A DNA stretch of 64,000 bases from Pelagicoccus sp. SDUM812005 (lineage in GTDB: Bacteria > Verrucomicrobiota > Verrucomicrobiia > Opitutales > Opitutaceae): NCBI RefSeq assembly GCF_031127875.1, contig NZ_JARXIA010000001.1:682001-746000 (forward strand). Direction: 5' to 3'. Shown piece by piece: positions 1-64,000 of this stretch (position 1 is its first letter; the number at the start of each line of letters is the position of its first letter). A model generated the notes under the pieces. That model was not told the origin of the DNA, ran no database searches, and worked only from the letters and a program-made list of their open reading frames with translations. Made by a program: the position numbers and the translations under genes.

Positions 1-1
1 T

Positions 2-424
2 TTCTTGCTCGATGCGGTAAAGGGCTTCGCCGCCACTGCGTGGCCGATCCTGCTGGCCGACCAGACGTTTCACTATGGTTTGGTGGGCCTTGTATTCGCC
101 GTTCTAGGACATTCTTTTTCGCTCTTCACGAAGTTTCGTGGAGGCAAGGGAGTCGCGACCATGCTCGGAGGAGTGGTCGCCTTGATGTACGTAGCCGCTT
201 TGGTGGGCGTACTGGTTTGGCTCGCCGTCTTTTATGCCTCCCGTTACGTGTCGCTGGCATCGATATGCCTAGCGATCAGCTTGCCGATTACGAACCTCGT
301 TATCGGGGCTCCGGCGACCCTCACTTGGGTATCGCTCGCTCTCGGGGCGTTGGTCGTGGTGCGACACAAGGATAACATCGTTCGCCTGATGCGAGGCGAA
401 GAGAATAAATTTGCAAGGAAGTAG
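2..424 (+). CDS. plsY: Glycerol-3-phosphate acyltransferase PlsY, 3' part
   Basis: This is the C-terminal part of the integral membrane acyltransferase that transfers acyl groups from acyl-phosphate to glycerol-3-phosphate, the first step of phospholipid synthesis. The frame is open from the first bases of the window, so the true start lies upstream. The visible part holds the family's signature GHSFSLFTKFRGGKGVAT and several hydrophobic membrane segments, and ends in a basic tail. The stop codon directly abuts the ATG of the homoserine dehydrogenase gene, which suggests cotranscription, although the two are not linked by pathway. The identification from the GHxxSxFxxFxGGKG motif is firm. Confidence 0.93.
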   Translation, partial: FLLDAVKGFAATAWPILLADQTFHYGLVGLVFAVLGHSFSLFTKFRGGKGVATMLGGVVALMYVAALVGVLVWLAVFYASRYVSLASICLAISLPITNLVIGAPATLTWVSLALGALVVVRHKDNIVRLMRGEENKFARK

Positions 425-1744
425 ATGAGTGACCGCGTGATAAAGGTAGGCCTGTGCGGCTTTGGTGTCGTAGGGCAGGGGGTGTTCAATCACCTGCAAA
501 AACGCGAGGATGCATTGAGCGACCAGCTTGGCGCTCGCGTAAAGGTAACGCGTATCGCTGTTCGTGATACCAGCAAGAAGCGCGATTTCGATTTCGACGC
601 GTCGATGCTGACGACCGATCCTGTTTCGATCGCCACCGATCCGGAAGTGGACGTCGTTTGCGAGCTTATGGGCGGAACGGAGTTGGCTCTCGAAGTGACG
701 CTTGCTGCCTTGAAGGCGGGCAAGATCGTCGTTTCGGCCAACAAGGCCCTGATTTGCGACCATGGGGAAACCCTGTTTGCAGCGGCGAAGGAGGGCAACG
801 GACAGTTGCTTTTCGAAGCGAGCGTGGCGGGCGGCATCCCGGTCATCAAGGCGATCAAGGACAGCTTGGTGGTCAATCGCTTCAATAGCATTTACGGCAT
901 CCTCAACGGTACCAGCAACTACATCCTGACTCGCATGACCAACGAAGGCGCGGGGTATCAGGAGATCCTAGCGGAAGCGAAAGCCCTCGGTTACGCGGAG
1001 GCGGACGAATCCTTCGACGTGGACGGCATCGATGCGGCCCACAAGGCCGTGGTCCTCGCTTACCTCGCCTATGGACGTTGGGTGCCGTTCAAGGATTTGC
1101 TGGTGCAAGGTATCGCCGAGGTCACGCAGGCCGACATCGCTTTTGCCAAGGAAAATGGATACGCGATCAAGCTGTTGGCGGTCATCGACGTTGCCCATGC
1201 TTCCGGCAAGCTGTACATTTCGATTCTCCCGACCTTGGTATCCAAAAAGTACGTACTCGGCAGCATCGATGGCGTATTCAATGCGGTTTCCGTTCACGGC
1301 GACGTGGTAGGGGAAACCGTTTACATCGGTCCGGGCGCGGGACGGGATGCGACTGCCAGCGCCGTGATCGCCGATATCGTGGACGCGGCCAAGCTGATCG
1401 TGAACGGCGGCGCGGGACGCTTCATCGACCCGGCCCCTCGCGGTGGCGACCAGATCGAATTGGCCGAGCCCGAGGAGATCAAGTCCCGCTACTACGTGCG
1501 TTTGCAGGTGGCCGACAAGCCTGGCGTGATGGCGGAGGTGACTTCGCTGCTCGCCAAGCACGAGGTTAGCCTCGCCAGCGTGACGCAGAAGGAAGTCGAG
1601 GAAGACGCGACGAGCGCGACCTTGATCGTGACGACCCATGTCACCACTGAACAAGCGATTCTTGAAGCCGTGAAGGCCCTCGAGGAAAGCTCCTGCGTGG
1701 AGGGCAAGCCTTTCACGATGCCTATCAGCAGCTTCGAAGGTTAA
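425..1744 (+). CDS. hom: Homoserine dehydrogenase
   Basis: Reduces aspartate semialdehyde to homoserine in the common path to threonine and methionine. The 439-aa product has the N-terminal nucleotide-binding glycine motif (GLCGFGVVGQG, residues 9-19), the central catalytic domain with the AAHKA segment, and a C-terminal ACT domain from about residue 355 (YYVRLQVADKPGVMAEV). Length and domain order match the monofunctional, feedback-regulated bacterial enzyme. The ATG directly follows the plsY stop. Aspartate kinase and threonine synthase follow, so the operon context agrees with the assignment. The ACT domain suggests allosteric control, usually by threonine in this family. Confidence 0.97.
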   Translation: MSDRVIKVGLCGFGVVGQGVFNHLQKREDALSDQLGARVKVTRIAVRDTSKKRDFDFDASMLTTDPVSIATDPEVDVVCELMGGTELALEVTLAALKAGKIVVSANKALICDHGETLFAAAKEGNGQLLFEASVAGGIPVIKAIKDSLVVNRFNSIYGILNGTSNYILTRMTNEGAGYQEILAEAKALGYAEADESFDVDGIDAAHKAVVLAYLAYGRWVPFKDLLVQGIAEVTQADIAFAKENGYAIKLLAVIDVAHASGKLYISILPTLVSKKYVLGSIDGVFNAVSVHGDVVGETVYIGPGAGRDATASAVIADIVDAAKLIVNGGAGRFIDPAPRGGDQIELAEPEEIKSRYYVRLQVADKPGVMAEVTSLLAKHEVSLASVTQKEVEEDATSATLIVTTHVTTEQAILEAVKALEESSCVEGKPFTMPISSFEG

Positions 1745-1774
1745 GCTGTATTCAATTTTTGGAAGCAAAACGCA

Positions 1775-3001
1775 ATGGCTCGTATAGTTAAAAAATTTGG
1801 CGGCACCTCGGTGGGCGATGTCGATCGCATCAAGAACGTAGCGAACATCATCAAGCAGGATGTCGAGCAAGGGCATCAAGTCGCGGTGGTCGTTTCGGCT
1901 CGCTCGGGCGTGACCAACGAGCTCATCGCTCGCGCGAAGGCGATCAATGAGCAGCCCGACGATCGCGAGATGGACGTGCTGCTCGCGGTAGGCGAGCAGG
2001 AGACGATCGCCCTCACGGCAATGGCTCTGCACGCCTTGGGCATCGATGCGATCTCCATGACCGGCGCCCAAGCCGGTATCAAGACCGATCCCGCCCATAC
2101 CCGGGCCCGTATCGTGAGCATGAGTTGCGAGCGGATCGAAGCGGCCTTGCAGCAAGGCAGTGTCGTTATCGTGGCCGGCTTCCAAGGGGTTAACGACGAA
2201 GGCACGACCACGACTTTGGGACGCGGCGGTTCGGACCTTTCCGCGATCGCTTTGGCCAGCGGCCTGAAGGCTGACCTTTGCCAGATCTATACCGACGTGG
2301 ATGGCGTTTACACGGCGGATCCGCGCATCGTTCCCAAGGCTAGCAAGATCCCGGAAATCAGTTATGAAGAAATGCTCGAGATGGCTAGTCTCGGCACCAA
2401 GGTGATGCAGGCCCGTTCGGTCGAATTCGCAAACAAGTTCAATGTCGTATTCGAAGTACGATCCAGTTTTGACACCTCAATCCCCGGCACAATCGTGAAA
2501 CAGGAAGTAAGCTCAATGGAAGACGTCGTGGTACGCGGCGTGGCGCTCGATCGCAACCAGGCCAAGATCATGGTCAGCAACATCCCAGACAAGCCTGGTT
2601 CGGCAGCTCAAATCTTTGAGGCTCTCGGCAAGGCCAACGTCTGCGTGGACATGATTGTCCAGAACATCGGCCGCAACGGCGTCGCGAACCTGACCTTCAC
2701 GGTGACGCGGGACGACTCCAAGCGCTCCCTCGACGCGGTCGAGAAGGTGCTCAACGAGCTCGGCGGCGGCGAAGTTTCCGTGTTTGGCGAGGTGGTTAAG
2801 CTTTCCGTGGTAGGCATCGGCATGCGCAGCCATTCCGGCGTTGCGAGCAAGTTGTTCAAGTCGCTGGCGGAGGCTAAGTCGAATATCCAGATTATCAGTA
2901 CATCCGAAATCAAGATCTCCGTCGTGATCGACGAAGAGGGCGCGGAAGAGGCTGTTCGCGTGGTGCACAACGCTTTCGGTTTGGATAAGGTAGACGCCTA
3001 A
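1775..3001 (+). CDS. lysC: Aspartate kinase
   Basis: Phosphorylates aspartate, the entry step for lysine, threonine, methionine and diaminopimelate. The 408-aa protein starts MARIVKKFGGTSVGD with the family's KFGGTSV motif (residues 7-13), has the kinase domain to about residue 245, and ends in two ACT domains (one around KIMVSNIPDKPGSA, a second around VVGIGMRSHSGVA). This is the class of monofunctional kinase regulated by lysine and/or threonine. It sits 30 nt after hom and 5 nt before the threonine synthase start. An internal start for a separate beta subunit, as seen in Bacillus and Corynebacterium, is possible but not demonstrated here. Confidence 0.97.
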   Translation: MARIVKKFGGTSVGDVDRIKNVANIIKQDVEQGHQVAVVVSARSGVTNELIARAKAINEQPDDREMDVLLAVGEQETIALTAMALHALGIDAISMTGAQAGIKTDPAHTRARIVSMSCERIEAALQQGSVVIVAGFQGVNDEGTTTTLGRGGSDLSAIALASGLKADLCQIYTDVDGVYTADPRIVPKASKIPEISYEEMLEMASLGTKVMQARSVEFANKFNVVFEVRSSFDTSIPGTIVKQEVSSMEDVVVRGVALDRNQAKIMVSNIPDKPGSAAQIFEALGKANVCVDMIVQNIGRNGVANLTFTVTRDDSKRSLDAVEKVLNELGGGEVSVFGEVVKLSVVGIGMRSHSGVASKLFKSLAEAKSNIQIISTSEIKISVVIDEEGAEEAVRVVHNAFGLDKVDA

Positions 3002-3006
3002 CGCTC

Positions 3007-4365
3007 GTGAAATTCGTAAGCACTAGAGGACAGACGGAGCCGCATAGCTTTTCCGAAGCGGTCAAGATCGGGCTCGCTCCCGACAAGGGCTTGTTCGTGC
3101 CCGAGAAGATGCCCGACCTAAGCGCGGAGATTCCGACTTGGGAAGGATTGTCGTATCCGGAATTGTGCTACGAATTTTTCAAGCACTTCGCCACCGATAT
3201 TCCGCAGGCGGAACTGAAGGCTCTCGTCGAGAAGGCCTATAGCCGTTTCGACCACGCGGAGCACGCTCCCTTGGTCAAGTTGAGCGAAAAGCTCTACGTG
3301 CAAGAGTTGTTTCACGGTCCGACCTTAGCATTCAAGGATTTCGCCCTGCAGTTGCTCGGGTGCCTCTACGAGCGTCAAGTGGCTGCTACCGGCGAGAGCA
3401 TCAACGTGCTCGGCGCTACCTCGGGAGACACCGGAGCGGCGGCCATCAACGGGCTGTTGGGCAAGAAGGGCGTCAACATTTTCATCCTGTACCCGGACGG
3501 TCGCGTCTCTCCTTTGCAGGAGCGGCAGATGACCTGCTTGGATGAGGACAATGTTTTTCCGCTTTGCATCAAGGGCAGTTTCGACGATGCCCAAGCGGCA
3601 TTGAAGGAAGTTTTCGGCGACAAGGCATTTAGCCAGGAGGTCCACCTTTCTGCGGTGAACTCCATCAACCTCGCCCGCATATTGGCGCAGTGCGTCTACT
3701 ACATCTACGCGTACTTGAAATTGCCGGCTGAGCGTCGCGAGCGGGCCACCTTCGTGGTGCCTACGGGCAATTTCGGCAACGTGCTGGCGGGCTGGATGGC
3801 TTCCCGCATGGGCATGATCGTGGACGGCTTCCGGGTGGCGACCAACCAGAACGATATCCTGCATCGCTTCTTCGATGCGGGCGACTATTCGGTAGGCGAC
3901 GTGCAGCCCAGCCACGCTCCCTCCATGGATATCCAGGTCGCTTCGAACTTCGAGCGCTTCCTATACTTTTCCCTCGGCGGCAACGCCGACATGACGCGCG
4001 AGATCATGGAAGGCTTCAAGCGGGATGGAAGCTTCCAGGTGGGCGGCATGGCGATCACGGAGTTCATGACGAGCACCCGTATGGACGACGCGGAGATCGC
4101 GAAAACCATTTCCGAAGTGTATCGCGTTTATAACTACACGGCAGATCCGCACACCGCTTGCGGTTTCAAGGATCTGGACAAGCTCGAGACGGCGGTTGTG
4201 CTTTCAACGGCGCATCCGGCCAAGTTTCCGGATGTAGTAAAGGAATGCACTGGCGTGGAGCCGACGCATCCCAGCCTCGAAGCCTTGAAGTCGAAGGAGA
4301 TTCGCAAGTTCTCCGTCGCTCCGGACGAAGCCTCGATCAAGGCCTTTATCCGCTCCAAGCAATAG
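3007..4365 (+). CDS. thrC: Threonine synthase
   Basis: PLP enzyme that converts O-phosphohomoserine to threonine. The 452-aa protein starts from a GTG codon 5 nt after lysC; no nearer ATG keeps the conserved N-terminus MKFVSTRGQTEPHSFSEAV. The PLP-binding lysine is K110 in GPTLAFKDFA, followed by the SGDTGAAA phosphate-binding segment. The length fits the long (fungal and proteobacterial) threonine synthase class. Homoserine kinase (thrB) is not in the window, so the phosphorylation step must be encoded elsewhere. Codon use and spacing show it is cotranscribed with hom and lysC. Confidence 0.97.
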   Translation: MKFVSTRGQTEPHSFSEAVKIGLAPDKGLFVPEKMPDLSAEIPTWEGLSYPELCYEFFKHFATDIPQAELKALVEKAYSRFDHAEHAPLVKLSEKLYVQELFHGPTLAFKDFALQLLGCLYERQVAATGESINVLGATSGDTGAAAINGLLGKKGVNIFILYPDGRVSPLQERQMTCLDEDNVFPLCIKGSFDDAQAALKEVFGDKAFSQEVHLSAVNSINLARILAQCVYYIYAYLKLPAERRERATFVVPTGNFGNVLAGWMASRMGMIVDGFRVATNQNDILHRFFDAGDYSVGDVQPSHAPSMDIQVASNFERFLYFSLGGNADMTREIMEGFKRDGSFQVGGMAITEFMTSTRMDDAEIAKTISEVYRVYNYTADPHTACGFKDLDKLETAVVLSTAHPAKFPDVVKECTGVEPTHPSLEALKSKEIRKFSVAPDEASIKAFIRSKQ

Positions 4366-4409
4366 CTGCCCCTTTTTTCCTCAGATTTCCCTTTCAATCG
4401 GTTTTTATT

Positions 4410-5993
4410 ATGAGCAAGCCAACGATACTAATGTACGATACCACGTTGCGAGACGGCACCCAAGGTGAGGGCGTCTCCTTTTCTGTGACGGACAAGCTCC
4501 GCATTGCGGAGAAGTTCGACCAGTTCGGTATTGATTATATTGAAGGCGGATGGCCTGGATCGAACCCGCGCGACATGGCCTTCTTCGAAGAGGCGAAGAA
4601 GCTCAAGCTCAAGCACGCGAAAATCGCAGCCTTCGGCTCCACGCGGCGGGCGAACCTGAAGGCGGAGGAAGACCCGCAGCTGCAGACTTTGATCGATGCC
4701 GGAACTCCCGTGGTTACCATCTTTGGCAAGACCTGGCTCTTGCACGTGACGGAAGTCATTCGCGTGGCTCCGGAAGAGAACTTGGCGATGATCGAGGACA
4801 GCGTGCGTTTCCTGAAGGACAAGGGCCGCGAAGTGATCTACGACGCGGAGCATTTCTACGACGGCTACGTCGACAGTCCGGACTACGCGATGAAGACGCT
4901 CGAGGCTGCGGTACGCGGCGGAGCGGACAACCTGACCCTTTGCGATACCAACGGGGGCAAGCTCGTGAGCGAGCTGCAGGAGATCACCAAGGCAGTCGTG
5001 GAGCGTTTTCCGAATGTCGCGGTTGGCGTGCATTGCCATAACGACTCGGGGCTTGGCGTAGCGCTTTCGCTCGGCGGCGTCGACGCGGGGGCTACGCTGG
5101 TACAAGGAACGTTTAATGGTTACGGCGAGCGCGTCGGTAATGCCAATCTCACTACGATCATCCCGAACATCTCCTTGAAGATGGGGTACCCGCTCAATTG
5201 CGCCGAGAACCTCAAGCGCTTGCGGGAGCTTTCGATGTTTATCGCGGATCTCGCCAACTTGGAGCACGACGGCAAGGCGCCGTTCGTCGGCCTGTCGGCC
5301 TTCACGCACAAGGGCGGGGCTCACGCGGACGCGACCAAGAAGGTTAGCTACAGCTACGAGCACGTTGATCCCACCAAGGTCGGCAACAAGCAACGCGTGC
5401 TTGTATCCGATATGGCAGGACGCAGCAGTTTGTTGATGAAGGCTCAGGAGCTTGGCTTCGATATCGACCGCGATTCGCCGGAGACCAAGATCATTATCGA
5501 GAAGCTCAAGGAGTTGGAGTACAACGGTTACGAATTTGAATCTGCCGACGGTTCCTTGCGCCTGCTGCTCGATCGTCTCACCAACAAGCACAAGTCGCAC
5601 TTCGAATTCGAAGGCTACCGCGTGATCGTGGAAAAGCGTTCCAAGGACGAAGATCCGATGTCGGAAGCGACGATCAAGGTGAAGGTCGACGGCGAGCCGC
5701 GCTACGTGGTTGCGGAAGATCCCGGTCCGGTGGGAGCTCTCGACAAGGCCCTGCGCGTGGCTTTGCGCGACGCGTTCCCGAACTTGGCGGAGTTGACCCT
5801 TAAGGACTACAAGGTGCGCATCCTCGATTCGAAGGAAGGCGTGGAAGCCAAGACTCGCGTGCTCATCGAATCGAGCGACGGAGAAGAGCTTTGGGGCACG
5901 GTCGGGGCTTCGAACAATATCATCGAAGCGAGTTGGCAGGCCATCCGCGACGCGGTGGAGTACAAGATCCTGCTGGACGACTCGAAGGCCTAG
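4410..5993 (+). CDS. cimA: (R)-citramalate synthase
   Basis: Condenses pyruvate with acetyl-CoA to citramalate, opening a threonine-independent route to 2-oxobutyrate and isoleucine. The 527-aa product starts MSKPTILMYDTTLRDGTQGEG, the HMGL-like TIM-barrel signature, with the metal-binding VHCHND segment further on, and ends in a LeuA-type allosteric dimer domain (from about residue 405). The frame is open for 252 nt upstream inside thrC, but that extension is not family-like, so ATG 4410 is the start. Its place at the end of a threonine operon is notable, because both enzymes feed isoleucine. Isopropylmalate synthase is the nearest alternative; the N-terminus and length favour CimA. Confidence 0.93.
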   Translation: MSKPTILMYDTTLRDGTQGEGVSFSVTDKLRIAEKFDQFGIDYIEGGWPGSNPRDMAFFEEAKKLKLKHAKIAAFGSTRRANLKAEEDPQLQTLIDAGTPVVTIFGKTWLLHVTEVIRVAPEENLAMIEDSVRFLKDKGREVIYDAEHFYDGYVDSPDYAMKTLEAAVRGGADNLTLCDTNGGKLVSELQEITKAVVERFPNVAVGVHCHNDSGLGVALSLGGVDAGATLVQGTFNGYGERVGNANLTTIIPNISLKMGYPLNCAENLKRLRELSMFIADLANLEHDGKAPFVGLSAFTHKGGAHADATKKVSYSYEHVDPTKVGNKQRVLVSDMAGRSSLLMKAQELGFDIDRDSPETKIIIEKLKELEYNGYEFESADGSLRLLLDRLTNKHKSHFEFEGYRVIVEKRSKDEDPMSEATIKVKVDGEPRYVVAEDPGPVGALDKALRVALRDAFPNLAELTLKDYKVRILDSKEGVEAKTRVLIESSDGEELWGTVGASNNIIEASWQAIRDAVEYKILLDDSKA

Positions 5994-6017
5994 CTTCCGG
6001 CCACGGTTTTAAACAAG

Positions 6018-6051
6018 AAAAGGCGACTGATTTTCATCAGTCGCCTTTTTT
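6018..6051 (+). terminator. Rho-independent terminator after cimA
   Basis: A 13-bp perfect stem (arm AAAAGGCGACTGA, loop TTTTCA) is followed by a run of T. It ends the amino-acid operon. The flanking A-run means it may also work for the convergent sulP transcript. Confidence 0.93.
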
Positions 6052-6075
6052 CGTATTCGCTTAGCAGCGAAGGCT

Positions 6076-7599
6076 CTAGTCCTTGCGGCCGAGGTTAGCC
6101 ACGTTGTAGTGCGGATCCTCGAGGACGTTTACCTCGACCATGTCCGAGGCATTGCTGAGAAGATTGCGGCACTCGGGGCTTAGGTGGCGAAGGTGCAAGC
6201 GCTTGCCTGCCTTGCGGTAGCGTTCGGTGAGGGCGCTGATGGCCTCGAGTCCGCTATGGTCCCAGACGCGGGAGTGGATGAAGTCGATGATGACGTCGTC
6301 AGGGTCTTCGGCCGGCTTGAAGATGTCCTGGAAATGCTGGACGGAGCCGAAGAAGAGCGGGCCGTGCAGGTCGTACTCCTTGCTGCCTTCCGCTGTATTC
6401 TTAACTTCGATACGGATGTGGCGTGCGTTCTCCCAAGCGAAGACGAGGGCCGCGATGATGACGCCGATGAAGACGGCGAGGGCAAGGTTGTCGGTGAAGA
6501 CCGTGATGGCCGAAACGGCGACTAGGACGAAGGCGTCGGATTTCGGAATCTTGCGGATGATGCGGAAGCTCGACCATTCGAAGGTGCCGATTACGACCAT
6601 GAACATGACGCCGGTCAGGGCCGCGATGGGGATCATCTCGATGTAGTCGGAGACGAAGAGGATGAAGCAAAGCAGGAAGAGGGCGGCGCTGATGCCGGAG
6701 AGCCGGCCGCGGCCGCCGGAGCGGATGTTGATCATGGATTGGCCGATCATGGCGCAGCCACCCATGCCGCCGAACATGCCGGTGACAACGTTGGCGACGC
6801 CTTGGCCGACGCACTCGACGTTGCCCTTGCCGCGGGTTTCTGTCATTTCGTCGATCAGCTGCAGGGTCATGAGCGACTCGATCAGTCCCACCATGGCCAT
6901 GATGAAGGCGGTGGGGAAAATGATTTGGAAGGTTTCCCAGTTGAGCGGGACGTTGAGCGTGAAGAGGCGGGGCAGGCCGCCGGCGATTTCCGCCTTGTCG
7001 CCTACGGTTACGGTATCCAAGCCGGAGAAGATGACCACGAGGCTCACCACTACGATGCCAGCGAGGGTGGAGGGGATGGCCTTGGTAAGCTTAGGCAGGA
7101 ATTGGATGATGACCATGGTGAGGGCCGCCAGGCCGAGCGTGATCCAGAGCTCCGAACCGGAAATCCATTCACCGGTCTCGGTCTTGAAGCTGCTGAACTG
7201 GGCCATGAGGATGACGATGGCCAAGCCGTTGACGAAGCCGAGCATGACGGGATGGGGAATCAGCCTCACGAAACGTCCCAGCTTCAGCACGCCGCAGAGG
7301 ATCTGGATGATGCCCATCAGGATGACGGCGGGAAAGAGGTAGTCCACGCCATGCTGGGAAACGAGGGCGACGATGACCACGGCGATGGCGCCGGTGGCTC
7401 CGGAGATCATGCCCGGACGTCCGCCGATGGTCGCAGTCACGAGTCCGATGATGAACGCTGCGTATAGGCCGACGAGGGGATCGACTCCTGCGACGAAGGC
7501 GAAGGCGACGGCCTCCGGCACGAGGGCCAGGGCGACGGTCAGCCCGGACAGCAGGTCGTCCTTGGCGTTGTTGGTGCGTTTGATGATGAGATCGAACAT
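6076..7599 (-). CDS. SulP-family anion transporter with STAS domain
   Basis: Inner-membrane anion carrier of the SulP (SLC26-like) family. The 507-aa protein has about 10-12 hydrophobic segments starting with [17 protein letters not shown], the conserved Q/VPE-A signature region of SulP proteins, and a cytoplasmic STAS domain in the last 90 residues ([18 protein letters not shown]). The substrate cannot be read from sequence; sulfate, bicarbonate or another small anion are all possible. It is monocistronic, converging on the cimA terminator. A sulfate role would fit the sulfatases of the window but is speculative. Confidence 0.9.
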
Positions 7600-7950
7600 G
7601 GTTTGTTGGCGTTGTTGTTGCTCGAGTTTTCGAGCGCTCAGTCGAGAATGGCAGCGTAGGGATGCGTTTCCCCCGCGCGTTTTCTAGCTAAAGGAAGCCG
7701 CAAGGGGTAGCCGCGCGCAGCTTTGCGTCAATCACCTTCGGTCGCTTTTCGCTCTCGTTCGTATTGTATTCCGTGCCGTTTCTGCAATTTCCGGATTCCA
7801 GAAGGGGTTTTACAAATAGCATTTATTTAACATATATTTTTTAAAATACCATTGTCTCGGCTTTACCGAAGCTTCAGAAACCTAGCCATCGCCTGTCCTT
7901 AAAGAAATAAACCTAGGGTTTATCATTTCGTTGTGTCTGTATCACCCCAC
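7600..7950. other. Divergent intergenic region sulP / response regulator
   Basis: No credible coding sequence was found here. It holds a short hairpin near the sulP start (arms GCTCGA and TCGAGC at 7620-7625 and 7630-7635). An AT-rich stretch at about 7810-7855 is the likely promoter area. A 17-bp inverted repeat lies close to the regulator start. Confidence 0.6.
7907..7923. promoter_or_regulatory. 17-bp inverted repeat, operator candidate
   Basis: Perfect arms ATAAACC and GGTTTAT flank a TAG centre, 27 nt before the ATG at 7951. The position and symmetry suit a dimeric DNA-binding protein, possibly the adjacent LuxR-type regulator acting on its own gene. Function is inferred only. Confidence 0.45.
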
Positions 7951-8598
7951 ATGAATAATTTGTACATCGTCGACGGTCAAAAGACTGTCTGCCAGATGCT
8001 TGCCGAAAGTCTAAGATCTCGTGGGTTCGAGGTTGTCGGGACCTCGGACAAGATCGCCGGAGTGGTCGACGAGATCGCTGAAACGCAACCCAAGATGCTT
8101 ATCTTGGAGATGAACTTGCCGGACGGGCGCGGCGCGGACCTGATCGCGAAGGTCCGTTCGCGGTTTCCGGACATGCGTTTTCTCGTCTTTTCCGACACTA
8201 AGCTGAGCGAGAGCATCAAGGCCTGTTTGCAGGCGGGCGCCCATGGATTCGTGGAGAAGTCGGTCGACTTCGAAATGTTTATGAACGCGGTGAAGATCGT
8301 GGACGAGGGTGGCTGTTTCTTCGGCTTCAACATTACGGAGGTGCTGCGCTCGGTGGTGAGCGACAACAAGAAGTCCAATCAGTACAACGACAACCTGACC
8401 CATCGCGAGCGGGAGGTGCTCCAGTTGATTGCCCAGGGCAACAGCAACAAGGACATCGCCGCCAAGCTGGAGCTCAGCGTGAAGACGGTGGACAACCATC
8501 GCTGCAGCATGATGCGGAAGCTGGACTTGCACAACGTGGCGACGATCACGCGCTACGCGATCGAGCACCGCCTCATTCCGGTCAACTTCGTCGAGTAA
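7951..8598 (+). CDS. LuxR/NarL-type response regulator with Asp-to-Glu receiver
   Basis: Two-domain transcription regulator of 215 aa: CheY-like receiver (about 1-120) and C-terminal LuxR helix-turn-helix (LTHREREVLQLIAQGNSNKDIAAKL). The receiver is unusual. The phosphoacceptor position in ILEMNLPDG is Glu53 (GAG at 8107-8109) instead of Asp, and the N-terminal acidic pair is reduced to D8-G9. The conserved Lys (VEKS) is kept. Such receivers are often phosphorylation-independent, and Glu can mimic the phosphorylated state. No kinase gene is adjacent. The ATG at 7951 is preferred over an in-frame GTG at 7933, because MNNLYIVDG is a typical receiver start; neither has a clear Shine-Dalgarno. 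Confidence 0.9.
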   Translation: MNNLYIVDGQKTVCQMLAESLRSRGFEVVGTSDKIAGVVDEIAETQPKMLILEMNLPDGRGADLIAKVRSRFPDMRFLVFSDTKLSESIKACLQAGAHGFVEKSVDFEMFMNAVKIVDEGGCFFGFNITEVLRSVVSDNKKSNQYNDNLTHREREVLQLIAQGNSNKDIAAKLELSVKTVDNHRCSMMRKLDLHNVATITRYAIEHRLIPVNFVE

Positions 8599-8617
8599 TC
8601 GCCCCGGGAGCGATTTT
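8597..8617. terminator. Weak hairpin between convergent genes
   Basis: A 6-bp stem (AATCGC / GCGATT) with a 7-nt loop and a TTTT tail lies between the regulator and the pta 3' end. It is short, so a terminator role is only possible. Confidence 0.35.
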
Positions 8618-8632
8618 GTAGGAGTCGTACAG

Positions 8633-10744
8633 CTAGTCGTTTTGCTGGGCTTGTACGGCGGTGAGGGCGATGGTGTAGACGATGTCGTCCACGAGCGCTC
8701 CGCGCGAGAGGTCGTTTACCGGTTTCTTGAGTCCTTGCAGCATGGGGCCGATGGAGATCACGTTGGCCGAGCGCTGCACGGCCTTGTAGGTGGTGTTTCC
8801 GGTATTGAGGTCAGGAAAAATGAATACGTTCGCCTTGCCCGCGACGGGACTGTCCGGCGCTTTGGTACGGGCCACGTCGGCGATTGCTGCGGCGTCGTAC
8901 TGCAAGGGACCATCGATGACGAGGTCCGGGCGGGCTTCCTTTACCAGGCGAGTGGCTTCCACGACCTTGTCGACGTCGGCTCCGGATCCAGATCCAAGGG
9001 TGCTGTAGCTGATCATGGCCACGAGAGGATCGATGCCGAAGGCCTTGGCGGAGTCGGCGCTCTGGATCGCGATGTCGGCAAGCTCCTCGGCGTTGGGGTC
9101 CGGGTTGATGGCGCAGTCGCCGTAGACGAGGACTTGGTCCGGCAGGCACATGAAGAAGATGGAGGAGGCGATCTTGGCCCCGGGACGGGTTTTGATCAAC
9201 TGCATGGCGGGGCGCACGGTATTTGCCGATGAGTGGACGGCGCCGGAAACGAGGCCATCGACCTCGTCGTGCTGGAGCATCATGGTGCCGAGCACGACGT
9301 TGTCGCTCAAGTGGTCCCGAGCGATTTTCTCGGTCATGTTCTTGTGGCGACGCATTTCCACGAGGGAGGGGACGTAGCGTTCGCGGATTACGTCCGGATT
9401 GACGATTTCCAGTCCGGATGGAAGGGTGAGGCCCATGGCGTCGGCCTTGAGTTGGATGGAATAGGGATTCCCCAGCAGGACGCACTTGGCGATGCCGCGT
9501 TCGGTACAGGTGACGGCCGCCTGCATGGTGCGCGGCTCGTCGCCTTCGGGGAGGATGATCCGCTTCGGCTTGAGCCGAGCGTTGCGGGTGAGCATGTGGC
9601 GGAAGGCCGGCGGCGAGAGCTGGCGCTTCATCTGCGAGGAAAGCGTATTGCGAATCCAACTACTGCTGATGCTGATTGCGACCGTTTCCATGGCTTGGTT
9701 GATGCGGTCGTTGTCGTCTGGTGCGATCTCCAGATTCATGTCGTAGAGGGCGCGGGCGGTGGCGAAGGAAGTCTTGCCGACGCGCAGGACGGGCAGGCCG
9801 CTTTTCCAGGCGATTTGGCAGAGCTTGACGATGCGTTCGTCGGGGCGCTGGTCGCTGGTGAGCACCAGTCCGGCGAGGCGGGTGCCGTTGAGCGAGGCCA
9901 TGCTGGCGGCGAGGATGATGTCGCTGCGATCGGACGGCGTCACGAGCAGGTTGCCCGTTTTGAGGGTGTGCATGATGTTGGGCACGTTGCGGGCGAGCAG
10001 CTCGATGTTGAAGACGCGGCGGTTGGCCATGTCTCCTTCGTTGAGCACTTCCGCATCGACGAGTTTAGCGACGTCGGACACGCGGGGCGCGAGCAGCTTT
10101 TCGTCGCGGGGAATCATGCCGATCAGCTCCAGGTCCTCGTTTTTGAAGACGGGGCAGTTGTCGGTGATGAATTGCTTGAGGGGTTCGATACCGATCCCAT
10201 CGAAGTCGATGCTTTCGCGGGCGCCGTCGACGTCCGCCTTGTTGATGACGATACCGGCTACGCGTCCTTTAAAATCGGATACGGAGAGTTCGAGTTCCTT
10301 GTTCAGGTGGTCGAGGCTTCTCGATCCGAGGGCGGACACGAGGATCTGCTTGGAGGAAAGGGTTTGTGCGAGCTTGGAGTTGAGGCGGGCTCCCATGGGG
10401 AAGCGTTCGGTTTGGATCAGTCCTTCGACGATGACGACGTCGGCGTTTTTGGAAGCTTCCTCGAAACGCTGGATAATGTTCTCCAGCAGCAATTCGACAT
10501 GTTCCTCGCTCACCAAGGTCTTAGCCTCGGCCATGGAGATGGGCTCGGGAGGCGTCAAGGTGGTGACGGCTCGAAGGAAGCTGGTGGAGCGGTCGCCGGT
10601 CTCGTCGGGGGTGACGGGCTGGGCGATGGGCTTGAAGAATCCGACTCTTACGCCTTGACGTTCGAGAGCTCGTACAAGCCCGATGGATACGGTCGAGAGA
10701 CCTACTTTGGCCCCGGTCGGTACGGTTAGGAATACGTGCTTCAT
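8633..10744 (-). CDS. pta: Phosphate acetyltransferase, long form
   Basis: Interconverts acetyl-CoA and acetyl-phosphate. The 703-aa protein has the three-part long Pta architecture: an N-terminal P-loop domain related to dethiobiotin synthetase (MKHVFLTVPTGAKVGLSTVS), a central DRTGG domain, and the catalytic PTA_PTB domain from about residue 375 (with the conserved glycine-rich LGSGSGADVDKV). This long form is known from enteric bacteria, where the N-terminal part carries allosteric control. It starts 1 nt after the ackA stop, so the two are translated from one mRNA. The pair makes acetate and ATP during overflow or reassimilates acetate. Confidence 0.97.
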   Translation of the reverse strand: MKHVFLTVPTGAKVGLSTVSIGLVRALERQGVRVGFFKPIAQPVTPDETGDRSTSFLRAVTTLTPPEPISMAEAKTLVSEEHVELLLENIIQRFEEASKNADVVIVEGLIQTERFPMGARLNSKLAQTLSSKQILVSALGSRSLDHLNKELELSVSDFKGRVAGIVINKADVDGARESIDFDGIGIEPLKQFITDNCPVFKNEDLELIGMIPRDEKLLAPRVSDVAKLVDAEVLNEGDMANRRVFNIELLARNVPNIMHTLKTGNLLVTPSDRSDIILAASMASLNGTRLAGLVLTSDQRPDERIVKLCQIAWKSGLPVLRVGKTSFATARALYDMNLEIAPDDNDRINQAMETVAISISSSWIRNTLSSQMKRQLSPPAFRHMLTRNARLKPKRIILPEGDEPRTMQAAVTCTERGIAKCVLLGNPYSIQLKADAMGLTLPSGLEIVNPDVIRERYVPSLVEMRRHKNMTEKIARDHLSDNVVLGTMMLQHDEVDGLVSGAVHSSANTVRPAMQLIKTRPGAKIASSIFFMCLPDQVLVYGDCAINPDPNAEELADIAIQSADSAKAFGIDPLVAMISYSTLGSGSGADVDKVVEATRLVKEARPDLVIDGPLQYDAAAIADVARTKAPDSPVAGKANVFIFPDLNTGNTTYKAVQRSANVISIGPMLQGLKKPVNDLSRGALVDDIVYTIALTAVQAQQND

Positions 10745-10745
10745 C

Positions 10746-11942
10746 TTAGTTGCTGCCGACGAGTTGCGCTGTTTCGCGGGCGATCATGAGTTCTTCGTTG
10801 GTGGGGATCACGATGGCTTTTAAAGGAGAGTCTGGCTGGGTGATGATTCCGTTCTGGCCTCGGCCAGCGCTCGCGTTGGCGGCGGGGTCGAGCTGGATGC
10901 CGAGGTGTGCGAGGCGGGCAAGCGTTTCGGCCCGGGTTTGGACGTCGTTTTCGCCGATTCCGCCGGTGAACACCAGGGCGTCGCAGCTGGAAATAGTGGA
11001 GCGCAGGCCGGCGATGCTTTTGGCGAGGCGGCGGGTGAAGATCTTGACGGCTCGCTGGGCCGCGACGTCGCCCTCGGCGGAAGCTTGGCGCAGCGAGCGC
11101 ATGTCGTTGGAGCGTTGGGAAAGTCCCAGCAAGCCGCTCTTCTTGTTGAGCAGCGTATCGATTTCTTCGATACTGAGTCCGAGGGATCGATGCAGGTGGA
11201 AGATGACGCCGGGGTCGAGGTCGCCGCTGCGAGTGCCCATGACCAAACCTTCGAGCGGGGTGAGGCCCATGGTGGTGTCCACGCAGCTCCCGTTTTCGAT
11301 GGCGGCGGCGCTGCAGCCGTTGCCAAGGTGGGCGGAGATGATGCTGGTCTGCTTAAGCGGCTTGCCAAGGATGCGGGCCGCCTCGGAGGCGACGTACTTG
11401 TGGCTGGAGCCATGAAAGCCGTAGCGGCGAATGCCGTGCTGCTGGTAGAGCTCGAAGGGAATCGGATAGAGGAAGGCTTCGGGTTCTATGCTTTGGTGGA
11501 AAGCGGTATCGAACACTCCGACCTGAGGCAGCTTGGGGAAGTGTCGTTTGGCGGACTCGATGCCGAGCAGGTTCGCCGGATTGTGCAAGGGGGCGAGGGA
11601 GGAGCAGGACTTGACCGCGTCCATCGCCGGCTGGTCCAGCAGGCAAGCTCCGGTAAAGTGTTCGCCGCCATGGACGATGCGATGGCCGATGGCGTCGATT
11701 CGGAGCTGCAGTTGCTCTGAGGCCAAGTAGGCGGCAAGGGTGTCGAGGGCGGTTTCGTAGCCCGCGTGGCAAGGAAGCGAGCCGGTGGCGGGCGCCTCAA
11801 GCAGGGGGCTCTCCATCTTGTAGCACGGAGTCTCGGATCCCAGCTTGTCGAAGAGACCGCGAGCGAGATCCTTGCCGGAGCAGGCCTCGATTACGGAAAA
11901 TTTCAGGGAGGAGCTCCCACAGTTGATGACCAGTATGTTCAT
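10746..11942 (-). CDS. ackA: Acetate kinase
   Basis: Transfers phosphate between acetyl-phosphate and ADP. The 398-aa protein begins MNILVINCGSSSLKFS, the acetokinase N-terminal signature, and contains GHRIVHGGEHF, GFHGSSHKYV and AHLGNGCS, the substrate and phosphate binding segments of the ASKHA fold. It is the first gene of the ackA-pta pair. A 13-bp inverted repeat (TTGAT-CAT-ATCAA) lies 27 nt before its ATG. Confidence 0.97.
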   Translation of the reverse strand: MNILVINCGSSSLKFSVIEACSGKDLARGLFDKLGSETPCYKMESPLLEAPATGSLPCHAGYETALDTLAAYLASEQLQLRIDAIGHRIVHGGEHFTGACLLDQPAMDAVKSCSSLAPLHNPANLLGIESAKRHFPKLPQVGVFDTAFHQSIEPEAFLYPIPFELYQQHGIRRYGFHGSSHKYVASEAARILGKPLKQTSIISAHLGNGCSAAAIENGSCVDTTMGLTPLEGLVMGTRSGDLDPGVIFHLHRSLGLSIEEIDTLLNKKSGLLGLSQRSNDMRSLRQASAEGDVAAQRAVKIFTRRLAKSIAGLRSTISSCDALVFTGGIGENDVQTRAETLARLAHLGIQLDPAANASAGRGQNGIITQPDSPLKAIVIPTNEELMIARETAQLVGSN

Positions 11943-11968
11943 TAGCTGACTGCGCTTTGCGAATCAGG

Positions 11969-11981
11969 TTGATCATATCAA
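11969..11981. promoter_or_regulatory. Short inverted repeat upstream of ackA
   Basis: Arms TTGAT and ATCAA around CAT, between the ackA start and the likely promoter. This may be an operator. It is short enough to arise by chance. Confidence 0.25.
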
Positions 11982-12065
11982 CGAATCGAGCCCCAGTTAC
12001 AAACCCTAATTAAAGAAAGTTTTGTAATTAATTATAAAAGCAAGGGTCGAAGGCGTGCGCGGCGT

Positions 12066-12797
12066 TCACTGCCTCAAGCGGATGATGCGGAGCAGGTTCA
12101 TGGTTTTGATGAGCGGGTAAGTGAGGTCGAGCTCGAACCAGCGCTGGGCGAAGTTGGCGCGCCGCGGGTAGCGGTGGTGGTTGTTTTGGAAGCATTCGCC
12201 CACGAAGAACAGGTCCCAGACGAAGGTGTTGCGGGAATGGTCGCCGTTGTTGTAGTTGGCGTAGCCGTACTTGTGTCCGCACCAGTTCACGAAAGCTCCG
12301 TGCACGGGCCCCATGAGGAAGTGGACCGGCAGGAGGGCGTACCAGAGCGGATGGGGAGCGAAGGCGAGGTAGAAGGCGGTGTAGCCGAGGCAGAAAGCGA
12401 TGCGGGTGATCCAGCTGTCGCCGATGCGATCGAGCAGCGGCCAGGAGGGATAGTCCTTGAGGGCGACGTCGGGCCGGTGGTCGTAGTCTCCGGCGAGGAT
12501 GCCTTGGTAGACGTTTTTGGTGTTGAGCATCATGGATACGACGTCTTCGAAGAAGTGAGGCGAGTGCGGGTCTTCTTCGGTGTCGCTGTGCTTGTGATGC
12601 TCCATGTGGAGGATAGCGTAGGCTCGCGGATTGAGGTAGCTGGCGCCTTGGGTGATCCAGGTGAACAGGTAGAAGAAGCGGTACCAGAACCTGTTCATGT
12701 GAAACATGCCGTGGGCCGCGTAGCGATGCAGGAAAAAGCTTTGGGCGAATACGGAAAGGTACCAGTGAAGCAGGAAGAAAGTGAGTATGGGCCACAT
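12066..12797 (-). CDS. Fatty acid desaturase (acyl-CoA delta-9 type)
   Basis: Membrane di-iron desaturase of 243 aa. The histidine boxes of the family are present: H24-R-Y-A-A-H29, H64-M-E-H67-H68 and N-N-H207-H208-R, together with four or so hydrophobic segments. The frame is open 55 codons further upstream, but that part is low-complexity and overlaps the preceding gene, so ATG 12797 (MWPILTFFLLHWY) is chosen. It is the last gene of a six-gene lipid operon, 37 nt after a cyclopropane-synthase-like methyltransferase. It may make the double bond that the methyltransferases then modify; the substrate is not determined by sequence. Confidence 0.9.
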   Translation of the reverse strand: MWPILTFFLLHWYLSVFAQSFFLHRYAAHGMFHMNRFWYRFFYLFTWITQGASYLNPRAYAILHMEHHKHSDTEEDPHSPHFFEDVVSMMLNTKNVYQGILAGDYDHRPDVALKDYPSWPLLDRIGDSWITRIAFCLGYTAFYLAFAPHPLWYALLPVHFLMGPVHGAFVNWCGHKYGYANYNNGDHSRNTFVWDLFFVGECFQNNHHRYPRRANFAQRWFELDLTYPLIKTMNLLRIIRLRQ

Positions 12798-12834
12798 GGT
12801 TCTGGATACGTTTAGGCTGGGGGCGGCATTGGGT

Positions 12835-13851
12835 TTATTCGTTTGCGAAGAGATAATGGGAGACTCCCCATTCTTCGCCCTTGCGGTAGCCGAAGAGCTC
12901 GGCGCAGGAGAGCATGAAGATCTTCCAGCGGTTTTCCCAGACGCGAGCGTCTTCCCGTCCATAGATTTCTTCCATGGCGGCTCGAGTGCGAGCTTTGTTT
13001 TCGTTCAGGTTGCGAAACCACGCTTCGGCGGTTTTCTGGTAGTGGATCCCGTTGAGCTGCCATTGGCGTTCGAGCTTGAAGGGGGCGCAGACGCGAGGGA
13101 GCAGGTCGTGGGAGGGCATGATGCCTCCGGTGAAGAAGTGTCGGGCCATCCAGTCGTCCGCATCCTTGTCCTCGAAAAGGTAGGCGATTTCCTTGTGGGA
13201 GAAGACGTGGATGAAGAGCTTGGCCTGGGGATTGAGCCAGGAGTGGATGCGGGCGAACAGTTGCTGGTAGTTGCGCATGTGCTCGAACATTTCCACGGAG
13301 ACGACGCGATCGAAGCGTTCTTCGGTTTCGAATTCCCGCATGTCCGCGGTAAGTACCCGCAAATTGTCCAGGCCCCGCTTTTTCGCTTCGCCGGTAATGT
13401 GCAGCCGCTGTCCTGAAGAATTGGATACGGATACGACCTGGGAGTTCGGGTAGGTTTCCGCGGCCCAAAGGGAGAAGGATCCCCAGCCGCAGCCGAGCTC
13501 CAGGATGCGTTGGCCGTCCTGGAGTTGAGCCCGTTCCGCGATTTGCTGGAGGGAAGCGAGCTCTGCCGCGTCGAGGGTGTCGACGCCTTCGGGCCAGTAG
13601 CAGCAGCTGTACTTCAGCCGTTTGCCGAGGGCGATCTTGTAGAAGGCGGCGGGCACCTCGTAGTGCTGCTCGTTGGCGGCGTCCGTATCCACCGCGAGGG
13701 GGCTGGACTGGAGCTGTTGGATGAGGCGTTCCTTTTTCAGGTCGTGGTTTTCGCTTTCGTCCTTGAGCCGCTTCTTTACGAGTTGGCGGATTCCGTGGCG
13801 TACGATCCAGGTGGGAAGGTAGCCGTTTTCTGCGAGGGAAATTGCATTCAT
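12835..13851 (-). CDS. SAM-dependent methyltransferase, cyclopropane-synthase family
   Basis: 338-aa class I methyltransferase with the SAM-binding motif ELGCGWG at residues 118-124. The segment EQHYEVPAAFYKIALGKRLKYSCCYW resembles the HYDxxxxFY region of CFA synthases. It is about 90 residues shorter than the neighbouring CFA synthase-like protein and lacks that protein's N-terminal lipid-binding part. It belongs to the diverged subgroup that includes coclaurine-N-methyltransferase-like proteins and bacterial lipid methylases. It lies between a full-length CFA homologue and a desaturase, so an unsaturated acyl chain is the likely substrate. The exact product (branched, cyclopropane or methylated diene) is open. 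Confidence 0.85.
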   Translation of the reverse strand: MNAISLAENGYLPTWIVRHGIRQLVKKRLKDESENHDLKKERLIQQLQSSPLAVDTDAANEQHYEVPAAFYKIALGKRLKYSCCYWPEGVDTLDAAELASLQQIAERAQLQDGQRILELGCGWGSFSLWAAETYPNSQVVSVSNSSGQRLHITGEAKKRGLDNLRVLTADMREFETEERFDRVVSVEMFEHMRNYQQLFARIHSWLNPQAKLFIHVFSHKEIAYLFEDKDADDWMARHFFTGGIMPSHDLLPRVCAPFKLERQWQLNGIHYQKTAEAWFRNLNENKARTRAAMEEIYGREDARVWENRWKIFMLSCAELFGYRKGEEWGVSHYLFANE

Positions 13852-13870
13852 GGTTCGGGTGTTTTGATGG

Positions 13871-15154
13871 TTAGCGGCTGGCGGTTTCCAGAAGGCTCTC
13901 GTCGAAGCGGAGCGTCGATTCGGCGCGGTCTGCGAAATCGCTTTGCTCGAAGCGGTAGCTTTCGCAGTTCAGGCGCCCAAAGACGACTTGGGCTAGGTTG
14001 ATGTGGCGTTCCTTGAATCCGGCGATGCAGTAGTCGAAGTAGAGCCGCCATTTTCGGTGGAAGGTTTCGGGAAAGCCGAGGGACTTGATTTGCGGCCAAC
14101 TCTTCTCGAAGCGGTCCCTCCAGAGCTCGAGCGTGCGGGCGTAGTGGAGGCCGAAGCTTTCCATGTGGTACAGGTTCAAGTCCGCGCGCTCCTTCGCTTC
14201 GAAGAGGGCGCCGATGGAGGGCAGATGCGAGCCCGGGAAAATGTGTTTGCGAATGTAGTCGGAGGTTTTGCGGTAGCTTTTGTAGCGGTGATCGGCCGAC
14301 ATGATTATTTGGATACAGCTGAGTCCGTCTGGCTTGAGCAAGCGGTCGATGGCGGCGAAGTAGCTAGGGAGGTGTTCGTGCCCGACGGCCTCTATCATTT
14401 CGATGGATACGAGTTTGTCGAATTGGCCGCGCATGTCGCGGTAGTCGATTTGCTGGATCTCGACCTTGTGGGAGAGGCCGGCCTTCTGGACGCGGGCGAC
14501 TGCGTAGTCGTATTGGCTGGGCGAAAGGGTGATGCCAGTGACGGAGCAGCCGTAGTTCTCGGCGGCGTAGACGGCGAAGCCTCCCCAGCCGCAGCCGATC
14601 TCCAGCACGCGGTCGGCGGGGCCAAGGTCCAGCTTGCGGCAGATGCGGTCGTACTTTTCCAACTGGGCTTGCTGGAGGCTGTCCGTTGGGTTCCGGAAGT
14701 AGGCGGACGAATAGGTCATGCTTTCGTCCAGGAAAAGTTCGTAGAAGTCGTTGCCCAAGTCGTAGTGGGCTTCGATGTTGCGCTTGCTGCCCGCTTTCGT
14801 GTTGGCGTTCTTGCGGTGCAGGAAGCGCTCTTGCCAGGCTGCGAGCCGGGAGATCATGGGCATGGCCCATTCGAAGCGGTCGCTCATGAGGGCGTCCTTG
14901 TTCTTGATGAACCAACCCAGCAGGGCGGCCGGGGCGGAGGAATCCCATTCGCCTTCGATATAGCTTTCTCCCAATCCGATATCCCCTTTGAGGGCGACGC
15001 GGCGAAAGAAGTTGGGATCGTTCACCGTGAGATCGACGGGAGGGGAGTCTTTTACCTCTCCGTAAACGTTTACCTGGCCATCCGGCAGGGTGAGGCGAAG
15101 GCAGCCGCGGTGCGCTTTTTCGAAGAAGCTTAGGATGAGGTCTTGGATTTTCAT
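13871..15154 (-). CDS. Cyclopropane-fatty-acyl-phospholipid synthase family protein
   Basis: 427-aa protein with the standard CFA synthase layout: an N-terminal substrate domain (about 1-120, beginning MKIQDLILSFFEKAHRG), the conserved HYDLGNDFYELFLD segment (130-143), the SAM motif EIGCGWGGF (185-193), and the catalytic C-terminal half. It would transfer a methylene or methyl from SAM to a cis double bond of membrane phospholipid. Its ATG overlaps the stop of the upstream DUF1365 gene by 4 nt, so translation is coupled. The DUF1365, oxidoreductase and CFA trio is a recurrent gene set in bacteria with light- or singlet-oxygen-linked lipid responses. Confidence 0.93.
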   Translation of the reverse strand: MKIQDLILSFFEKAHRGCLRLTLPDGQVNVYGEVKDSPPVDLTVNDPNFFRRVALKGDIGLGESYIEGEWDSSAPAALLGWFIKNKDALMSDRFEWAMPMISRLAAWQERFLHRKNANTKAGSKRNIEAHYDLGNDFYELFLDESMTYSSAYFRNPTDSLQQAQLEKYDRICRKLDLGPADRVLEIGCGWGGFAVYAAENYGCSVTGITLSPSQYDYAVARVQKAGLSHKVEIQQIDYRDMRGQFDKLVSIEMIEAVGHEHLPSYFAAIDRLLKPDGLSCIQIIMSADHRYKSYRKTSDYIRKHIFPGSHLPSIGALFEAKERADLNLYHMESFGLHYARTLELWRDRFEKSWPQIKSLGFPETFHRKWRLYFDYCIAGFKERHINLAQVVFGRLNCESYRFEQSDFADRAESTLRFDESLLETASR

Positions 15155-15960
15155 AGTCGTTGCCTCCGGACGGAGCGTTTGGGTTTCGGTTTTAGGTAAG
15201 TGCGGGTGTCGGTTTGCAGGTCAGGGCGGTGGGCTTTCTTGAAATGGGGCACCTTCTTGAGGGCGAGGCGAAGGGCTTGCCAGTGGATGGCGAAGAGGAC
15301 GCCGAGGGTGAGGAAGGGGAAACGTAGGCTGTAGGCGGCGAGAGCTGTATCGGTTATGGGGATACGCTTGCCAGAAACGGAGCTGTAGAAGTAGGTGCCA
15401 GCGCTGTCGTTTTCGGTGATGGCGAGCTTTAGGCGTTGGTCGGGTTGATGCAGGTCGAAGTTGAGTTGCGTATCCAGGTCCGAAAACGGGGAGATGTAGA
15501 AAAGCTTGTCGTGGGACTGCTGGAGGCGCTGCGGCGACTTGCTGGATTGGTCTACGATGTAGAGCTTTTGCTCGTTGAAGGTGTTGGCGACTTCGGCGAC
15601 GCAAAGGGCCAGCGATTGGTCCGGTGCGTAGACGAAGTAGAAGGAGACCGGGTTGAAGACATGGCCCCAGCTGCGGAGATTGGTTACCAGTTCGATGCGG
15701 CCGATTTCGTGGTGGTAGCCCTTGCTGTTGAGGAAGGAGCGTAGGTTTTCCTTGATGCTGGATTGGCCTTGGTCGAGGTGGTCGCGGTCGTGTAGGGCGT
15801 AGAGGTTGCGGCGGTTGGCGCTGAAGAGCTTGAGGGATCGGTGGAGGGCATCGATTTCGTCGAGGTCGATGCAGAAGGTAAAGGTGCTGTAGGCGAAGCT
15901 GTGGGGCTTCGGGCGCAGGCGCTTGTGGGCGACGCGGCACTGGTAGAGACAGGATCTCAT
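15151..15960 (-). CDS. DUF1365 family protein
   Basis: 269-aa member of DUF1365, recognised by the start MRSCLYQCRVAHKRLRPKPHSFAYSTFTFCIDLDE and the central NPVSFYFVY segment. Its biochemical role is not known to me. It regularly sits between a flavin oxidoreductase and a CFA-type methyltransferase, and both junctions here are 4-nt ATGA overlaps. That points to a protein that acts with them, perhaps in lipid modification or membrane association. A hydrophobic segment near the C-terminus (LRFPFLTLGVLFAIHW) could anchor it. Confidence 0.9.
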   Translation of the reverse strand: MRSCLYQCRVAHKRLRPKPHSFAYSTFTFCIDLDEIDALHRSLKLFSANRRNLYALHDRDHLDQGQSSIKENLRSFLNSKGYHHEIGRIELVTNLRSWGHVFNPVSFYFVYAPDQSLALCVAEVANTFNEQKLYIVDQSSKSPQRLQQSHDKLFYISPFSDLDTQLNFDLHQPDQRLKLAITENDSAGTYFYSSVSGKRIPITDTALAAYSLRFPFLTLGVLFAIHWQALRLALKKVPHFKKAHRPDLQTDTRTYLKPKPKRSVRRQRL

Positions 15961-17222
15961 GAGAGCGGGTCGCGTCCGTCGCAGAGCTGGGCGCAGAGAT
16001 TCAAGGCGGAGGTGAAGGCGTCCTCGTGGAAGCCGTAGCGGAAGTAGCTGCCGCAGTAGTAGATGGGGCCCTTGGCATTGAGGGACGGCAGCTCAGGTTG
16101 GGCGGCGATGGCTGCCGCGTCGAAGCGCGGGTGTTCGTAGGTGTAGCGCCAATGGGTTTGGTCCGCTGCGATCTCACCCGGGTAGTCCACGCTGACGAAG
16201 TAGTTTCGCTGCTGGGAAACGTTTTGCAGCTTGTTCATCCAGTAGTGAGTCGAGCCGGTTGGGCGAGAGTGGAACGGTTCGTATCGATAATTCCACGACG
16301 CCCAGGCTCTTTTGCTTTTCGGCATCACGCTCGAGTCGGAGTGCAGGACTACCGGATTAGTGTTGTATTTGAAGCATGAGAGCAGGTTGCTTTCCCGCTC
16401 CGTCGGTTGGTCCAGCAAGGCGAGAGCTTGGTCGGCGTGGGTGGCGACGATGACATCGTCGAAGTCTTGGAATTCGCCTAGCTGGCCGACGAGGCGAACC
16501 TTGTCGCCCAGCCGTCGGATCTGGGTGATGCCGGAGCTTTTTTTCACGCGGGAGCCTATTTTGGAGAGAACCTTGTTCTTATACTGTTGGCTGCCTCCGA
16601 TAAGGGTCTTCCACTGGAACTGGTCGCCGAAGCCGAGCATGCCATGGTTGGAGAGGAAGCGCAGGAGGGTGATGGCGGGGTAGTCCCGCATCCGCTCGGT
16701 AGGAGTGGACCAGATGGCTGCGGTCATCGGCAGGAGGAACTTCTCCACGGCGAGGTCGCTAATCCAGTAGTTTCGAATGAAGTCGGCGAGTGGAATACTA
16801 GGATCGTCTGCGCTTTTCAGAAAATCGCGACCGGATTTGAAGAGTTTTCTCATGCCCAGCAGCAGCTGGTAGCGTCTGGGGTCGATGACGCTGGAGAGCT
16901 TGGGAAAGAAGGTGCTCAGGTCCGAATAGCTGGTCTCGAAACCGCTATCGACTTCGTTGACGCTGAACGACATGGATGTATCCATCGAGGCGATACCGAG
17001 ATGCTCGAAGAAACGTATCAGGTTGGGATAGGTCTTGTCGTTGTAGACCATGAAGCCGGTGTCGATCGGGATCTGTTCGTCGCCCTCCGGCAGGTAGACC
17101 GTGTTGGTGTGCCCGCCGACGTAGTCGTTCTTTTCGTAGACGGTGATTTGGTAGCGGTTTCGCAGGAAGTAGGCGCAAGCCATCCCGGCGATGCCCGTGC
17201 CGATTATGGCCAGGGATCTCAT
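15957..17222 (-). CDS. FAD-dependent amine-oxidase-like oxidoreductase
   Basis: 421-aa flavoprotein with the N-terminal Rossmann dinucleotide motif IIGTGIAGMACAYFL (6-20) and the second FAD contact YEKNDYVGGHTNTVY. This is the form found in NAD/FAD-binding proteins of the amine oxidase superfamily, the group that also holds desaturases and protoporphyrinogen oxidase. It is the second gene of the lipid operon, overlapping DUF1365 by 4 nt and 59 nt after the MerR-like regulator. Probably it oxidises or desaturates a lipid intermediate; the electron acceptor and substrate are unknown. Confidence 0.9.
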   Translation of the reverse strand: MRSLAIIGTGIAGMACAYFLRNRYQITVYEKNDYVGGHTNTVYLPEGDEQIPIDTGFMVYNDKTYPNLIRFFEHLGIASMDTSMSFSVNEVDSGFETSYSDLSTFFPKLSSVIDPRRYQLLLGMRKLFKSGRDFLKSADDPSIPLADFIRNYWISDLAVEKFLLPMTAAIWSTPTERMRDYPAITLLRFLSNHGMLGFGDQFQWKTLIGGSQQYKNKVLSKIGSRVKKSSGITQIRRLGDKVRLVGQLGEFQDFDDVIVATHADQALALLDQPTERESNLLSCFKYNTNPVVLHSDSSVMPKSKRAWASWNYRYEPFHSRPTGSTHYWMNKLQNVSQQRNYFVSVDYPGEIAADQTHWRYTYEHPRFDAAAIAAQPELPSLNAKGPIYYCGSYFRYGFHEDAFTSALNLCAQLCDGRDPLS

Positions 17223-17281
17223 GAGTGTAATTGGGTTGGAGTTGGGGGCCTGCGCGTCCGCGACGCGAAGGGAGGTTGGGC

Positions 17282-18250
17282 CTAGCTTTTAGGAATTTCT
17301 ATCCCGTCCTCTTTGCAGAGCCGGACCAGGGCGAGTTCCATGGTGCGCCGGGCTTTGGCGGTTTCGGCGTAAAGGTACTCGTGAATTTCCTTGTCCTTCT
17401 CGCTGGCGTTGAGGCACTGTTGGCTGTAGTCCTCGAAGGCGCCTAGGCTGGTAATGAGGGAGCTGACGTGGCGAGGGCATTCGCAGGCGAGCTCCGGCAG
17501 GGAGTTCGCGATTTCGGACAGTTGGCGTTCGTTGAAAAGGCGTGGGGGCGGTTCGCTATTGGCGGCGACTCGGGCACGCGGGTGCGACATGTTTGGCATC
17601 AAGCTGTACAGGTAGCGTTCCAGCATGATGCTGTTGATGGGCCAGCGCAGGAGGTGGACCTGGGCTTTGGCCAAGTCCTTCAGCAGGGCCCGCGGCATGA
17701 AGTCGAAAATGAGCACCACCGTGATTTCCGGGTTCTTCTTTGCGAACTCGAGGACGGCGCTCTTCTCGACCGGATTGGGACCTTGGCTGTCGATAAGGGC
17801 AATGCTCAGGTGGTGTTCGCCTTCCACGTAGGACGCGAGGCTTTCCACCGTGTCGAAGGTCTTGGAGTTCCAGAACAGGGGAGTAGCGGCGGCGAGGCGC
17901 ACGCTGTGGGGGGAGGTGACGAATCCTGCCTCGAGGTCGGCTAGGGAAGGGATTTCGTTGGCGTAGGAACCTTCGGTGGTGGACTTGAGTTCGGCGAGCC
18001 GCTTCTGCAGGGCCTCGTTGTCGAGGCGAGCGATCTGGCCGATGGAGTCGCCGAGGTCGATGAGGGACTTGAGGGAAATGAGGCGCCTGAGGTCGGAGCT
18101 GCTGAGGATGCGCTCGCCGGACTCGGTCTCGATGGAGGCAGTGAAGTAGTCGCGTCGCATCCAAGTGCGGATGGTGTTGGGAGAGATGCCCGCCATCTTC
18201 GCGGCAGTGCCGATTTTGTAGCCAGTGCTGGTCTCGTTATCTTGGATCAT
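17282..18250 (-). CDS. MerR-like regulator with degenerate cobalamin-binding-like domain
   Basis: 322-aa transcription regulator. Residues about 10-80 form a MerR-type winged helix (KIGTAAKMAGISPNTIRTWMRR). Residues about 110-230 look like the helical and alpha/beta domains of CarH/LitR-type photoreceptors, but the cobalamin-ligand motif DxHxxG is absent (the region reads LSIALIDSQGPNP). It may therefore sense something other than B12 or light, or depend on a partner. It heads the lipid operon. The start at 18250 (MIQDNETSTG) is chosen over an in-frame upstream one at 18301, because the preceding 17 residues are not family-like. Two ATGAACA repeats lie upstream. Confidence 0.82.
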   Translation of the reverse strand: MIQDNETSTGYKIGTAAKMAGISPNTIRTWMRRDYFTASIETESGERILSSSDLRRLISLKSLIDLGDSIGQIARLDNEALQKRLAELKSTTEGSYANEIPSLADLEAGFVTSPHSVRLAAATPLFWNSKTFDTVESLASYVEGEHHLSIALIDSQGPNPVEKSAVLEFAKKNPEITVVLIFDFMPRALLKDLAKAQVHLLRWPINSIMLERYLYSLMPNMSHPRARVAANSEPPPRLFNERQLSEIANSLPELACECPRHVSSLITSLGAFEDYSQQCLNASEKDKEIHEYLYAETAKARRTMELALVRLCKEDGIEIPKS

Positions 18251-18293
18251 GTTTGAACTTAAAACACTGATTCGAATTTGTTTCAATAACAAA

Positions 18294-18311
18294 ATGAACA
18301 AAGTATGAACA
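18294..18311. promoter_or_regulatory. Direct repeat ATGAACA upstream of MerR-like gene
   Basis: ATGAACA occurs at 18294-18300 and again at 18305-18311, one helical turn apart, 44-61 nt upstream of the start. This arrangement would suit tandem binding of a regulator such as the MerR-like protein itself. It is a candidate only. Confidence 0.3.
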
Positions 18312-18456
18312 GGTCTGGCGGGAGTCGGATTGGCAGGTGTTGTTCGTTCTTGGTGTTCAAGCGCTCAAGCCGTTCGTCAATCGTGGTTCAAAGGCGTTTC
18401 ATCCTTGGGGAGGATGAGCTTGGGGCGGGGGTTGGGGCAGGATCCTTGCGCAAGCA

Positions 18457-18484
18457 AGGCCGCGCCCTTGTGGGGTCGCGGCCT
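18457..18484 (-). terminator. GC-rich hairpin after LacI gene
   Basis: Perfect 8-bp arms AGGCCGCG and CGCGGCCT lie 33 nt beyond the stop of the LacI-type gene. There is no strong T-run, so this may be a weak terminator or an mRNA-stabilising hairpin. Confidence 0.4.
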
Positions 18485-18516
18485 GGCGTGACTTTGCTTT
18501 GCTTGAAAACTTAGGG

Positions 18517-19590
18517 CTAGGAGGCGAGGGCTTGGGAATTAGTTTCCGCTTTGATGGGGCATTCGGCCGGAATGGGGATCATCTTGGGGGCGACCAGGGT
18601 GGTGCAGGGGCTTGTTTCGCGTCCGCGGCGGAAGGTTTTGATTTGGCCGACCGCCATGTCGACGGCGCGGCGGCCGTTTTCGTGGTGGTCCTGGTTGATG
18701 CCGCCGTTGCGAGCGGTGTGCTCGTCGGCGTCGAGGGAGATGAAGCGGCAATCTTGCCCTTCTTCGTTCAATTTGCGGGCGACCTCCTCCATGTTGTTCC
18801 AGTTGCTGATGATAGCTTGGAGCTTGTTTTGGCGGGCCCATTCCAGGGTCGCCGGCACGACGTCCTCGCTGTAGTCGGCGCCGTGCTGGAAGTAGAAGGG
18901 AGGGACCCAGTTTTCGGGGGCGATTTCGCGTCGATGGGTGTGGAAGCCGGCGGCGAAGGTGAAGCGTTTATGGATTTCCTCGAACTCGGAGACGGCGAGC
19001 CCGAAGCGCTTGATGCCGAGTCGATGCAGTTCCGAGACGACTTGCCCGACGGCGTCGATCTGGTCGCAGAGGACGGTGTCGAAGGCGAGGTCTTCCGGGA
19101 GGGGGCTGACCTTGATGCAGGAGAACAGGTCCCATTCCAGCTCGAAGGGCTCTTCGTAGTAGTCGAACGCTCCGAAGATGACGCCCTGGATTCCGCGGGC
19201 CTTGAGGACGCGGTTGAGGGACTTGCTGTCCTTGTACTCCTTGCCGAGCCAAAAGGTATCGAGCTTGTAGCCCAGCTCGCTGGCTCGCTCCTTGGCTCCC
19301 GCCATGAGGAGGCGGTGCACGTGTTGATCGTTGATGCGCCGGGCGTCCTTAACGTTGATGATCCAAGCGATGACCTGCTCGCTGGGCTGGTTCTTGGTGG
19401 CCTGCCGATAGGCGACGAGGGCGGATAGGGCGGGGTCGGGCCGGTAGCCCATTTCGTTGGCCAGCTTCTGGATGCGGTCGCGGGTCGACTGGGGCAAGCT
19501 GGGGTGGTTGCGAAGGGCGAGGGAGACGGTGGTTTGGTGGACGCCGGCGACTTTGGCGACGTCCTTCATCAGTACGCGTGGTTTTTCCAT
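18517..19590 (-). CDS. LacI-family transcriptional regulator
   Basis: 357-aa sugar-responsive regulator: N-terminal LacI helix-turn-helix (MKDVAKVAGVHQTTVSLALRNHP, about residues 8-30) with the hinge GYRPDPALSALV, then a periplasmic-binding-protein-like effector domain. The hinge and spacing are of the type common in Verrucomicrobiota carbohydrate loci. No sugar gene is adjacent: the lipid operon lies on one side and an efflux operon on the other. The target is therefore unknown and could be distant, including the fucan locus of this window. A symmetric site AGCAA-GCG-TTGCT upstream may be its own operator. Confidence 0.93.
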   Translation of the reverse strand: MEKPRVLMKDVAKVAGVHQTTVSLALRNHPSLPQSTRDRIQKLANEMGYRPDPALSALVAYRQATKNQPSEQVIAWIINVKDARRINDQHVHRLLMAGAKERASELGYKLDTFWLGKEYKDSKSLNRVLKARGIQGVIFGAFDYYEEPFELEWDLFSCIKVSPLPEDLAFDTVLCDQIDAVGQVVSELHRLGIKRFGLAVSEFEEIHKRFTFAAGFHTHRREIAPENWVPPFYFQHGADYSEDVVPATLEWARQNKLQAIISNWNNMEEVARKLNEEGQDCRFISLDADEHTARNGGINQDHHENGRRAVDMAVGQIKTFRRGRETSPCTTLVAPKMIPIPAECPIKAETNSQALAS

Positions 19591-19696
19591 GGCGATAGGT
19601 GGGGTGGGGTTCTCGTTTGTTAGGCTTGATCTCTCGGTCAGCGTCTACGCTTAAGAGAGAGTGGGAGGTCTACGAAACGCGCAAGCTCAAGCATGC

Positions 19697-19709
19697 AGCA
19701 AGCGTTGCT
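19697..19709. promoter_or_regulatory. LacI-operator-like dyad
   Basis: AGCAA and TTGCT around a GCG centre, about 107 nt upstream of the LacI-type start. LacI-family operators commonly have this kind of A/T-rich arm around a central CG. Autoregulation is inferred. Confidence 0.3.
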
Positions 19710-19795
19710 CTTGCTATAGCGCAGAGTGTTCAAGCCTCGGGTCGAGGGTGTCTCTTTGTTAGAATTGCGAGGAAGTGCGCCTAAAAAAACGGACG

Positions 19796-22700
19796 CTACC
19801 TTGCGTAGCTGCGGCGCAGGCCGTTCCACCAGGTTTTCAGGGCCCACTTGAAATCTTCCAGCATGAGGTAGACGCAGGGGACGAGGAAGAGGGTGATGAA
19901 GGTTGCGAAGGCGACCCCGAAGGCGAGCGAAGTTGCCATGGGGATGAGGAACTGCGCTTGCAGGCTGGTTTCGTGCAGGATGGGGACGAGGCCGACGAAG
20001 GTGGTCACCGAGGTGAGGAGGATGGCGCGGAAGCGTTGCATGCCGCCGACGCGCACGGCTTCGAAGAGGCTCATGCCGTCCGCCCGCAGGCTGTTGACGC
20101 GCTCCACCAGCACTAGCGAGTCGTTCACCACGACGCCCGCCATGGCGATCATGCCGATGAAGGAGAGCAGGCTGAGGTCCTGGAAGCCGTAGAGGTGGCC
20201 GACGATGGCGCCGGCCACGCCGAAGGGAATGACGGCGATGACGATGAGGGGCTGGATATAGCTTTTGAAGGGGATGGCCAGCAGCATGTAGATTAGCACC
20301 AGCACGATGAGGGATCCGCCGAGGAGGGCGGGGCCGGATTCGGCGAAATCCTTCGCTTCGCCCCCCATGGCTGGGGTGACGCTCGGATACTTGCGAAGCA
20401 CCTCGGGGAGGATCTTGTCGTAGACCTCGCTCTTGATTTCGTTGGTGGTGATGGTCGCTTTGTCGGCTTCGGCTTGCACGCTTACGATCCGCTTGCGGTC
20501 GAGTCGGGCGATGGACGGATAGCCGATACCCATGGTGATTTCCGCGACCTCTTGGATGGGGACGCGGGCTCCGCTCGGGGTGACGATACGCATGTTTTCG
20601 AGGTCGCCGAGGGATTCGCGTTCCGAGCGCGGGTAGCGGACCATGATCTTCACGTCTTCCTTGTCGCGCTGCACGCGCTGGACCTCGGCCCCGTAGAAGG
20701 CGTTGCGGACCTGTCGCCCGAGGTCGGCGGCGTTGAGCCCGAGAGCCCGGGCGTTGTCCTTGAGGTTGATCTTCAGTTCGCGTTTTCCTTCGGAGTAGGT
20801 GTCGCGAATGTCGTAGAGGCCGCTGACTTCCTTGAGGCGTTCCTGGATTTCGAGCGAGGCGGCCTTGAGTTGGTCGAAGTCGCGCCCGGTCAATTGCACG
20901 TCGACGGGCAAGCCGACCGGGCCGCTGGCGTTGGCTTGGAAGTTGAGGCGTTTGGCTCCGGGGATCTGGCCGACTTTCTGTCTCCAGCGTTCCACTACGT
21001 CGTTGGCGTTGGAGTCCCGCAGTTCGCTCTTGGCCAGTTCCAGCACGATTTGCCCGACGTTGCTGCCGGAGGCTCCTCCGCCACCGCCGCCGGGACCGCC
21101 CGGGTTGCTGGAAGAACCGAGGATTACCAGCTTGTTCTTAACTGGGTCGACCAAGCCAGCTTCCAGGTCTTCGCGCCGAATGTCCTCAAGGGCTTGCTCG
21201 ATGCGGTCGAGGGCCTTTTCGGTTTCGGAAACCGGGGTGCCTTCGATCATGGTGATGCTGGTAAAGATATAGTCGGAGGGGACGCTGGGGAAGAAGACGA
21301 AGCGGATCGCTCCCGATACGGGCAAGGCGACGGCTGCTGCGAAGAAGAGAGAGAAGATGGCGAACGTGTACCAGCGCCACTTGATGGCGCGCTTGAGCCA
21401 GGGTTGGTAGGTGGTCTCGATGAAGCGTTCCAGTCCGTCGGAAAATTTCCGCTGGAAGCGGGAAAAGGCGTTGAGCTTGTCGCGGTCATGCTTGTCGCCG
21501 ACATGGCAAAGGGAAAGGTGGTAGGGCAACACCAGCTTGCTTTGCACGAGGGAGAAGGCGAGGGTGGGGATAACGACGAAAGGAATGACGCCCATGAACT
21601 TGCCCGCCATGCCCGGTAGTAGGAAAATGGGTACGAAGGCGACCATGGTGGTCAGGACGGCGAAGGTGACCGGCGTGGAAACCTTATGGGTACCGGCGAT
21701 GGCGCTCTGGACGCCGGGGCCTCCTTTTTGGAATTCGGTGAAGACGCTTTCGCCCACTACGATGGCGTCGTCGACCACGATCCCCAGCACTAGGATGAAG
21801 GCGAAGAGGGAGAGCAGGTTGACGGTGATGCCCACGAAGGGGCCGATGGCGAGAGTAGCGAGGAAGCTCACGGGAATGCCGATGGCGACGAAGAAGGCGA
21901 GGGAAGGGCGCAGGAAGATGGTGAGGGAGATGAGGACGAGCGCGAAGCCGATGAGGCCGTTTTCCAGGAGCATGTCGATGCGTCCGCGCAGGTAGAACGA
22001 GGAATCGCTCCAAGCCTCTAGGGTGACGCCGTCTGGTATCCAGCTCGACTGGGCCTTTTCCACGTAGTCGTAGACTGCTTCGGAAATCTCCAACGGGTTT
22101 TCGTCGCCCACCTCGCGAACGAGAATAGTGGCCGCGGGTTTGCCGTTGAAGAAGCTGGCCGAGTCGTTGTCGACGAGGCCGTCGTTCACGGTGGCGACGT
22201 CCTTTACGTAGACGCGGGAGCCATCGGCCTTGGTGAGCAGGACGATGTTTTCGAAATCGAAGGCGTTGTAGGCTTGCTCCTTGGTTCGCAGCTGAATCTC
22301 GCCGCCGTCGGCTTTGATCATGCCGCCGGGAAGATCGAGGGAGTTCGAACGTACGGCGGCTACGACTTGATCGAAGGTGAGGTTGTAGTTGCGCAGCGCG
22401 TTTTCGGTGACCTCGATCGCAAGTTCGTAGGAGCGTACTCCTTCCATGGATACTTGGCTGATGCCGGCGATTTCGGTCAATTCGTCTCGAACCCGTTGGG
22501 CGATTTTCTTGATCTGGATTTCGCTGGTGTCGCCGTAGACCGAAACGCGAATGACGTCTTTGGGTATCAGGATTTCCTCTACAATGGGCCGTTCCGTATT
22601 GGCGGGGAAACTGGGGATAGCGTCGACGCGGGTTTTGATATCGTCCTTCAGCTTGGAGACGGAGTAGCCTTTGTTGACGGTGACGGTGACGGAGCCGTAT

Positions 22701-22954
22701 CCTTCCGAGGCGACGGAGTTGATCTCCTTGATGCCGTTGACGCCTTGCAGGGCCTCCTCGATGCGAATGACGACCAGCTCCTCGACTTCTTCCGGCGAGG
22801 CGCCCAGGAAGGGCACGCGTACGGTGACCATGTCGAGGGAGAAGTCCGGAAAGAGTTCGGTCTTGGCGGTGAAGGCGGAAGCCAGCCCGCCCACAACTAG
22901 GATGAGCATCAGCAGGTTTGCCGCGACTCCGTTTTTTGTGAACCAAGCGATCAT
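19796..22954 (-). CDS. RND efflux pump inner-membrane transporter
   Basis: 1052-aa proton-driven RND transporter of the AcrB/HAE type. It has two repeats of membrane bundle and large periplasmic loop, the proton-relay pair DD in GIVVDDAIVVGESVF of the fourth membrane helix, and the mirrored GVVVNDSLVLVERVN in the second half. It works with the membrane-fusion protein and outer-membrane factor encoded just upstream (gap 21 nt). A glycine run in the second periplasmic loop (NPGGPGGGGGGASGS) is unusual. The N-terminus MIAWFTKNGVAANLLML is canonical. Substrates cannot be predicted; solvents, dyes, bile-like amphiphiles or lipids are all known for the family. Confidence 0.95.
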   Translation of the reverse strand: MIAWFTKNGVAANLLMLILVVGGLASAFTAKTELFPDFSLDMVTVRVPFLGASPEEVEELVVIRIEEALQGVNGIKEINSVASEGYGSVTVTVNKGYSVSKLKDDIKTRVDAIPSFPANTERPIVEEILIPKDVIRVSVYGDTSEIQIKKIAQRVRDELTEIAGISQVSMEGVRSYELAIEVTENALRNYNLTFDQVVAAVRSNSLDLPGGMIKADGGEIQLRTKEQAYNAFDFENIVLLTKADGSRVYVKDVATVNDGLVDNDSASFFNGKPAATILVREVGDENPLEISEAVYDYVEKAQSSWIPDGVTLEAWSDSSFYLRGRIDMLLENGLIGFALVLISLTIFLRPSLAFFVAIGIPVSFLATLAIGPFVGITVNLLSLFAFILVLGIVVDDAIVVGESVFTEFQKGGPGVQSAIAGTHKVSTPVTFAVLTTMVAFVPIFLLPGMAGKFMGVIPFVVIPTLAFSLVQSKLVLPYHLSLCHVGDKHDRDKLNAFSRFQRKFSDGLERFIETTYQPWLKRAIKWRWYTFAIFSLFFAAAVALPVSGAIRFVFFPSVPSDYIFTSITMIEGTPVSETEKALDRIEQALEDIRREDLEAGLVDPVKNKLVILGSSSNPGGPGGGGGGASGSNVGQIVLELAKSELRDSNANDVVERWRQKVGQIPGAKRLNFQANASGPVGLPVDVQLTGRDFDQLKAASLEIQERLKEVSGLYDIRDTYSEGKRELKINLKDNARALGLNAADLGRQVRNAFYGAEVQRVQRDKEDVKIMVRYPRSERESLGDLENMRIVTPSGARVPIQEVAEITMGIGYPSIARLDRKRIVSVQAEADKATITTNEIKSEVYDKILPEVLRKYPSVTPAMGGEAKDFAESGPALLGGSLIVLVLIYMLLAIPFKSYIQPLIVIAVIPFGVAGAIVGHLYGFQDLSLLSFIGMIAMAGVVVNDSLVLVERVNSLRADGMSLFEAVRVGGMQRFRAILLTSVTTFVGLVPILHETSLQAQFLIPMATSLAFGVAFATFITLFLVPCVYLMLEDFKWALKTWWNGLRRSYAR

Positions 22955-22975
22955 TGCGTTGTAGTGGTTGCGTGG

Positions 22976-24238
22976 TTACTTTTTCGCGTTGGCTTCGGAG
23001 TCGGTTCCGTCCTCCTCTTGGGAGTGAGGATCGGGATCGGAGGGGAGGCGGACTTCCATGCCGTTTACCACGTATTGCAAAGGCGTTAGGCAAACGAGCT
23101 CGCCGGGCTCCAGGCCGTCCTTGATGATTACGCTTTCGCGCGTCTTTTGGAAGGGCGTGACCTCGCGGATTTCCAGAGTTCGGTCTTCCTTCACAATGTA
23201 GAGGCTGTCGTTTTCCCGCAAAGCCCGACGCGGTAGGGTGTAGGAGTCTTCGCTTTGTTCGCCTATGATTTCGGCCTTTACGAAGGACCCTATCTTAAGC
23301 GGCGGACGGGGGGCGCCTTGCCCTTTGGCGTAGGGCGCGGATACTTGGGCGACGAGGTAGAGCAGGCGCGTCTGCGGATCGACGGAACCTTCGGAGCGGT
23401 CGATGATGCCCTCCCATTGGTAGTCCTTGCCGCCGTAGGTGGCAGTCAGGGTAACCGGAGGTTTCTTGCCGCTGGTAGTCCCGTCGGCGTAGGCCTCTGG
23501 AATGGAAATGAGGCGCGTATCGTCGAGGCTGATGCCGAGCCGAACCTCTACGGTATCCACAGCGTAGATACTAGCGATTTGGCTGGTGCGGGCGTTCACG
23601 AACTGGCCGATGTCGACGAACTTGCTTTGGACGCGTCCATCGTAGGGAGCCTTGACGGAGGCGCGTTGCAGGTCCCGCTCCGCAGACTTGACGGCGGCGG
23701 TGGCGGCTTCGAGGTTGGCGAGAGCGCGAGCGAGCTGGGGCTTGCGCAGGACTAGGTCGCTAGGCGCTTCGCCACTGCCTATTTGTTTCCAGTCTTCGAG
23801 GGCCTGTTCGCTGGTGGCCCGTTCCTGCTCGTAGGCAAGCTGGGCTTCGGCTTGGCGGCTTTTGGCGGCGGCTAGGTTGGCGACGTAGTCGGTGTCGTCG
23901 ATTTTAGCGAGAACGTCGCCCTTGGCGAAAAAGCCGCCGGCATAGAGCGCGGGCGACACGCTTTCGATGCGGCCGGAAACTTCGGCGAAAAGGGTGGTCT
24001 GGGTGCGCGCTTCCACGATGCCTTGGCTTTCCACGACGGCTCGGGTGGTGGTCGGTTGGGCCTCGATTACTTCCACGGTGGGGACGACTTTGATCAAGGG
24101 CTTCGTTTCGGGTGGCCGTTTGAGGAAGAGGGCGAGGGCTATGATGGCGGCGCCGCCAAAGAGGATGAGTAGGATGGCTGGCAGGACGTGGAGAAGGAGC
24201 CATTGCGGGAAATTGGGGCGATATTCTTTTTCTTCCAT
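22976..24238 (-). CDS. RND efflux membrane-fusion protein
   Basis: 420-aa periplasmic adaptor (HlyD/AcrA type). A membrane anchor lies at about residues 14-35 (LLHVLPAILLILFGGAAIIAL). It is followed by the lipoyl/barrel-sandwich hybrid with GGFFAKGDVLAKIDDTDY, the alpha-hairpin, and the reverse half SVKAPYDGRVQSKFVDIGQFV. The C-terminus is acidic. It links the RND transporter downstream to the outer-membrane factor upstream within one operon (gaps of 19 and 21 nt). Confidence 0.94.
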   Translation of the reverse strand: MEEKEYRPNFPQWLLLHVLPAILLILFGGAAIIALALFLKRPPETKPLIKVVPTVEVIEAQPTTTRAVVESQGIVEARTQTTLFAEVSGRIESVSPALYAGGFFAKGDVLAKIDDTDYVANLAAAKSRQAEAQLAYEQERATSEQALEDWKQIGSGEAPSDLVLRKPQLARALANLEAATAAVKSAERDLQRASVKAPYDGRVQSKFVDIGQFVNARTSQIASIYAVDTVEVRLGISLDDTRLISIPEAYADGTTSGKKPPVTLTATYGGKDYQWEGIIDRSEGSVDPQTRLLYLVAQVSAPYAKGQGAPRPPLKIGSFVKAEIIGEQSEDSYTLPRRALRENDSLYIVKEDRTLEIREVTPFQKTRESVIIKDGLEPGELVCLTPLQYVVNGMEVRLPSDPDPHSQEEDGTDSEANAKK

Positions 24239-24257
24239 GGTCGTAGTGGCAGGAGAA

Positions 24258-25634
24258 TTACAAGTCGCCTCCGAGGGCGATGTGCAGGTTGACGCGATTG
24301 CTCAGGCGTTGGTTTTGGATGGAGAGGAGTTGGGAGCGGGCACTGAAGGAACGGCGTTCCGCGTCGAGCACGGCGGTGATGTCGACCAAGCCGCGCTCGT
24401 AGAGCTGCCAGGCCTGTTGCTCGGCTTGTTGGTTTTCGACGGCGCTGACGCGGGTAGCCGCTTCGAGCTCGCTGAGATCGGACTCGGAGCGGAGGGCGAT
24501 TTCGACTTCGCGAAAGGCGTTGAGCACGGTTTCGTTGTAGTTGGCGAGCTGGGACAGCTGGTTTGCGTTGAGCTGTTCCCGCTGGGCTGCTAGGCGGCCG
24601 CCTTGGAAAAGGGAGGCGCTGAGTTCGCCGACGATTGACCAGACGTTGAAGTCTTGGTCGAGAAGCTCCGAGAAGCTGTCGGAAAGGGTGCCGTCGGACG
24701 CGGTGAGAGCGAGGCTGGGCAGCCAATTGCGATGGGCCGCCTTTTCGAGGGAGAGAGCGGCGAGGAGGCGGTTTCGCTGGGCGAGGATGTCAGGGCGGCG
24801 CGAAAGCAGTTCCGAAGGGATGCCGGCGGCGGGGGCGCTCGGCAGCTGCGGAAGCTCGTCCTGGAGTTCCAGTTCGGCGGCAGGGTAGCGACCGAGCAGG
24901 GCTTCCAGGTTGCGGATGCTGGCGTCCATCTGGGTTCGTCTGCTCAGGGCGGTGGCTTTGCTGGTGGCGGCTTGGGCGCGGGTGAGCCGGAGGTCGAAGG
25001 CGTCGACGAGTCCGCGTGAGTAGCGTTTCTCCAGGCTTTGCAGGTTTGACGCGAAGCTCTCGGCGCTGGCGGAGGCGAGCTGGTATTGCAGCTTTGCCTC
25101 GATGGCGGAAAACCAGGCCTTGGCGACCTGACCGGAGAGGGAGAGCTTGAAGGCTTCGAGTTCGTATCGACTTGCCTGATACTGAGCTTCGGCGGAGCTG
25201 GCCTCCAGGCCGAGTCGGTTCCAGATATCGACTTCCCAGCGGGCGGAGAGGCTTAGGGAATGGCTCTCGCTCTCGACCGAGCTTGGCGGGGCTAGGGTGG
25301 CCATGCTCCGGCTCTTGCTGGAGCGGAGGGTGGCGGAAAGGCTGGGAATGCGCAGGGAGCGGGAAATGCGGGCAGCTGCCGCGGCGGCTCGGGTTTGTTG
25401 GTACGCGGCTTCGAGGCCGAAGTTTTTGGCTTCGGCTTCCTGGGCTAGCTCGAGGAGCCGGGGGGAGCCTAGGCTGGAAAGCCAATGCCCTGTATCGATT
25501 TCGCCACTACGATTGCTCCAGGCCGCTGGCGCCATGTGGTCAAGGGATGGCGGCGGGGCGGGCGGCGAAGCGCTCCGGCAGGAGGCGAGGAGGCCCGCCA
25601 GGAGGGGGAGGCAGATCGAATTGAGTAGCTTCAT
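24258..25634 (-). CDS. Outer-membrane efflux lipoprotein (TolC/OprM type)
   Basis: 458-aa OMF protein with a lipoprotein signal ending LLASC (Cys19), then two repeats of the coiled-coil tunnel domain. The recurring OMF segments are present, such as YQQTRAAAAAARISRS and DAFDLRLTRAQAATSKATAL. It forms the outer-membrane channel of the tripartite pump, 18 nt downstream of the TetR gene and followed by adaptor and transporter. It is clearly related to the second OMF at 26540 (both share sequence blocks such as LLxRRPDxxxxxR), which suggests an ancient duplication of the whole pump. Confidence 0.93.
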   Translation of the reverse strand: MKLLNSICLPLLAGLLASCRSASPPAPPPSLDHMAPAAWSNRSGEIDTGHWLSSLGSPRLLELAQEAEAKNFGLEAAYQQTRAAAAAARISRSLRIPSLSATLRSSKSRSMATLAPPSSVESESHSLSLSARWEVDIWNRLGLEASSAEAQYQASRYELEAFKLSLSGQVAKAWFSAIEAKLQYQLASASAESFASNLQSLEKRYSRGLVDAFDLRLTRAQAATSKATALSRRTQMDASIRNLEALLGRYPAAELELQDELPQLPSAPAAGIPSELLSRRPDILAQRNRLLAALSLEKAAHRNWLPSLALTASDGTLSDSFSELLDQDFNVWSIVGELSASLFQGGRLAAQREQLNANQLSQLANYNETVLNAFREVEIALRSESDLSELEAATRVSAVENQQAEQQAWQLYERGLVDITAVLDAERRSFSARSQLLSIQNQRLSNRVNLHIALGGDL

Positions 25635-25652
25635 CGGCAGAGTAGTCGGGGA

Positions 25653-26285
25653 CTACTTGTTTTGGGTTCGATAGTCTTTGGCGATCGCTTCGATGCCGCC
25701 GCTGATGTAGGCGACCAAGGTGTCCGCATCGGGAAACTGGATACTGGTGTCGAGGACGAGGTTGTTCTTCCGGATCTGCATCACCCCGCTGAGGGTGCTG
25801 CGCAGGTAGGCGAAGCAGATTGCGACCACGCTTTCCGGCAGGTCTGCGAGGCTGCGGGCCATTTCGAGCCGGAAGCGCTCCACGACCTTGGCCAGTACAT
25901 CCTTATAGATTTGCTGCATGAACTCCGATTCCTCGGACATGCCGCGTCCCATCGCTCGCATGAAGTTGCGGTTTTGCGGGCCGTTGACCACGGACTCCAC
26001 CATGGGGCGCACGAGGATGTCGACGATGCGACGAATCTTGAGCGGACGCTTGCCGGCCTTGGCCACGGCGTCGTCGAGCAGCTCGATCCTAAGGGTGTTG
26101 AGCGGCTCGAGCCGGTGTCGGATCATCTCGATGAAGAGGGTTTCCTTAGAGCCGAAGTGGTAGTTGACGGCGGCGATGTTCGCCTTGGCCCGAGCGGTAA
26201 TATCGCGAATGGAGGCTCCGTGGAACCCGTGCTTGGCGAATTCGTGCTCCGCTGCCTCGATCAACTTAACCTGGGTTTTGTTCAT
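25653..26285 (-). CDS. TetR-family regulator of the efflux operon
   Basis: 210-aa TetR protein: N-terminal helix-turn-helix (TQVKLIEAAEHEFAKHGFHGASIRDITARAKANIAAVNYHFGSKETLF) and a divergent ligand-binding C-terminal domain. The HTH is close to the CecR/CerR-like group. The start at 26285 (MNKTQVK) is preferred over an in-frame one 24 nt upstream. It heads the minus-strand RND operon and lies divergent to the second RND operon, with a palindrome CAAACGTTTG in the gap. It probably represses its own operon and perhaps both. Confidence 0.93.
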   Translation of the reverse strand: MNKTQVKLIEAAEHEFAKHGFHGASIRDITARAKANIAAVNYHFGSKETLFIEMIRHRLEPLNTLRIELLDDAVAKAGKRPLKIRRIVDILVRPMVESVVNGPQNRNFMRAMGRGMSEESEFMQQIYKDVLAKVVERFRLEMARSLADLPESVVAICFAYLRSTLSGVMQIRKNNLVLDTSIQFPDADTLVAYISGGIEAIAKDYRTQNK

Positions 26286-26306
26286 TCTAATATTGCCTTG
26301 CCGAAT

Positions 26307-26316
26307 CAAACGTTTG
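26307..26316. promoter_or_regulatory. TetR operator candidate CAAACGTTTG
   Basis: A perfect 10-bp palindrome within the sequence AATCAAACGTTTGTTTTAAT, 22-31 nt upstream of the tetR ATG in the divergent gap between the two efflux operons. CecR-like TetR proteins are known to bind sites of the AAACG...CGTTT kind, which matches this half-site. Binding is inferred. Confidence 0.55.
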
Positions 26317-26539
26317 TTTTAATCGAGGCAAGTCGAAAGAAGGGGCAAGTCCCTTTCGGATCGGATGGCGCGGGAGGCGGAGGCGGTTTGTTTTCGTTTT
26401 CTGCAAAATTTTAGAATTCGACTTGTGAACTAGTCCGTTTCCGCGATCGGGGGCGGAGAGGACTTGGCGCGGCAGTTGCGTGCGCCGGGAACCTTCTCAG
26501 ATAACTCTCATAGATTCTCTTCCTTTTCTCAGCCAGATT

Positions 26540-27976
26540 ATGCCAACTAGGCCTGTTTTTCCTCACCGCATTCTCGAGGTGCGATTCGTTGCCAAATCGG
26601 CGTTGCTCGCCGCTGTAGGCTTGGGCCTGTCGGCTTGCTACACCAGTCCAGCGTCCAAGATGGACGCCTTGGAAGCGGAGGTCCCCAGCGCCTGGGCGAC
26701 CGAGTCGAAATCCGACGCGGTTTTCGATGCCGATTCCTGGGTGCGGGACTTTAACGATCCTCGCTTGCAAGCGATCTTGGAAGAGGCCTTGCAGTACAAT
26801 TTCGACCTGAGGATCGCCGCTTCGCGCTTTGAGGCTTCGCTGGCCAATACGCGGGTGGGCCGCAGCGAGGTGTGGCCGAGCTTGAACCTTTCCGGCAGCG
26901 GCAGCGAGTCGCGCCGCAATCCCAGCGCCTCGGGCACTTCCCAAACGGCGACCAACGAATCCTATGGCTTGAACCTGAGGATGAACTGGGAGATCGACCT
27001 GTGGGGAAAGCTGCGCAACGGCTACCGCGGAGACTTGGCGGATGCGGAGGCGGCCTTGGCGGACTACCGGGCAGCCCGTCTGTCGCTCATGGGCCGGGTC
27101 GCTCAGGCTTGGTACGCGGCGGTGGAGGCCAACCAGCAGTTCGAGCTGGAAAAGCGCATCCTCGACGCCTTGACGCAAAGCAGCCGCATCGTGGAGGAGA
27201 ACTTTTCCAGCGGGATCGCGGGCGCCTTGGACGTGCGATTGATCCGGGCGAATTTGGCATCGAGCCGCAGCTCCTTGGAAGGCCGTCGCCGCAGTCGCGA
27301 CGCGGCGATCCGAAACCTGGAAACGCTACTAGGACGCTATCCGAAGAACGAGTTGGATGTCGTATCCACTTTTCCTGACTTGAGCGATTCGATACCGGTA
27401 GGGCTTCCTTCGGAATTGTTGTTGCGCCGGCCGGACGTGGTATCGGCGGAGCGGAGCTTGGCGGCTGCGGAGCAGCGGAAGTTCGAGACGAGCAAGGCTC
27501 GCTTGCCCAGCTTGGACTTGAGCTTGAGTCGCGGAACCAGCGTCAACGACTTGGACAACATCTTCGATTTCGTGGAGCAGCGCATCTGGACGCAATCGCT
27601 CAGCGTGGCCGAGACGCTATTCCAGGGCGGGCGTTTGAAGGCGAACTACCGACGGGCCAAGGCCCTGCACGAGCAGGCGGTCGCCACTTATTCGGATACG
27701 GTTTTGACGGCTTTTCGGGAGGTGGAGAACGCCTTGTCGGACCAGGAATCTTTCAGCTTGGATTACGAAGCGCTGAAGGTTGCAGCCTTCGAATCAGTTG
27801 AAGCGGAGAAGCTCGCTTGGGAGGAGTATTCCAGCGGATTGACCACGATCACCACGGTGCTCGATTCGATCCGACGTTCCATCTCGGCGCAGCGCTCCTT
27901 TATTCAGGTAGCCAATCGACGGATACAAAGCCGGATCGATCTCTACCTAGCTCTGGGCGGAGGCTTCGGAGCATGA
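26540..27976 (+). CDS. Outer-membrane efflux lipoprotein, second RND system
   Basis: 478-aa OMF protein of the TolC/OprM kind with a lipoprotein-type signal ending LSAC (Cys33 from this start) and the usual duplicated coiled-coil domain. The sequence LNLRMNWEIDLWGKLRN is the characteristic OMF motif. The frame is open from a GTG at 26480, but the ATG at 26540 gives a normal signal sequence. It begins the second, divergently transcribed RND operon and is followed by adaptor and transporter. Confidence 0.93.
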   Translation: MPTRPVFPHRILEVRFVAKSALLAAVGLGLSACYTSPASKMDALEAEVPSAWATESKSDAVFDADSWVRDFNDPRLQAILEEALQYNFDLRIAASRFEASLANTRVGRSEVWPSLNLSGSGSESRRNPSASGTSQTATNESYGLNLRMNWEIDLWGKLRNGYRGDLADAEAALADYRAARLSLMGRVAQAWYAAVEANQQFELEKRILDALTQSSRIVEENFSSGIAGALDVRLIRANLASSRSSLEGRRRSRDAAIRNLETLLGRYPKNELDVVSTFPDLSDSIPVGLPSELLLRRPDVVSAERSLAAAEQRKFETSKARLPSLDLSLSRGTSVNDLDNIFDFVEQRIWTQSLSVAETLFQGGRLKANYRRAKALHEQAVATYSDTVLTAFREVENALSDQESFSLDYEALKVAAFESVEAEKLAWEEYSSGLTTITTVLDSIRRSISAQRSFIQVANRRIQSRIDLYLALGGGFGA

Positions 27977-28031
27977 TTGGCGCACTAGTCGCTTAGGCAC
28001 TCGATTTTAGAATTTTTACGCACACCAAGTT

Positions 28032-29456
28032 ATGAGACGCATCCTTCAAGTTTTGTTGCCGATTGGCATCCTCCTGTTTTTCGGAGTCGTGATTGTCCTT
28101 ATTCTCGCGAGCAAGGAAGAGCCCCAACAGCGTCGCTACGCTCCGCCGAGTCCGGAAGTGGTGGTTCGCAAGTTGGTTCGCGAAGACTTCCAGATCACGC
28201 TTCGCTCTCAGGGGGCGGTACGGGCCCGAACCCGTAGCAGCTTGATTCCCGAGGTGCGCGGACGCATCGTAAAGGTGTCGCCCAACTTCCAGGAAGGCGC
28301 CTTTTTCGAGGAAGGCGAGGTGCTGCTGGAGATCGACGACAGCGATTACCTTGCGGAGCTCGCCATGGCGAAGTCTGCCTTGGCCCAGGCAGAGCTCGAG
28401 TTGCAGCAGGAAACTGCTCGCTACGAGCAAGCTCGCCGAGATTGGGAGCGTCTCAATCCGGGGGTAAACGCTTCGGAGCTGACCTTGCGCGAACCGCAGA
28501 TACGTCAATCGAGAGCAGCGGTTGCGTCGGCGGAAGCACGCGTCGCCACGGCGGAGCTCAATCTTACGCGCTCGAAAGTGACCGCTCCCTACGCGGGACG
28601 CATTTTATCGAAGAATGTGGACGTCGGGCAGTACGTCTCTATCGGCAGCCAGCTGGCGGACATCTACGCGGTCGACTTCGCGGAGGTGCGCTTGCCTTTG
28701 ACCGCTTCCCAAATCGGCTACCTCGATTTGCCGTCGATCTATCGCGGTTCGAATCCTTCGATCAAGGATGGACCCAAGGTGGTGCTCAGCACTGCGGTGG
28801 GAGGGCAGACTTATAGCTGGGAAGGGCGAATCGTGCGTTCGGAAGGCGCGGTCGACGAGCGTACGCGGCAAATCTTCGTCGTTGCCCAGATCGAGAATCC
28901 TTACGGAGCTTCCGTCCCCGGGCGTCCTCCCTTGAAGGTTGGCACCTTCGTGCAAGCGGAAATCGAAGGCAGCACCCTGGAGGACGTTTTCGTCGTGCCG
29001 CGCACGGTGTATCGAGAAAATAGTTACGTATTGGTCGTTGGCGAAGGCAGCAGCCTGGAGCGCCGGGCGGTGGAGACGGTTTGGGAAAACGATCAGAACA
29101 TCGTGGTGCGGGAGGGCTTGATGGAGGGCAATTTGCTTTGCTTGACCGACGTGCCCTATGCCCTGGAGGGTTGGCAGGTGGTGGCCAATATGGAAGGCGC
29201 CCCCAAGAAGAGCTCGATGATGGCGGAGGGCTCTCCGGGCAATCGCGGCGGCGGAGGCGGGGCTTCCTATCCCGATGAGGTTCTGGCCAAGTTGGGCGAT
29301 AAGATGCCGGCGGCTCTCAAGGACGAGCTGGTAGCGGTGAAGGCTTCGAAGGATTTCAGCAAACTGCGTCCCTTGATGGGAAAGATCGCCTCTTGGGCTG
29401 CGGCTAACGGCGAGGAGATGCCTCCGAATCCGATGGCTGGGCAACCACGTGGCTAG
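28032..29456 (+). CDS. RND membrane-fusion protein with C-terminal extension
   Basis: 474-aa periplasmic adaptor: membrane anchor near the N-terminus (LQVLLPIGILLFFGVVIVLIL), lipoyl half-motif EGEVLLEIDDSDYLAE, the alpha-hairpin, and the return half VTAPYAGRILSKNVDVGQYV. It differs from its paralogue at 22976 by a tail of about 85 residues (from around residue 390) that is glycine-rich and then helical (GSPGNRGGGGGASYPDEV onward), with no counterpart in ordinary adaptors. The tail may contact the transporter or a further component. It is 55 nt after the OMF gene and 27 nt before the transporter gene. Confidence 0.93.
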   Translation: MRRILQVLLPIGILLFFGVVIVLILASKEEPQQRRYAPPSPEVVVRKLVREDFQITLRSQGAVRARTRSSLIPEVRGRIVKVSPNFQEGAFFEEGEVLLEIDDSDYLAELAMAKSALAQAELELQQETARYEQARRDWERLNPGVNASELTLREPQIRQSRAAVASAEARVATAELNLTRSKVTAPYAGRILSKNVDVGQYVSIGSQLADIYAVDFAEVRLPLTASQIGYLDLPSIYRGSNPSIKDGPKVVLSTAVGGQTYSWEGRIVRSEGAVDERTRQIFVVAQIENPYGASVPGRPPLKVGTFVQAEIEGSTLEDVFVVPRTVYRENSYVLVVGEGSSLERRAVETVWENDQNIVVREGLMEGNLLCLTDVPYALEGWQVVANMEGAPKKSSMMAEGSPGNRGGGGGASYPDEVLAKLGDKMPAALKDELVAVKASKDFSKLRPLMGKIASWAAANGEEMPPNPMAGQPRG

Positions 29457-29483
29457 GCCGAAACAAAACAAGAGGGGATTGGT

Positions 29484-32400
29484 ATGAACAAATTAATTGA
29501 GTGGTTTACAAGGAACAGCGTCGCGGCGAATCTGTTGATGGTCGCGATCGTGGCGTTGGGGATAAACTCCCTGATGAATCGGGTGGTGCTGCAGGAGTTT
29601 CCGGACTTTCCGTCGCGAGACATCACGGTCTCAGTGCCGTATCCAGGATCGACGCCGCGCGAAGTGGAGCAGGCCATTATCACGCGCTTGGAGGAAGAGC
29701 TCTACGATATCGACGGCATCAAGGAAATGACCAGCCGGGCTTCGTCCAGTTCGGGAACGGTGACGCTGGAGATCGAGGAAGGCTACAGCTTGGCGGAAGC
29801 GCAGGATAAGATTAAGAACCGGGTCGATTCGATCCGTACCTTCCCGGCGGAAGCGGAGCGTCCGCAGGTGAGCATGCCTGAGCGGCGCGAGCGCGTCATC
29901 ACGATCGTCGCTTCGGGAGATTTGAGCGAGATGGACCTCAAGCGCCTCGGCGAGCAGATCCGCGACGAAGTGACGAATATCGAGGGCATTACCATCGCTT
30001 CCCTGAAGGCGACTCGACCTTATGAGATCTCGGTCGAGGTATCCGAGGATACACTACGCGAATACGGATTGACGCTCGATAGCCTCACTGCCGCTATCCG
30101 GGCCCACTCGCTGGACCTATCCGCGGGTCGAATCAAGTCCACCAGCGGCGACATCATGCTGCGCACTTCGCAGCAAGCGTACACCCAAGAGGAGTTCTCG
30201 GAGATCGTCGTCTTTACCCGAGCGGATGGAACGCGCATCACGGTAGGCGAGCTGGCCCGCGTAAACGACGGCTTTGACGAGACGCCGATCAATCCCCGCT
30301 TCAACGGAAAGCGTTCCGTCGCGATCGACGTTTACCGAGTGGGTACGCAAAACATTATCGAGCTCGGAGAGAAGGTTAAGAATTACCTGGAGGTCAAGCG
30401 CGAGCAGTTGCCCGAGGGCATCACGCTGGACTATTGGCAGGACGATTCGCAGCGCATTTCCGAGCGCTTGAGCATGCTGAAGGGAAGCGCCATTTTTGGA
30501 TACATTCTGGTGGTGCTGGTGCTGTCGCTCTTTCTGCGGCCTTCGCTGGCCTTTTGGGTGGCCTTGGGGATTCCGATCGCCTTCTCCGGCGCCTTCTTCC
30601 TGCTGCCGATGATGGGCATCACTTTGAACCTGATCACCCTCTTCGCTTTCATCCTGGTGCTCGGCATCGTGGTGGACGACGCGATCGTGACTGGGGAAAA
30701 CGTTTACCAGCGTATGCAAGCGGGAGAGGACTCCCTGACTGCCACGATTAAGGGAACCCAGGAGGTGGCGATTCCTGTGATCTTCGGGGTGCTGACCACG
30801 ATCGCGGCCTTTTATCCCTTGGTCAACATGACGGGATTTCGCGGTAATATTTTCAAGCAGATCCCCTTCGTGGTGATTCCGGTGCTGCTTTTTTCCTTGA
30901 TCGAATCGAAGCTGATCTTGCCTGCCCACTTGAAGCATTGTCGGCCGATCAACAACGCGAACACCTCCAAGAAATCCTTTATCACGCGAATGCAGCGTGG
31001 GGTCGCCAATGGATTGGAGCGTTTCGTGGACAAGATCTACCGTCCCTCTCTCGAGGTGTGCTTGAAATATCGATACGCGGTGCTGATGGTCTTTCTGGGA
31101 GTGCTCGGCCTGTTCGTGGCTCGCTTTATGGCAGGGCACCTTTCCTATACGACCTTTCCTCGTATTCCCCGTACCATCGTGACCACTACCGTGGTGATGC
31201 CGGTGGGCACCGCTTTCGAGGCGACCCAGAAAGTGGTCGACCGGGTGGAGTCCGCGGCGATGAAGCTGCAGACCAACCTGCGGGAAGAGCACGGGACGGA
31301 GATCATCAAAAACATTTTCGCGACCGCGGGCGGGCGTCCGTTCTCCAGCTGGCGTTCGTCGGCAGGAGTGGCGGAAGAAGGTGAGATCGTCCTGGAGCTG
31401 GCTTCCGTGCAGGAGTCCGGAGTGGAGATCGGTAGCCGCGAAATTTCGATGGGGCTGCGGCGTTTGGTCGGGCCGGTGCCGGAAGCGGAGTCGCTCGATA
31501 TCGCTTTCGCTCGCGGGGGCGGCGATGCCGTCAACGTGCAGCTGGAGGGACCGAGGATCGAGGATTTGGTGGAAGCGTCCAAGGCCTTGCAGCGCAAGCT
31601 GGCCACCTACGAAGGATTGTACGACATCGAGGATTCCTTCCAGCAGGCGACCGAGGAGCTGGAGCTCGAGCTGAAGCCGCAAGCGGTGCACCTAGGCGTA
31701 ACCTCGCGACAACTCGCTTCGCAGGTGCGAACGGCGTTCTACGGAGCGGAGGCGCAGCGTATCCAGCGCGGTCGGGACGATATTCGCGTGATGGTGCGCT
31801 ATCCGGAGGCCCAGCGAAAGAGCATTGCCTCGCTGCACAACATGAAGATCCGAACCCAGGACGGTTCCGAAGTGCCGTTCGAGGAAGTTGCCAAGGTCGT
31901 GCCCGGCAAGAGCCTTCCGTCGATCCAGCGTTTCGACCGGAACCGCATCATTCGCGTGACGGCCTCGGGCGACGAGAACCAGACGGACGAAGAGGCTATC
32001 CAAACGGATTTGGAGAAGAACTTCCTGCCGGAGCTGGTGAGCAACTACTCGGGCATGTCCTTCACCTTGCAGGGAAATGCGGCGGAATCTCGCGACAACA
32101 ATCGGGAGTTCATGAAAGGCGTCTACCTCGTGCTCGTGGTGATTTACGTGCTGCTGGCGATACCGTTCAAGAGCTACGTGCAGCCGCTGATCGTGATGAC
32201 TGCCATTCCGTTCGGAGTAGTGGGCGCTATCATGGGGCACGATTTGATGAGCTTCGTCTACGAATCGGTGCTGGAACGCTCGAACAATCCGGTGATTAAC
32301 GTAACCATGATGTCGATACTCGGAATGTTGGCGCTTTCCGGAGTGGTGGTGAACGACAGCTTGGTCATGATGGACTATATCAACCAGCGCCGCAAGGAAG

Positions 32401-32714
32401 GCATGAGCCTGCCGGACGCGGTGCGCATGGCCGGTCCCAAGCGCTTCCGTCCGATTTTGCTAACCTCCTTGACGACTTTCGTCGGCTTGCTGCCGCTCAT
32501 GTTCGAGAGCGCCTTGAGCGCCCAGTTCCTGATCCCGATGGCGGTGTCGCTGGGATGGGGAATCCTGTTCGCCACCTTTATTACGCTCTACTTCGTACCG
32601 ATTACGAACCTAGTGGTGCATGATATGGGCAACGCCCTGAAGTGGATCTACGGCAAGGGGAGCGAGTCCAAGGTTGTTCCCGATGCTCAGGTAGCAGCCC
32701 GAGCCAGCGAGTAG
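29484..32714 (+). CDS. RND efflux pump inner-membrane transporter, second system
   Basis: 1076-aa RND transporter, paralogue of the protein at 19796. It has the canonical start MNKLIEWFTRNSVAANLLM, the proton-relay pair in GIVVDDAIVTGENVY, and the matching GVVVNDSLVMMDYIN in the second half. It ends its operon before a terminator. The two transporters are similar in architecture but clearly divergent in the periplasmic loops, so their substrate ranges probably differ. Confidence 0.95.
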   Translation: MNKLIEWFTRNSVAANLLMVAIVALGINSLMNRVVLQEFPDFPSRDITVSVPYPGSTPREVEQAIITRLEEELYDIDGIKEMTSRASSSSGTVTLEIEEGYSLAEAQDKIKNRVDSIRTFPAEAERPQVSMPERRERVITIVASGDLSEMDLKRLGEQIRDEVTNIEGITIASLKATRPYEISVEVSEDTLREYGLTLDSLTAAIRAHSLDLSAGRIKSTSGDIMLRTSQQAYTQEEFSEIVVFTRADGTRITVGELARVNDGFDETPINPRFNGKRSVAIDVYRVGTQNIIELGEKVKNYLEVKREQLPEGITLDYWQDDSQRISERLSMLKGSAIFGYILVVLVLSLFLRPSLAFWVALGIPIAFSGAFFLLPMMGITLNLITLFAFILVLGIVVDDAIVTGENVYQRMQAGEDSLTATIKGTQEVAIPVIFGVLTTIAAFYPLVNMTGFRGNIFKQIPFVVIPVLLFSLIESKLILPAHLKHCRPINNANTSKKSFITRMQRGVANGLERFVDKIYRPSLEVCLKYRYAVLMVFLGVLGLFVARFMAGHLSYTTFPRIPRTIVTTTVVMPVGTAFEATQKVVDRVESAAMKLQTNLREEHGTEIIKNIFATAGGRPFSSWRSSAGVAEEGEIVLELASVQESGVEIGSREISMGLRRLVGPVPEAESLDIAFARGGGDAVNVQLEGPRIEDLVEASKALQRKLATYEGLYDIEDSFQQATEELELELKPQAVHLGVTSRQLASQVRTAFYGAEAQRIQRGRDDIRVMVRYPEAQRKSIASLHNMKIRTQDGSEVPFEEVAKVVPGKSLPSIQRFDRNRIIRVTASGDENQTDEEAIQTDLEKNFLPELVSNYSGMSFTLQGNAAESRDNNREFMKGVYLVLVVIYVLLAIPFKSYVQPLIVMTAIPFGVVGAIMGHDLMSFVYESVLERSNNPVINVTMMSILGMLALSGVVVNDSLVMMDYINQRRKEGMSLPDAVRMAGPKRFRPILLTSLTTFVGLLPLMFESALSAQFLIPMAVSLGWGILFATFITLYFVPITNLVVHDMGNALKWIYGKGSESKVVPDAQVAARASE

Positions 32715-32736
32715 CCGCAAGGTAGCTATATTTTTC

Positions 32737-32769
32737 AAGCCGCCGGTCGTGATGCGACTGGCGGCTTTT
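32737..32769 (+). terminator. Rho-independent terminator after the second RND operon
   Basis: A 13-bp stem with one G-T pair (arm AAGCCGCCGGTCG) is followed by TTTT, 23 nt after the transporter stop. It separates this operon from the convergent esterase gene. Confidence 0.88.
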
Positions 32770-32794
32770 CCGTAGCTGGGCGAGGTGGCGCTGC

Positions 32795-33733
32795 TTATTC
32801 GCTTTCCAGGCTTTTCATCCAAGCCACGCAGCGGGCGGGCCAATCGGAAAGGTGGCCGCGGCCGATGGCGAGCGAGTAGCCGTGTCCGCCGTATGGATAC
32901 AAGTGCATTTCAGCGTCGACTCCGTTGGCTAGCAGGGCCTGGTAGAAGGCGAGGCTGTTTTGCACGGGGACTGATTTGTCGTCGGCGGAATGCACGAGGA
33001 AGGTAGGCGGCGTTTCGGGGCTGACTTGCTTTTCGTTGGAGTAGAGCTCGATCAGATCGGCACTGGGAGACTTGCCGATCAGGTTGTTGCGGGAACCGCC
33101 GTGCGTGAAATCCGAATCCATGGTGATGACCGGGTAGATGAGGGCCATGAAGTCGGGACGGGAGCTGAGGCGGTCGACAGGATCCGCGGCCTCGGGATCG
33201 CCCGCGTCGAAGTGGGTGCCAAGGGTGGAGGCGGCGTGGCCGCCCGCGGAGAAGCCCATGATGCCGACGCGCTTAGGGTCGATTCTCCAATCCTTGGCGT
33301 GGAAGCGAGTGAGGCGGAGGGCGCGCTTGGTATCGAGCAGCGGGCTAAGGTGGGGGACCTCGTTGCTGGCATCCTCCGGCAAGCGGTACTTGAGAATGAT
33401 GGCAGCGATGCCGTGGGCGTTGAGGTAGTTGGCGGTATCGACGCCTTCCCAGTCGTAGGCGAGCACGGTGTAGCCGCCGCCCGGGCAGATGACGACCGCT
33501 TGGCCGGTGGCGCTTTGCGGGGAGGGAAGGCGGACCTCGATGGTCGGATCCTGCACGTAGGCAATGCGGTCGAGATCGTGGTCGGCGCCTCGCTTGAAGA
33601 CGGTCTCCTTTAGGTCGGACGCCTTATGGTTCGGCGGCGTTCCGTCCCAGAGGGGGAGCTTGTAGGTGGTTTCGGCGAGGGCGGTCGATACGGTCATGAC
33701 TATCAGGATACAAAGAGGTAATAGGGGTCTCAT
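32795..33733 (-). CDS. Secreted alpha/beta hydrolase (esterase/xylanase-like)
   Basis: 312-aa exported hydrolase. It has a signal peptide of about 20 residues (MRPLLPLCILIVMTVSTALA), an oxyanion segment CPGGGY, the nucleophile Ser162 in GFSAGG, and Asp and His of the triad in HSADDKSVP and GGHGYS near the C-terminus. This is the esterase group annotated beside endo-xylanases and carbohydrate esterases (BD-FAE, Axe2-like). It likely removes acyl groups from sugars. The start is chosen at 33733; the frame is open 9 codons upstream. It is monocistronic and convergent with the efflux operon. Confidence 0.9.
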   Translation of the reverse strand: MRPLLPLCILIVMTVSTALAETTYKLPLWDGTPPNHKASDLKETVFKRGADHDLDRIAYVQDPTIEVRLPSPQSATGQAVVICPGGGYTVLAYDWEGVDTANYLNAHGIAAIILKYRLPEDASNEVPHLSPLLDTKRALRLTRFHAKDWRIDPKRVGIMGFSAGGHAASTLGTHFDAGDPEAADPVDRLSSRPDFMALIYPVITMDSDFTHGGSRNNLIGKSPSADLIELYSNEKQVSPETPPTFLVHSADDKSVPVQNSLAFYQALLANGVDAEMHLYPYGGHGYSLAIGRGHLSDWPARCVAWMKSLESE

Positions 33734-33878
33734 GATTCGTGGGTACTTGCGGGCGGCCAAAAGGCAACCTTTGTTGACTGTCGGAGGAATTTGGCCGGAG
33801 CTGGCCGGGGGAGAAGAACGGGAAGGGCCGTTCCCGCTTTAGATTGATTCCGGAGGGACGAAGCGTTTAGGTGCGGCG

Positions 33879-34601
33879 ATGAACGATATTTCCGAGTCAT
33901 TGCAGCCCGCCTCAGGGCTGGATTGCGTGCGCTTTGTGGACAGCTTTTCGGAGCTGCTGGCGGCCCGTTTCGAGGGCAAGGTGAACGCGATTTGCTGGAA
34001 GCGCTCGCTCGAAGGGAATTTCGATGAGATCGCGGAGGTGGTGGGCGAGCTCGACGAGATTACCAGCTTGGAGGAGGACGATCTGGAGTCGCTGAATCTG
34101 AGTCCAGCGGGCGCCGCGGCGAGAGCGCAGCTGATAGAGGACTTGCGTCTGCTGAGATCGGCCGGGCTGCAGCCGAACCTGGACCTGATTCCGTCGTATC
34201 CCAGAAGCGGGTCGGCGGGAGCGATCCCGGTGGACGTCTACGACTTCCATGCGGACAGCGCCACGGTGGCCACGGATACCTTCCTTTGCAGCTACACGGT
34301 GGCCAGCTCGGAGGGGATTCGCAATGAGGAGGCCGTTCGCTACGTGGATCTGCCGGACTATCGGGCCCAGGCGTTGCAAGAGTATGGCGGGGCGGCCGAC
34401 GCCGGGTTTGCGGCCTACTTGACGGAGCGCTTCTACGATTTGCACTACGCGGCGCGGGAGGGAGCCAAGCCGTATCCCTTTGGCTTCGGGCACCTGTGGC
34501 GAATTGCAACCCTATGCCCCGGCAGTCCGGTCCTGCCCTGTATTCATCGGGCCCCTACGACGCGGGATGGCGAAGCGGCTAGGTTGTTGTTGATTAGCTG
34601 A
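33879..34601 (+). CDS. Uncharacterised 240-aa protein
   Basis: I do not firmly recognise this protein. It is acidic in the N-terminal half (SLEGNFDEIAEVVGELDEI), has no signal peptide or membrane segment, and has a C-terminal block WRIATLCPGSPVLPCIHRAP followed by RLLLIS. That block weakly recalls DUF1826-type proteins, but the resemblance is not strong enough for an assignment. The reading is supported by uninterrupted length, codon use like its neighbours and an ATG start. It stands alone on the plus strand before the lactonase operon. Confidence 0.72.
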   Translation: MNDISESLQPASGLDCVRFVDSFSELLAARFEGKVNAICWKRSLEGNFDEIAEVVGELDEITSLEEDDLESLNLSPAGAAARAQLIEDLRLLRSAGLQPNLDLIPSYPRSGSAGAIPVDVYDFHADSATVATDTFLCSYTVASSEGIRNEEAVRYVDLPDYRAQALQEYGGAADAGFAAYLTERFYDLHYAAREGAKPYPFGFGHLWRIATLCPGSPVLPCIHRAPTTRDGEAARLLLIS

Positions 34602-34683
34602 GTAGCGCTCGCTTGAGCTTCAATTCTCCGGCAGCGATAAGATGCGGCTTTACGAACAGGCGCTTTCTTACAGGTTGAAGGGT

Positions 34684-35781
34684 ATGAAAGTATCGCCCCT
34701 AAGCTCTCTATTCCTCTGTGGTTTCCTTTGTCTCGCCCGACTCGGCGGCGAGCCGCTCTGGATCGCGGGTGAAGGAGGCGTCTACCGGGTCGAGCTGGAT
34801 GACGAGTCCGGCCGCTTGTCGGAGCCGGTCTTGGCCTGCGCCTACAATTCGGGCAGCTATCTGGCGATTCATCCGGAGCTGGATGTCCTGTACTCGAGCT
34901 ACGCGGACGAGGAGGGGGCGGGGTACGCGTCGTTTAAGCCGAGCGGCGACGGCCGGAGCCTGGAGCTGCAGAGCGTGCAGCGGGTGGCCTCCGGCACGGC
35001 TCATTTGGCGGTGAGCGCGAACGGTCGTTTCTTGGCGGGGGCGCACTATAGCGAAGGGGTCAATTACGTGCTCGAGCTGGAGGCGGACGGCAGCATTTCG
35101 AACCGTATCAAGCGGCTGGCCCAGGAAGGGAGCGGACCGAAGCGACCGCAGCGTCAGGCCCGCCCGCATTGGGTGAGCTTTGCGGGCGGCGACAGCCTGC
35201 TGCATTCGGTCGACCTCGGGACGGACGAGATCTGGACCTATGCGGTGGGAGACGCGGCGGAAAGCGTGGTCCTGAAGCACAAGGTCAAGTTTCCGCTGGG
35301 GACCGGCCCGCGCCATATGGCTTTGCCGGAGCAAGGGGGAGTCGCCTACGTGAGCGGCGAGCTGAACCTCGTGGTCAATTCCCTTTTCTACGATGCGACG
35401 AGTGGCCGCTTCAGCCCGCTGCAGTACGTTTCAGCGGTTAACGCGGAGGATCAGGTGGAGAACTCGAACCTTTCGGAGATTCAAAGGCACAAAAGCGGTC
35501 GCTTCGTGTACACGGCGGTGCGGGGCTTGAATCGGATCGTGGCGTTTTCGGTGGACCCGGAAACGGGACTTTTGCAGCGAATCGAGAGCGAGGACGCTCG
35601 GGTCAATTGGCCGCGGAACTTCACGATTAGCGATTCCGGAAAATGGTTGATCGTCGCTGGTCAACACTCCGGCGAGGTGCGGGTGTTTGCGATCGATCCC
35701 GAGTCGGGTGAGCTCGACCCGGTGGATACGCGCATCGAAATCGGGAATCCGGTTTGCGTACGCGCTTGGGGGCGACTGTAG
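34684..35781 (+). CDS. Secreted lactonase-family beta-propeller protein
   Basis: 365-aa exported protein of the lactonase (3-carboxymuconate cyclase-like, Pgl-like) seven-bladed propeller family. Repeated propeller blades carry phrases such as YRVELDDESGRL, FSVDPETGLLQRI and FAIDPESGELDPV, each the edge of a blade. A signal peptide covers about the first 20 residues. The frame is open from 34642, but ATG 34684 gives the better signal sequence. It begins a three-gene operon, ending 5 nt before the ferritin-like ATP-grasp fusion. Activity may be on lactones or on sugar derivatives; the family is functionally broad. Confidence 0.85.
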   Translation: MKVSPLSSLFLCGFLCLARLGGEPLWIAGEGGVYRVELDDESGRLSEPVLACAYNSGSYLAIHPELDVLYSSYADEEGAGYASFKPSGDGRSLELQSVQRVASGTAHLAVSANGRFLAGAHYSEGVNYVLELEADGSISNRIKRLAQEGSGPKRPQRQARPHWVSFAGGDSLLHSVDLGTDEIWTYAVGDAAESVVLKHKVKFPLGTGPRHMALPEQGGVAYVSGELNLVVNSLFYDATSGRFSPLQYVSAVNAEDQVENSNLSEIQRHKSGRFVYTAVRGLNRIVAFSVDPETGLLQRIESEDARVNWPRNFTISDSGKWLIVAGQHSGEVRVFAIDPESGELDPVDTRIEIGNPVCVRAWGRL

Positions 35782-35786
35782 TTGTC

Positions 35787-37901
35787 ATGGCGATACAGCT
35801 GGAGGATTTCGCAAAACAGGTCTTGTTCGGCAGGACCATGGAGGAAAAGCTCTCCTTTCCGCGTGAGGAAATCGTGGATACGAAACGTGGCGAAGCGATC
35901 AAAACGCCTCGGACGCTCTCCCGTCCGAGCCATTTGGTCCTGAGGGAGAACGGAGTCAAGGCCAGCCATCCGAGCCAAGCGAAGCTGGTGGACGAGAAGG
36001 AGCGCGGGCGCCTGCTGCATTTTTTCGGAAACCACGAACTGCTTGCTACGGAGCTGATGGCCTTGGCGATCCTGAAGTTTCCCGAAGCGCCGACCAGTTT
36101 TCGCAGGGGCTTGCTGGAGACTTTGAAGGACGAGCAGATGCATACCCAACTGTATCTGCACCGGATGAGGCAGTGCGGGGTGGAGTTCGGGGAGTTGCCC
36201 TTGAGCGACTACTTTTGGCGCAGCGTTTCGTCCATGGAAGATCCGCTCGATTACGTGACGCGCTTGTCGCTGACCTTCGAGCAAGCGAACTTGGACTACT
36301 CTCGCGAGTACGGAAAGATATTCGAAACGGTGGGCGATAGCGCTACCGCGAACATCCTCGACAAGATCTACCGGGACGAGATCGACCATGTCGGCTTTGG
36401 CCTGAAGTGGTTTCGCCGCTGGAAGGCGGAGGGAAAGACCGATTGGGAAGCCTTCCGCGAGCGCCTCGTTTTTCCGCTGTCGCCAGCCCGGGCGAAGGGG
36501 AACTTCTTCAATCGCCAAGGTCGCAGCGAGGCCGGTTTGGACAGTTCCTTCATCAAGGACCTCGAGGTCTTCAGCCAGTCCCGCGGACGGACGCCTTTCG
36601 TGTATTGGTTCAATCCGGACGCGGAACGTTTTGCTGCGCAGGACTCCGCGGCTGGCTTCGATGCCAAGGCCTTGTCGGCAGTGCAGCGGGACCTGGAGTT
36701 TCTCCCGGCCTTCCTGTCGCGTCGGGACGACGTGCTGCTAATGCAGGAGCGGCCTTCTGCCGCCTTTCTGAAATCGCTGAAGGCCGCAGGAATGGAACTG
36801 CCGGAGATCTATTGCTACCAGCCGAACGAGCGAAGCAAGGCACCCGCGTTGAAGCGAAAATTGGGCGGAATCCGGCCCTGGGCCTGGACGCCCGATAGCG
36901 TCGCTTTCCTGTCGGAGCTGTTCGCTCGCGTAACGCGTCCTCGGAAGGTGGATACACTGTGGAACGAGCGCGTCCGGGAGCTGCACTCGAAGGCCTGGGG
37001 AGCCCGCTGGGCTGCTGCTTTCTTGGAGGAAGGCGAGCCCTGCGATTGGATCGTGGGCGGCGAGGTTTTAGGCCAGACTGCCGAGACTTTGGAAGAGGTG
37101 ACGCGCTTGCGAGAAGCCTTTGCGGAGCAGTCGTATCCGTCTGTCGCCTTGAAGGCTCCCTTTGGTACGGCTGCCAATGGAATGCGGCGTCTACTGGCTG
37201 GGGAGGCCGTTTCTGGGGCGCTGGTGCCTTGGATCGAACAAGTGTTGCGGGAGCAAGGGAGCCTCGTGGTGGAACCGTGGCTTGATCGCGTATACGATTT
37301 TTCGATACAGCTGGAGATGCGCGAGGAAGGTTTGCGGGTCCTGGGGTACACGCGGCTGCTTAACAACGCTCGCGGACAGTTTCGCGGGATCGTGACCAAC
37401 GGGTTTTGCCAGGGGCTCGATCCGGAGCTGGTGAAGTTCATCATGCAGCGGGTGGAGGGGCGTCCCCGTCTCTATCATTGGTACGAAGAGACGCTTTTGC
37501 CGGCGCTGGAAAAGTCTCTGTTGGAGATCGGATTTCAAGGGCCGATGGGAATCGATGCCTTCATCTTTCGCGATGGCGCGGGGCGGCTGTTGCTCAAGCC
37601 GGTGGTCGAGTTCAATCCGCGCTACACCATGGGGCGAGTGGCCTTGGAGCTGGGGCAGCGCAATGCGGCGACATCGGTCGGTTTCTTCGAAGTGGTGAGC
37701 AAGGCCCAGGTCAAGAAGCGTTTCGGCTCGAGCTTGGCGGAGTGGGGCGAGCGTTGCTTGGAGGCGTGTCCGCTGCGGCTTTCGGAAGAGAAGCGCCCGC
37801 GAATAGTGGAGGGCTCCTTGCTGTTGAACGATCCGCAGCAGGCCCGTCAGTTCCTCGCCGCCTACCACGTGCGGACGAGCTTGGAGGAGTTGCCGCTATG
37901 A
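35787..37901 (+). CDS. Fusion of DUF455 ferritin-like domain and ATP-grasp domain
   Basis: 704-aa two-part protein. Residues about 60-215 are a DUF455 ferritin-like four-helix bundle with di-metal ligands visible as Glu89, Glu116-x-x-His119, Glu165 and Glu198-x-x-His201. After a linker comes an ATP-grasp ligase-like half (about 300-630) with a nucleotide-loop segment LKAPFGTAANG (455-465) and the metal-binding strand KPVVEFNPRYTMG (604-616). The combination suggests an oxidation step coupled to ATP-dependent ligation, as in small-molecule or peptide modification. The ATG at 35787 follows the lactonase stop by 5 nt; a TTG further upstream would overlap it. The product overlaps the next gene by 4 nt. 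Confidence 0.85.
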   Translation: MAIQLEDFAKQVLFGRTMEEKLSFPREEIVDTKRGEAIKTPRTLSRPSHLVLRENGVKASHPSQAKLVDEKERGRLLHFFGNHELLATELMALAILKFPEAPTSFRRGLLETLKDEQMHTQLYLHRMRQCGVEFGELPLSDYFWRSVSSMEDPLDYVTRLSLTFEQANLDYSREYGKIFETVGDSATANILDKIYRDEIDHVGFGLKWFRRWKAEGKTDWEAFRERLVFPLSPARAKGNFFNRQGRSEAGLDSSFIKDLEVFSQSRGRTPFVYWFNPDAERFAAQDSAAGFDAKALSAVQRDLEFLPAFLSRRDDVLLMQERPSAAFLKSLKAAGMELPEIYCYQPNERSKAPALKRKLGGIRPWAWTPDSVAFLSELFARVTRPRKVDTLWNERVRELHSKAWGARWAAAFLEEGEPCDWIVGGEVLGQTAETLEEVTRLREAFAEQSYPSVALKAPFGTAANGMRRLLAGEAVSGALVPWIEQVLREQGSLVVEPWLDRVYDFSIQLEMREEGLRVLGYTRLLNNARGQFRGIVTNGFCQGLDPELVKFIMQRVEGRPRLYHWYEETLLPALEKSLLEIGFQGPMGIDAFIFRDGAGRLLLKPVVEFNPRYTMGRVALELGQRNAATSVGFFEVVSKAQVKKRFGSSLAEWGERCLEACPLRLSEEKRPRIVEGSLLLNDPQQARQFLAAYHVRTSLEELPL

Positions 37902-38332
37902 TGGATTCGTTGGCAGCTGCTTGGGATTGGCTGGCGAGCGCTTTCGAGGAAGAGCAAGCGTGGGTGGCTTGGATGGTAGGCGTCAGCGTCGTGACCTTCC
38001 TGGGCTCCTTGATCGCGGTGCCGATCGTGGTGGTCGCCATGGACGCGGACTTTTTCGTGCGGCCGGAGAAGCGAGGCATCCCGCTGAACCCCTTGCGATT
38101 GCTGCGGCGGATCCTCAAGAATGTCCTCGGCTGGATTCTGCTGGTGGCTGGGCTGGCGATGTTGCTTTTGCCCGGTCAAGGGCTGCTGACGATCGCCTTG
38201 GGGGTGGGGTTGGTGGACTTCCCCGGGAAGCGGAAACTGCAGATTCGGATCGTGAAGCTGGGGAAGGTGCATCGTTCCATAAATTGGATACGAAAAAAGG
38301 CGGATAAACCGCCTTTGGAATTGCCGCGTTAG
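37898..38332 (+). CDS. Small membrane protein, PGPGW-like
   Basis: 144-aa protein with two hydrophobic segments (about 24-47 and 73-98) and a central LLLPGQGLLTIALGVGLVDFPGK that matches the PGPGW-type transmembrane family. A positively charged C-terminal tail follows, which would face the cytoplasm. It starts at the ATGATG that overlaps the stop of the fusion gene by 4 nt, so it is translationally coupled to it. It may anchor the cytosolic fusion protein or export its product; neither is established. The reading frame continues far upstream inside the previous gene, which I reject as coding. Confidence 0.8.
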   Translation: MMDSLAAAWDWLASAFEEEQAWVAWMVGVSVVTFLGSLIAVPIVVVAMDADFFVRPEKRGIPLNPLRLLRRILKNVLGWILLVAGLAMLLLPGQGLLTIALGVGLVDFPGKRKLQIRIVKLGKVHRSINWIRKKADKPPLELPR

Positions 38333-38359
38333 CAGCTGAGGTCGCGGGGGGGCGGCTCG

Positions 38360-38794
38360 TTAGCCCGATTTGCCGTCGAGGTACTTCCAGGCGCCCTTAT
38401 GGCGTTTGAAGCGGGAGAGCTCGTGCAGCTCGTAAGGTTCGCCGTTGGCGAAGTATTCGGCGATGAACTCCACCTTGCCGGTCTTGTCGTCCTTGCCGCC
38501 GCGGGTGGTGTTGACGATGGTGAGGAAGCTCCAGTTGACGTCGTTGATGGTGTCGTAGAGCTCTTTCTTGAGGTTGGCGTCGCGCGTGTCCGGATGGGTG
38601 GTCTCGTAGAGGTAGTCGGGCTTGCGGAAGAAGTAGGCGCTGTAGCGCGAGCGCATCAGTTGTTCCGCGGTTTGAGGTTTGGCTTTTCCGTTGTGGAAGG
38701 GTTGGCAGCAAATATTGTAGTTGAGCTCGCTCTTGCAGGGGCAGAGGGAGGCTTCTCGCGCGGTGGGCGGTCGTGGTGTATCGGACTTATTCAT
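38360..38794 (-). CDS. YchJ-family protein with SEC-C motif
   Basis: 144-aa member of the YchJ/UPF0225 family. The N-terminal zinc-binding SEC-C motif is seen as CPC then eight residues and CC (CPCKSELNYNICC), followed by the conserved QTAEQLMRSRYSAY. The central domain is the NTF2-like fold of the family. Its function is unknown; the SEC-C motif commonly binds zinc and SecB-related or ribosomal partners. It lies 68 nt downstream of the response regulator on the same strand and converges on the membrane-protein gene. Confidence 0.92.
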   Translation of the reverse strand: MNKSDTPRPPTAREASLCPCKSELNYNICCQPFHNGKAKPQTAEQLMRSRYSAYFFRKPDYLYETTHPDTRDANLKKELYDTINDVNWSFLTIVNTTRGGKDDKTGKVEFIAEYFANGEPYELHELSRFKRHKGAWKYLDGKSG

Positions 38795-38862
38795 GAAGGG
38801 ACGGCATGGTAGCGAGCGGCGATCGAATTGCCAGTCCGCAGAGCGAAGAGTTTAGGCGAGGC

Positions 38863-39519
38863 CTAAAGGAGTCCGGAGCGGAAGCCTTTGGCGACTGCGG
38901 CGGGCGCGTTGACGACTTCCAGCTTTTCGTAGATGTGGTCCACGTGGTAGGCGACGGTGTTGATGGTGATGTCGAGCTCCTGGGAGATTTCCTTCCGCAC
39001 CTTGCCCTGGGCGAGCAGCTGGAGGATCTCCAGTTCGCGATCGGAGAGGGTCTTTTTGAGGGCGGGCTTCTTGCTGGAGTTGAGTTCGATCTGCTTGAGG
39101 ATGAATTTCGCCATTTTCGGATCGATGGAGGCGCCGCCGTCAAGCACGGACTGGATCGCCTCCGAGATCTGGGTAACGGTGGAGGACTTGAGCAGGTAAC
39201 CGGAGGCTCCGGCCGACATGGCGGCCAGGATATCTTCTTCCACCATGGATTGGGTGAGGATGATGATCTTGAGCTTTTCGGAGTATTTGTTGAACCAGGA
39301 GATGGACTCGATACCGGTCATGCCGGGGAGGTTCAGGTCGAGCAGGAGGATGTCGGGCGTTTCTTCGGCCCCCATTTGCTCCAGCTTGCGGAGGGCGACT
39401 TCCGCTGTGCTGAATTCGTGGATACAGCCGATGTCTATGGAGCACTTGAGGGCTCGGATAAGGGTGGTGCGGTAGCCGACGTGGTCTTCGACCAGCATTA
39501 TGTTGTATTTGTTGCTCAT
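38863..39519 (-). CDS. LuxR/NarL-type response regulator of the fucan-locus two-component pair
   Basis: 218-aa canonical response regulator: receiver with E11/D12 acidic pair and phosphoacceptor Asp61 in LLLDLNLPG, conserved Lys (LLKSS), and C-terminal LuxR helix-turn-helix (LSDRELEILQLLAQGKVRKEISQELDITINTVAYHV). It overlaps the end of the kinase gene by 4 nt (ATGA), so the two form a dedicated pair. They lie divergent to the TonB receptors and are the best candidates for their regulator. Confidence 0.95.
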   Translation of the reverse strand: MSNKYNIMLVEDHVGYRTTLIRALKCSIDIGCIHEFSTAEVALRKLEQMGAEETPDILLLDLNLPGMTGIESISWFNKYSEKLKIIILTQSMVEEDILAAMSAGASGYLLKSSTVTQISEAIQSVLDGGASIDPKMAKFILKQIELNSSKKPALKKTLSDRELEILQLLAQGKVRKEISQELDITINTVAYHVDHIYEKLEVVNAPAAVAKGFRSGLL

Positions 39520-41513
39520 TTGAAAAATCTGAATTTTCGGGTTTTTAGAATTAGGGTGACGCGGGTGCCGCCGGTTACGGAGCGTTCCGATTTGATGGAC
39601 GCCTTGAGCAGCTTGGCCCGCCGCTTGAGGGACTTAGGCGTTTCCTCTTGGTTGGATGCTTCGAGGCCGATTCCGTTGTCGCTGACGATCATGCTGATGG
39701 CCTTGGGATCCGCCAAGAGCCGAGTCTTGACCTTGGATGCTCCCGAGTGGCGCAGGATGTTGGTGAGGCATTCCTTGTAGAAAAGCAACAGGTCGATGCG
39801 GGTATGGGTAGGAAGGTCTTTGATGATGTCCTCGCCTTCGACGTGGAATTCGTGCTCGAGGTCGGCGAGGCTTCGGTTCGCGAATTGGGACATCTCTTCC
39901 ACCAGGTTTTCGCAGACGCCGCGGGCTTCGAGGATATTGGTGCAGTAGCGGGCGGCTTCGCCGCTTTTTTCGGAGTAGGCGCGGATCTCGTCGAGCAGGG
40001 CTTCCGTCTCGCTTCGGGAGTCGAGCGAGTTCTTCGCGATATCGCTGATGAGACCGATGGTGTGGATGTTCGCCCCTAGCTCGTCGTGCAGGTCGGCGGC
40101 GATCCGTTCGCGGATCTGGCTGACCTTTTGGAGGCGGAGGTGCCGGTCGATGAGGATGACGAAGGCGATGAGCACGACGAGGACCAGCACGAGCTGGAAC
40201 ATGCGGGCCAGCAGCTTCTTTTGCCGTTCGTAGTGCCGGGTCAGGGCGGCTTGCACGATGGGGAGTTCGCGTTCGAGGGTGCCGCGTTGGGCGAGCTGGT
40301 TCATCCAGTCCCGCATGCTGAGGATCTCGCCGTAGAGGTTGTTGCCGTCCGTGAGGGCGGAGGGGGAGCGGTGTCCGGACCGCAGCCCGTAGCTGGATAC
40401 GGGAGCGTTGAGGGCGACGTTTTTTCCCTCGGAAAGGATTTCGATCTCCGAGAATCCGATCCTGATGGGCGCGAAGTCCTCGAGGGATGGGGGCAGGGGG
40501 ATGAGGCGAACGTAGCGGCAGAGGGTGGCGGGGAACTGTTGGATAATGGTGGGGCCCGTTTCGAGCATGCCCCCTTTTCGGTAGTCGAGGAGCAGGCTTG
40601 CGTCGGAAAAGTCTGCGCGCAGGGCCCCCTCGAAGCGGATCCTGTCGGGAATCCCCAGGTCGCCCGGATAGGCCTGGGGAACGGTGTCGCTCTGGTCGAC
40701 GGCGTGCAGGCGGAAGCGGGATATGAGCTGGGGCTCTCCTAGGTCCAAGGTGATGTGGGAGTCGCCGTCGGCGAAGGCGATGAAGGCGTTGCTGCGGGTG
40801 CCTTGGGAAGCGTCCATGAGGTAGGGCAGGAAGCCGTCCACCAGGAAGCGCTCGTGCCAGACTCCCGCTACGCCGCGGCGGTCGGTGGAGGAGCAGGTTA
40901 CGGGGCGGTGGAGGGCGACGTTTTCTTCGCCGCTGAAAACCATGACCTCGGCCAGCTGCAGGACCTTGAGCCCGTCGAAGTTACGTTCCGAGAGCTCGAG
41001 GGCTTCGATACGAATCCAGTTCGCCTCGGTGGGAGGGAGGTGGAGCACCAGCGGGTCGATTCCCTGGGAGGCTCCGGCGGGTTGCTCGAAGCTCGCGATT
41101 TCGCTGCCTGGGTCGTCCGGGCCGTTCCCGGCGATGACTCTCAGCTTCCGCGGAAAGGCGTCGGCGAGGAAGCCTTTTTCCGGGTGGCGCCAAAGGCAGG
41201 GGACGAGGACAATCTCGTCGAGCGGGTAGCTGCGCTCCAGTTTGATCTCCACCCATTCGGTGGGGCTCCTCCAATAGGAGCGGTAGCCGATGGCGCCGGT
41301 GCCGCCGCGTAGGCTGAAGCTGGCCAGGTTGGCCAGCTGGAAGTTGATCTCGGCCAGGCGCGCTTCGAGTTCGCTTCCCGACAGCTCCTCCAACTGGCTG
41401 AGGGACTGCGACTGCTGCTGGGCATGGCCATCCCGGCCGAGCGTGATGGCGCAGGCTATGGCCAGAAGGAGGCAGCAGCAAACGGTACTGTATTTGAAGA
41501 AGGGGAATGGCAC
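39516..41513 (-). CDS. Sensor histidine kinase with discoidin-like extracytoplasmic region
   Basis: 665-aa NarX-type kinase. A membrane segment lies near the N-terminus (LLLAIACAITL), and an external part of about 400 residues contains two or three beta-sandwich modules that read like F5/8 type C (discoidin) domains (DGFLPYL...SHITLDLGE, SALTDGNNLYGE). A second membrane helix is at about 438-456. The cytoplasmic HisKA_3 dimerisation part has the phospho-His476 in ADLHDELGANIHTI, and the ATPase part has the N-box and VSDNGIGLE. Discoidin modules bind glycans, so the ligand may be a saccharide. The start is a GTG. The gene faces TonB receptor 1 across a gap with two inverted repeats. Confidence 0.92.
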   Translation of the reverse strand: MPFPFFKYSTVCCCLLLAIACAITLGRDGHAQQQSQSLSQLEELSGSELEARLAEINFQLANLASFSLRGGTGAIGYRSYWRSPTEWVEIKLERSYPLDEIVLVPCLWRHPEKGFLADAFPRKLRVIAGNGPDDPGSEIASFEQPAGASQGIDPLVLHLPPTEANWIRIEALELSERNFDGLKVLQLAEVMVFSGEENVALHRPVTCSSTDRRGVAGVWHERFLVDGFLPYLMDASQGTRSNAFIAFADGDSHITLDLGEPQLISRFRLHAVDQSDTVPQAYPGDLGIPDRIRFEGALRADFSDASLLLDYRKGGMLETGPTIIQQFPATLCRYVRLIPLPPSLEDFAPIRIGFSEIEILSEGKNVALNAPVSSYGLRSGHRSPSALTDGNNLYGEILSMRDWMNQLAQRGTLERELPIVQAALTRHYERQKKLLARMFQLVLVLVVLIAFVILIDRHLRLQKVSQIRERIAADLHDELGANIHTIGLISDIAKNSLDSRSETEALLDEIRAYSEKSGEAARYCTNILEARGVCENLVEEMSQFANRSLADLEHEFHVEGEDIIKDLPTHTRIDLLLFYKECLTNILRHSGASKVKTRLLADPKAISMIVSDNGIGLEASNQEETPKSLKRRAKLLKASIKSERSVTGGTRVTLILKTRKFRFFK

Positions 41514-41559
41514 TGAGGGTCGAGGAGCTGGGGTTCTGGTTATTGTCGTACGGAATGGT

Positions 41560-41580
41560 TTTTTAGGGCACCCCTAAAAA
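41560..41580. promoter_or_regulatory. 21-bp perfect inverted repeat, operator candidate
   Basis: Arms TTTTTAGGG and CCCTAAAAA flank CAC. The site lies 47-67 nt upstream of the kinase start and about 116 nt upstream of the first TonB receptor ATG. A related half-site TAGGGGTG recurs upstream of the second receptor at 44782-44789. It is a likely site for the adjacent response regulator or another dimeric regulator. Confidence 0.55.
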
Positions 41581-41624
41581 TGGCGGTATTCGCTATTTCG
41601 AGTGTCTTGTAGGCTGTTCTTGGT

Positions 41625-41640
41625 TCTCTCGGTCGAGAGA
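41625..41640. promoter_or_regulatory. 16-bp perfect inverted repeat
   Basis: Arms TCTCTCG and CGAGAGA around GT, 56 nt upstream of the TonB receptor 1 ATG. It may be a second operator in the divergent region or a hairpin in the receptor 5' leader. Confidence 0.45.
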
Positions 41641-41695
41641 CGACCTTTGGCTAACCCCAGTCAACCCCTAATAACGTACCCTACCTATACAAACT

Positions 41696-44644
41696 ATGAA
41701 AGCGATTACACACGATAACCCCAAGAGTCGTTATGTCAGACGATTCCTTGCCAGCCTGACCTGCGTCGGACTGGGATCATCTGCCCTGATGGCGCAGGAT
41801 GACGCCAATGAAGCCTCGGAGGAGGTGTTCGAATTGAGCCCCTTCGTGGTCGACGGATCGGAGGATTCCGGCTACGTAACAAACCAGTCTTTGTCAGGTT
41901 CGCGGTTCTCCCAGAATCTTAACGACATTCCCGCCAATATTTCGGTCATTACCGCTGAAATGATGGAGGACTTGGGCGCCTACGATGTGCAGGACGCCAT
42001 GGCTTGGTCGGTCAATTCCGAAGTATCTGGGGTAGGGGAGACGACCAGTTCGGATGCTACCGGCATCACGGACTTGGAGCGACGGAACTTGACCATTAAC
42101 ATTCGCGGCATCCAGTCGACTACGGCGCGGAACTTCTTCAAGTGGTCGATCAATTCCGATGGCTATAACGTCGGCCGTATCGATACTTCGCGCGGACCGA
42201 ACGCCTTGCTCTTCGGAGCTTCCAGCTTGGCGGGCTTGAATAACATTACCACGAAGCAAGCCATCTTTAAGGAAGTAAACAAGGTCTCTACTTCCTTTTC
42301 CTCTACCGGAGGCGGGCGCGCTGCTCTCGACGTCAATAAAGTGTTGATCGATGACAAGCTGGCCCTTCGTTTCAATACCTTCTACCATGATATGGATTCC
42401 TGGCGAGATTACGGAAACTCCAAGAAGGACGGTTTCGCGCTGGCCGGTACTTGGAAGGTGAACGATACCTTCACCGTTCGTTTCGAAGGAGAGAAGGGCA
42501 CTACGGAAAACGTGGCTCCGAAATCCGCGATTCGCGACAACACGAACGGTTGGGACCACAGCACGCTCGAAGTTGCGGTTGCGAATCCCAATACGGCTGC
42601 GAACCGACGCGCCGCGAACGCTGCGAACGCTGCGGCGGGCGTAGCTGCAATCGCTGCCAATTATGCACCGATCATCGATATCAACAACTTGGACGCGGGC
42701 GCCGTAAGCTGGGCTGGCCAAGTTATATCAAGGGGCGACGGAGCCTTCCTGAAGCCGTTCGTAGATGTGGGACTTACTTCGGGGACGGAATATGTCCCCA
42801 TGGATCTAACCGAACAGACGACACTGGTGGATGATCCTGCGGATTCTTTTCAATCCGCCCTGCTGCTTCCTGATTGGGACTACGGTAATCTATTGATGGC
42901 TGGTTCCGTCGTAGGTGAGCACGAAACGTATTCCGTCTATCTAGAGAAGAAGTTTTCCGATAACTTCTTCGTTGAGGTTGCGTACAACCACCAGGACGAA
43001 AACCGCAAGTGGCATTCGCAAGACGGTGGACCGAACCAGATCTATTACGATCTGAGCCCAACTTTGCCGGACGGTTATACGATCGATGGTTCGAGCGATA
43101 ATCCAAACTTTTTGAAGCCCTATATTACGGCCATGCCTGGGGTGCGCGAGGATTACGTGCAGAGCGACGAGTTCCGTGCGCTCGGAATCTACCGCATGAA
43201 GTGGGAATGGTTGGAGCTCGATGTAGGCGGCAACGTTAGCTATCGCTCGTCCCAAAGCGGACAATACCGCCGGGCGCTTACTATTGTCGATGGCGACAAT
43301 CCTGACCTTTCTGCCTCGGAGAATAAGCCGCGCTTCCGTCACTACCTGTCCGATCCGACCGATGGATTCACCCAGTACCGCGATGGAGAAACCTACACGA
43401 TCGGCGGTTCGACTCTCGAATACGTCAATGCTGGCACAGGTGGCGGGCAAGCTCACACGCAGGATCAGCTGACTTCTATGATGCTCTTCACCTCCGGCTC
43501 TTGGGGCCATGAAGGAAAGCTGAAAACTACGATTGGCATTCGCCGCGACAAGTTCGACGTGGAAGCCTTCAATAACTATATCACGGATCCTGTTACCAAG
43601 GAGTACCTTCGTAGTGAATTGAGCGATACGGATGCCGATACGATCGATTCGCCCTCCTATGGCGCCGTCTACCATCTCACTGATTGGCTCTCTGTCTACG
43701 GAAACTACAGCAAGTCGTTCGTATTCGGAAACAAGCGTCAGCTTAGCTTCCTAGGTGAAACGGTAGCGCCCCCGATCGGCGAATCCACGGAGTACGGCGT
43801 ACGTTTCCGCTTTGGACGTAAGCTGTCCGGATCGCTTAATACCTATGATTCGCAGCAGGAGAACAATCCGATCAACGTAAACAATATCGTTAATCAAATC
43901 GGTTTCATTCACGACGCCCTCGGTTGGGACGAACTGGGACAGCGTAGTGACACGGCAACTACCGCTTCGGAAGGTTACGAGTTTCGTTTGACGGGTAATC
44001 CGACCAAGTCCTGGACCTTGACAGGTAGCGTTTCGTTCCCTGAGCGAATGAATACGAATTCCTATGGTTTCGCCATGGACGAATACCTATCTACGGTACC
44101 GGCTACTTGGCTTGAAGCAGCGGGCGTCGATGCCGCGACTGCTGCTGGAATCACATCTCCGGACGACATTGCAAATATCGATACCAGCGAAGGGTCTGGC
44201 GTGGACGTGGAGGCTATCGATGCCATCACCACTCGTTGGACGAATATCCTCAATATCATCGAAAATCGTCGCGTAAACGACGGTCTCGGCGCGACGCGCT
44301 TGTCTAAGATCAACGGAAACTTCCTTACTCGCTACAGCTTCCGCGAAGGTTCGCTGAAGGGATTGTCCTTGGGCGCTGGCGTCCGCTATAACGGCGAAAG
44401 AGTGCTTAACCGTACGGCTGAAGGCGACGAGATCGTATCGGACGACTACCTCACTTATAAGGTATTCGCGAAGTACGGCTTCAAGTGGAAGGACCTCAAG
44501 TGGAACGTTAGCCTCAATATTGACAACCCGTTCAACGACTTGAACTTCGAATATAAGACGGTTAATGCCACGACTCTGGACGGTATTACTTATAACATCA
44601 GTTCGCCTAGAAGCGCGAAGTTGGGCGTCGGCGTAGACTTCTAG
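41696..44644 (+). CDS. TonB-dependent outer-membrane receptor 1
   Basis: 982-aa receptor with a signal peptide ending around ALMAQDD (about residue 34), the Opitutae-type N-terminal motif FELSPFVV (45-52), a plug domain (about 65-200), and a large beta-barrel ending in the aromatic VGVDF that the BAM machinery recognises. It would import oligosaccharides across the outer membrane using TonB energy. No SusD partner is encoded, unlike Bacteroidota loci. Its tandem paralogue follows at 44917; the two share long blocks. Receptor 1 has an alanine-rich loop insertion (about residues 298-325) and a longer late loop than its paralogue. Confidence 0.95.
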   Translation: MKAITHDNPKSRYVRRFLASLTCVGLGSSALMAQDDANEASEEVFELSPFVVDGSEDSGYVTNQSLSGSRFSQNLNDIPANISVITAEMMEDLGAYDVQDAMAWSVNSEVSGVGETTSSDATGITDLERRNLTINIRGIQSTTARNFFKWSINSDGYNVGRIDTSRGPNALLFGASSLAGLNNITTKQAIFKEVNKVSTSFSSTGGGRAALDVNKVLIDDKLALRFNTFYHDMDSWRDYGNSKKDGFALAGTWKVNDTFTVRFEGEKGTTENVAPKSAIRDNTNGWDHSTLEVAVANPNTAANRRAANAANAAAGVAAIAANYAPIIDINNLDAGAVSWAGQVISRGDGAFLKPFVDVGLTSGTEYVPMDLTEQTTLVDDPADSFQSALLLPDWDYGNLLMAGSVVGEHETYSVYLEKKFSDNFFVEVAYNHQDENRKWHSQDGGPNQIYYDLSPTLPDGYTIDGSSDNPNFLKPYITAMPGVREDYVQSDEFRALGIYRMKWEWLELDVGGNVSYRSSQSGQYRRALTIVDGDNPDLSASENKPRFRHYLSDPTDGFTQYRDGETYTIGGSTLEYVNAGTGGGQAHTQDQLTSMMLFTSGSWGHEGKLKTTIGIRRDKFDVEAFNNYITDPVTKEYLRSELSDTDADTIDSPSYGAVYHLTDWLSVYGNYSKSFVFGNKRQLSFLGETVAPPIGESTEYGVRFRFGRKLSGSLNTYDSQQENNPINVNNIVNQIGFIHDALGWDELGQRSDTATTASEGYEFRLTGNPTKSWTLTGSVSFPERMNTNSYGFAMDEYLSTVPATWLEAAGVDAATAAGITSPDDIANIDTSEGSGVDVEAIDAITTRWTNILNIIENRRVNDGLGATRLSKINGNFLTRYSFREGSLKGLSLGAGVRYNGERVLNRTAEGDEIVSDDYLTYKVFAKYGFKWKDLKWNVSLNIDNPFNDLNFEYKTVNATTLDGITYNISSPRSAKLGVGVDF

Positions 44645-44671
44645 CCTGGGAAGCATCTTGGTTCTTTACCG

Positions 44672-44707
44672 GCTACCGATGCGCGAAAGCGTATCGGTAG
44701 CTTTTTG
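44672..44707 (+). terminator. Terminator after TonB receptor 1
   Basis: A 13-bp stem with one G-T pair and a GAAA tetraloop (arm GCTACCGATGCGC), then five T. It separates the two receptors' transcripts. Confidence 0.85.
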
Positions 44708-44916
44708 CTTTGTTTGAGCGGTTCGTTTGCTGGCAGGAACGCCGGTGGATTCCGAGGGAGTTCGCTAGTTACCACACAAAATAGGGGTGTTAAATGACTG
44801 GATTATCTGGTAAACTTAAGGCGGTTCAGGCGTCGTACCCTAGATTGGCGATGAACTAGAGCACGGGCGGTCGCAGGCGCGGCTGGTCGGTTCATGCTTA
44901 AACTACAACCCTAATA

Positions 44917-47778
44917 ATGAAAACGTATACGTGCTATTCCCATGCTTGTCGGACTTTCCGACTCTCTATGCCTTCCTTTGCTTTGTTTGGCCTCCTTCCT
45001 TTTGCCCTAGATGCGCAAGTTGACCAAGCCGAGGGGGAAGATGTATTCGAGCTCAGTCCCTTTGTGGTGGATGGATCGGGCGATTCCGGTTACGTAACCA
45101 CGCAGTCGCTCTCAGGTTCTCGTTTCTCGCAGAACCTTTCGGATATTCCGGCAAACATTTCTGTGATGACGGCGGAGATGATGGAGGACCTTGGCGCCTT
45201 CGACATGCAGGAAGCCATGGATTGGTCGGTGAATTCCACCGCTTCCGACGTAGGAGATAGCACCAGTAGCGACGCGACAGGTATCGCCGACGGTGAGCGA
45301 CGAAACCTAACGATCGATATCCGAGGGATTCAGTCCACGGCAGCGAGAAATTTCTTCAAGTGGTCGATCAATTCCGACAAGTTCAACGTTGGACGTATCG
45401 ATACCTCGCGGGGTCCGAACGCCTTGCTGTTCGGCGCCTCGAGCTTGGCTGGGCTTAATAATATAACGACCAAGCAAGCCATTTTCTCCGATCTGAACAA
45501 GGTTTCTACTTCTTTCGCTTCGGAAGGCGGCGGTCGCGCGGCCATCGATATCAATCGCGTTTTGCTGGAGGACAAGCTAGCCCTCCGGTTCAACGCGTTC
45601 TATCAAGATATCGATACTTGGCGCGACTACGGCAACAGCACTAAGGACGGATTCGCCCTGGCGGGTACTTGGAAGGTTATGGATGGATTCACCGTTCGCT
45701 TCGAAGGCGAGAAAGGGTATTCCGAAACCATTTCCCCGAAAACGGCCATTCGCGATAGCACCAACAATTGGGACCACTACACGCTAGCGGCTGCCACGAC
45801 CGGAACCAACGCCCAGAAAAACGCGGCTAACGCAGCAGCGGGCGTAGCGCTCGAGGGAACCAACGCCGCTCCTTATATCGACGTTAATCGTCCAGATGCA
45901 GGGGCCGTAAGCTGGGGTGGAAAGCTGATTTCCGCTGGCAGCAACTCCTTCCTGAAGCCTTTCGTCGACGTGGGCCTGACCTCCGGTACGGTATACGAAG
46001 AGGCAAGCCTTACCGAACCCGCTACTTTGGTAACGGACCCGGCGGACAAGTTTCAATCGGCCTTGGTCTTTCCGGACTGGGACTATGGCAACCTGTTGAT
46101 GGCAGGTTCGGTGGTAGGAGAGCACGAAACCTATTCGCTGTTTCTCGAAAAGAAGTTTTCGGACAAGTTCTTCATGGAGGTTGCTTACAACCACCAGGAC
46201 GAGGACCGGAAATGGCATTCGCAGGACGGCAACCCTAATATCATCAACTACGACCTCAGCCAGACCTTGCCGGATGGCTATTTGATCGATGGTTCGAACG
46301 TGAATCCCAACTTCTTGAAGCCGTTCATCTCCGCCACTCCCGGAGTGAGGCAGGACTACGTGCAGAGCGACGAATACCGCGCTCTCGCGATCTATCGCTT
46401 GGCGGGAGATTGGTTCGAGCTCGATATCGGTGGCAACGTGAGCTATCGCGAGTCGCGCAGCGGCCAATACCGTAAGTCGTTGACGATTATAAATGGCAGC
46501 AATCCAGACCAGTCGGTAGCGGCCAATCGCCCCCGTTTCCGCCATTACTTGACGGATCCGCTCGACCAGTTCACCCAGTACCGCGATGGCGAGACCTACA
46601 CGATCGGCGATTCCGTGCTGGAGTTCGTGAACGCCGGCAATGGAGCGGGGCAAGCCCACACCGTGGACGAGCTCACTTCCATGATGCTCTTCACCTCCGG
46701 ATCTTGGGGTGAAAAGGGCAAGTTGAAGACGACGGTTGGTATTCGCAGGGACAAGTTCAACGTAGACGCTTATAATACATACATCGCGGATCCGGTTACC
46801 AAGGAATACTTGCGCAGCGAATTGAGCGACAACGATGCAGACACCATCGACTCGCCATCCTACGGAGCCGTCTACCATTTGACCGATTCCGTTTCTCTTT
46901 ACGGTAACTATAGCAAGTCCTTCGTTTTCGGAGACAAGCGCCAGCTGAGCTTCCTCGGTGAAACGGTGGCGCCTCCCATTGGCGAATCCACTGAGTTTGG
47001 GCTCCGCTTCCGCCTAGGCAGGAAGCTTTCCGGATCGATTGGAACCTACGATTCCTTGCAGGAGAACAATCCGATCAACGTGAACAATATCATCAATCGA
47101 GTTGGCCTCATTCACGAGCGACTGGGATTGGGAGAACTGGGCCAACGGAGCGACACTGCGACCACTACCTCCACGGGATACGAAATTTACGTGACTGGCA
47201 ACCCAACGAAATCCTGGACCTTGACCGCGAATCTGGCGTTCCCTGAGACGTCGAATACCGACTCCTACGGCTTTGCCATGGATGAGTACTTGGCCCAGGA
47301 AACCACGCGTTGGTTGGCGCTCGCTGCCGAGGATGCCGATCCTACCACTCCGGATTACGTGCAAGGCGTTATCGATGGCATCAATACGATCATCGCCAAT
47401 CGCCGCTCTACCGATGGTTTGTCGAACACCCGCGTGCAGAAAATGAACGGTAGCGTATTGACGAAGTATACCTTCCGAGACGGCGCCCTGAAGGGCTTCG
47501 CTTTCGGGGGTGGCGTGAAGTATCGCGGAAAGAATAACATCAACCGGACAGCAGAGGGGGATGATATCTTCGTGGACGATTACTACGAGATGACGACCTT
47601 CGCTCGGTACGGTTTTCACTGGCAAGATTTGAAGTGGAACGTAAGTCTTAATGTAACGAATCCATTCGATGATCTCAATTTCCGCTATACCACGGTGAAT
47701 GCTACTACCTTGGATGGCGTGACGTACCGCATTAGCGCTCCGCGCAGCGCCAAGCTCGGTCTCGATGTAGAGTTTTGA
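44917..47778 (+). CDS. TonB-dependent outer-membrane receptor 2
   Basis: 953-aa paralogue of receptor 1 with the same order: a signal sequence (the hydrophobic part ends at about residue 33), FELSPFVV (44-51), plug and barrel with terminal LDVEF. Long blocks are nearly identical to receptor 1, for example around NNITTKQAIF, FQSALVFPDWDYGNLLMAG and QLSFLGETVAPPIGES, whereas two external loops differ in length. This is the pattern of a tandem duplication in which ligand-facing loops diverged. The ATG follows the sequence CAACCCTAATA directly, which resembles the leader of receptor 1. Confidence 0.95.
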   Translation: MKTYTCYSHACRTFRLSMPSFALFGLLPFALDAQVDQAEGEDVFELSPFVVDGSGDSGYVTTQSLSGSRFSQNLSDIPANISVMTAEMMEDLGAFDMQEAMDWSVNSTASDVGDSTSSDATGIADGERRNLTIDIRGIQSTAARNFFKWSINSDKFNVGRIDTSRGPNALLFGASSLAGLNNITTKQAIFSDLNKVSTSFASEGGGRAAIDINRVLLEDKLALRFNAFYQDIDTWRDYGNSTKDGFALAGTWKVMDGFTVRFEGEKGYSETISPKTAIRDSTNNWDHYTLAAATTGTNAQKNAANAAAGVALEGTNAAPYIDVNRPDAGAVSWGGKLISAGSNSFLKPFVDVGLTSGTVYEEASLTEPATLVTDPADKFQSALVFPDWDYGNLLMAGSVVGEHETYSLFLEKKFSDKFFMEVAYNHQDEDRKWHSQDGNPNIINYDLSQTLPDGYLIDGSNVNPNFLKPFISATPGVRQDYVQSDEYRALAIYRLAGDWFELDIGGNVSYRESRSGQYRKSLTIINGSNPDQSVAANRPRFRHYLTDPLDQFTQYRDGETYTIGDSVLEFVNAGNGAGQAHTVDELTSMMLFTSGSWGEKGKLKTTVGIRRDKFNVDAYNTYIADPVTKEYLRSELSDNDADTIDSPSYGAVYHLTDSVSLYGNYSKSFVFGDKRQLSFLGETVAPPIGESTEFGLRFRLGRKLSGSIGTYDSLQENNPINVNNIINRVGLIHERLGLGELGQRSDTATTTSTGYEIYVTGNPTKSWTLTANLAFPETSNTDSYGFAMDEYLAQETTRWLALAAEDADPTTPDYVQGVIDGINTIIANRRSTDGLSNTRVQKMNGSVLTKYTFRDGALKGFAFGGGVKYRGKNNINRTAEGDDIFVDDYYEMTTFARYGFHWQDLKWNVSLNVTNPFDDLNFRYTTVNATTLDGVTYRISAPRSAKLGLDVEF

Positions 47779-47807
47779 TTAGAATATAGTATAAGTTTAA
47801 TTGGAGT

Positions 47808-47848
47808 GGTCTCCGAGGTGGCAGAAAACCGCTTCGGAGACCTTGTTG
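47808..47848 (+). terminator. Hairpin after TonB receptor 2
   Basis: A 14-bp stem with two G-T pairs (arm GGTCTCCGAGGTGG), loop CAGAAAA, followed by a weak TTGTTGT tail, 30 nt after the stop. Confidence 0.6.
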
Positions 47849-47982
47849 TAGAAAATGAAAATAAAGAAAGGGCTGACTGATTAAGTATGTGAACGATTGA
47901 GAGTATTTGCACTTTGATTTTTTGTGTGGAATGCGAAGCGCGTGAGTTCGCTCGATTTTGTTTGGGTTAGTAATACGTTTAT

Positions 47983-49758
47983 ATGAAAAACTATTTATAT
48001 GCTATTGGTCTTGGAGTGATTGTTTGTGTGTGTTCGCTCCAAGCGAAGAAAGAGCAGGAGATGGATGCCCTTTGGGGTGAGACTACCGTTAAGCTCAGGG
48101 CAGAGAATGCCGAGCGGGGCGAACTCTTCGATGAAGGGAACTATGCGATGTTCATCCACTGGGGGCTCTATTCCCAGTTGGCGAACAAGGTCGACGGGAA
48201 GACTTACTACGGAATCGGCGAATGGATAATGGACCCGAAAATGGCCGGTATCCCGGTCGACGAGTACAAGGAACTGGCTGGGACTTTCAATCCGGTCGAT
48301 TTCGACGCTCGGGCCATCGCTGCCTTGGCTAAGGAAGCCGGGATGAAGTACATCGTGATCACTGCGAAGCATCACGACGGGTTCGCCATGTACGATACGG
48401 CGGTGGACGATTTTAATATCGTGGATGCCACGCCCTGGGGGAAGGATCCGATGATGGAGCTCTCGGAGGCTTGTCGCGAGGCGGGCTTGGGGTTCGGCTT
48501 CTACTATTCCCATAGTCAGGACTGGACCTTTCCGGGCGGCCGCAAGGGGCCTGAGTTCGACGCGAACGGAAAGCCTGCTTCCTTCGATGACTATTTCTAT
48601 AAAAAGTGTCTTCCGCAGGTGGAGGAGTTGACCACGCTCTATGGTCCGATCGAACTGATCTGGTTCGATACTCCCGGCGGCATGAAGAAGTCCTATGTGC
48701 AGCAGCTGGTTGACGTTGTGCGCAAGAACCAGCCTCGGGCCCTCGTTTCCGGACGTGCGGGCCACGACCTCGGAGACTACCGTACCTTGGGCGATATGGA
48801 AGTACCGCACCACAATGTGGAAGGCATGTGGGAAAGCGTGGATACGACCAACGATTCCTGGGCCTATGCCTGGTACGACGAGAACTGGAAGTCGCCCGCT
48901 AAGATCTTGAATCGCCTGGTAGCCTGCGTCGGGCGCGGCGGCACATACATGTTGAACGTAGGCCCTGACGCCAAAGGGGTGGTGCCGGAGAGGGCTGCCC
49001 GCTCCCTGAGGCGAGCTGGCGAGTGGATTCGTCGCTATCCGCAAGTGGTTTACGGCACTGATTCCTCGCCTTGGGGGCACGCCTTGCCCTGGGGGGACGT
49101 TACGGTGAAAGGCAATCGCCTGTTCTTGTCGGTCTTCGATTGGCCGCAAAACGGCAGGCTTTACGTTCCGGGATTGAAAACGGAGATCGAGTCTGCCCGT
49201 TTGCTGATGGGGAAAGAGAGCGAAACGCTCGGCTTCAAGCGCAAGAAAGGTTGGACGGTGCTGGACCTGCCGGCTCGCCCTCCCGAAGAATTGGCTTCGG
49301 TGATCGAGATCGAGTTAGTGGATACGCCGGAGGTGGATCAAACCTTTGGTATTGATCCGAGCCAAGGTACCGAGATTTTGGCGGAGTTCGCGACGGCGAC
49401 TGGCGCTAAGATCGTCAAGCATCGCTGGATGGAGAAGTTTGGCGAATGGATCTGCGTCTATCCCGCTCGCCAGTGGACGTCGGAAGGAAAGGTTGTCTGG
49501 GAGGTCGAGGTTTTGCGTCCCGGAGACTATAGCGTAAGCCTGAGCTACGCGGGCGAGGGTCGATTGGTTTGGGGCGTGGAAGTCGTAGGCGGCGAGCGTA
49601 TCCAGAATCAGCAGAACTCATCGCACAACTATCAGGAGTTTCCGATTGGCTGGCTCAATTTTCCGGAAGCGGGTCGGTATCAAGTTGCCGTTTCCTGCCT
49701 TGAGGGGAATCTGGATTCGGCGAGCTTGAAGTCCATTCGCATCGCCCCTGCGATGTAG
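47983..49758 (+). CDS. Alpha-L-fucosidase, GH29 (first)
   Basis: 591-aa exported GH29 enzyme that removes alpha-L-fucose. A short signal peptide (about 20 residues) is followed by the catalytic barrel with MFIHWGLYS, the substrate-binding KHHDGF (129-134), and the nucleophile Asp229 in ELIWFDTPGG. The C-terminal 150 residues form a beta-sandwich. GH29 retains configuration and uses this Asp. It heads a seven-gene operon with two sulfatases, so sulfated fucose polymers are the probable substrate. It resembles the second GH29 at 53043 (both have WFDTP) more than the third. Confidence 0.95.
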   Translation: MKNYLYAIGLGVIVCVCSLQAKKEQEMDALWGETTVKLRAENAERGELFDEGNYAMFIHWGLYSQLANKVDGKTYYGIGEWIMDPKMAGIPVDEYKELAGTFNPVDFDARAIAALAKEAGMKYIVITAKHHDGFAMYDTAVDDFNIVDATPWGKDPMMELSEACREAGLGFGFYYSHSQDWTFPGGRKGPEFDANGKPASFDDYFYKKCLPQVEELTTLYGPIELIWFDTPGGMKKSYVQQLVDVVRKNQPRALVSGRAGHDLGDYRTLGDMEVPHHNVEGMWESVDTTNDSWAYAWYDENWKSPAKILNRLVACVGRGGTYMLNVGPDAKGVVPERAARSLRRAGEWIRRYPQVVYGTDSSPWGHALPWGDVTVKGNRLFLSVFDWPQNGRLYVPGLKTEIESARLLMGKESETLGFKRKKGWTVLDLPARPPEELASVIEIELVDTPEVDQTFGIDPSQGTEILAEFATATGAKIVKHRWMEKFGEWICVYPARQWTSEGKVVWEVEVLRPGDYSVSLSYAGEGRLVWGVEVVGGERIQNQQNSSHNYQEFPIGWLNFPEAGRYQVAVSCLEGNLDSASLKSIRIAPAM

Positions 49759-49785
49759 GGCATTCCCGCTGTTGCGAGTGATTTG

Positions 49786-51471
49786 ATGACCTGTACCGAA
49801 CAAAGCAATACAAGGATAGCTTCCTTGCAGAAGCTGTTCCCTTGGCTGCCGGCTACGCTTGAAGAGCGTTTTCGGGAGGCGTTGCCGCGCAGGAGGGGAG
49901 CGGTTGTTGGGTTGCGAAGGGGAATCGTCGTGGCAGCGCTTTGTGCTCAGGGTATTTTGGCGAGTGCCGCGCTTGCGGGGGAGAATTGGCCGCAAGCTGC
50001 GGGCCCGAACTTCGGCTGGAAGGTGGCGGGCACGGCGGCTACGGAATGGAGCGTGGTTGAGGATCGAAATATCAAGTGGCGCTCCACCTTGCCGGAAGGT
50101 GGTCAGAGTTCGGTAACGGTTTGGGGAGATCGCCTGTTTTTGACGAGTTACAAGCCCTTGGAGTCGGCGGCGGAAGCGGCGAGCAGTACGGATTTGTTGG
50201 CCTATTGCCTGGACGCGAAGGACGGGTCGGTTTTGTGGACGGCGGAATTGCCGGGGTCCGTCGCGGTAGGGGTAGCGGGGATCTTTAGCGACGCCAGCGT
50301 ATTTGCTCCAGTTACGGATGGACGTTACGTGTGGTTCTTCAACCGCAGCGGCTCGATGGCTTGCTACGATTGGGAGGGCAAGCGCGTATGGAATCGTGAA
50401 TACGTTCCTCGCAATCGTCATACCAACCGGCAAGCGGAGCCGATACTCTTGAACGGCCAGCTGCTGGTGGTCGAAGTGAGAGACAAGGAGGCAGCCCGGA
50501 AGCTGCAGCGCCACCAGCCGGTGCCGGAGGACGTGAATGCGCGTTCGGTTTGGACCTACGTGCATGGCTACGATGCGTATTCGGGTGAATTGCTTTGGAC
50601 CGAATCGACGGGGACGGTGGTGCATAACTGTCCCAGCGTCGGCAGGCTCGCGAACGGAGAATGGGCGGTCCTGCACGCTCGGGGAGGGCCCCACCACGCT
50701 TTGGAAACGCCTTACGGCTTGAGCTTGAGCAGCTTATCGCGTGGGCGGGAAGGGGAGCCTTTGTGGTCGACTGAGATCCAGGATGTGAATCCGATGATGG
50801 TAAACGTTTGGGATGAGCAGGGCGTTTACGCCTTCGCGGGCGAAGATCATGTTATTTTGGATACGGAGACAGGGAGGCTGCGTTCGCAGCGATCCTTGCG
50901 GCGCGAAGTGGATCGATGGCGCTACGATGCGGAGGCAGGCGATTGGGTCTTTCAGGCGGGAGTCGACCTCGAGGGCAAGAAGCCGCGCTTGAACACTTAT
51001 GCGACCAATATCGTGGTGGGGGATTGGCATTACTTCCTCGCCCACGAGACGAATGCGATTGGTCGCGTGGATCTAAGGAACGAGCGGGTCGAGTATTTGG
51101 ACCTGCCGTATCAGCTATCGGTGGAAGCGGACGGAAGCCGCCAGCTCATCTGGGATTTGCGGCAGGCTATTCCTTCCGTGCCTCGAAACTCCCGTGGCAT
51201 CGAATTGCTCTCGGACCAGCGATCGCGGGGAACCGGTTGGGGACACGTTTCGGCCGCCAGTCCGATCCTGGTGGGGCGATACCTGTATTTTCCCATGATG
51301 TCGGGAACGGTCTACGTGATCGATACCCAGGCGCCTAACTTTAACGCGAACGCGATTGTCGCGATCAACGACCTAGGGCCAGCCGGCGAGACATGGAGCC
51401 TCAGCTCCCTGAGCTACGCGAGTGGCCGCTTGTACGCGCGTACCTTGAAGGAAGTTGTCTGTATAGAATGA
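49786..51471 (+). CDS. PQQ-type beta-propeller protein
   Basis: 561-aa protein with repeated propeller blades of the PQQ-binding-like type, seen in segments such as LLAYCLDAKDGSVLWTAELP, SMACYDWEGKRVWNREYV and DAYSGELLWTES. A hydrophobic segment near residue 50-65 (GIVVAALCAQGILASAALA) could be a signal peptide behind a long N-terminal tail. The ATG at 49786 follows a TTG. I see no dehydrogenase active site, so the domain may be structural or bind the polymer. It lies between GH29 and sulfatase genes (gaps of 27 and 25 nt), so it belongs to the operon. Its role in fucan breakdown is not known to me. Confidence 0.82.
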   Translation: MTCTEQSNTRIASLQKLFPWLPATLEERFREALPRRRGAVVGLRRGIVVAALCAQGILASAALAGENWPQAAGPNFGWKVAGTAATEWSVVEDRNIKWRSTLPEGGQSSVTVWGDRLFLTSYKPLESAAEAASSTDLLAYCLDAKDGSVLWTAELPGSVAVGVAGIFSDASVFAPVTDGRYVWFFNRSGSMACYDWEGKRVWNREYVPRNRHTNRQAEPILLNGQLLVVEVRDKEAARKLQRHQPVPEDVNARSVWTYVHGYDAYSGELLWTESTGTVVHNCPSVGRLANGEWAVLHARGGPHHALETPYGLSLSSLSRGREGEPLWSTEIQDVNPMMVNVWDEQGVYAFAGEDHVILDTETGRLRSQRSLRREVDRWRYDAEAGDWVFQAGVDLEGKKPRLNTYATNIVVGDWHYFLAHETNAIGRVDLRNERVEYLDLPYQLSVEADGSRQLIWDLRQAIPSVPRNSRGIELLSDQRSRGTGWGHVSAASPILVGRYLYFPMMSGTVYVIDTQAPNFNANAIVAINDLGPAGETWSLSSLSYASGRLYARTLKEVVCIE

Positions 51472-51496
51472 ATACGTTTATAGAGGAGAAAATGTC

Positions 51497-53014
51497 ATGA
51501 AAATGTTTAGCGTTTATAAACGCGTTTCGAAACGCTTAGCCCCTCGGACGTTGGTCCTGGCGTTGGTATCCATCGGGCTCGCTTGCGGTTCTGGCGCGGC
51601 AGCGGAAGAGCTGGTCGGACGCCGGCCGAATATCGTTTTGGTGATGACCGATGACCAAGGGATGGGCGACCTATCCTGCATGGGAAACCAGGTCGTCCGC
51701 ACGCCGCATATCGACCGCTTCTACGAGCAGTCGACGCGCTTTACGGACTTCCACGTGAGCCCGACCTGCGCCCCGACGCGAGCGGCCATGATGAGCGGTC
51801 GCGTTCCTTTTAAGAATGGCGTGACCCATACTATCTTCCAGCGCGAGCGCATGGCGTTGGATACGTTTACCTTTCCGCAGGCCTTGCAGTCGGCCGGCTA
51901 CGCGACCGGGATTTTTGGCAAGTGGCACCTGGGGGACGAGGAGGAGTACCTCCCCGGCGCCCGCGGTTTTGACGAGGTGCTCATCCACGGGGCGGGAGGA
52001 ATCGGGCAGACCCGCTACGGGGACTTTCCGCCGAACGAAGAGAATCCCTACTTCGACAACATCCTGCTGCACAACGATACCATCGTGGAGACTAAGGGAT
52101 TTTGCACTGACCTCTTCTTCCAGTCCGGGCTGGCTTGGATCAAGCGGCAGCGCGAAGCGAGCCAGCCTTATTTCGCCTATATTTCCCTCAATGCTCCGCA
52201 CGGTCCGCTGATCGCTCCGGAGTCCTACAAGAAGCGCTTCCTGGAGCTCGGTTACGACGACGGTACGGCGGGACGCTATGGCATGGTCGAGAACATCGAC
52301 GACAACTTTGGGCGCCTGATAGGGAAGCTGGAAGCGTGGGGAGCCCTGGAGGATACCTTGGTCATCTTCATGACGGACAATGGAGCCACCCACCTGAAGG
52401 GGGAGTTGAATGGAGAGCGGATCACGCACTTCAACGCGAACTTGAGCGGCGGCAAAAACTCGCCTTTCGAGGGCGGGACGCACGTGCCGGCCTTTTGGCG
52501 CTGGCAAGGCGTATTGGGGGAAGGCGTCGATATCGATGCCCTGGCTGCCCACATCGACTTGTATCGCACCTTCTGCGAGCTGGCCGGAGCCAAGCTTCCT
52601 GCAAAGATGCAGGAGCTGGACGGCCGTTCCTTGCTGCCGCTGCTGGAGGACACCGAGGCGGACTGGCCGGATCGGAAGCTGTTCGTGCATTGCGGCCGCT
52701 GGAATCCCGGTGGGATCGAGGATGCGAAGTTTAAGAAGGTTGCGGTGCGGACGGATCGCTGGCGCTTCGTGAACAACCAGATGCTTTTCGACATTTCGAA
52801 GGATCCGTCTGAAGAGAACGACGTGTCGGCCCAGTACCCGGAAGTGGTGGCGGAGCTCAGGAGGGCCTACGACCAGTGGTGGGCGTCAGTGGTGCCTATG
52901 ATGGTGAACGAAGGTTTGCCCAAGGTCTCGCCCGAGGACCAGCCGCTGGCGATTCGATACTACGAGCAACTGAAGACGCGAGGGATACCGGAGTGGGCCC
53001 CCGAGGAACTATAA
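51497..53014 (+). CDS. S1-type sulfatase (first)
   Basis: 505-aa exported sulfatase. Signal region in the first 35 residues; metal ligands Asp52-Asp53 in MTDDQG; formylglycine motif Cys91 in CAPTRAAMMSGR, which must be oxidised by a maturation enzyme not encoded here; the GKWHLGD and FMTDNG segments supply the remaining catalytic residues. It would cut sulfate esters from fucose. The start is preceded by a good Shine-Dalgarno (GAGGAG). It is 25 nt after the propeller gene and 28 nt before the second GH29. Confidence 0.94.
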   Translation: MKMFSVYKRVSKRLAPRTLVLALVSIGLACGSGAAAEELVGRRPNIVLVMTDDQGMGDLSCMGNQVVRTPHIDRFYEQSTRFTDFHVSPTCAPTRAAMMSGRVPFKNGVTHTIFQRERMALDTFTFPQALQSAGYATGIFGKWHLGDEEEYLPGARGFDEVLIHGAGGIGQTRYGDFPPNEENPYFDNILLHNDTIVETKGFCTDLFFQSGLAWIKRQREASQPYFAYISLNAPHGPLIAPESYKKRFLELGYDDGTAGRYGMVENIDDNFGRLIGKLEAWGALEDTLVIFMTDNGATHLKGELNGERITHFNANLSGGKNSPFEGGTHVPAFWRWQGVLGEGVDIDALAAHIDLYRTFCELAGAKLPAKMQELDGRSLLPLLEDTEADWPDRKLFVHCGRWNPGGIEDAKFKKVAVRTDRWRFVNNQMLFDISKDPSEENDVSAQYPEVVAELRRAYDQWWASVVPMMVNEGLPKVSPEDQPLAIRYYEQLKTRGIPEWAPEEL

Positions 53015-53042
53015 CCTGTTAACGAAACGATACCGATAACCT

Positions 53043-54497
53043 ATGAAGACAAGCTTACTACCCTTGCTGGCCTTTTCGGCGAGCGCCTTGAATTGTTTTG
53101 CGAATACGACAGCGGAAGAGCCGCCCGACGAGCCAGTGGACGATCGCAGCTTCGAATACCGATTCGACGACAGCTTGCGCCAGACTCCAGATTCCATCGC
53201 CCGCCAGGAGAAGTGGTTTCGCGACGCGAAGTTCGGAGCCTTCATCCACTTTGGCGTCTATTCGACCTTGGAAGGTGAATACAAGGGACGCGGTTCGGAG
53301 CACCGCTACGGCGAGTGGATACAGATCTCCGGAAAGATTCCTGCGACGGAGTATCGAGAGATCGCCTCCCAGTTCAATCCCTCCGAGTTCGACGCGGAGG
53401 AGTGGGCGAAGACCTTCAAGGAATGCGGTATCCGTTATGTGGTGATCACGTCCAAGCACCACGACGGATTCGCTCTCTTCGACTCGGACGTCAGCGACTA
53501 CAACATCGCCGACTACACGCCTTTTAAGCGCGACCTTATCAAGGAGCTCAGCGAAGCCTGCCATCGCCACGGCCTCAAGTTCGGCGTCTACTATTCGCAG
53601 GCCCAGGATTGGGACGAGCCGGATGCGCCGCTCATCATTCCCAGCAAGGAGAAGTTTCGCTGGGACGTGCATCCCGACCTGCCGAAGGACTACGAGCCGG
53701 ATATGGATGCCTACATCTTCAAGAAGAGCCTGCCTCAGGTCGAGGAGCTGATGAAGAATTACGAGATCGATCTGATCTGGTTCGACACGCCTGCCGGCAT
53801 GAACATGGAACGGGTGAAGCTCTTCAGCGACATGGTGCGCAAGTACCGGCCGGATTGCTTGATCAACTCGCGCATCATCCACAAGGGAAAGGGCAAGATC
53901 GAGGCCCAGTACTTGCCGTACTACGACTACGTTTCGATCGGCGACAAGGAGGTTCCGACCAAGAAGCTCCCGCTCTACGTCGAGTCGCCCGACAGCGTGA
54001 GCTCCTCCTTTGGATACAAGACCAAGGGCAAGCACTACTACCACTCGGAGGAGGAGATGCTGCACCGTTTCATAAATACGGTCTGCGCCGGCGGAAACGC
54101 CTTGATCAACAATGGGCCGATGGGCAACGGGAAGCTGGACCCGGAGGCCGTGCGCATCTATCGCTCCATGGGCGAATGGTTGGAGGAAAACGGGGAGGCG
54201 ATCTACGGCTGCGTGCGCAATCCCTTGGCGGATCGCCCGGAGTGGGGCGACCTTTCCGCGAGCAAGGACCGCAAGACGCTCTACTTGCACGTTTTCGATT
54301 GGCCCGAGTCCGGCAGCCTCGCGTTGGGCGGGCTCACGGAGTCGGTCAAGTCCGCCTCCTTACTGGCCAACGGCAAGAAGGTGAAGTTCTCCCAGTCGGG
54401 CCAGACCCTATCCCTCTCTTTGCCAGGCAAGCCGCTCGACGAGCGGGCCACGGTGGTGAAGGTGACCCTAAAAAAGCCCATCGAAGAGAAAAATTGA
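53043..54497 (+). CDS. Alpha-L-fucosidase, GH29 (second)
   Basis: 484-aa exported GH29 enzyme with signal peptide (about 20 residues), FIHFGVYS, KHHDGF (138-143) and nucleophile Asp248 in LIWFDTPAG. It has no large additional domain; the length is close to the minimal GH29 barrel with a short C-terminal sandwich. It groups with the first GH29 by sequence around the nucleophile. It probably acts on a different linkage or sulfation state than the other two. It lies between the sulfatase and the third GH29 gene. Confidence 0.94.
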   Translation: MKTSLLPLLAFSASALNCFANTTAEEPPDEPVDDRSFEYRFDDSLRQTPDSIARQEKWFRDAKFGAFIHFGVYSTLEGEYKGRGSEHRYGEWIQISGKIPATEYREIASQFNPSEFDAEEWAKTFKECGIRYVVITSKHHDGFALFDSDVSDYNIADYTPFKRDLIKELSEACHRHGLKFGVYYSQAQDWDEPDAPLIIPSKEKFRWDVHPDLPKDYEPDMDAYIFKKSLPQVEELMKNYEIDLIWFDTPAGMNMERVKLFSDMVRKYRPDCLINSRIIHKGKGKIEAQYLPYYDYVSIGDKEVPTKKLPLYVESPDSVSSSFGYKTKGKHYYHSEEEMLHRFINTVCAGGNALINNGPMGNGKLDPEAVRIYRSMGEWLEENGEAIYGCVRNPLADRPEWGDLSASKDRKTLYLHVFDWPESGSLALGGLTESVKSASLLANGKKVKFSQSGQTLSLSLPGKPLDERATVVKVTLKKPIEEKN

Positions 54498-54550
54498 TCA
54501 AATAGAGGGTATTCGCCCGCGTTTCTTTGGTCCATAATGACGGAAACCCA

Positions 54551-56392
54551 ATGTGTATCCCCATGATGTTTAGAAGTATCCCTAGCTCTCTTGCGGTCCT
54601 TCTCGCTCTGTTCCTTGGCCTAGCCGAGGCGAGCGCGAACAAGTCTCCGATCGAACAGCGGCCCGATAGCTGCGTACTGATGCCTGTCGACGAGGCCTCG
54701 GTTGCCAAAGGCAAACGCCAGTGGAGTTTCGACTTGTCCCATCCAGGCAACTACGTGGTCGAGTTGGTGCTCCCGCTGGAGCAGGCTTACGAGAAGCAGC
54801 TGGCGGCGGTTTCGATCGACGGCGTGTCGCTGAAGGGTGGCTTGGAAAAGTCCTATATCATTGAGGACGGCCTGGTTTCGGGCTTCGTGACTCCGGCCAA
54901 GATCGAGAAGGCGGGTAGGCATACCCTTACGCTGGATACGGACTTGCAGGTTCGCCAAGTGCGCTTGGTACCGGAGGGCTACGTCAAGAGCCGCATCTAC
55001 ATCGCTTCCGAAAAGTACTACGAGCCCTGGCTCGAGATGCACCAGTCGGCGCCCAAGGTGGCAGCCATGGAGTGGTACAAGAACGCTCGCTTCGGCATGT
55101 TCATCCACTGGGGCGCCTACTCGATGGCGGCTGGAAGCTGGAAAGGGGTGAAGATCGAAGATTCGCCCATCTCCGGTCCGAGAGTAGCGGAATGGTTGAT
55201 GTTTACCTTCAACATTTCCCGCGAGGAGTACCGCGAGTACGCCAAGCGCTTCAATCCCGACTCCTCCTTCGCCGAGAACTTCGCAAGCCTGGCCAAGGAA
55301 ACCGGCATGCGCTACATGGTCATCACCTCGAAGCATCACGATGGCTTCGCCCTGTTCGATTCAGCGTATTCAGATTTCGATATCGCCGACCATACCGCCT
55401 ACGACGGAGACCTGATCAAGGAACTCTACGACGCCTGCCGGGCGAAAGGGATCGACTTCGGGGTCTACTATTCCCACGGCAACGATTGGATGGACGGCGG
55501 CGACGGAAACTACGCGAACGTCAAGGCCCGCAACGACGTCTACGGCGTCTATACGCGCCCCAACGGGAAGAACCTGTGGGATCCGAGCCCGAATTCCCAT
55601 GCCGCCTATCTCGAGGAGAAGGCCTACCCGCAAGTGGCCGAGCTCATCAAGCTCCTGCCGGACCTTCGCTTGATCTGGTTCGATGGGGACGGGCTCATCA
55701 CCGAGGAGCAATCCTTCCGCTTCTACAAGATGGTTTACGACCTGAACCCGAATATCGTGGTGAATCGAAGAATTGGATACAATTTCGGAGATTACGTGGA
55801 CGCGGGCGATAACAAGACTCCGACCGAGAGCGAGTTGGCGGCGAAGCACTTCGAAACCTGCGGCACCGCAAACCACTCCTGGGGATTCAAGGCGCACGAC
55901 CATGATTGGCACAGTTCGAACGAGCTGCTGCGCAAGTTTGTCGATATCGTATCCAAGGGCGGAAACTACCTGCTTAATATTGGCCCGGAGGAATCGGGCA
56001 AGGTACCGGAGCCCTGCGTGGATGGATTTCGCGAAATGGGCAAATGGGTGAAGACTAATTCCGAGGCGATTTTTGGCACCCGCCGTTGGACGAAGTTCAA
56101 CGAGAACGTTCAGCCTTCGGTGCGGGGGCGCGGCAAGCAGCCCGTGTCCAATGGCAAGGAATTCTGGTTCAGCGCCAAGGGAGACGCAGTCTACGCCATG
56201 AGCCTGGCCGACCCGGGCGACAAGGCCCGTATCCAATCTTTGGGCGCGGAAGCGGGCAAGGTCACGAGCGTCCGTTTGCTGGGTAGCGAGCGCGAGCTGA
56301 AGTGGAAGCAGTCGGACAAGGCCTTGGAAGTCGATCTCAGTGGAATTGAGATCGGTCCCAACGGCTATGCGCTCAAAGTCATCCTTAAGTAG
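54551..56392 (+). CDS. Alpha-L-fucosidase, GH29 (third), with N-terminal module
   Basis: 613-aa exported GH29 enzyme. After the signal peptide comes a beta-sandwich module of about 110 residues (about 45-145), unlike the other two. The GH29 barrel follows, with MFIHWGAYS, KHHDGF (261-266) and nucleophile Asp378 in LIWFDGDGL. The different nucleophile region and added module place it in another subgroup than the first two. Three ATG codons are possible starts near 54551-54566; the first has a weak upstream GGA. It is followed 5 nt later by the esterase gene. Confidence 0.93.
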   Translation: MCIPMMFRSIPSSLAVLLALFLGLAEASANKSPIEQRPDSCVLMPVDEASVAKGKRQWSFDLSHPGNYVVELVLPLEQAYEKQLAAVSIDGVSLKGGLEKSYIIEDGLVSGFVTPAKIEKAGRHTLTLDTDLQVRQVRLVPEGYVKSRIYIASEKYYEPWLEMHQSAPKVAAMEWYKNARFGMFIHWGAYSMAAGSWKGVKIEDSPISGPRVAEWLMFTFNISREEYREYAKRFNPDSSFAENFASLAKETGMRYMVITSKHHDGFALFDSAYSDFDIADHTAYDGDLIKELYDACRAKGIDFGVYYSHGNDWMDGGDGNYANVKARNDVYGVYTRPNGKNLWDPSPNSHAAYLEEKAYPQVAELIKLLPDLRLIWFDGDGLITEEQSFRFYKMVYDLNPNIVVNRRIGYNFGDYVDAGDNKTPTESELAAKHFETCGTANHSWGFKAHDHDWHSSNELLRKFVDIVSKGGNYLLNIGPEESGKVPEPCVDGFREMGKWVKTNSEAIFGTRRWTKFNENVQPSVRGRGKQPVSNGKEFWFSAKGDAVYAMSLADPGDKARIQSLGAEAGKVTSVRLLGSERELKWKQSDKALEVDLSGIEIGPNGYALKVILK

Positions 56393-56397
56393 TTGTC

Positions 56398-57612
56398 ATG
56401 AAAGCCACTTGTTTCGTGCTGCGATTCCTCGTTTCGCTCTGCTTTGCCCAAGGCGCTTTTTCCCTTGAAGATGCAGCCGAGCTGCGGGAAAGGGTGCTGG
56501 CTTTAGGGGAGCTAAGGCAAGCGCCCGCCACGATGCCGGCGGAGGGATTCGAGACCTCGGAGGGCATTTCCCCGATCTTTATCGATACCTTGGACTACGA
56601 AGGAAAGCCGAGCAAGGTCTTCGCTTGGCTCGGTATTCCGCAAGGACGCTCGGGCAAGGTTCCGGGAATCGTTCTGGTCCACGGCGGCGGCGGTACCGCC
56701 TTTCGTGAGTGGGTCAAGAAGTGGAACGATCACGGATTCGCGGCGGTCGCCTTCGCTCACGAAGGCCAGGTCGAGCGGCGCGACGAAAACCGCAAATGGG
56801 AAAAGCACGCCTGGGCGGGACCGTGGCGCCGCGGGCACTACAAGGACGTCGACAAGCCCTTGCAGGACCAATGGATGTACCACGCGGTTGCGGATACGGT
56901 TCTGGCCAACTCCTTGCTGCGTTCCTTGCCGGAAGTCGATGCGGACCGGATCGGCGTGATGGGCGTTTCCTGGGGCGGCGTCATCACCAGTACGGTGATG
57001 GGCATCGACGATCGTTTTGCCTTCGCAATTCCCACCTACGGCTGCGGGATGATGGCCGATGTGGACAACCACTGGGGCCAGGCTTTGGGCGACAATGAAT
57101 TTTATCGCGAAGTCTGGGATCCGTTGCACTACCTGCCGCGGGCCAAGATGCCGACGCTCTGGTTCTCCTGGCCGAACGACAAGCATTTCCCGCTCGATAG
57201 CCAGGCGGCGAGCTACCAGGCCATGGCGGGGCCCTACATGGTGTCCCTGCTGCCGGGTATGAAGCACAGCACCTCCGCGTCTTACAATCCTCCCGACAGC
57301 TACGCCTTCGCCAAGAGCGTGGTAAGCTCCGGCAAGCCCTGGTGCATGCAAGTGGGCGAGCAGGTGGAGGGGCAAGATTGGGAAGTGGTCTTCGACTCGT
57401 CCAAAGCGCTCGACCGAGCCGTGTTGATTTGGACCAAGGACCGCGGCTACCCGGGGGACCGCCACTGGGAAGAGTCGGCCGCTGAATTGCAGCGACGCGA
57501 CGGTAAGTGGGTCGTGAGCGCTCGAGTGCCGAAGGGCGCTACGGGATGCTTCGTCAACCTTAACTCCGGCGAGCTCACAGCCAGCTCCAATTTCCGAAAC
57601 TTAGAAAACTAG
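56398..57612 (+). CDS. Secreted alpha/beta hydrolase (acetyl esterase-like)
   Basis: 404-aa exported hydrolase: signal peptide (about 22 residues), oxyanion segment HGGGG (95-99), nucleophile Ser191 in GVSWGG, with Asp and His candidates in the NDKHFPLDS and GMKHS regions. It resembles acetyl-xylan-esterase-like proteins and the C-terminal domain may bind carbohydrate. Fucoidan is often acetylated, so removal of acetyl groups ahead of the GH29 enzymes is the likely role in this operon. The gaps on both sides are 5 and 7 nt. Confidence 0.88.
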
Positions 57613-57619
57613 AACGACT

Positions 57620-59470
57620 ATGAAGAGAACGGTATTGAAATTTATACTACCTGTCCTGCTGGCCTGCGCGACGGGCCTTGCGATTACGCAAGCGGCCCCG
57701 CGGCAGAGCGAGAAACCAAACGTCATCATCGTCATCACCGACGACCAAGGCTACGGCGATCTCGGCTTCACCGGAAACCCTGCCATCAAGACGCCTAACA
57801 TCGACCGGCTGCGTTCGGAAGGTACCTTGCTCGACAACTTCCACGTCGACCCCACCTGCGCTCCCACTCGTGCCGCGTTGATGACCGGACGTTATTCGAA
57901 CCGCGTCGGGGTCTGGCACACCGTGCAAGGCCGCAGCATGCTGCGTCGCCGCGAGGTAACCATGCCCGAGATCTTCGGTCAAAATGGGTACGCTACCGGC
58001 ATGTTCGGCAAGTGGCACCTCGGCGACTGTTATCCCTACCGTCCCGAGGATCGCGGATTCCAGCACACCGTCTACCACCAGGCCGGCGGCGTGGGGCAGG
58101 CTCCCGACTACTGGGGCAACGACTACTTCGACGACACCTATGTCGTGAACGGCGAACTCAAGCGCATCGAAGGCTTCTGCACCGATGTCTGGTTCGAAGA
58201 GGGAATGAAGTTCATCAAGGAAAACAAGGATAAGCCATTCCTTGCCTACATCGCCCCCAATGCTCCGCACAAGCCCTTGTATTGCCCGACCGAATACAGC
58301 GATCCTTACGAAGGCGATCCTCGCGTTTCCCATCCCGAGTTCTACGGCATGGTGACCAATATCGACGACAACATGGCCAAGCTGATGGACATGCTGGAGA
58401 AGGAAGGCATCGCGGACAATACCATCCTCGTATTCATGACGGACAACGGAACCGCTGCGGGCCTGGAAGGCGACCGCGGCTACGACGGAAACATGCGCGG
58501 CCAAAAGAATTCGGAATACGACGGCGGCCATCGCGTTCCCTTCATCATCCGTTGGCCAAACGGCAAGATCGAAGCTGGCAAGACCATCAAGAACTTGACT
58601 GCCCACATCGACGTCCTGCCCACCTTTATCGAGCTTTGCGACTTGGAAGCGCCCGATATCGACTTCGACGGCAGCGACATCAGGGACCTGCTTTACACGG
58701 ACGGAGAAAACTGGCCGGACCGTTCGTTGATCGTCGAGAGCCAGCGCGTGGTGGACCCGATCAAGTGGCGCAAGAGCGCGGTCATGACCGACAAGTGGCG
58801 CTTGGTGAACGGAACGGAGCTGTACAACATTCTAAACGACCCCAAGCAGACGACCGATCTGGCGCCTCAGTATCCAGAGTTGGTCGAACGCCTACGGGCC
58901 GAGTACGACGTTTTTTGGAATGACGTTTCCCGCGAGCACGACCTGACCAGTTACATGGTGATCGGGTCGGACCATTCTCCCATCGTTTCGCTTTCCTCGC
59001 ACGACTGGCTGATCGATATGCTGCCGCCATGGAACCAGGATCACATCAAGAACGGCGACGTCGCGGAAGTTTCGCACTGGGCGATCGAAGTAGAACGGGC
59101 TGGTGTATACGAAATTTCACTACGACGCTGGCCGGTCGAAACCGACAAGGCGATCAACGACGGCACCTACGGCAAGGCTTACAATTACCAGCAAGCTCGC
59201 CTGCGTATCGGCGATATCGATGAAACGAAGGACATCCCGGAAGGCGCTAAGGAAGTAACGTTCCGGGTGCGGTTGGAGAAGGGCATTACCAAGCTGGCCC
59301 CGACTTTTATCAGTCCGGAACTCACCGCGACGCCGTACTATGCCTACGTGACCCATAAGCCGAAGCGCGGTTGGCAAACGCCAGCGGGAATGGGAATCCC
59401 AGTTTACGATCCGAGCTACGGTCGCGTGCCGCCTCAAATCAACAAGAAGAAGCTGAAGGCCATCGAGTAG
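57620..59470 (+). CDS. S1-type sulfatase (second)
   Basis: 616-aa exported sulfatase with a signal peptide of about 25 residues, metal ligands Asp41-Asp42 in ITDDQG, formylglycine motif Cys80 in [19 protein letters not shown] and FMTDNGT. Compared with the first sulfatase it has about 110 further C-terminal residues that form a beta-rich domain (from about 490). The different C-terminus suggests another sulfation position or substrate length. It is the last gene of the operon before a strong terminator. Confidence 0.94.
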
Positions 59471-59505
59471 CCGCTAACTTTTGTAAGTCAGTCAGTATAA
59501 TGGTC

Positions 59506-59547
59506 AACTGGCAGCGAAGACCTCAGGTCGGCGCTGCCAGTTTTTTT
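59506..59547 (+). terminator. Rho-independent terminator of the fucosidase-sulfatase operon
   Basis: An 11-bp perfect stem (AACTGGCAGCG) with an inner short stem (GACC/GGTC) and seven T at the end, 36 nt after the second sulfatase. Confidence 0.92.
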
Positions 59548-59555
59548 GTGTCCAT

Positions 59556-59600
59556 CTAAAATTGGCCCTACCACTGAATTCAGCGGTAGTGGAATTTTAG
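59556..59600. repeat. 45-bp imperfect inverted repeat
   Basis: Outer arms CTAAAATT and AATTTTAG enclose an inner dyad centred on CTGAATTCAG with arms CCCTACC and GGTAGTGG. It lies directly after the terminator and 142 nt before the next gene. It could be a second terminator, an operator, or a small MITE/REP-like element. Confidence 0.5.
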
Positions 59601-59742
59601 CGACAGGTTATTCTCTCTGTATCTTGGAGGTATGTCTCTGAGCGAAAGGCGATGCCTCACCCCACTTTTTCCACCCCGGTTCCGTCGAACTCGTCGGCAG
59701 GGTTGGATGCATCAATAGGTAACCTAGTCCCCCAAAAGTAAT

Positions 59743-62700
59743 ATGAATAGAAAAGGCGTTTTGTTGGGCGCTGCGATGACGCTCTGGTGTAGCGTCGGAT
59801 ACGCGGCTCACTTCGGAAGTACAGGTTCGGCTGGCGCGACTCATCCGAGTCCTCTGGCAGACCTTCGGTTGAGTTTTCTCGACCACTGGCAAGAGAAGAA
59901 CGCGGCCTTCGAGCGGTGGACCTCTTCGGTGAGGACCCGCATGCAGGAATCGAGCAGAACCATTCTGCTTTGGGACGCCTGGCAAGGCGCGTCCGCCCAA
60001 AGGCCGACCTTCCGTTGGGGGGCTAACGGCGTAGCGACCGCCGGCTCCGGCGTTCAGGTGGACCGGCGCTACGAGCGCAGCCACGGACGCCGTAGCTTCT
60101 TCAGCTTCTTGCGGCGGCTGTTTGGCGATAGCTATCTGCGGAACGAAGCGAACGAAACCTTCTTCGTCGATTTTACGGTAACGGCTCAGGGGCCGCGTAC
60201 GGAACTGCGTTCGTTCGATTTCAGCGTATCCGCCAACAATCCCGCTGCCCAACGCTTCTGGACCTTGTCGGTCGAATCGGGAGATCTCACGCTGGGGACC
60301 GTGGCGCGCGGCGAGGTCGTGGGCGGGGCCGGTTGGGAAAACGTATCCGTCGACCTCAGCCAGCTTGCCGACAAGGATTTGGGCAAGGGCGGTTCGGCTA
60401 CCTTTCGCCTTTCCTGGTGGGGCGGTACCACTTCGGAAACCGAGGGCGACAGCACCGGTATCGACAAGGTTTCGATAAGCGCGGTCATGCCTGCGGAGGA
60501 GCAGGTTATTCTTGGCTTAGGCGAACGAGCGAACTGGCTTCGCGGTTCGTGGGGCTTGAATTGGAAGCCGACGCGTCGACAGAACGGGTTGAGCGAGAGC
60601 TTGGTCATCGATGACTTTCTCGAGCAAATCCGCGGGCTGCGCACGATCGACTACATCCAGACTCACCTGAACGAATCTTCCGTCTATTCGCCGGCCCATA
60701 TGGCTCCGAATCCCTTGCTGGAAAGCTTCTGGGAGGGAGACCTTGATGGAAACGGATTGCCGATCAACCTCGTGGTGCCGCGGGAGGAGATCGGTTTCGA
60801 CCCGTACCTGAAGCAGCTGGAAGCCGTGCGGGATGCGGGGATGAGAAACCAAGTTTACGTGAACAGCTACAATATGCTGGCCCGCTCTGGCTCGAATCCA
60901 GGAGTGTTCCCGGAAATCACGGAGCGTTGGAAGGAATGGTGCGATACCAATCCGGCGGCCCAGGCCTTTATCGACAGCAAGCTTTACCACCGAGGCGTGT
61001 GGAACGCGGAGACGGGGCAGTATGAAATCGCATACAACGCAGACGGGACCGAAATGTATCCGGAGCGCAAGTACATGTTTTGCTATGCGGAATTCGTGCT
61101 GAGGGCTTATTCCATTCAGTATGGCGAGCTAATCGATGGTTGGCTGTTCGATTCGGGACGTGCGATGTATACCAATGGCGATGTCGCTACCGAAGGGAAC
61201 GTGGAGGATCAGCGCCTCTACGAAGCCTTCGCCCTTGCTTGTCGCGCGGGGAACGCCAACGCCGCCGTATCCTTCAACAACAGTCCGGAGCGCGATACGG
61301 AGGAGCTGAACCCATTCTCCGAAGCGACTCGCTTCGACGACTACATGTTCGGTCACCCGTACAATGGAGGGAAGACGATCGGGCGTCATGACAATGGCCT
61401 CTACGATCGCAACTACGCCCATATCCAAAAGATCACCGAGACCAACGGCAACGTGCACTCCGGCATCGATCCGCAAACCTGGACTTGGGACGACAAGGTC
61501 GTAGGGCACTTCGATCCGCCCATGAGTACGGCCGCCTGGAACGCCGGCAACAACCCGGGGCTGACCGATGAGGAGTTTCTCCTCTGGAACCGCGAGGCGA
61601 TGATCGGCGGGGGCGCGATCTCTTGGGGCGCTCCCTTGGTTGCGGACGACAGCACGGCTCCAGGGGCGCTGTTGCTCCGTCCTTGGGCCTTGGCTCAGTT
61701 GACCCTGATGGACGATCACCTGCAGGAGGTTCAGTCTCCCGATGAAGTGAACTGGTCGCGAGTCTTCACGGTTCTTCCCGTGGCGAGAGCGGGGCAAGCC
61801 TACTATCATGAGCTCGTCGAAGGAGTCGACTTCTGGGATCCGCAAGGGAGCCCGATCGAAAGCCTCTCAGTTGAGGATGCGAAGAACTTCCCAGCGTGGC
61901 TCAGTCTTGAAAAATCAACTACAGAAGAAGGCGTCTGGATCTTGAGCGGGATTCCTACTGCTTCCAGCTCGAAGCAGTACTCCTTTACCCTGCGAGCCGA
62001 GAACGAACGCTCCGGATCGCGGGAGATCGAACTGCAAGTCGATGCGACTCCCTTGGATTTCGTACCGGGAGCTCCCGGTTTTCCTGTCTGGTCGAGCGAT
62101 CGGATCACGCTCGAAGATTTGGAAGTGCCCGGCGCGATCGAGACCTTCCTGATCCAAGGCATCGACTTCCATGACTTCGAGGGCGATTCCCTTGTCTTGG
62201 AAAAGGTGAGCGGTCCGGACTGGTTGAGTCTGGAGCCGTTCAGCACCGGCATTTGGCGCTTGAGCGGCGTCCCGACTGCGGCCAACTACGGCCGAAACGA
62301 GGTCGTGCTCACTGTTAGCGACGGTGTTAACAGCGCCTCTGTGACCTTGGTTGCGTTTGTTGTGCCCGCCTTGAGGGATGTGGATGTATTTGCGTCTCCA
62401 AATACCGACTACGGTCTGGACGAAGTTGCGACCTTGGTCTCCGATACGCTTACGGCTTACGATGGGATCGCGACTTTCAAGATTGCGTTCGACGTCGTTC
62501 CGCAAGTGGGAACTTCGATCAAGAGCGGCAGCAGCGGCGGTTCTACCTCTGCGACAAGTTGGGGCGTAGGAGCCGATGCGATCTTCAGGGGAAGCGATGG
62601 AGAAGCGATCGATGGCGTTGGCAATCTGCGCGTGATCGACTTCCAGGCCAATGGAGGCTCGTTGACGAGCGCCGATGTCTTGGACTTGTCTTTTAAGTCG

Positions 62701-62919
62701 GTCGAGATCGCCAATGGTCAAAGCGGAGGAAAGGATAATATCGCGGTAAGCGTCGCGGGAGATGTCTACGCGTTGGGATCCTTGGGAACGAATCCGGATG
62801 AAATCGATCTCGAGGCGGTGGCCGGAACGGAGCTTGTTTCCGACTTCTCGCTGTTGACCAATTCCTCGGCGACGACCAATAAGTGGTCGGTGAACAGCGT
62901 CTCCGTTTCCTTCCGCTAG
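59743..62919 (+). CDS. Large secreted multidomain protein, putative unassigned glycoside hydrolase
   Basis: 1058-aa exported protein that I cannot assign to a known family. Signal peptide about 1-21; a beta-sandwich module at about 90-250 (SFDFSVSANN...VSVDLSQL); a probable alpha/beta barrel at about 255-690 with acidic clusters such as ELIDGWLFDSG (462-472) and ATRFDDYMFGHP; then two immunoglobulin/cadherin-like repeats (about 690-790 and 795-905, each with FxDxxGD/WLSLE...LSGVPT phrases) and a C-terminal beta-rich domain. The Asp in WLFD recalls a retaining-hydrolase nucleophile. It follows the fucosidase operon as a separate unit and may be the endo-acting enzyme the locus otherwise lacks. 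GH107- or GH168-type fucanase relatives are possibilities. Confidence 0.75.
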   Translation: MNRKGVLLGAAMTLWCSVGYAAHFGSTGSAGATHPSPLADLRLSFLDHWQEKNAAFERWTSSVRTRMQESSRTILLWDAWQGASAQRPTFRWGANGVATAGSGVQVDRRYERSHGRRSFFSFLRRLFGDSYLRNEANETFFVDFTVTAQGPRTELRSFDFSVSANNPAAQRFWTLSVESGDLTLGTVARGEVVGGAGWENVSVDLSQLADKDLGKGGSATFRLSWWGGTTSETEGDSTGIDKVSISAVMPAEEQVILGLGERANWLRGSWGLNWKPTRRQNGLSESLVIDDFLEQIRGLRTIDYIQTHLNESSVYSPAHMAPNPLLESFWEGDLDGNGLPINLVVPREEIGFDPYLKQLEAVRDAGMRNQVYVNSYNMLARSGSNPGVFPEITERWKEWCDTNPAAQAFIDSKLYHRGVWNAETGQYEIAYNADGTEMYPERKYMFCYAEFVLRAYSIQYGELIDGWLFDSGRAMYTNGDVATEGNVEDQRLYEAFALACRAGNANAAVSFNNSPERDTEELNPFSEATRFDDYMFGHPYNGGKTIGRHDNGLYDRNYAHIQKITETNGNVHSGIDPQTWTWDDKVVGHFDPPMSTAAWNAGNNPGLTDEEFLLWNREAMIGGGAISWGAPLVADDSTAPGALLLRPWALAQLTLMDDHLQEVQSPDEVNWSRVFTVLPVARAGQAYYHELVEGVDFWDPQGSPIESLSVEDAKNFPAWLSLEKSTTEEGVWILSGIPTASSSKQYSFTLRAENERSGSREIELQVDATPLDFVPGAPGFPVWSSDRITLEDLEVPGAIETFLIQGIDFHDFEGDSLVLEKVSGPDWLSLEPFSTGIWRLSGVPTAANYGRNEVVLTVSDGVNSASVTLVAFVVPALRDVDVFASPNTDYGLDEVATLVSDTLTAYDGIATFKIAFDVVPQVGTSIKSGSSGGSTSATSWGVGADAIFRGSDGEAIDGVGNLRVIDFQANGGSLTSADVLDLSFKSVEIANGQSGGKDNIAVSVAGDVYALGSLGTNPDEIDLEAVAGTELVSDFSLLTNSSATTNKWSVNSVSVSFR

Positions 62920-63475
62920 GGGCCAAGTCGCGAATTCGGATCTTTAAATTGCAAACCTGCCCTCGGATTTTGGGGGCAGGTTTTTTGTATCCAGCGATTA
63001 CTACTCAAATTGAGGGTAACTTCCGGCTCGGAACTTTGGTAATATGCATGCGAGGGAATTCTCGATCATGAACTCCATCCCCTTGGATGCCCCCTGTTAG
63101 ATGATCGAAACGAAACCAGCACTTTGCGGGAGCGAGTCCGAACTCGATTTTGTCCTTTCCTTAGGAATTGCGTCTTTTGGAGGTTGCTCTCGCAAGTGCT
63201 GCTAACGGGACGGCCTTTTGTAGGAAACGCCCATCCTTGCCTAGCGGCGGCGAAGGAGATTCGCTTTCGCTACTGAAAAGAGGGGTACTTGCCAGAGCGC
63301 GTTTCGCGTAGGATGGCTGCTTCACGATTCCGCCGGAATCTTTCCCCGAAACCCCATGCATGTTGGTTGGCGCGCGAGACTAGGTTGCTCGCGAAGCGCA
63401 AGCTGGCACGCTCTGGAATTTAGGCAACGGCTGCCTAGATGGCGATGGAAAGACCACGAGAGGATTCCTATTGCT
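62920..63475. other. Intergenic region with no credible gene
   Basis: A terminator lies at the beginning. The remaining 490 nt contain only a poor 66-codon open frame on the minus strand (63161-63361) without support. Inverted segments CCAGAGCG (63292-63299) and CGCTCTGG (63409-63416) and a small hairpin (CGCGAG/CTCGCG, 63373-63393) are visible but short. It probably holds the promoter of the next gene. Confidence 0.6.
62953..62986 (+). terminator. Rho-independent terminator after the 1058-aa protein gene
   Basis: A 10-bp stem (AAACCTGCCC / GGGCAGGTTT) with an 11-nt loop and six T, 34 nt after the stop. Confidence 0.9.
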
Positions 63476-64000
63476 ATGATTAAACAAATGATACGGTTGC
63501 AGCGTTGTTTGAGGTATGTCGGCGCCTTGGCGTTGGCTTTTTCGTTGATGGGTTCCGCATTCGCGGCCCGAGTTGCGGCGGACTTTTATGTGTCGCCGCA
63601 GGGATCGGATGCCTGGTCCGGCACCTTGGCTGAACCATCCGCCGATGGAAAGGACGGTCCTTTCGCCAGCTTGCAGCGAGCGCGCGACGCGGTGAGGGAG
63701 TTGAAGCGGAGCAAGCCTACGGATATCGTCGTCTACGTGCGGGGCGGAACCTACCCCCTCGATGAGACGCTTGTGTTTGGCCTGGAGGATTCGGGCCTCG
63801 GAGATTCCACCATCAGCTACGCGGCCTATCCGGGCGAGACTCCGGTGATCAGTTCCGGGCGCGAGATAAAGGGCTGGCGCAAGGTGGAGCGGCCGCTGCC
63901 GGGCTTGCCGCAGGAGGCCCAGGGGAAGGTTTGGGAAGCGGAGGTATCGGGCAAGTTCCTCACTCTCTACGATGAGGAAGGCCTATTGCCTCGGGCTCGC
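63476..64000 (+). CDS. GH141-like parallel beta-helix protein, 5' part
   Basis: The first 175 codons of an exported protein that runs off the window. A signal peptide (about 1-32, ending GSAFAARVAA) is followed by DFYVSPQGSDAWSGTLAEP and GPFASLQRARDAVRELK, the N-terminal hallmark of right-handed parallel beta-helix glycoside hydrolases such as GH141. Then come VYVRGGTYPLDETLVFG and ISYAAYPGETPVIS. GH141 includes an alpha-L-fucosidase and members are common in verrucomicrobial fucan loci, which agrees with the neighbours. The catalytic residues lie outside the window, so family membership and activity are provisional. Confidence 0.8.
   Translation, partial: MIKQMIRLQRCLRYVGALALAFSLMGSAFAARVAADFYVSPQGSDAWSGTLAEPSADGKDGPFASLQRARDAVRELKRSKPTDIVVYVRGGTYPLDETLVFGLEDSGLGDSTISYAAYPGETPVISSGREIKGWRKVERPLPGLPQEAQGKVWEAEVSGKFLTLYDEEGLLPRAR

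Follow-up and report, generated by a model that had tools for sequence, protein, structure and literature searches.

A predicted GH107 endo-fucoidanase in a Pelagicoccus fucoidan locus and its C-terminal module

We analyzed an open reading frame near the end of a 64,000-nucleotide stretch of Pelagicoccus DNA (hereafter the window, G000:C31:682001-746000) and found that it very probably encodes a secreted endo-fucoidanase of family GH107. The frame occupies positions 59743..62919 of the + strand and runs from ATG to TAG over 1058 aa, the size given in an earlier note on this DNA. Judged by its relatives, the enzyme would cut internal alpha-L-fucosyl linkages, with the nucleophile role falling to Asp470 and the acid/base role to His538. 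Its C-terminal module (CTM) would be an accessory part. Fucoidan breaks down slowly and has been discussed as a store of carbon in the sea, and from the genes for its endo-cutters one can tell which bacteria are able to open it. The earlier note had read the protein as a possible novel endo-fucanase. At the level of sequence, GH107 homology and aligned catalytic residues support "endo-fucanase" well; "novel" falls away, as the protein belongs to one of the families that the note had itself named for checking. It is best described as a well-supported additional member predicted for GH107, of an enzyme kind already known.

A phmmer search against the PDB returned three matches, all annotated Alpha-1,4-endofucoidanase (6dlh, 6dms, and 6dns; E 1.2e-184, 1.5e-183, and 4.2e-168), with the best 6dlh stretch spanning residues 259-868. 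These are chains of MfFcnA (FcnA) from Mariniflexile fucanivorans, and this one search places in GH107 a protein that the earlier note could not fit to any family. The catalytic domain D1 (residues 258-668, 60514..61746, + strand) is identical to MfFcnA at 195 of 390 aligned residues (50%), and a profile built from seven D1 sequences matched the same three chains at E 3e-193 or better; the remaining two PDB matches of that profile (E up to 10) were to symerythrin, at E 0.2. The profile did not reach Mef1 and P5AFcnA, which are also solved GH107 enzymes; Mef1 is described as 17 to 51% identical to other GH107 members (PMC10619423). In a Foldseek search with the full-length model, 6dlh, 6dms, and 6dns ranked first among the 50 rows listed (best E 1.5e-53). 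Because that model is poor (mean pLDDT 57, too low for domain boundaries), we base the fold assignment on homology.

The catalytic part had looked unassigned because Pfam has no model for it, giving two He_PIG stretches as the sole matches in the protein, and NCBIfam gives no match at all. The missing models are what could be said for placing the protein in an endo-fucanase family of its own, without relation to those already known, an idea that we consider extremely improbable and reject given an E value of 1e-184 to a crystallized GH107 enzyme, the D1-profile matches to MfFcnA, and the alignment of both catalytic residues. The earlier note had also proposed comparison with GH29 and GH168. 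That comparison came out for GH107 alone: the D1 profile found no GH29 or GH168 chain in the PDB, and we rejected membership in either family. GH107 is reportedly similar to GH29 in structure and mechanism, to go by the title of a 2018 study by Vickers; the GH29 alpha-L-fucosidases of the window are three separate genes upstream.

The predicted nucleophile, Asp470 (61150..61152, + strand), aligns with MfFcnA Asp226 as tabulated in PMC10619423 and is Asp in 21/21 sequences of a D1 alignment composed of the window protein, MfFcnA, and 19 others. It is the last residue of the WLFD motif (residues 467-470) to which the earlier note had drawn attention, so the residue chosen there for mutation is the one that aligns with the GH107 catalytic nucleophile. 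The predicted acid/base, His538 (61354..61356, + strand), corresponds to MfFcnA His294 and is His in all 21 sequences; the 6dms mutant has Gln at this position. Tyr372, Asn374, Asn512, Pro592, and Trp599 likewise correspond to positions tabulated in PMC10619423, so that the Tyr, Asn, and Trp of the GH107 -1 subsite (Tyr372, Asn512, and Trp599) and the nearby Pro (Pro592) are all present. The positions of Tyr372 and Asn374 are invariant in the 21-sequence alignment, and Trp599 is invariant in a 7-row D1 alignment. The Asn512 position is Gln in 2/21 sequences, and the Pro592 position is Ser in the 6/21 that form a distant subgroup; the window protein is among neither set. The calcium ligands of MfFcnA, described in PMC11943901, are only partly kept, with Asp330 replaced by Ile575, Asn335 by Asp583, and Asp336 retained as Asp584.

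GH107 includes both alpha(1,4)- and alpha(1,3)-acting members (PMC11240576). Because the nearest relatives of the window protein are the alpha(1,4)-acting enzymes of the MfFcnA group, alpha(1,4) cleavage is the likelier prediction and alpha(1,3) cleavage the less likely one. The protein has a two-residue ST insertion before the -1 Trp, which the table in PMC10619423 gives as common to the alpha(1,4) enzymes MfFcnA, FFA2, Fhf1, and Fhf2 and missing in the alpha(1,3) enzymes Fda1, Fda2, and Mef2; in the same source, Mef1 is alpha(1,4)-acting yet without the insertion. An Asn at the Asn374 position separates alpha(1,4) from alpha(1,3) enzymes in a smaller set (PMC7698502). However, P5AFcnA has this Asn (PMC10619423) and cuts alpha(1,3) (PMC11240576), and alpha(1,4)-acting Mef1 lacks it, so the residue is not diagnostic for linkage. 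The markers conflict, which makes the linkage less certain than the family: the ST insertion favors the MfFcnA group, and Asn374 is shared with an alpha(1,3)-acting enzyme. A less likely alternative with some evidence behind it is that the enzyme cuts alpha(1,3) linkages instead of alpha(1,4) ones, or acts on a sulfation pattern not seen with MfFcnA: identity to MfFcnA over D1 is no more than 50%, the FFPKQ stretch close to the active site is FDPPM in the window protein, and both linkages and the shared Asn374 occur within the family. Against it stand the ST insertion and the D1 profile, which matches MfFcnA chains and no other solved GH107. We retain alpha(1,4) cleavage as the favored prediction.

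Secretion is suggested by a Sec-type signal peptide at residues 1-22 (59743..59808, + strand), recognized by eye only. Downstream of the gene lies an intrinsic-terminator-like hairpin (62953..62983, + strand; fold z -4.44), which bears out the earlier remark that the gene has its own terminator. A second terminator-like hairpin (59506..59542, + strand; -27.1 kcal/mol, z -4.83, followed by a T run) ends the upstream operon and is absent from the output of the consensus terminator scan. Since these hairpins lie before and after it, the fucoidanase gene looks like a separate transcription unit. A promoter scan returned one site compared to a mean of 2.4 in shuffled sequences, that is, fewer than shuffled.

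The N-terminal module (approximately residues 139-255, 60157..60507, + strand) was recognized from tblastn matches in L005, L009, and L019, and it is present in a 62%-identical paralogue and in two frames of >4,000 aa, one of 4,620 aa in the same genome and one of 4,024 aa in a congener. This recurrence suggests a genus-level secretion or adhesion domain. The beta-sandwich of the earlier note finds weak support in strands between residues 157 and 227, but pLDDT in that stretch is mostly <50. D1 is followed by two Ig-like (He_PIG) repeats (residues 669-875, 61747..62367, + strand), which Pfam reports and which align with the repeats of MfFcnA; the note's two Ig-like repeats were correctly seen. 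The CTM (residues 876-1058, 62368..62916, + strand) was defined by module alignments. The window protein thus shares D1, Ig-like repeats, and both catalytic residues with MfFcnA, but the Ig-like repeats number three in MfFcnA, which also has a T9SS sorting domain (PMC11943901, PMC7698502), whereas the window protein has two Ig-like stretches, an additional N-terminal module, and the CTM as its end. A 196-aa region of low similarity has been described in FcnA (PMC11943901) and is possibly the same module as the CTM; the solved chains end at 734 residues.

Upstream of the fucoidanase gene, a fucoidan-type locus (41696..59470, + strand; Pfam) contains two TonB-dependent receptors, three GH29, two sulfatases, a PQQ protein, and an AXE1-type esterase. 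Downstream, the start of a beta-helix protein (63356..64000, + strand), GH141-like by eye, is cut by the window end; Pfam gives no match on the part inside the window and Beta_helix on the whole frame (L012:3356-5674). The locus extends past the window with this protein, GH95, a GH141_M-bearing protein, and further fucosidase-like and sulfatase genes, and TonB plug proteins and two hybrid two-component regulators also lie there. In the scheme that we propose, the predicted (beta/alpha)8 domain would hydrolyze internal alpha-L-fucosyl linkages in sulfated fucan, with chemistry as in characterized relatives. To judge by the gene context, the TonB-dependent receptors would import the released oligosaccharides, and the neighboring esterase, sulfatases, and fucosidases would finish them. 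The CTM would act as an accessory domain of fucoidan loci. The AXE1-type esterase, two genes upstream of the fucoidanase gene (56398-57612), is a candidate fucoidan deacetylase. A GHL15 protein (L012:14839-16065; Pfam hypothetical glycosyl hydrolase family 15) also lies within the locus and is a possible uncharacterized fucoidan enzyme.

The earlier note had argued that the locus lacks an evident endo-acting enzyme, a slot that this protein would fill. This premise holds only inside the window, because three further GH107 genes lie on the same contig, 56-71 kb further on. The paralogue at 815931 is full-length and 62% identical, and those at 800923 (41%) and 805863 (43%) are more distant. One GH107 paralogue frame, L015:936-5753 (G000:C31 about 799936-804753), comprises 1606 aa and carries Ig and cadherin-like repeats, LamG, and thrombospondin type 3 repeats. 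Its C-terminal tail consists of hexapeptide repeats of the left-handed beta-helix type, which is unusual at the end of a secreted hydrolase.

Among 57 relatives' genomes (own included), none of the other 56 has a GH107-length match; five of these have short matches, of which that of G029 (78 residues, E 1e-4) falls in D1. Six of seven congeners are without a match, the seventh matches the N-terminal module only, and none has GH107; the fucoidanase is therefore not a core gene. A search of a plasmid collection gave no match. Across 387 genomes sampled from the phylum, with at most four candidates scored per genome, D1 was detected at E <= 0.001 in 37 and at <1e-80 in six (G000, G217, G419, G205, G272, and G292); matches in the other 31 were short, with a best E of 7.3e-9. 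Among 299 genomes of the Tamlana family, D1 was clear in G426 and weak elsewhere in two (2e-8 and 1.4e-4). Fucanases related to GH107 in the PVC superphylum are reportedly the subject of a 2024 study by Gonzalez, as its title indicates. GH107 has already been reported in Lentimonas CC10 and CC21 (PMC11068906), Pontiella (PMC7356697), and Verrucomicrobiae metagenomes (PMC7896085), and we liken these Verrucomicrobiota and PVC enzymes to the window protein by family as reported rather than by sequence. In Lentimonas isolates, much of the fucoidan gene set is described as lying on megaplasmids (PMC8857213).

The less known part of the protein is the CTM, a domain that looks undescribed and may help GH107 enzymes work on fucoidan. 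Pfam gives no match within residues 876-1058, and a 7-row CTM profile found no PDB sequence at E <= 10. When the CTM was modeled alone, the best of five models had pLDDT 80.4 and pTM 0.82 (the other four, pLDDT 51.5 to 67.7) and was all beta, so the beta-rich tail of the earlier note stands. None of the 1,044 Foldseek matches of this model reached E <= 0.001 (best 0.026). Among the 50 of these matches that were listed, 11 are named as binding modules or domains, which is no more than a hint. Compared with known carbohydrate-binding module families that have a solved structure, the CTM thus has neither a PDB sequence match nor a significant fold match. WfCBM47 and Fun174A-CBM are also non-catalytic modules on fucanases, and Fun174A-CBM is described as a beta-sandwich (PMC11943901); we compare the CTM with them by description only. 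The parts consulted of the literature on fucoidan, GH107, FcnA, and PEP-CTERM contained no description of the CTM.

We searched the open reading frames of the fetched loci with the CTM profile, dropping duplicates of places already counted (L012, L015, and L078), and obtained 27 aligned modules from eight genomes; two further copies, in G205 and G217, lie outside this 27-row alignment. Profiles of 17 close and nine divergent modules matched each other with an hhalign probability of 99.8%. The CTM is a discrete domain inside carbohydrate-active enzymes, with 15/27 modules in 12 GH107 frames and 2/27 on AXE1-type esterases. Three frames (L070:6288-9473, L072:3224-6751, and L073:28-3456, from G205, G272, and G292 of one genus) have D1 with a CTM copy on each side. 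The CTM-bearing esterases, L070:9505-12636 (G205) and L002:12197-14320, share 33% identity over 436 columns; the window esterase is without a CTM and is 47% identical to the former. In all, 12/27 modules are in 12 frames without D1. Besides the esterases, these include one frame with an unassigned N-part and He_PIG, two with cadherin-like repeats, and seven small frames (240-318 aa) with sorting-tail features, for which the Pfam cut-off was passed by PEP-CTERM in 2/7 and by a T9SS tail in 1/7, with 4/7 below it. Eight of the 12 carriers without D1 lie <=10 kb from a GH107 frame, two (G217) lie at 12 to 17 kb, and two (G272) are on another contig. One carrier, L071:13467-16247, has an N-part of ~500 residues without a Pfam match above the cut-off or a PDB sequence at E 0.01.

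The 7-row CTM profile, scored on at most eight candidates in each genome, had matches in 5/387 phylum genomes, all within the six with clear GH107, and the 27-row profile, under the same limit, found the same five. This confinement led us to reject the idea that the CTM is a general domain of PEP-CTERM proteins. In the Tamlana family, the CTM is present in 1/299 genomes, G426, the one with a clear D1; query sequences came from G426 and G000. The chance that five random genomes all fall within six of 387 is 8.5e-11, and by genus, as three of the genomes (G205, G272, and G292) belong to one, it is 3e-6 (three genera, all within four of 198). The co-occurrence is partly built in, because the module sits on the GH107 protein itself in G000, G205, G272, and G292; G217 is the independent case, as the CTM was detected there on separate proteins only. 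GH107 is also present without the CTM, in G419, in the four G217 GH107 frames examined, in one frame of Tamlana, and in the two distant paralogues on the window's contig. Seen only in GH107-bearing genomes among the samples scanned, the CTM could mark fucoidan loci.

Our best guess is that the CTM has an accessory role in fucoidan loci and may represent a new carbohydrate-binding family. It occurs in the same loci on a backbone cutter, on an acetyl-esterase-type protein, and on small secreted proteins, which points to attachment to a common substrate or a common partner. We propose only tentatively that the substrate is fucan, in which case the module could become a fucan probe. Equally tentative is the broader proposal that the CTM founds a carbohydrate-binding family dedicated to fucoidan, shuffled between two phyla onto either end of GH107, onto a fucoidan-locus esterase, and, alone, onto small cell-surface proteins that would hold the polysaccharide for the enzymes. 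We give somewhat more weight, approaching an even chance, to a CTM that does not bind fucan and has a part in docking, structure, or surface display. The small proteins with sorting-tail features, of which three pass the Pfam cut-off, make up seven of the 12 carriers that lack GH107. A version of FcnA lacking 229 residues is described as active and as degrading somewhat further than the less shortened FcnA2 (PMC6267234), which bears on the CTM only if the lost part is this module. The position of the module at either end of D1 and on AXE1-type esterases of the same loci, typical of binding modules, argues against a non-binding role. Every one of the 27 aligned modules is acidic (net charge -7 to -21), as might be expected of a domain that does not bind fucan, but charge does not decide the question, because D1, which must bind fucan, is likewise acidic (net -29).
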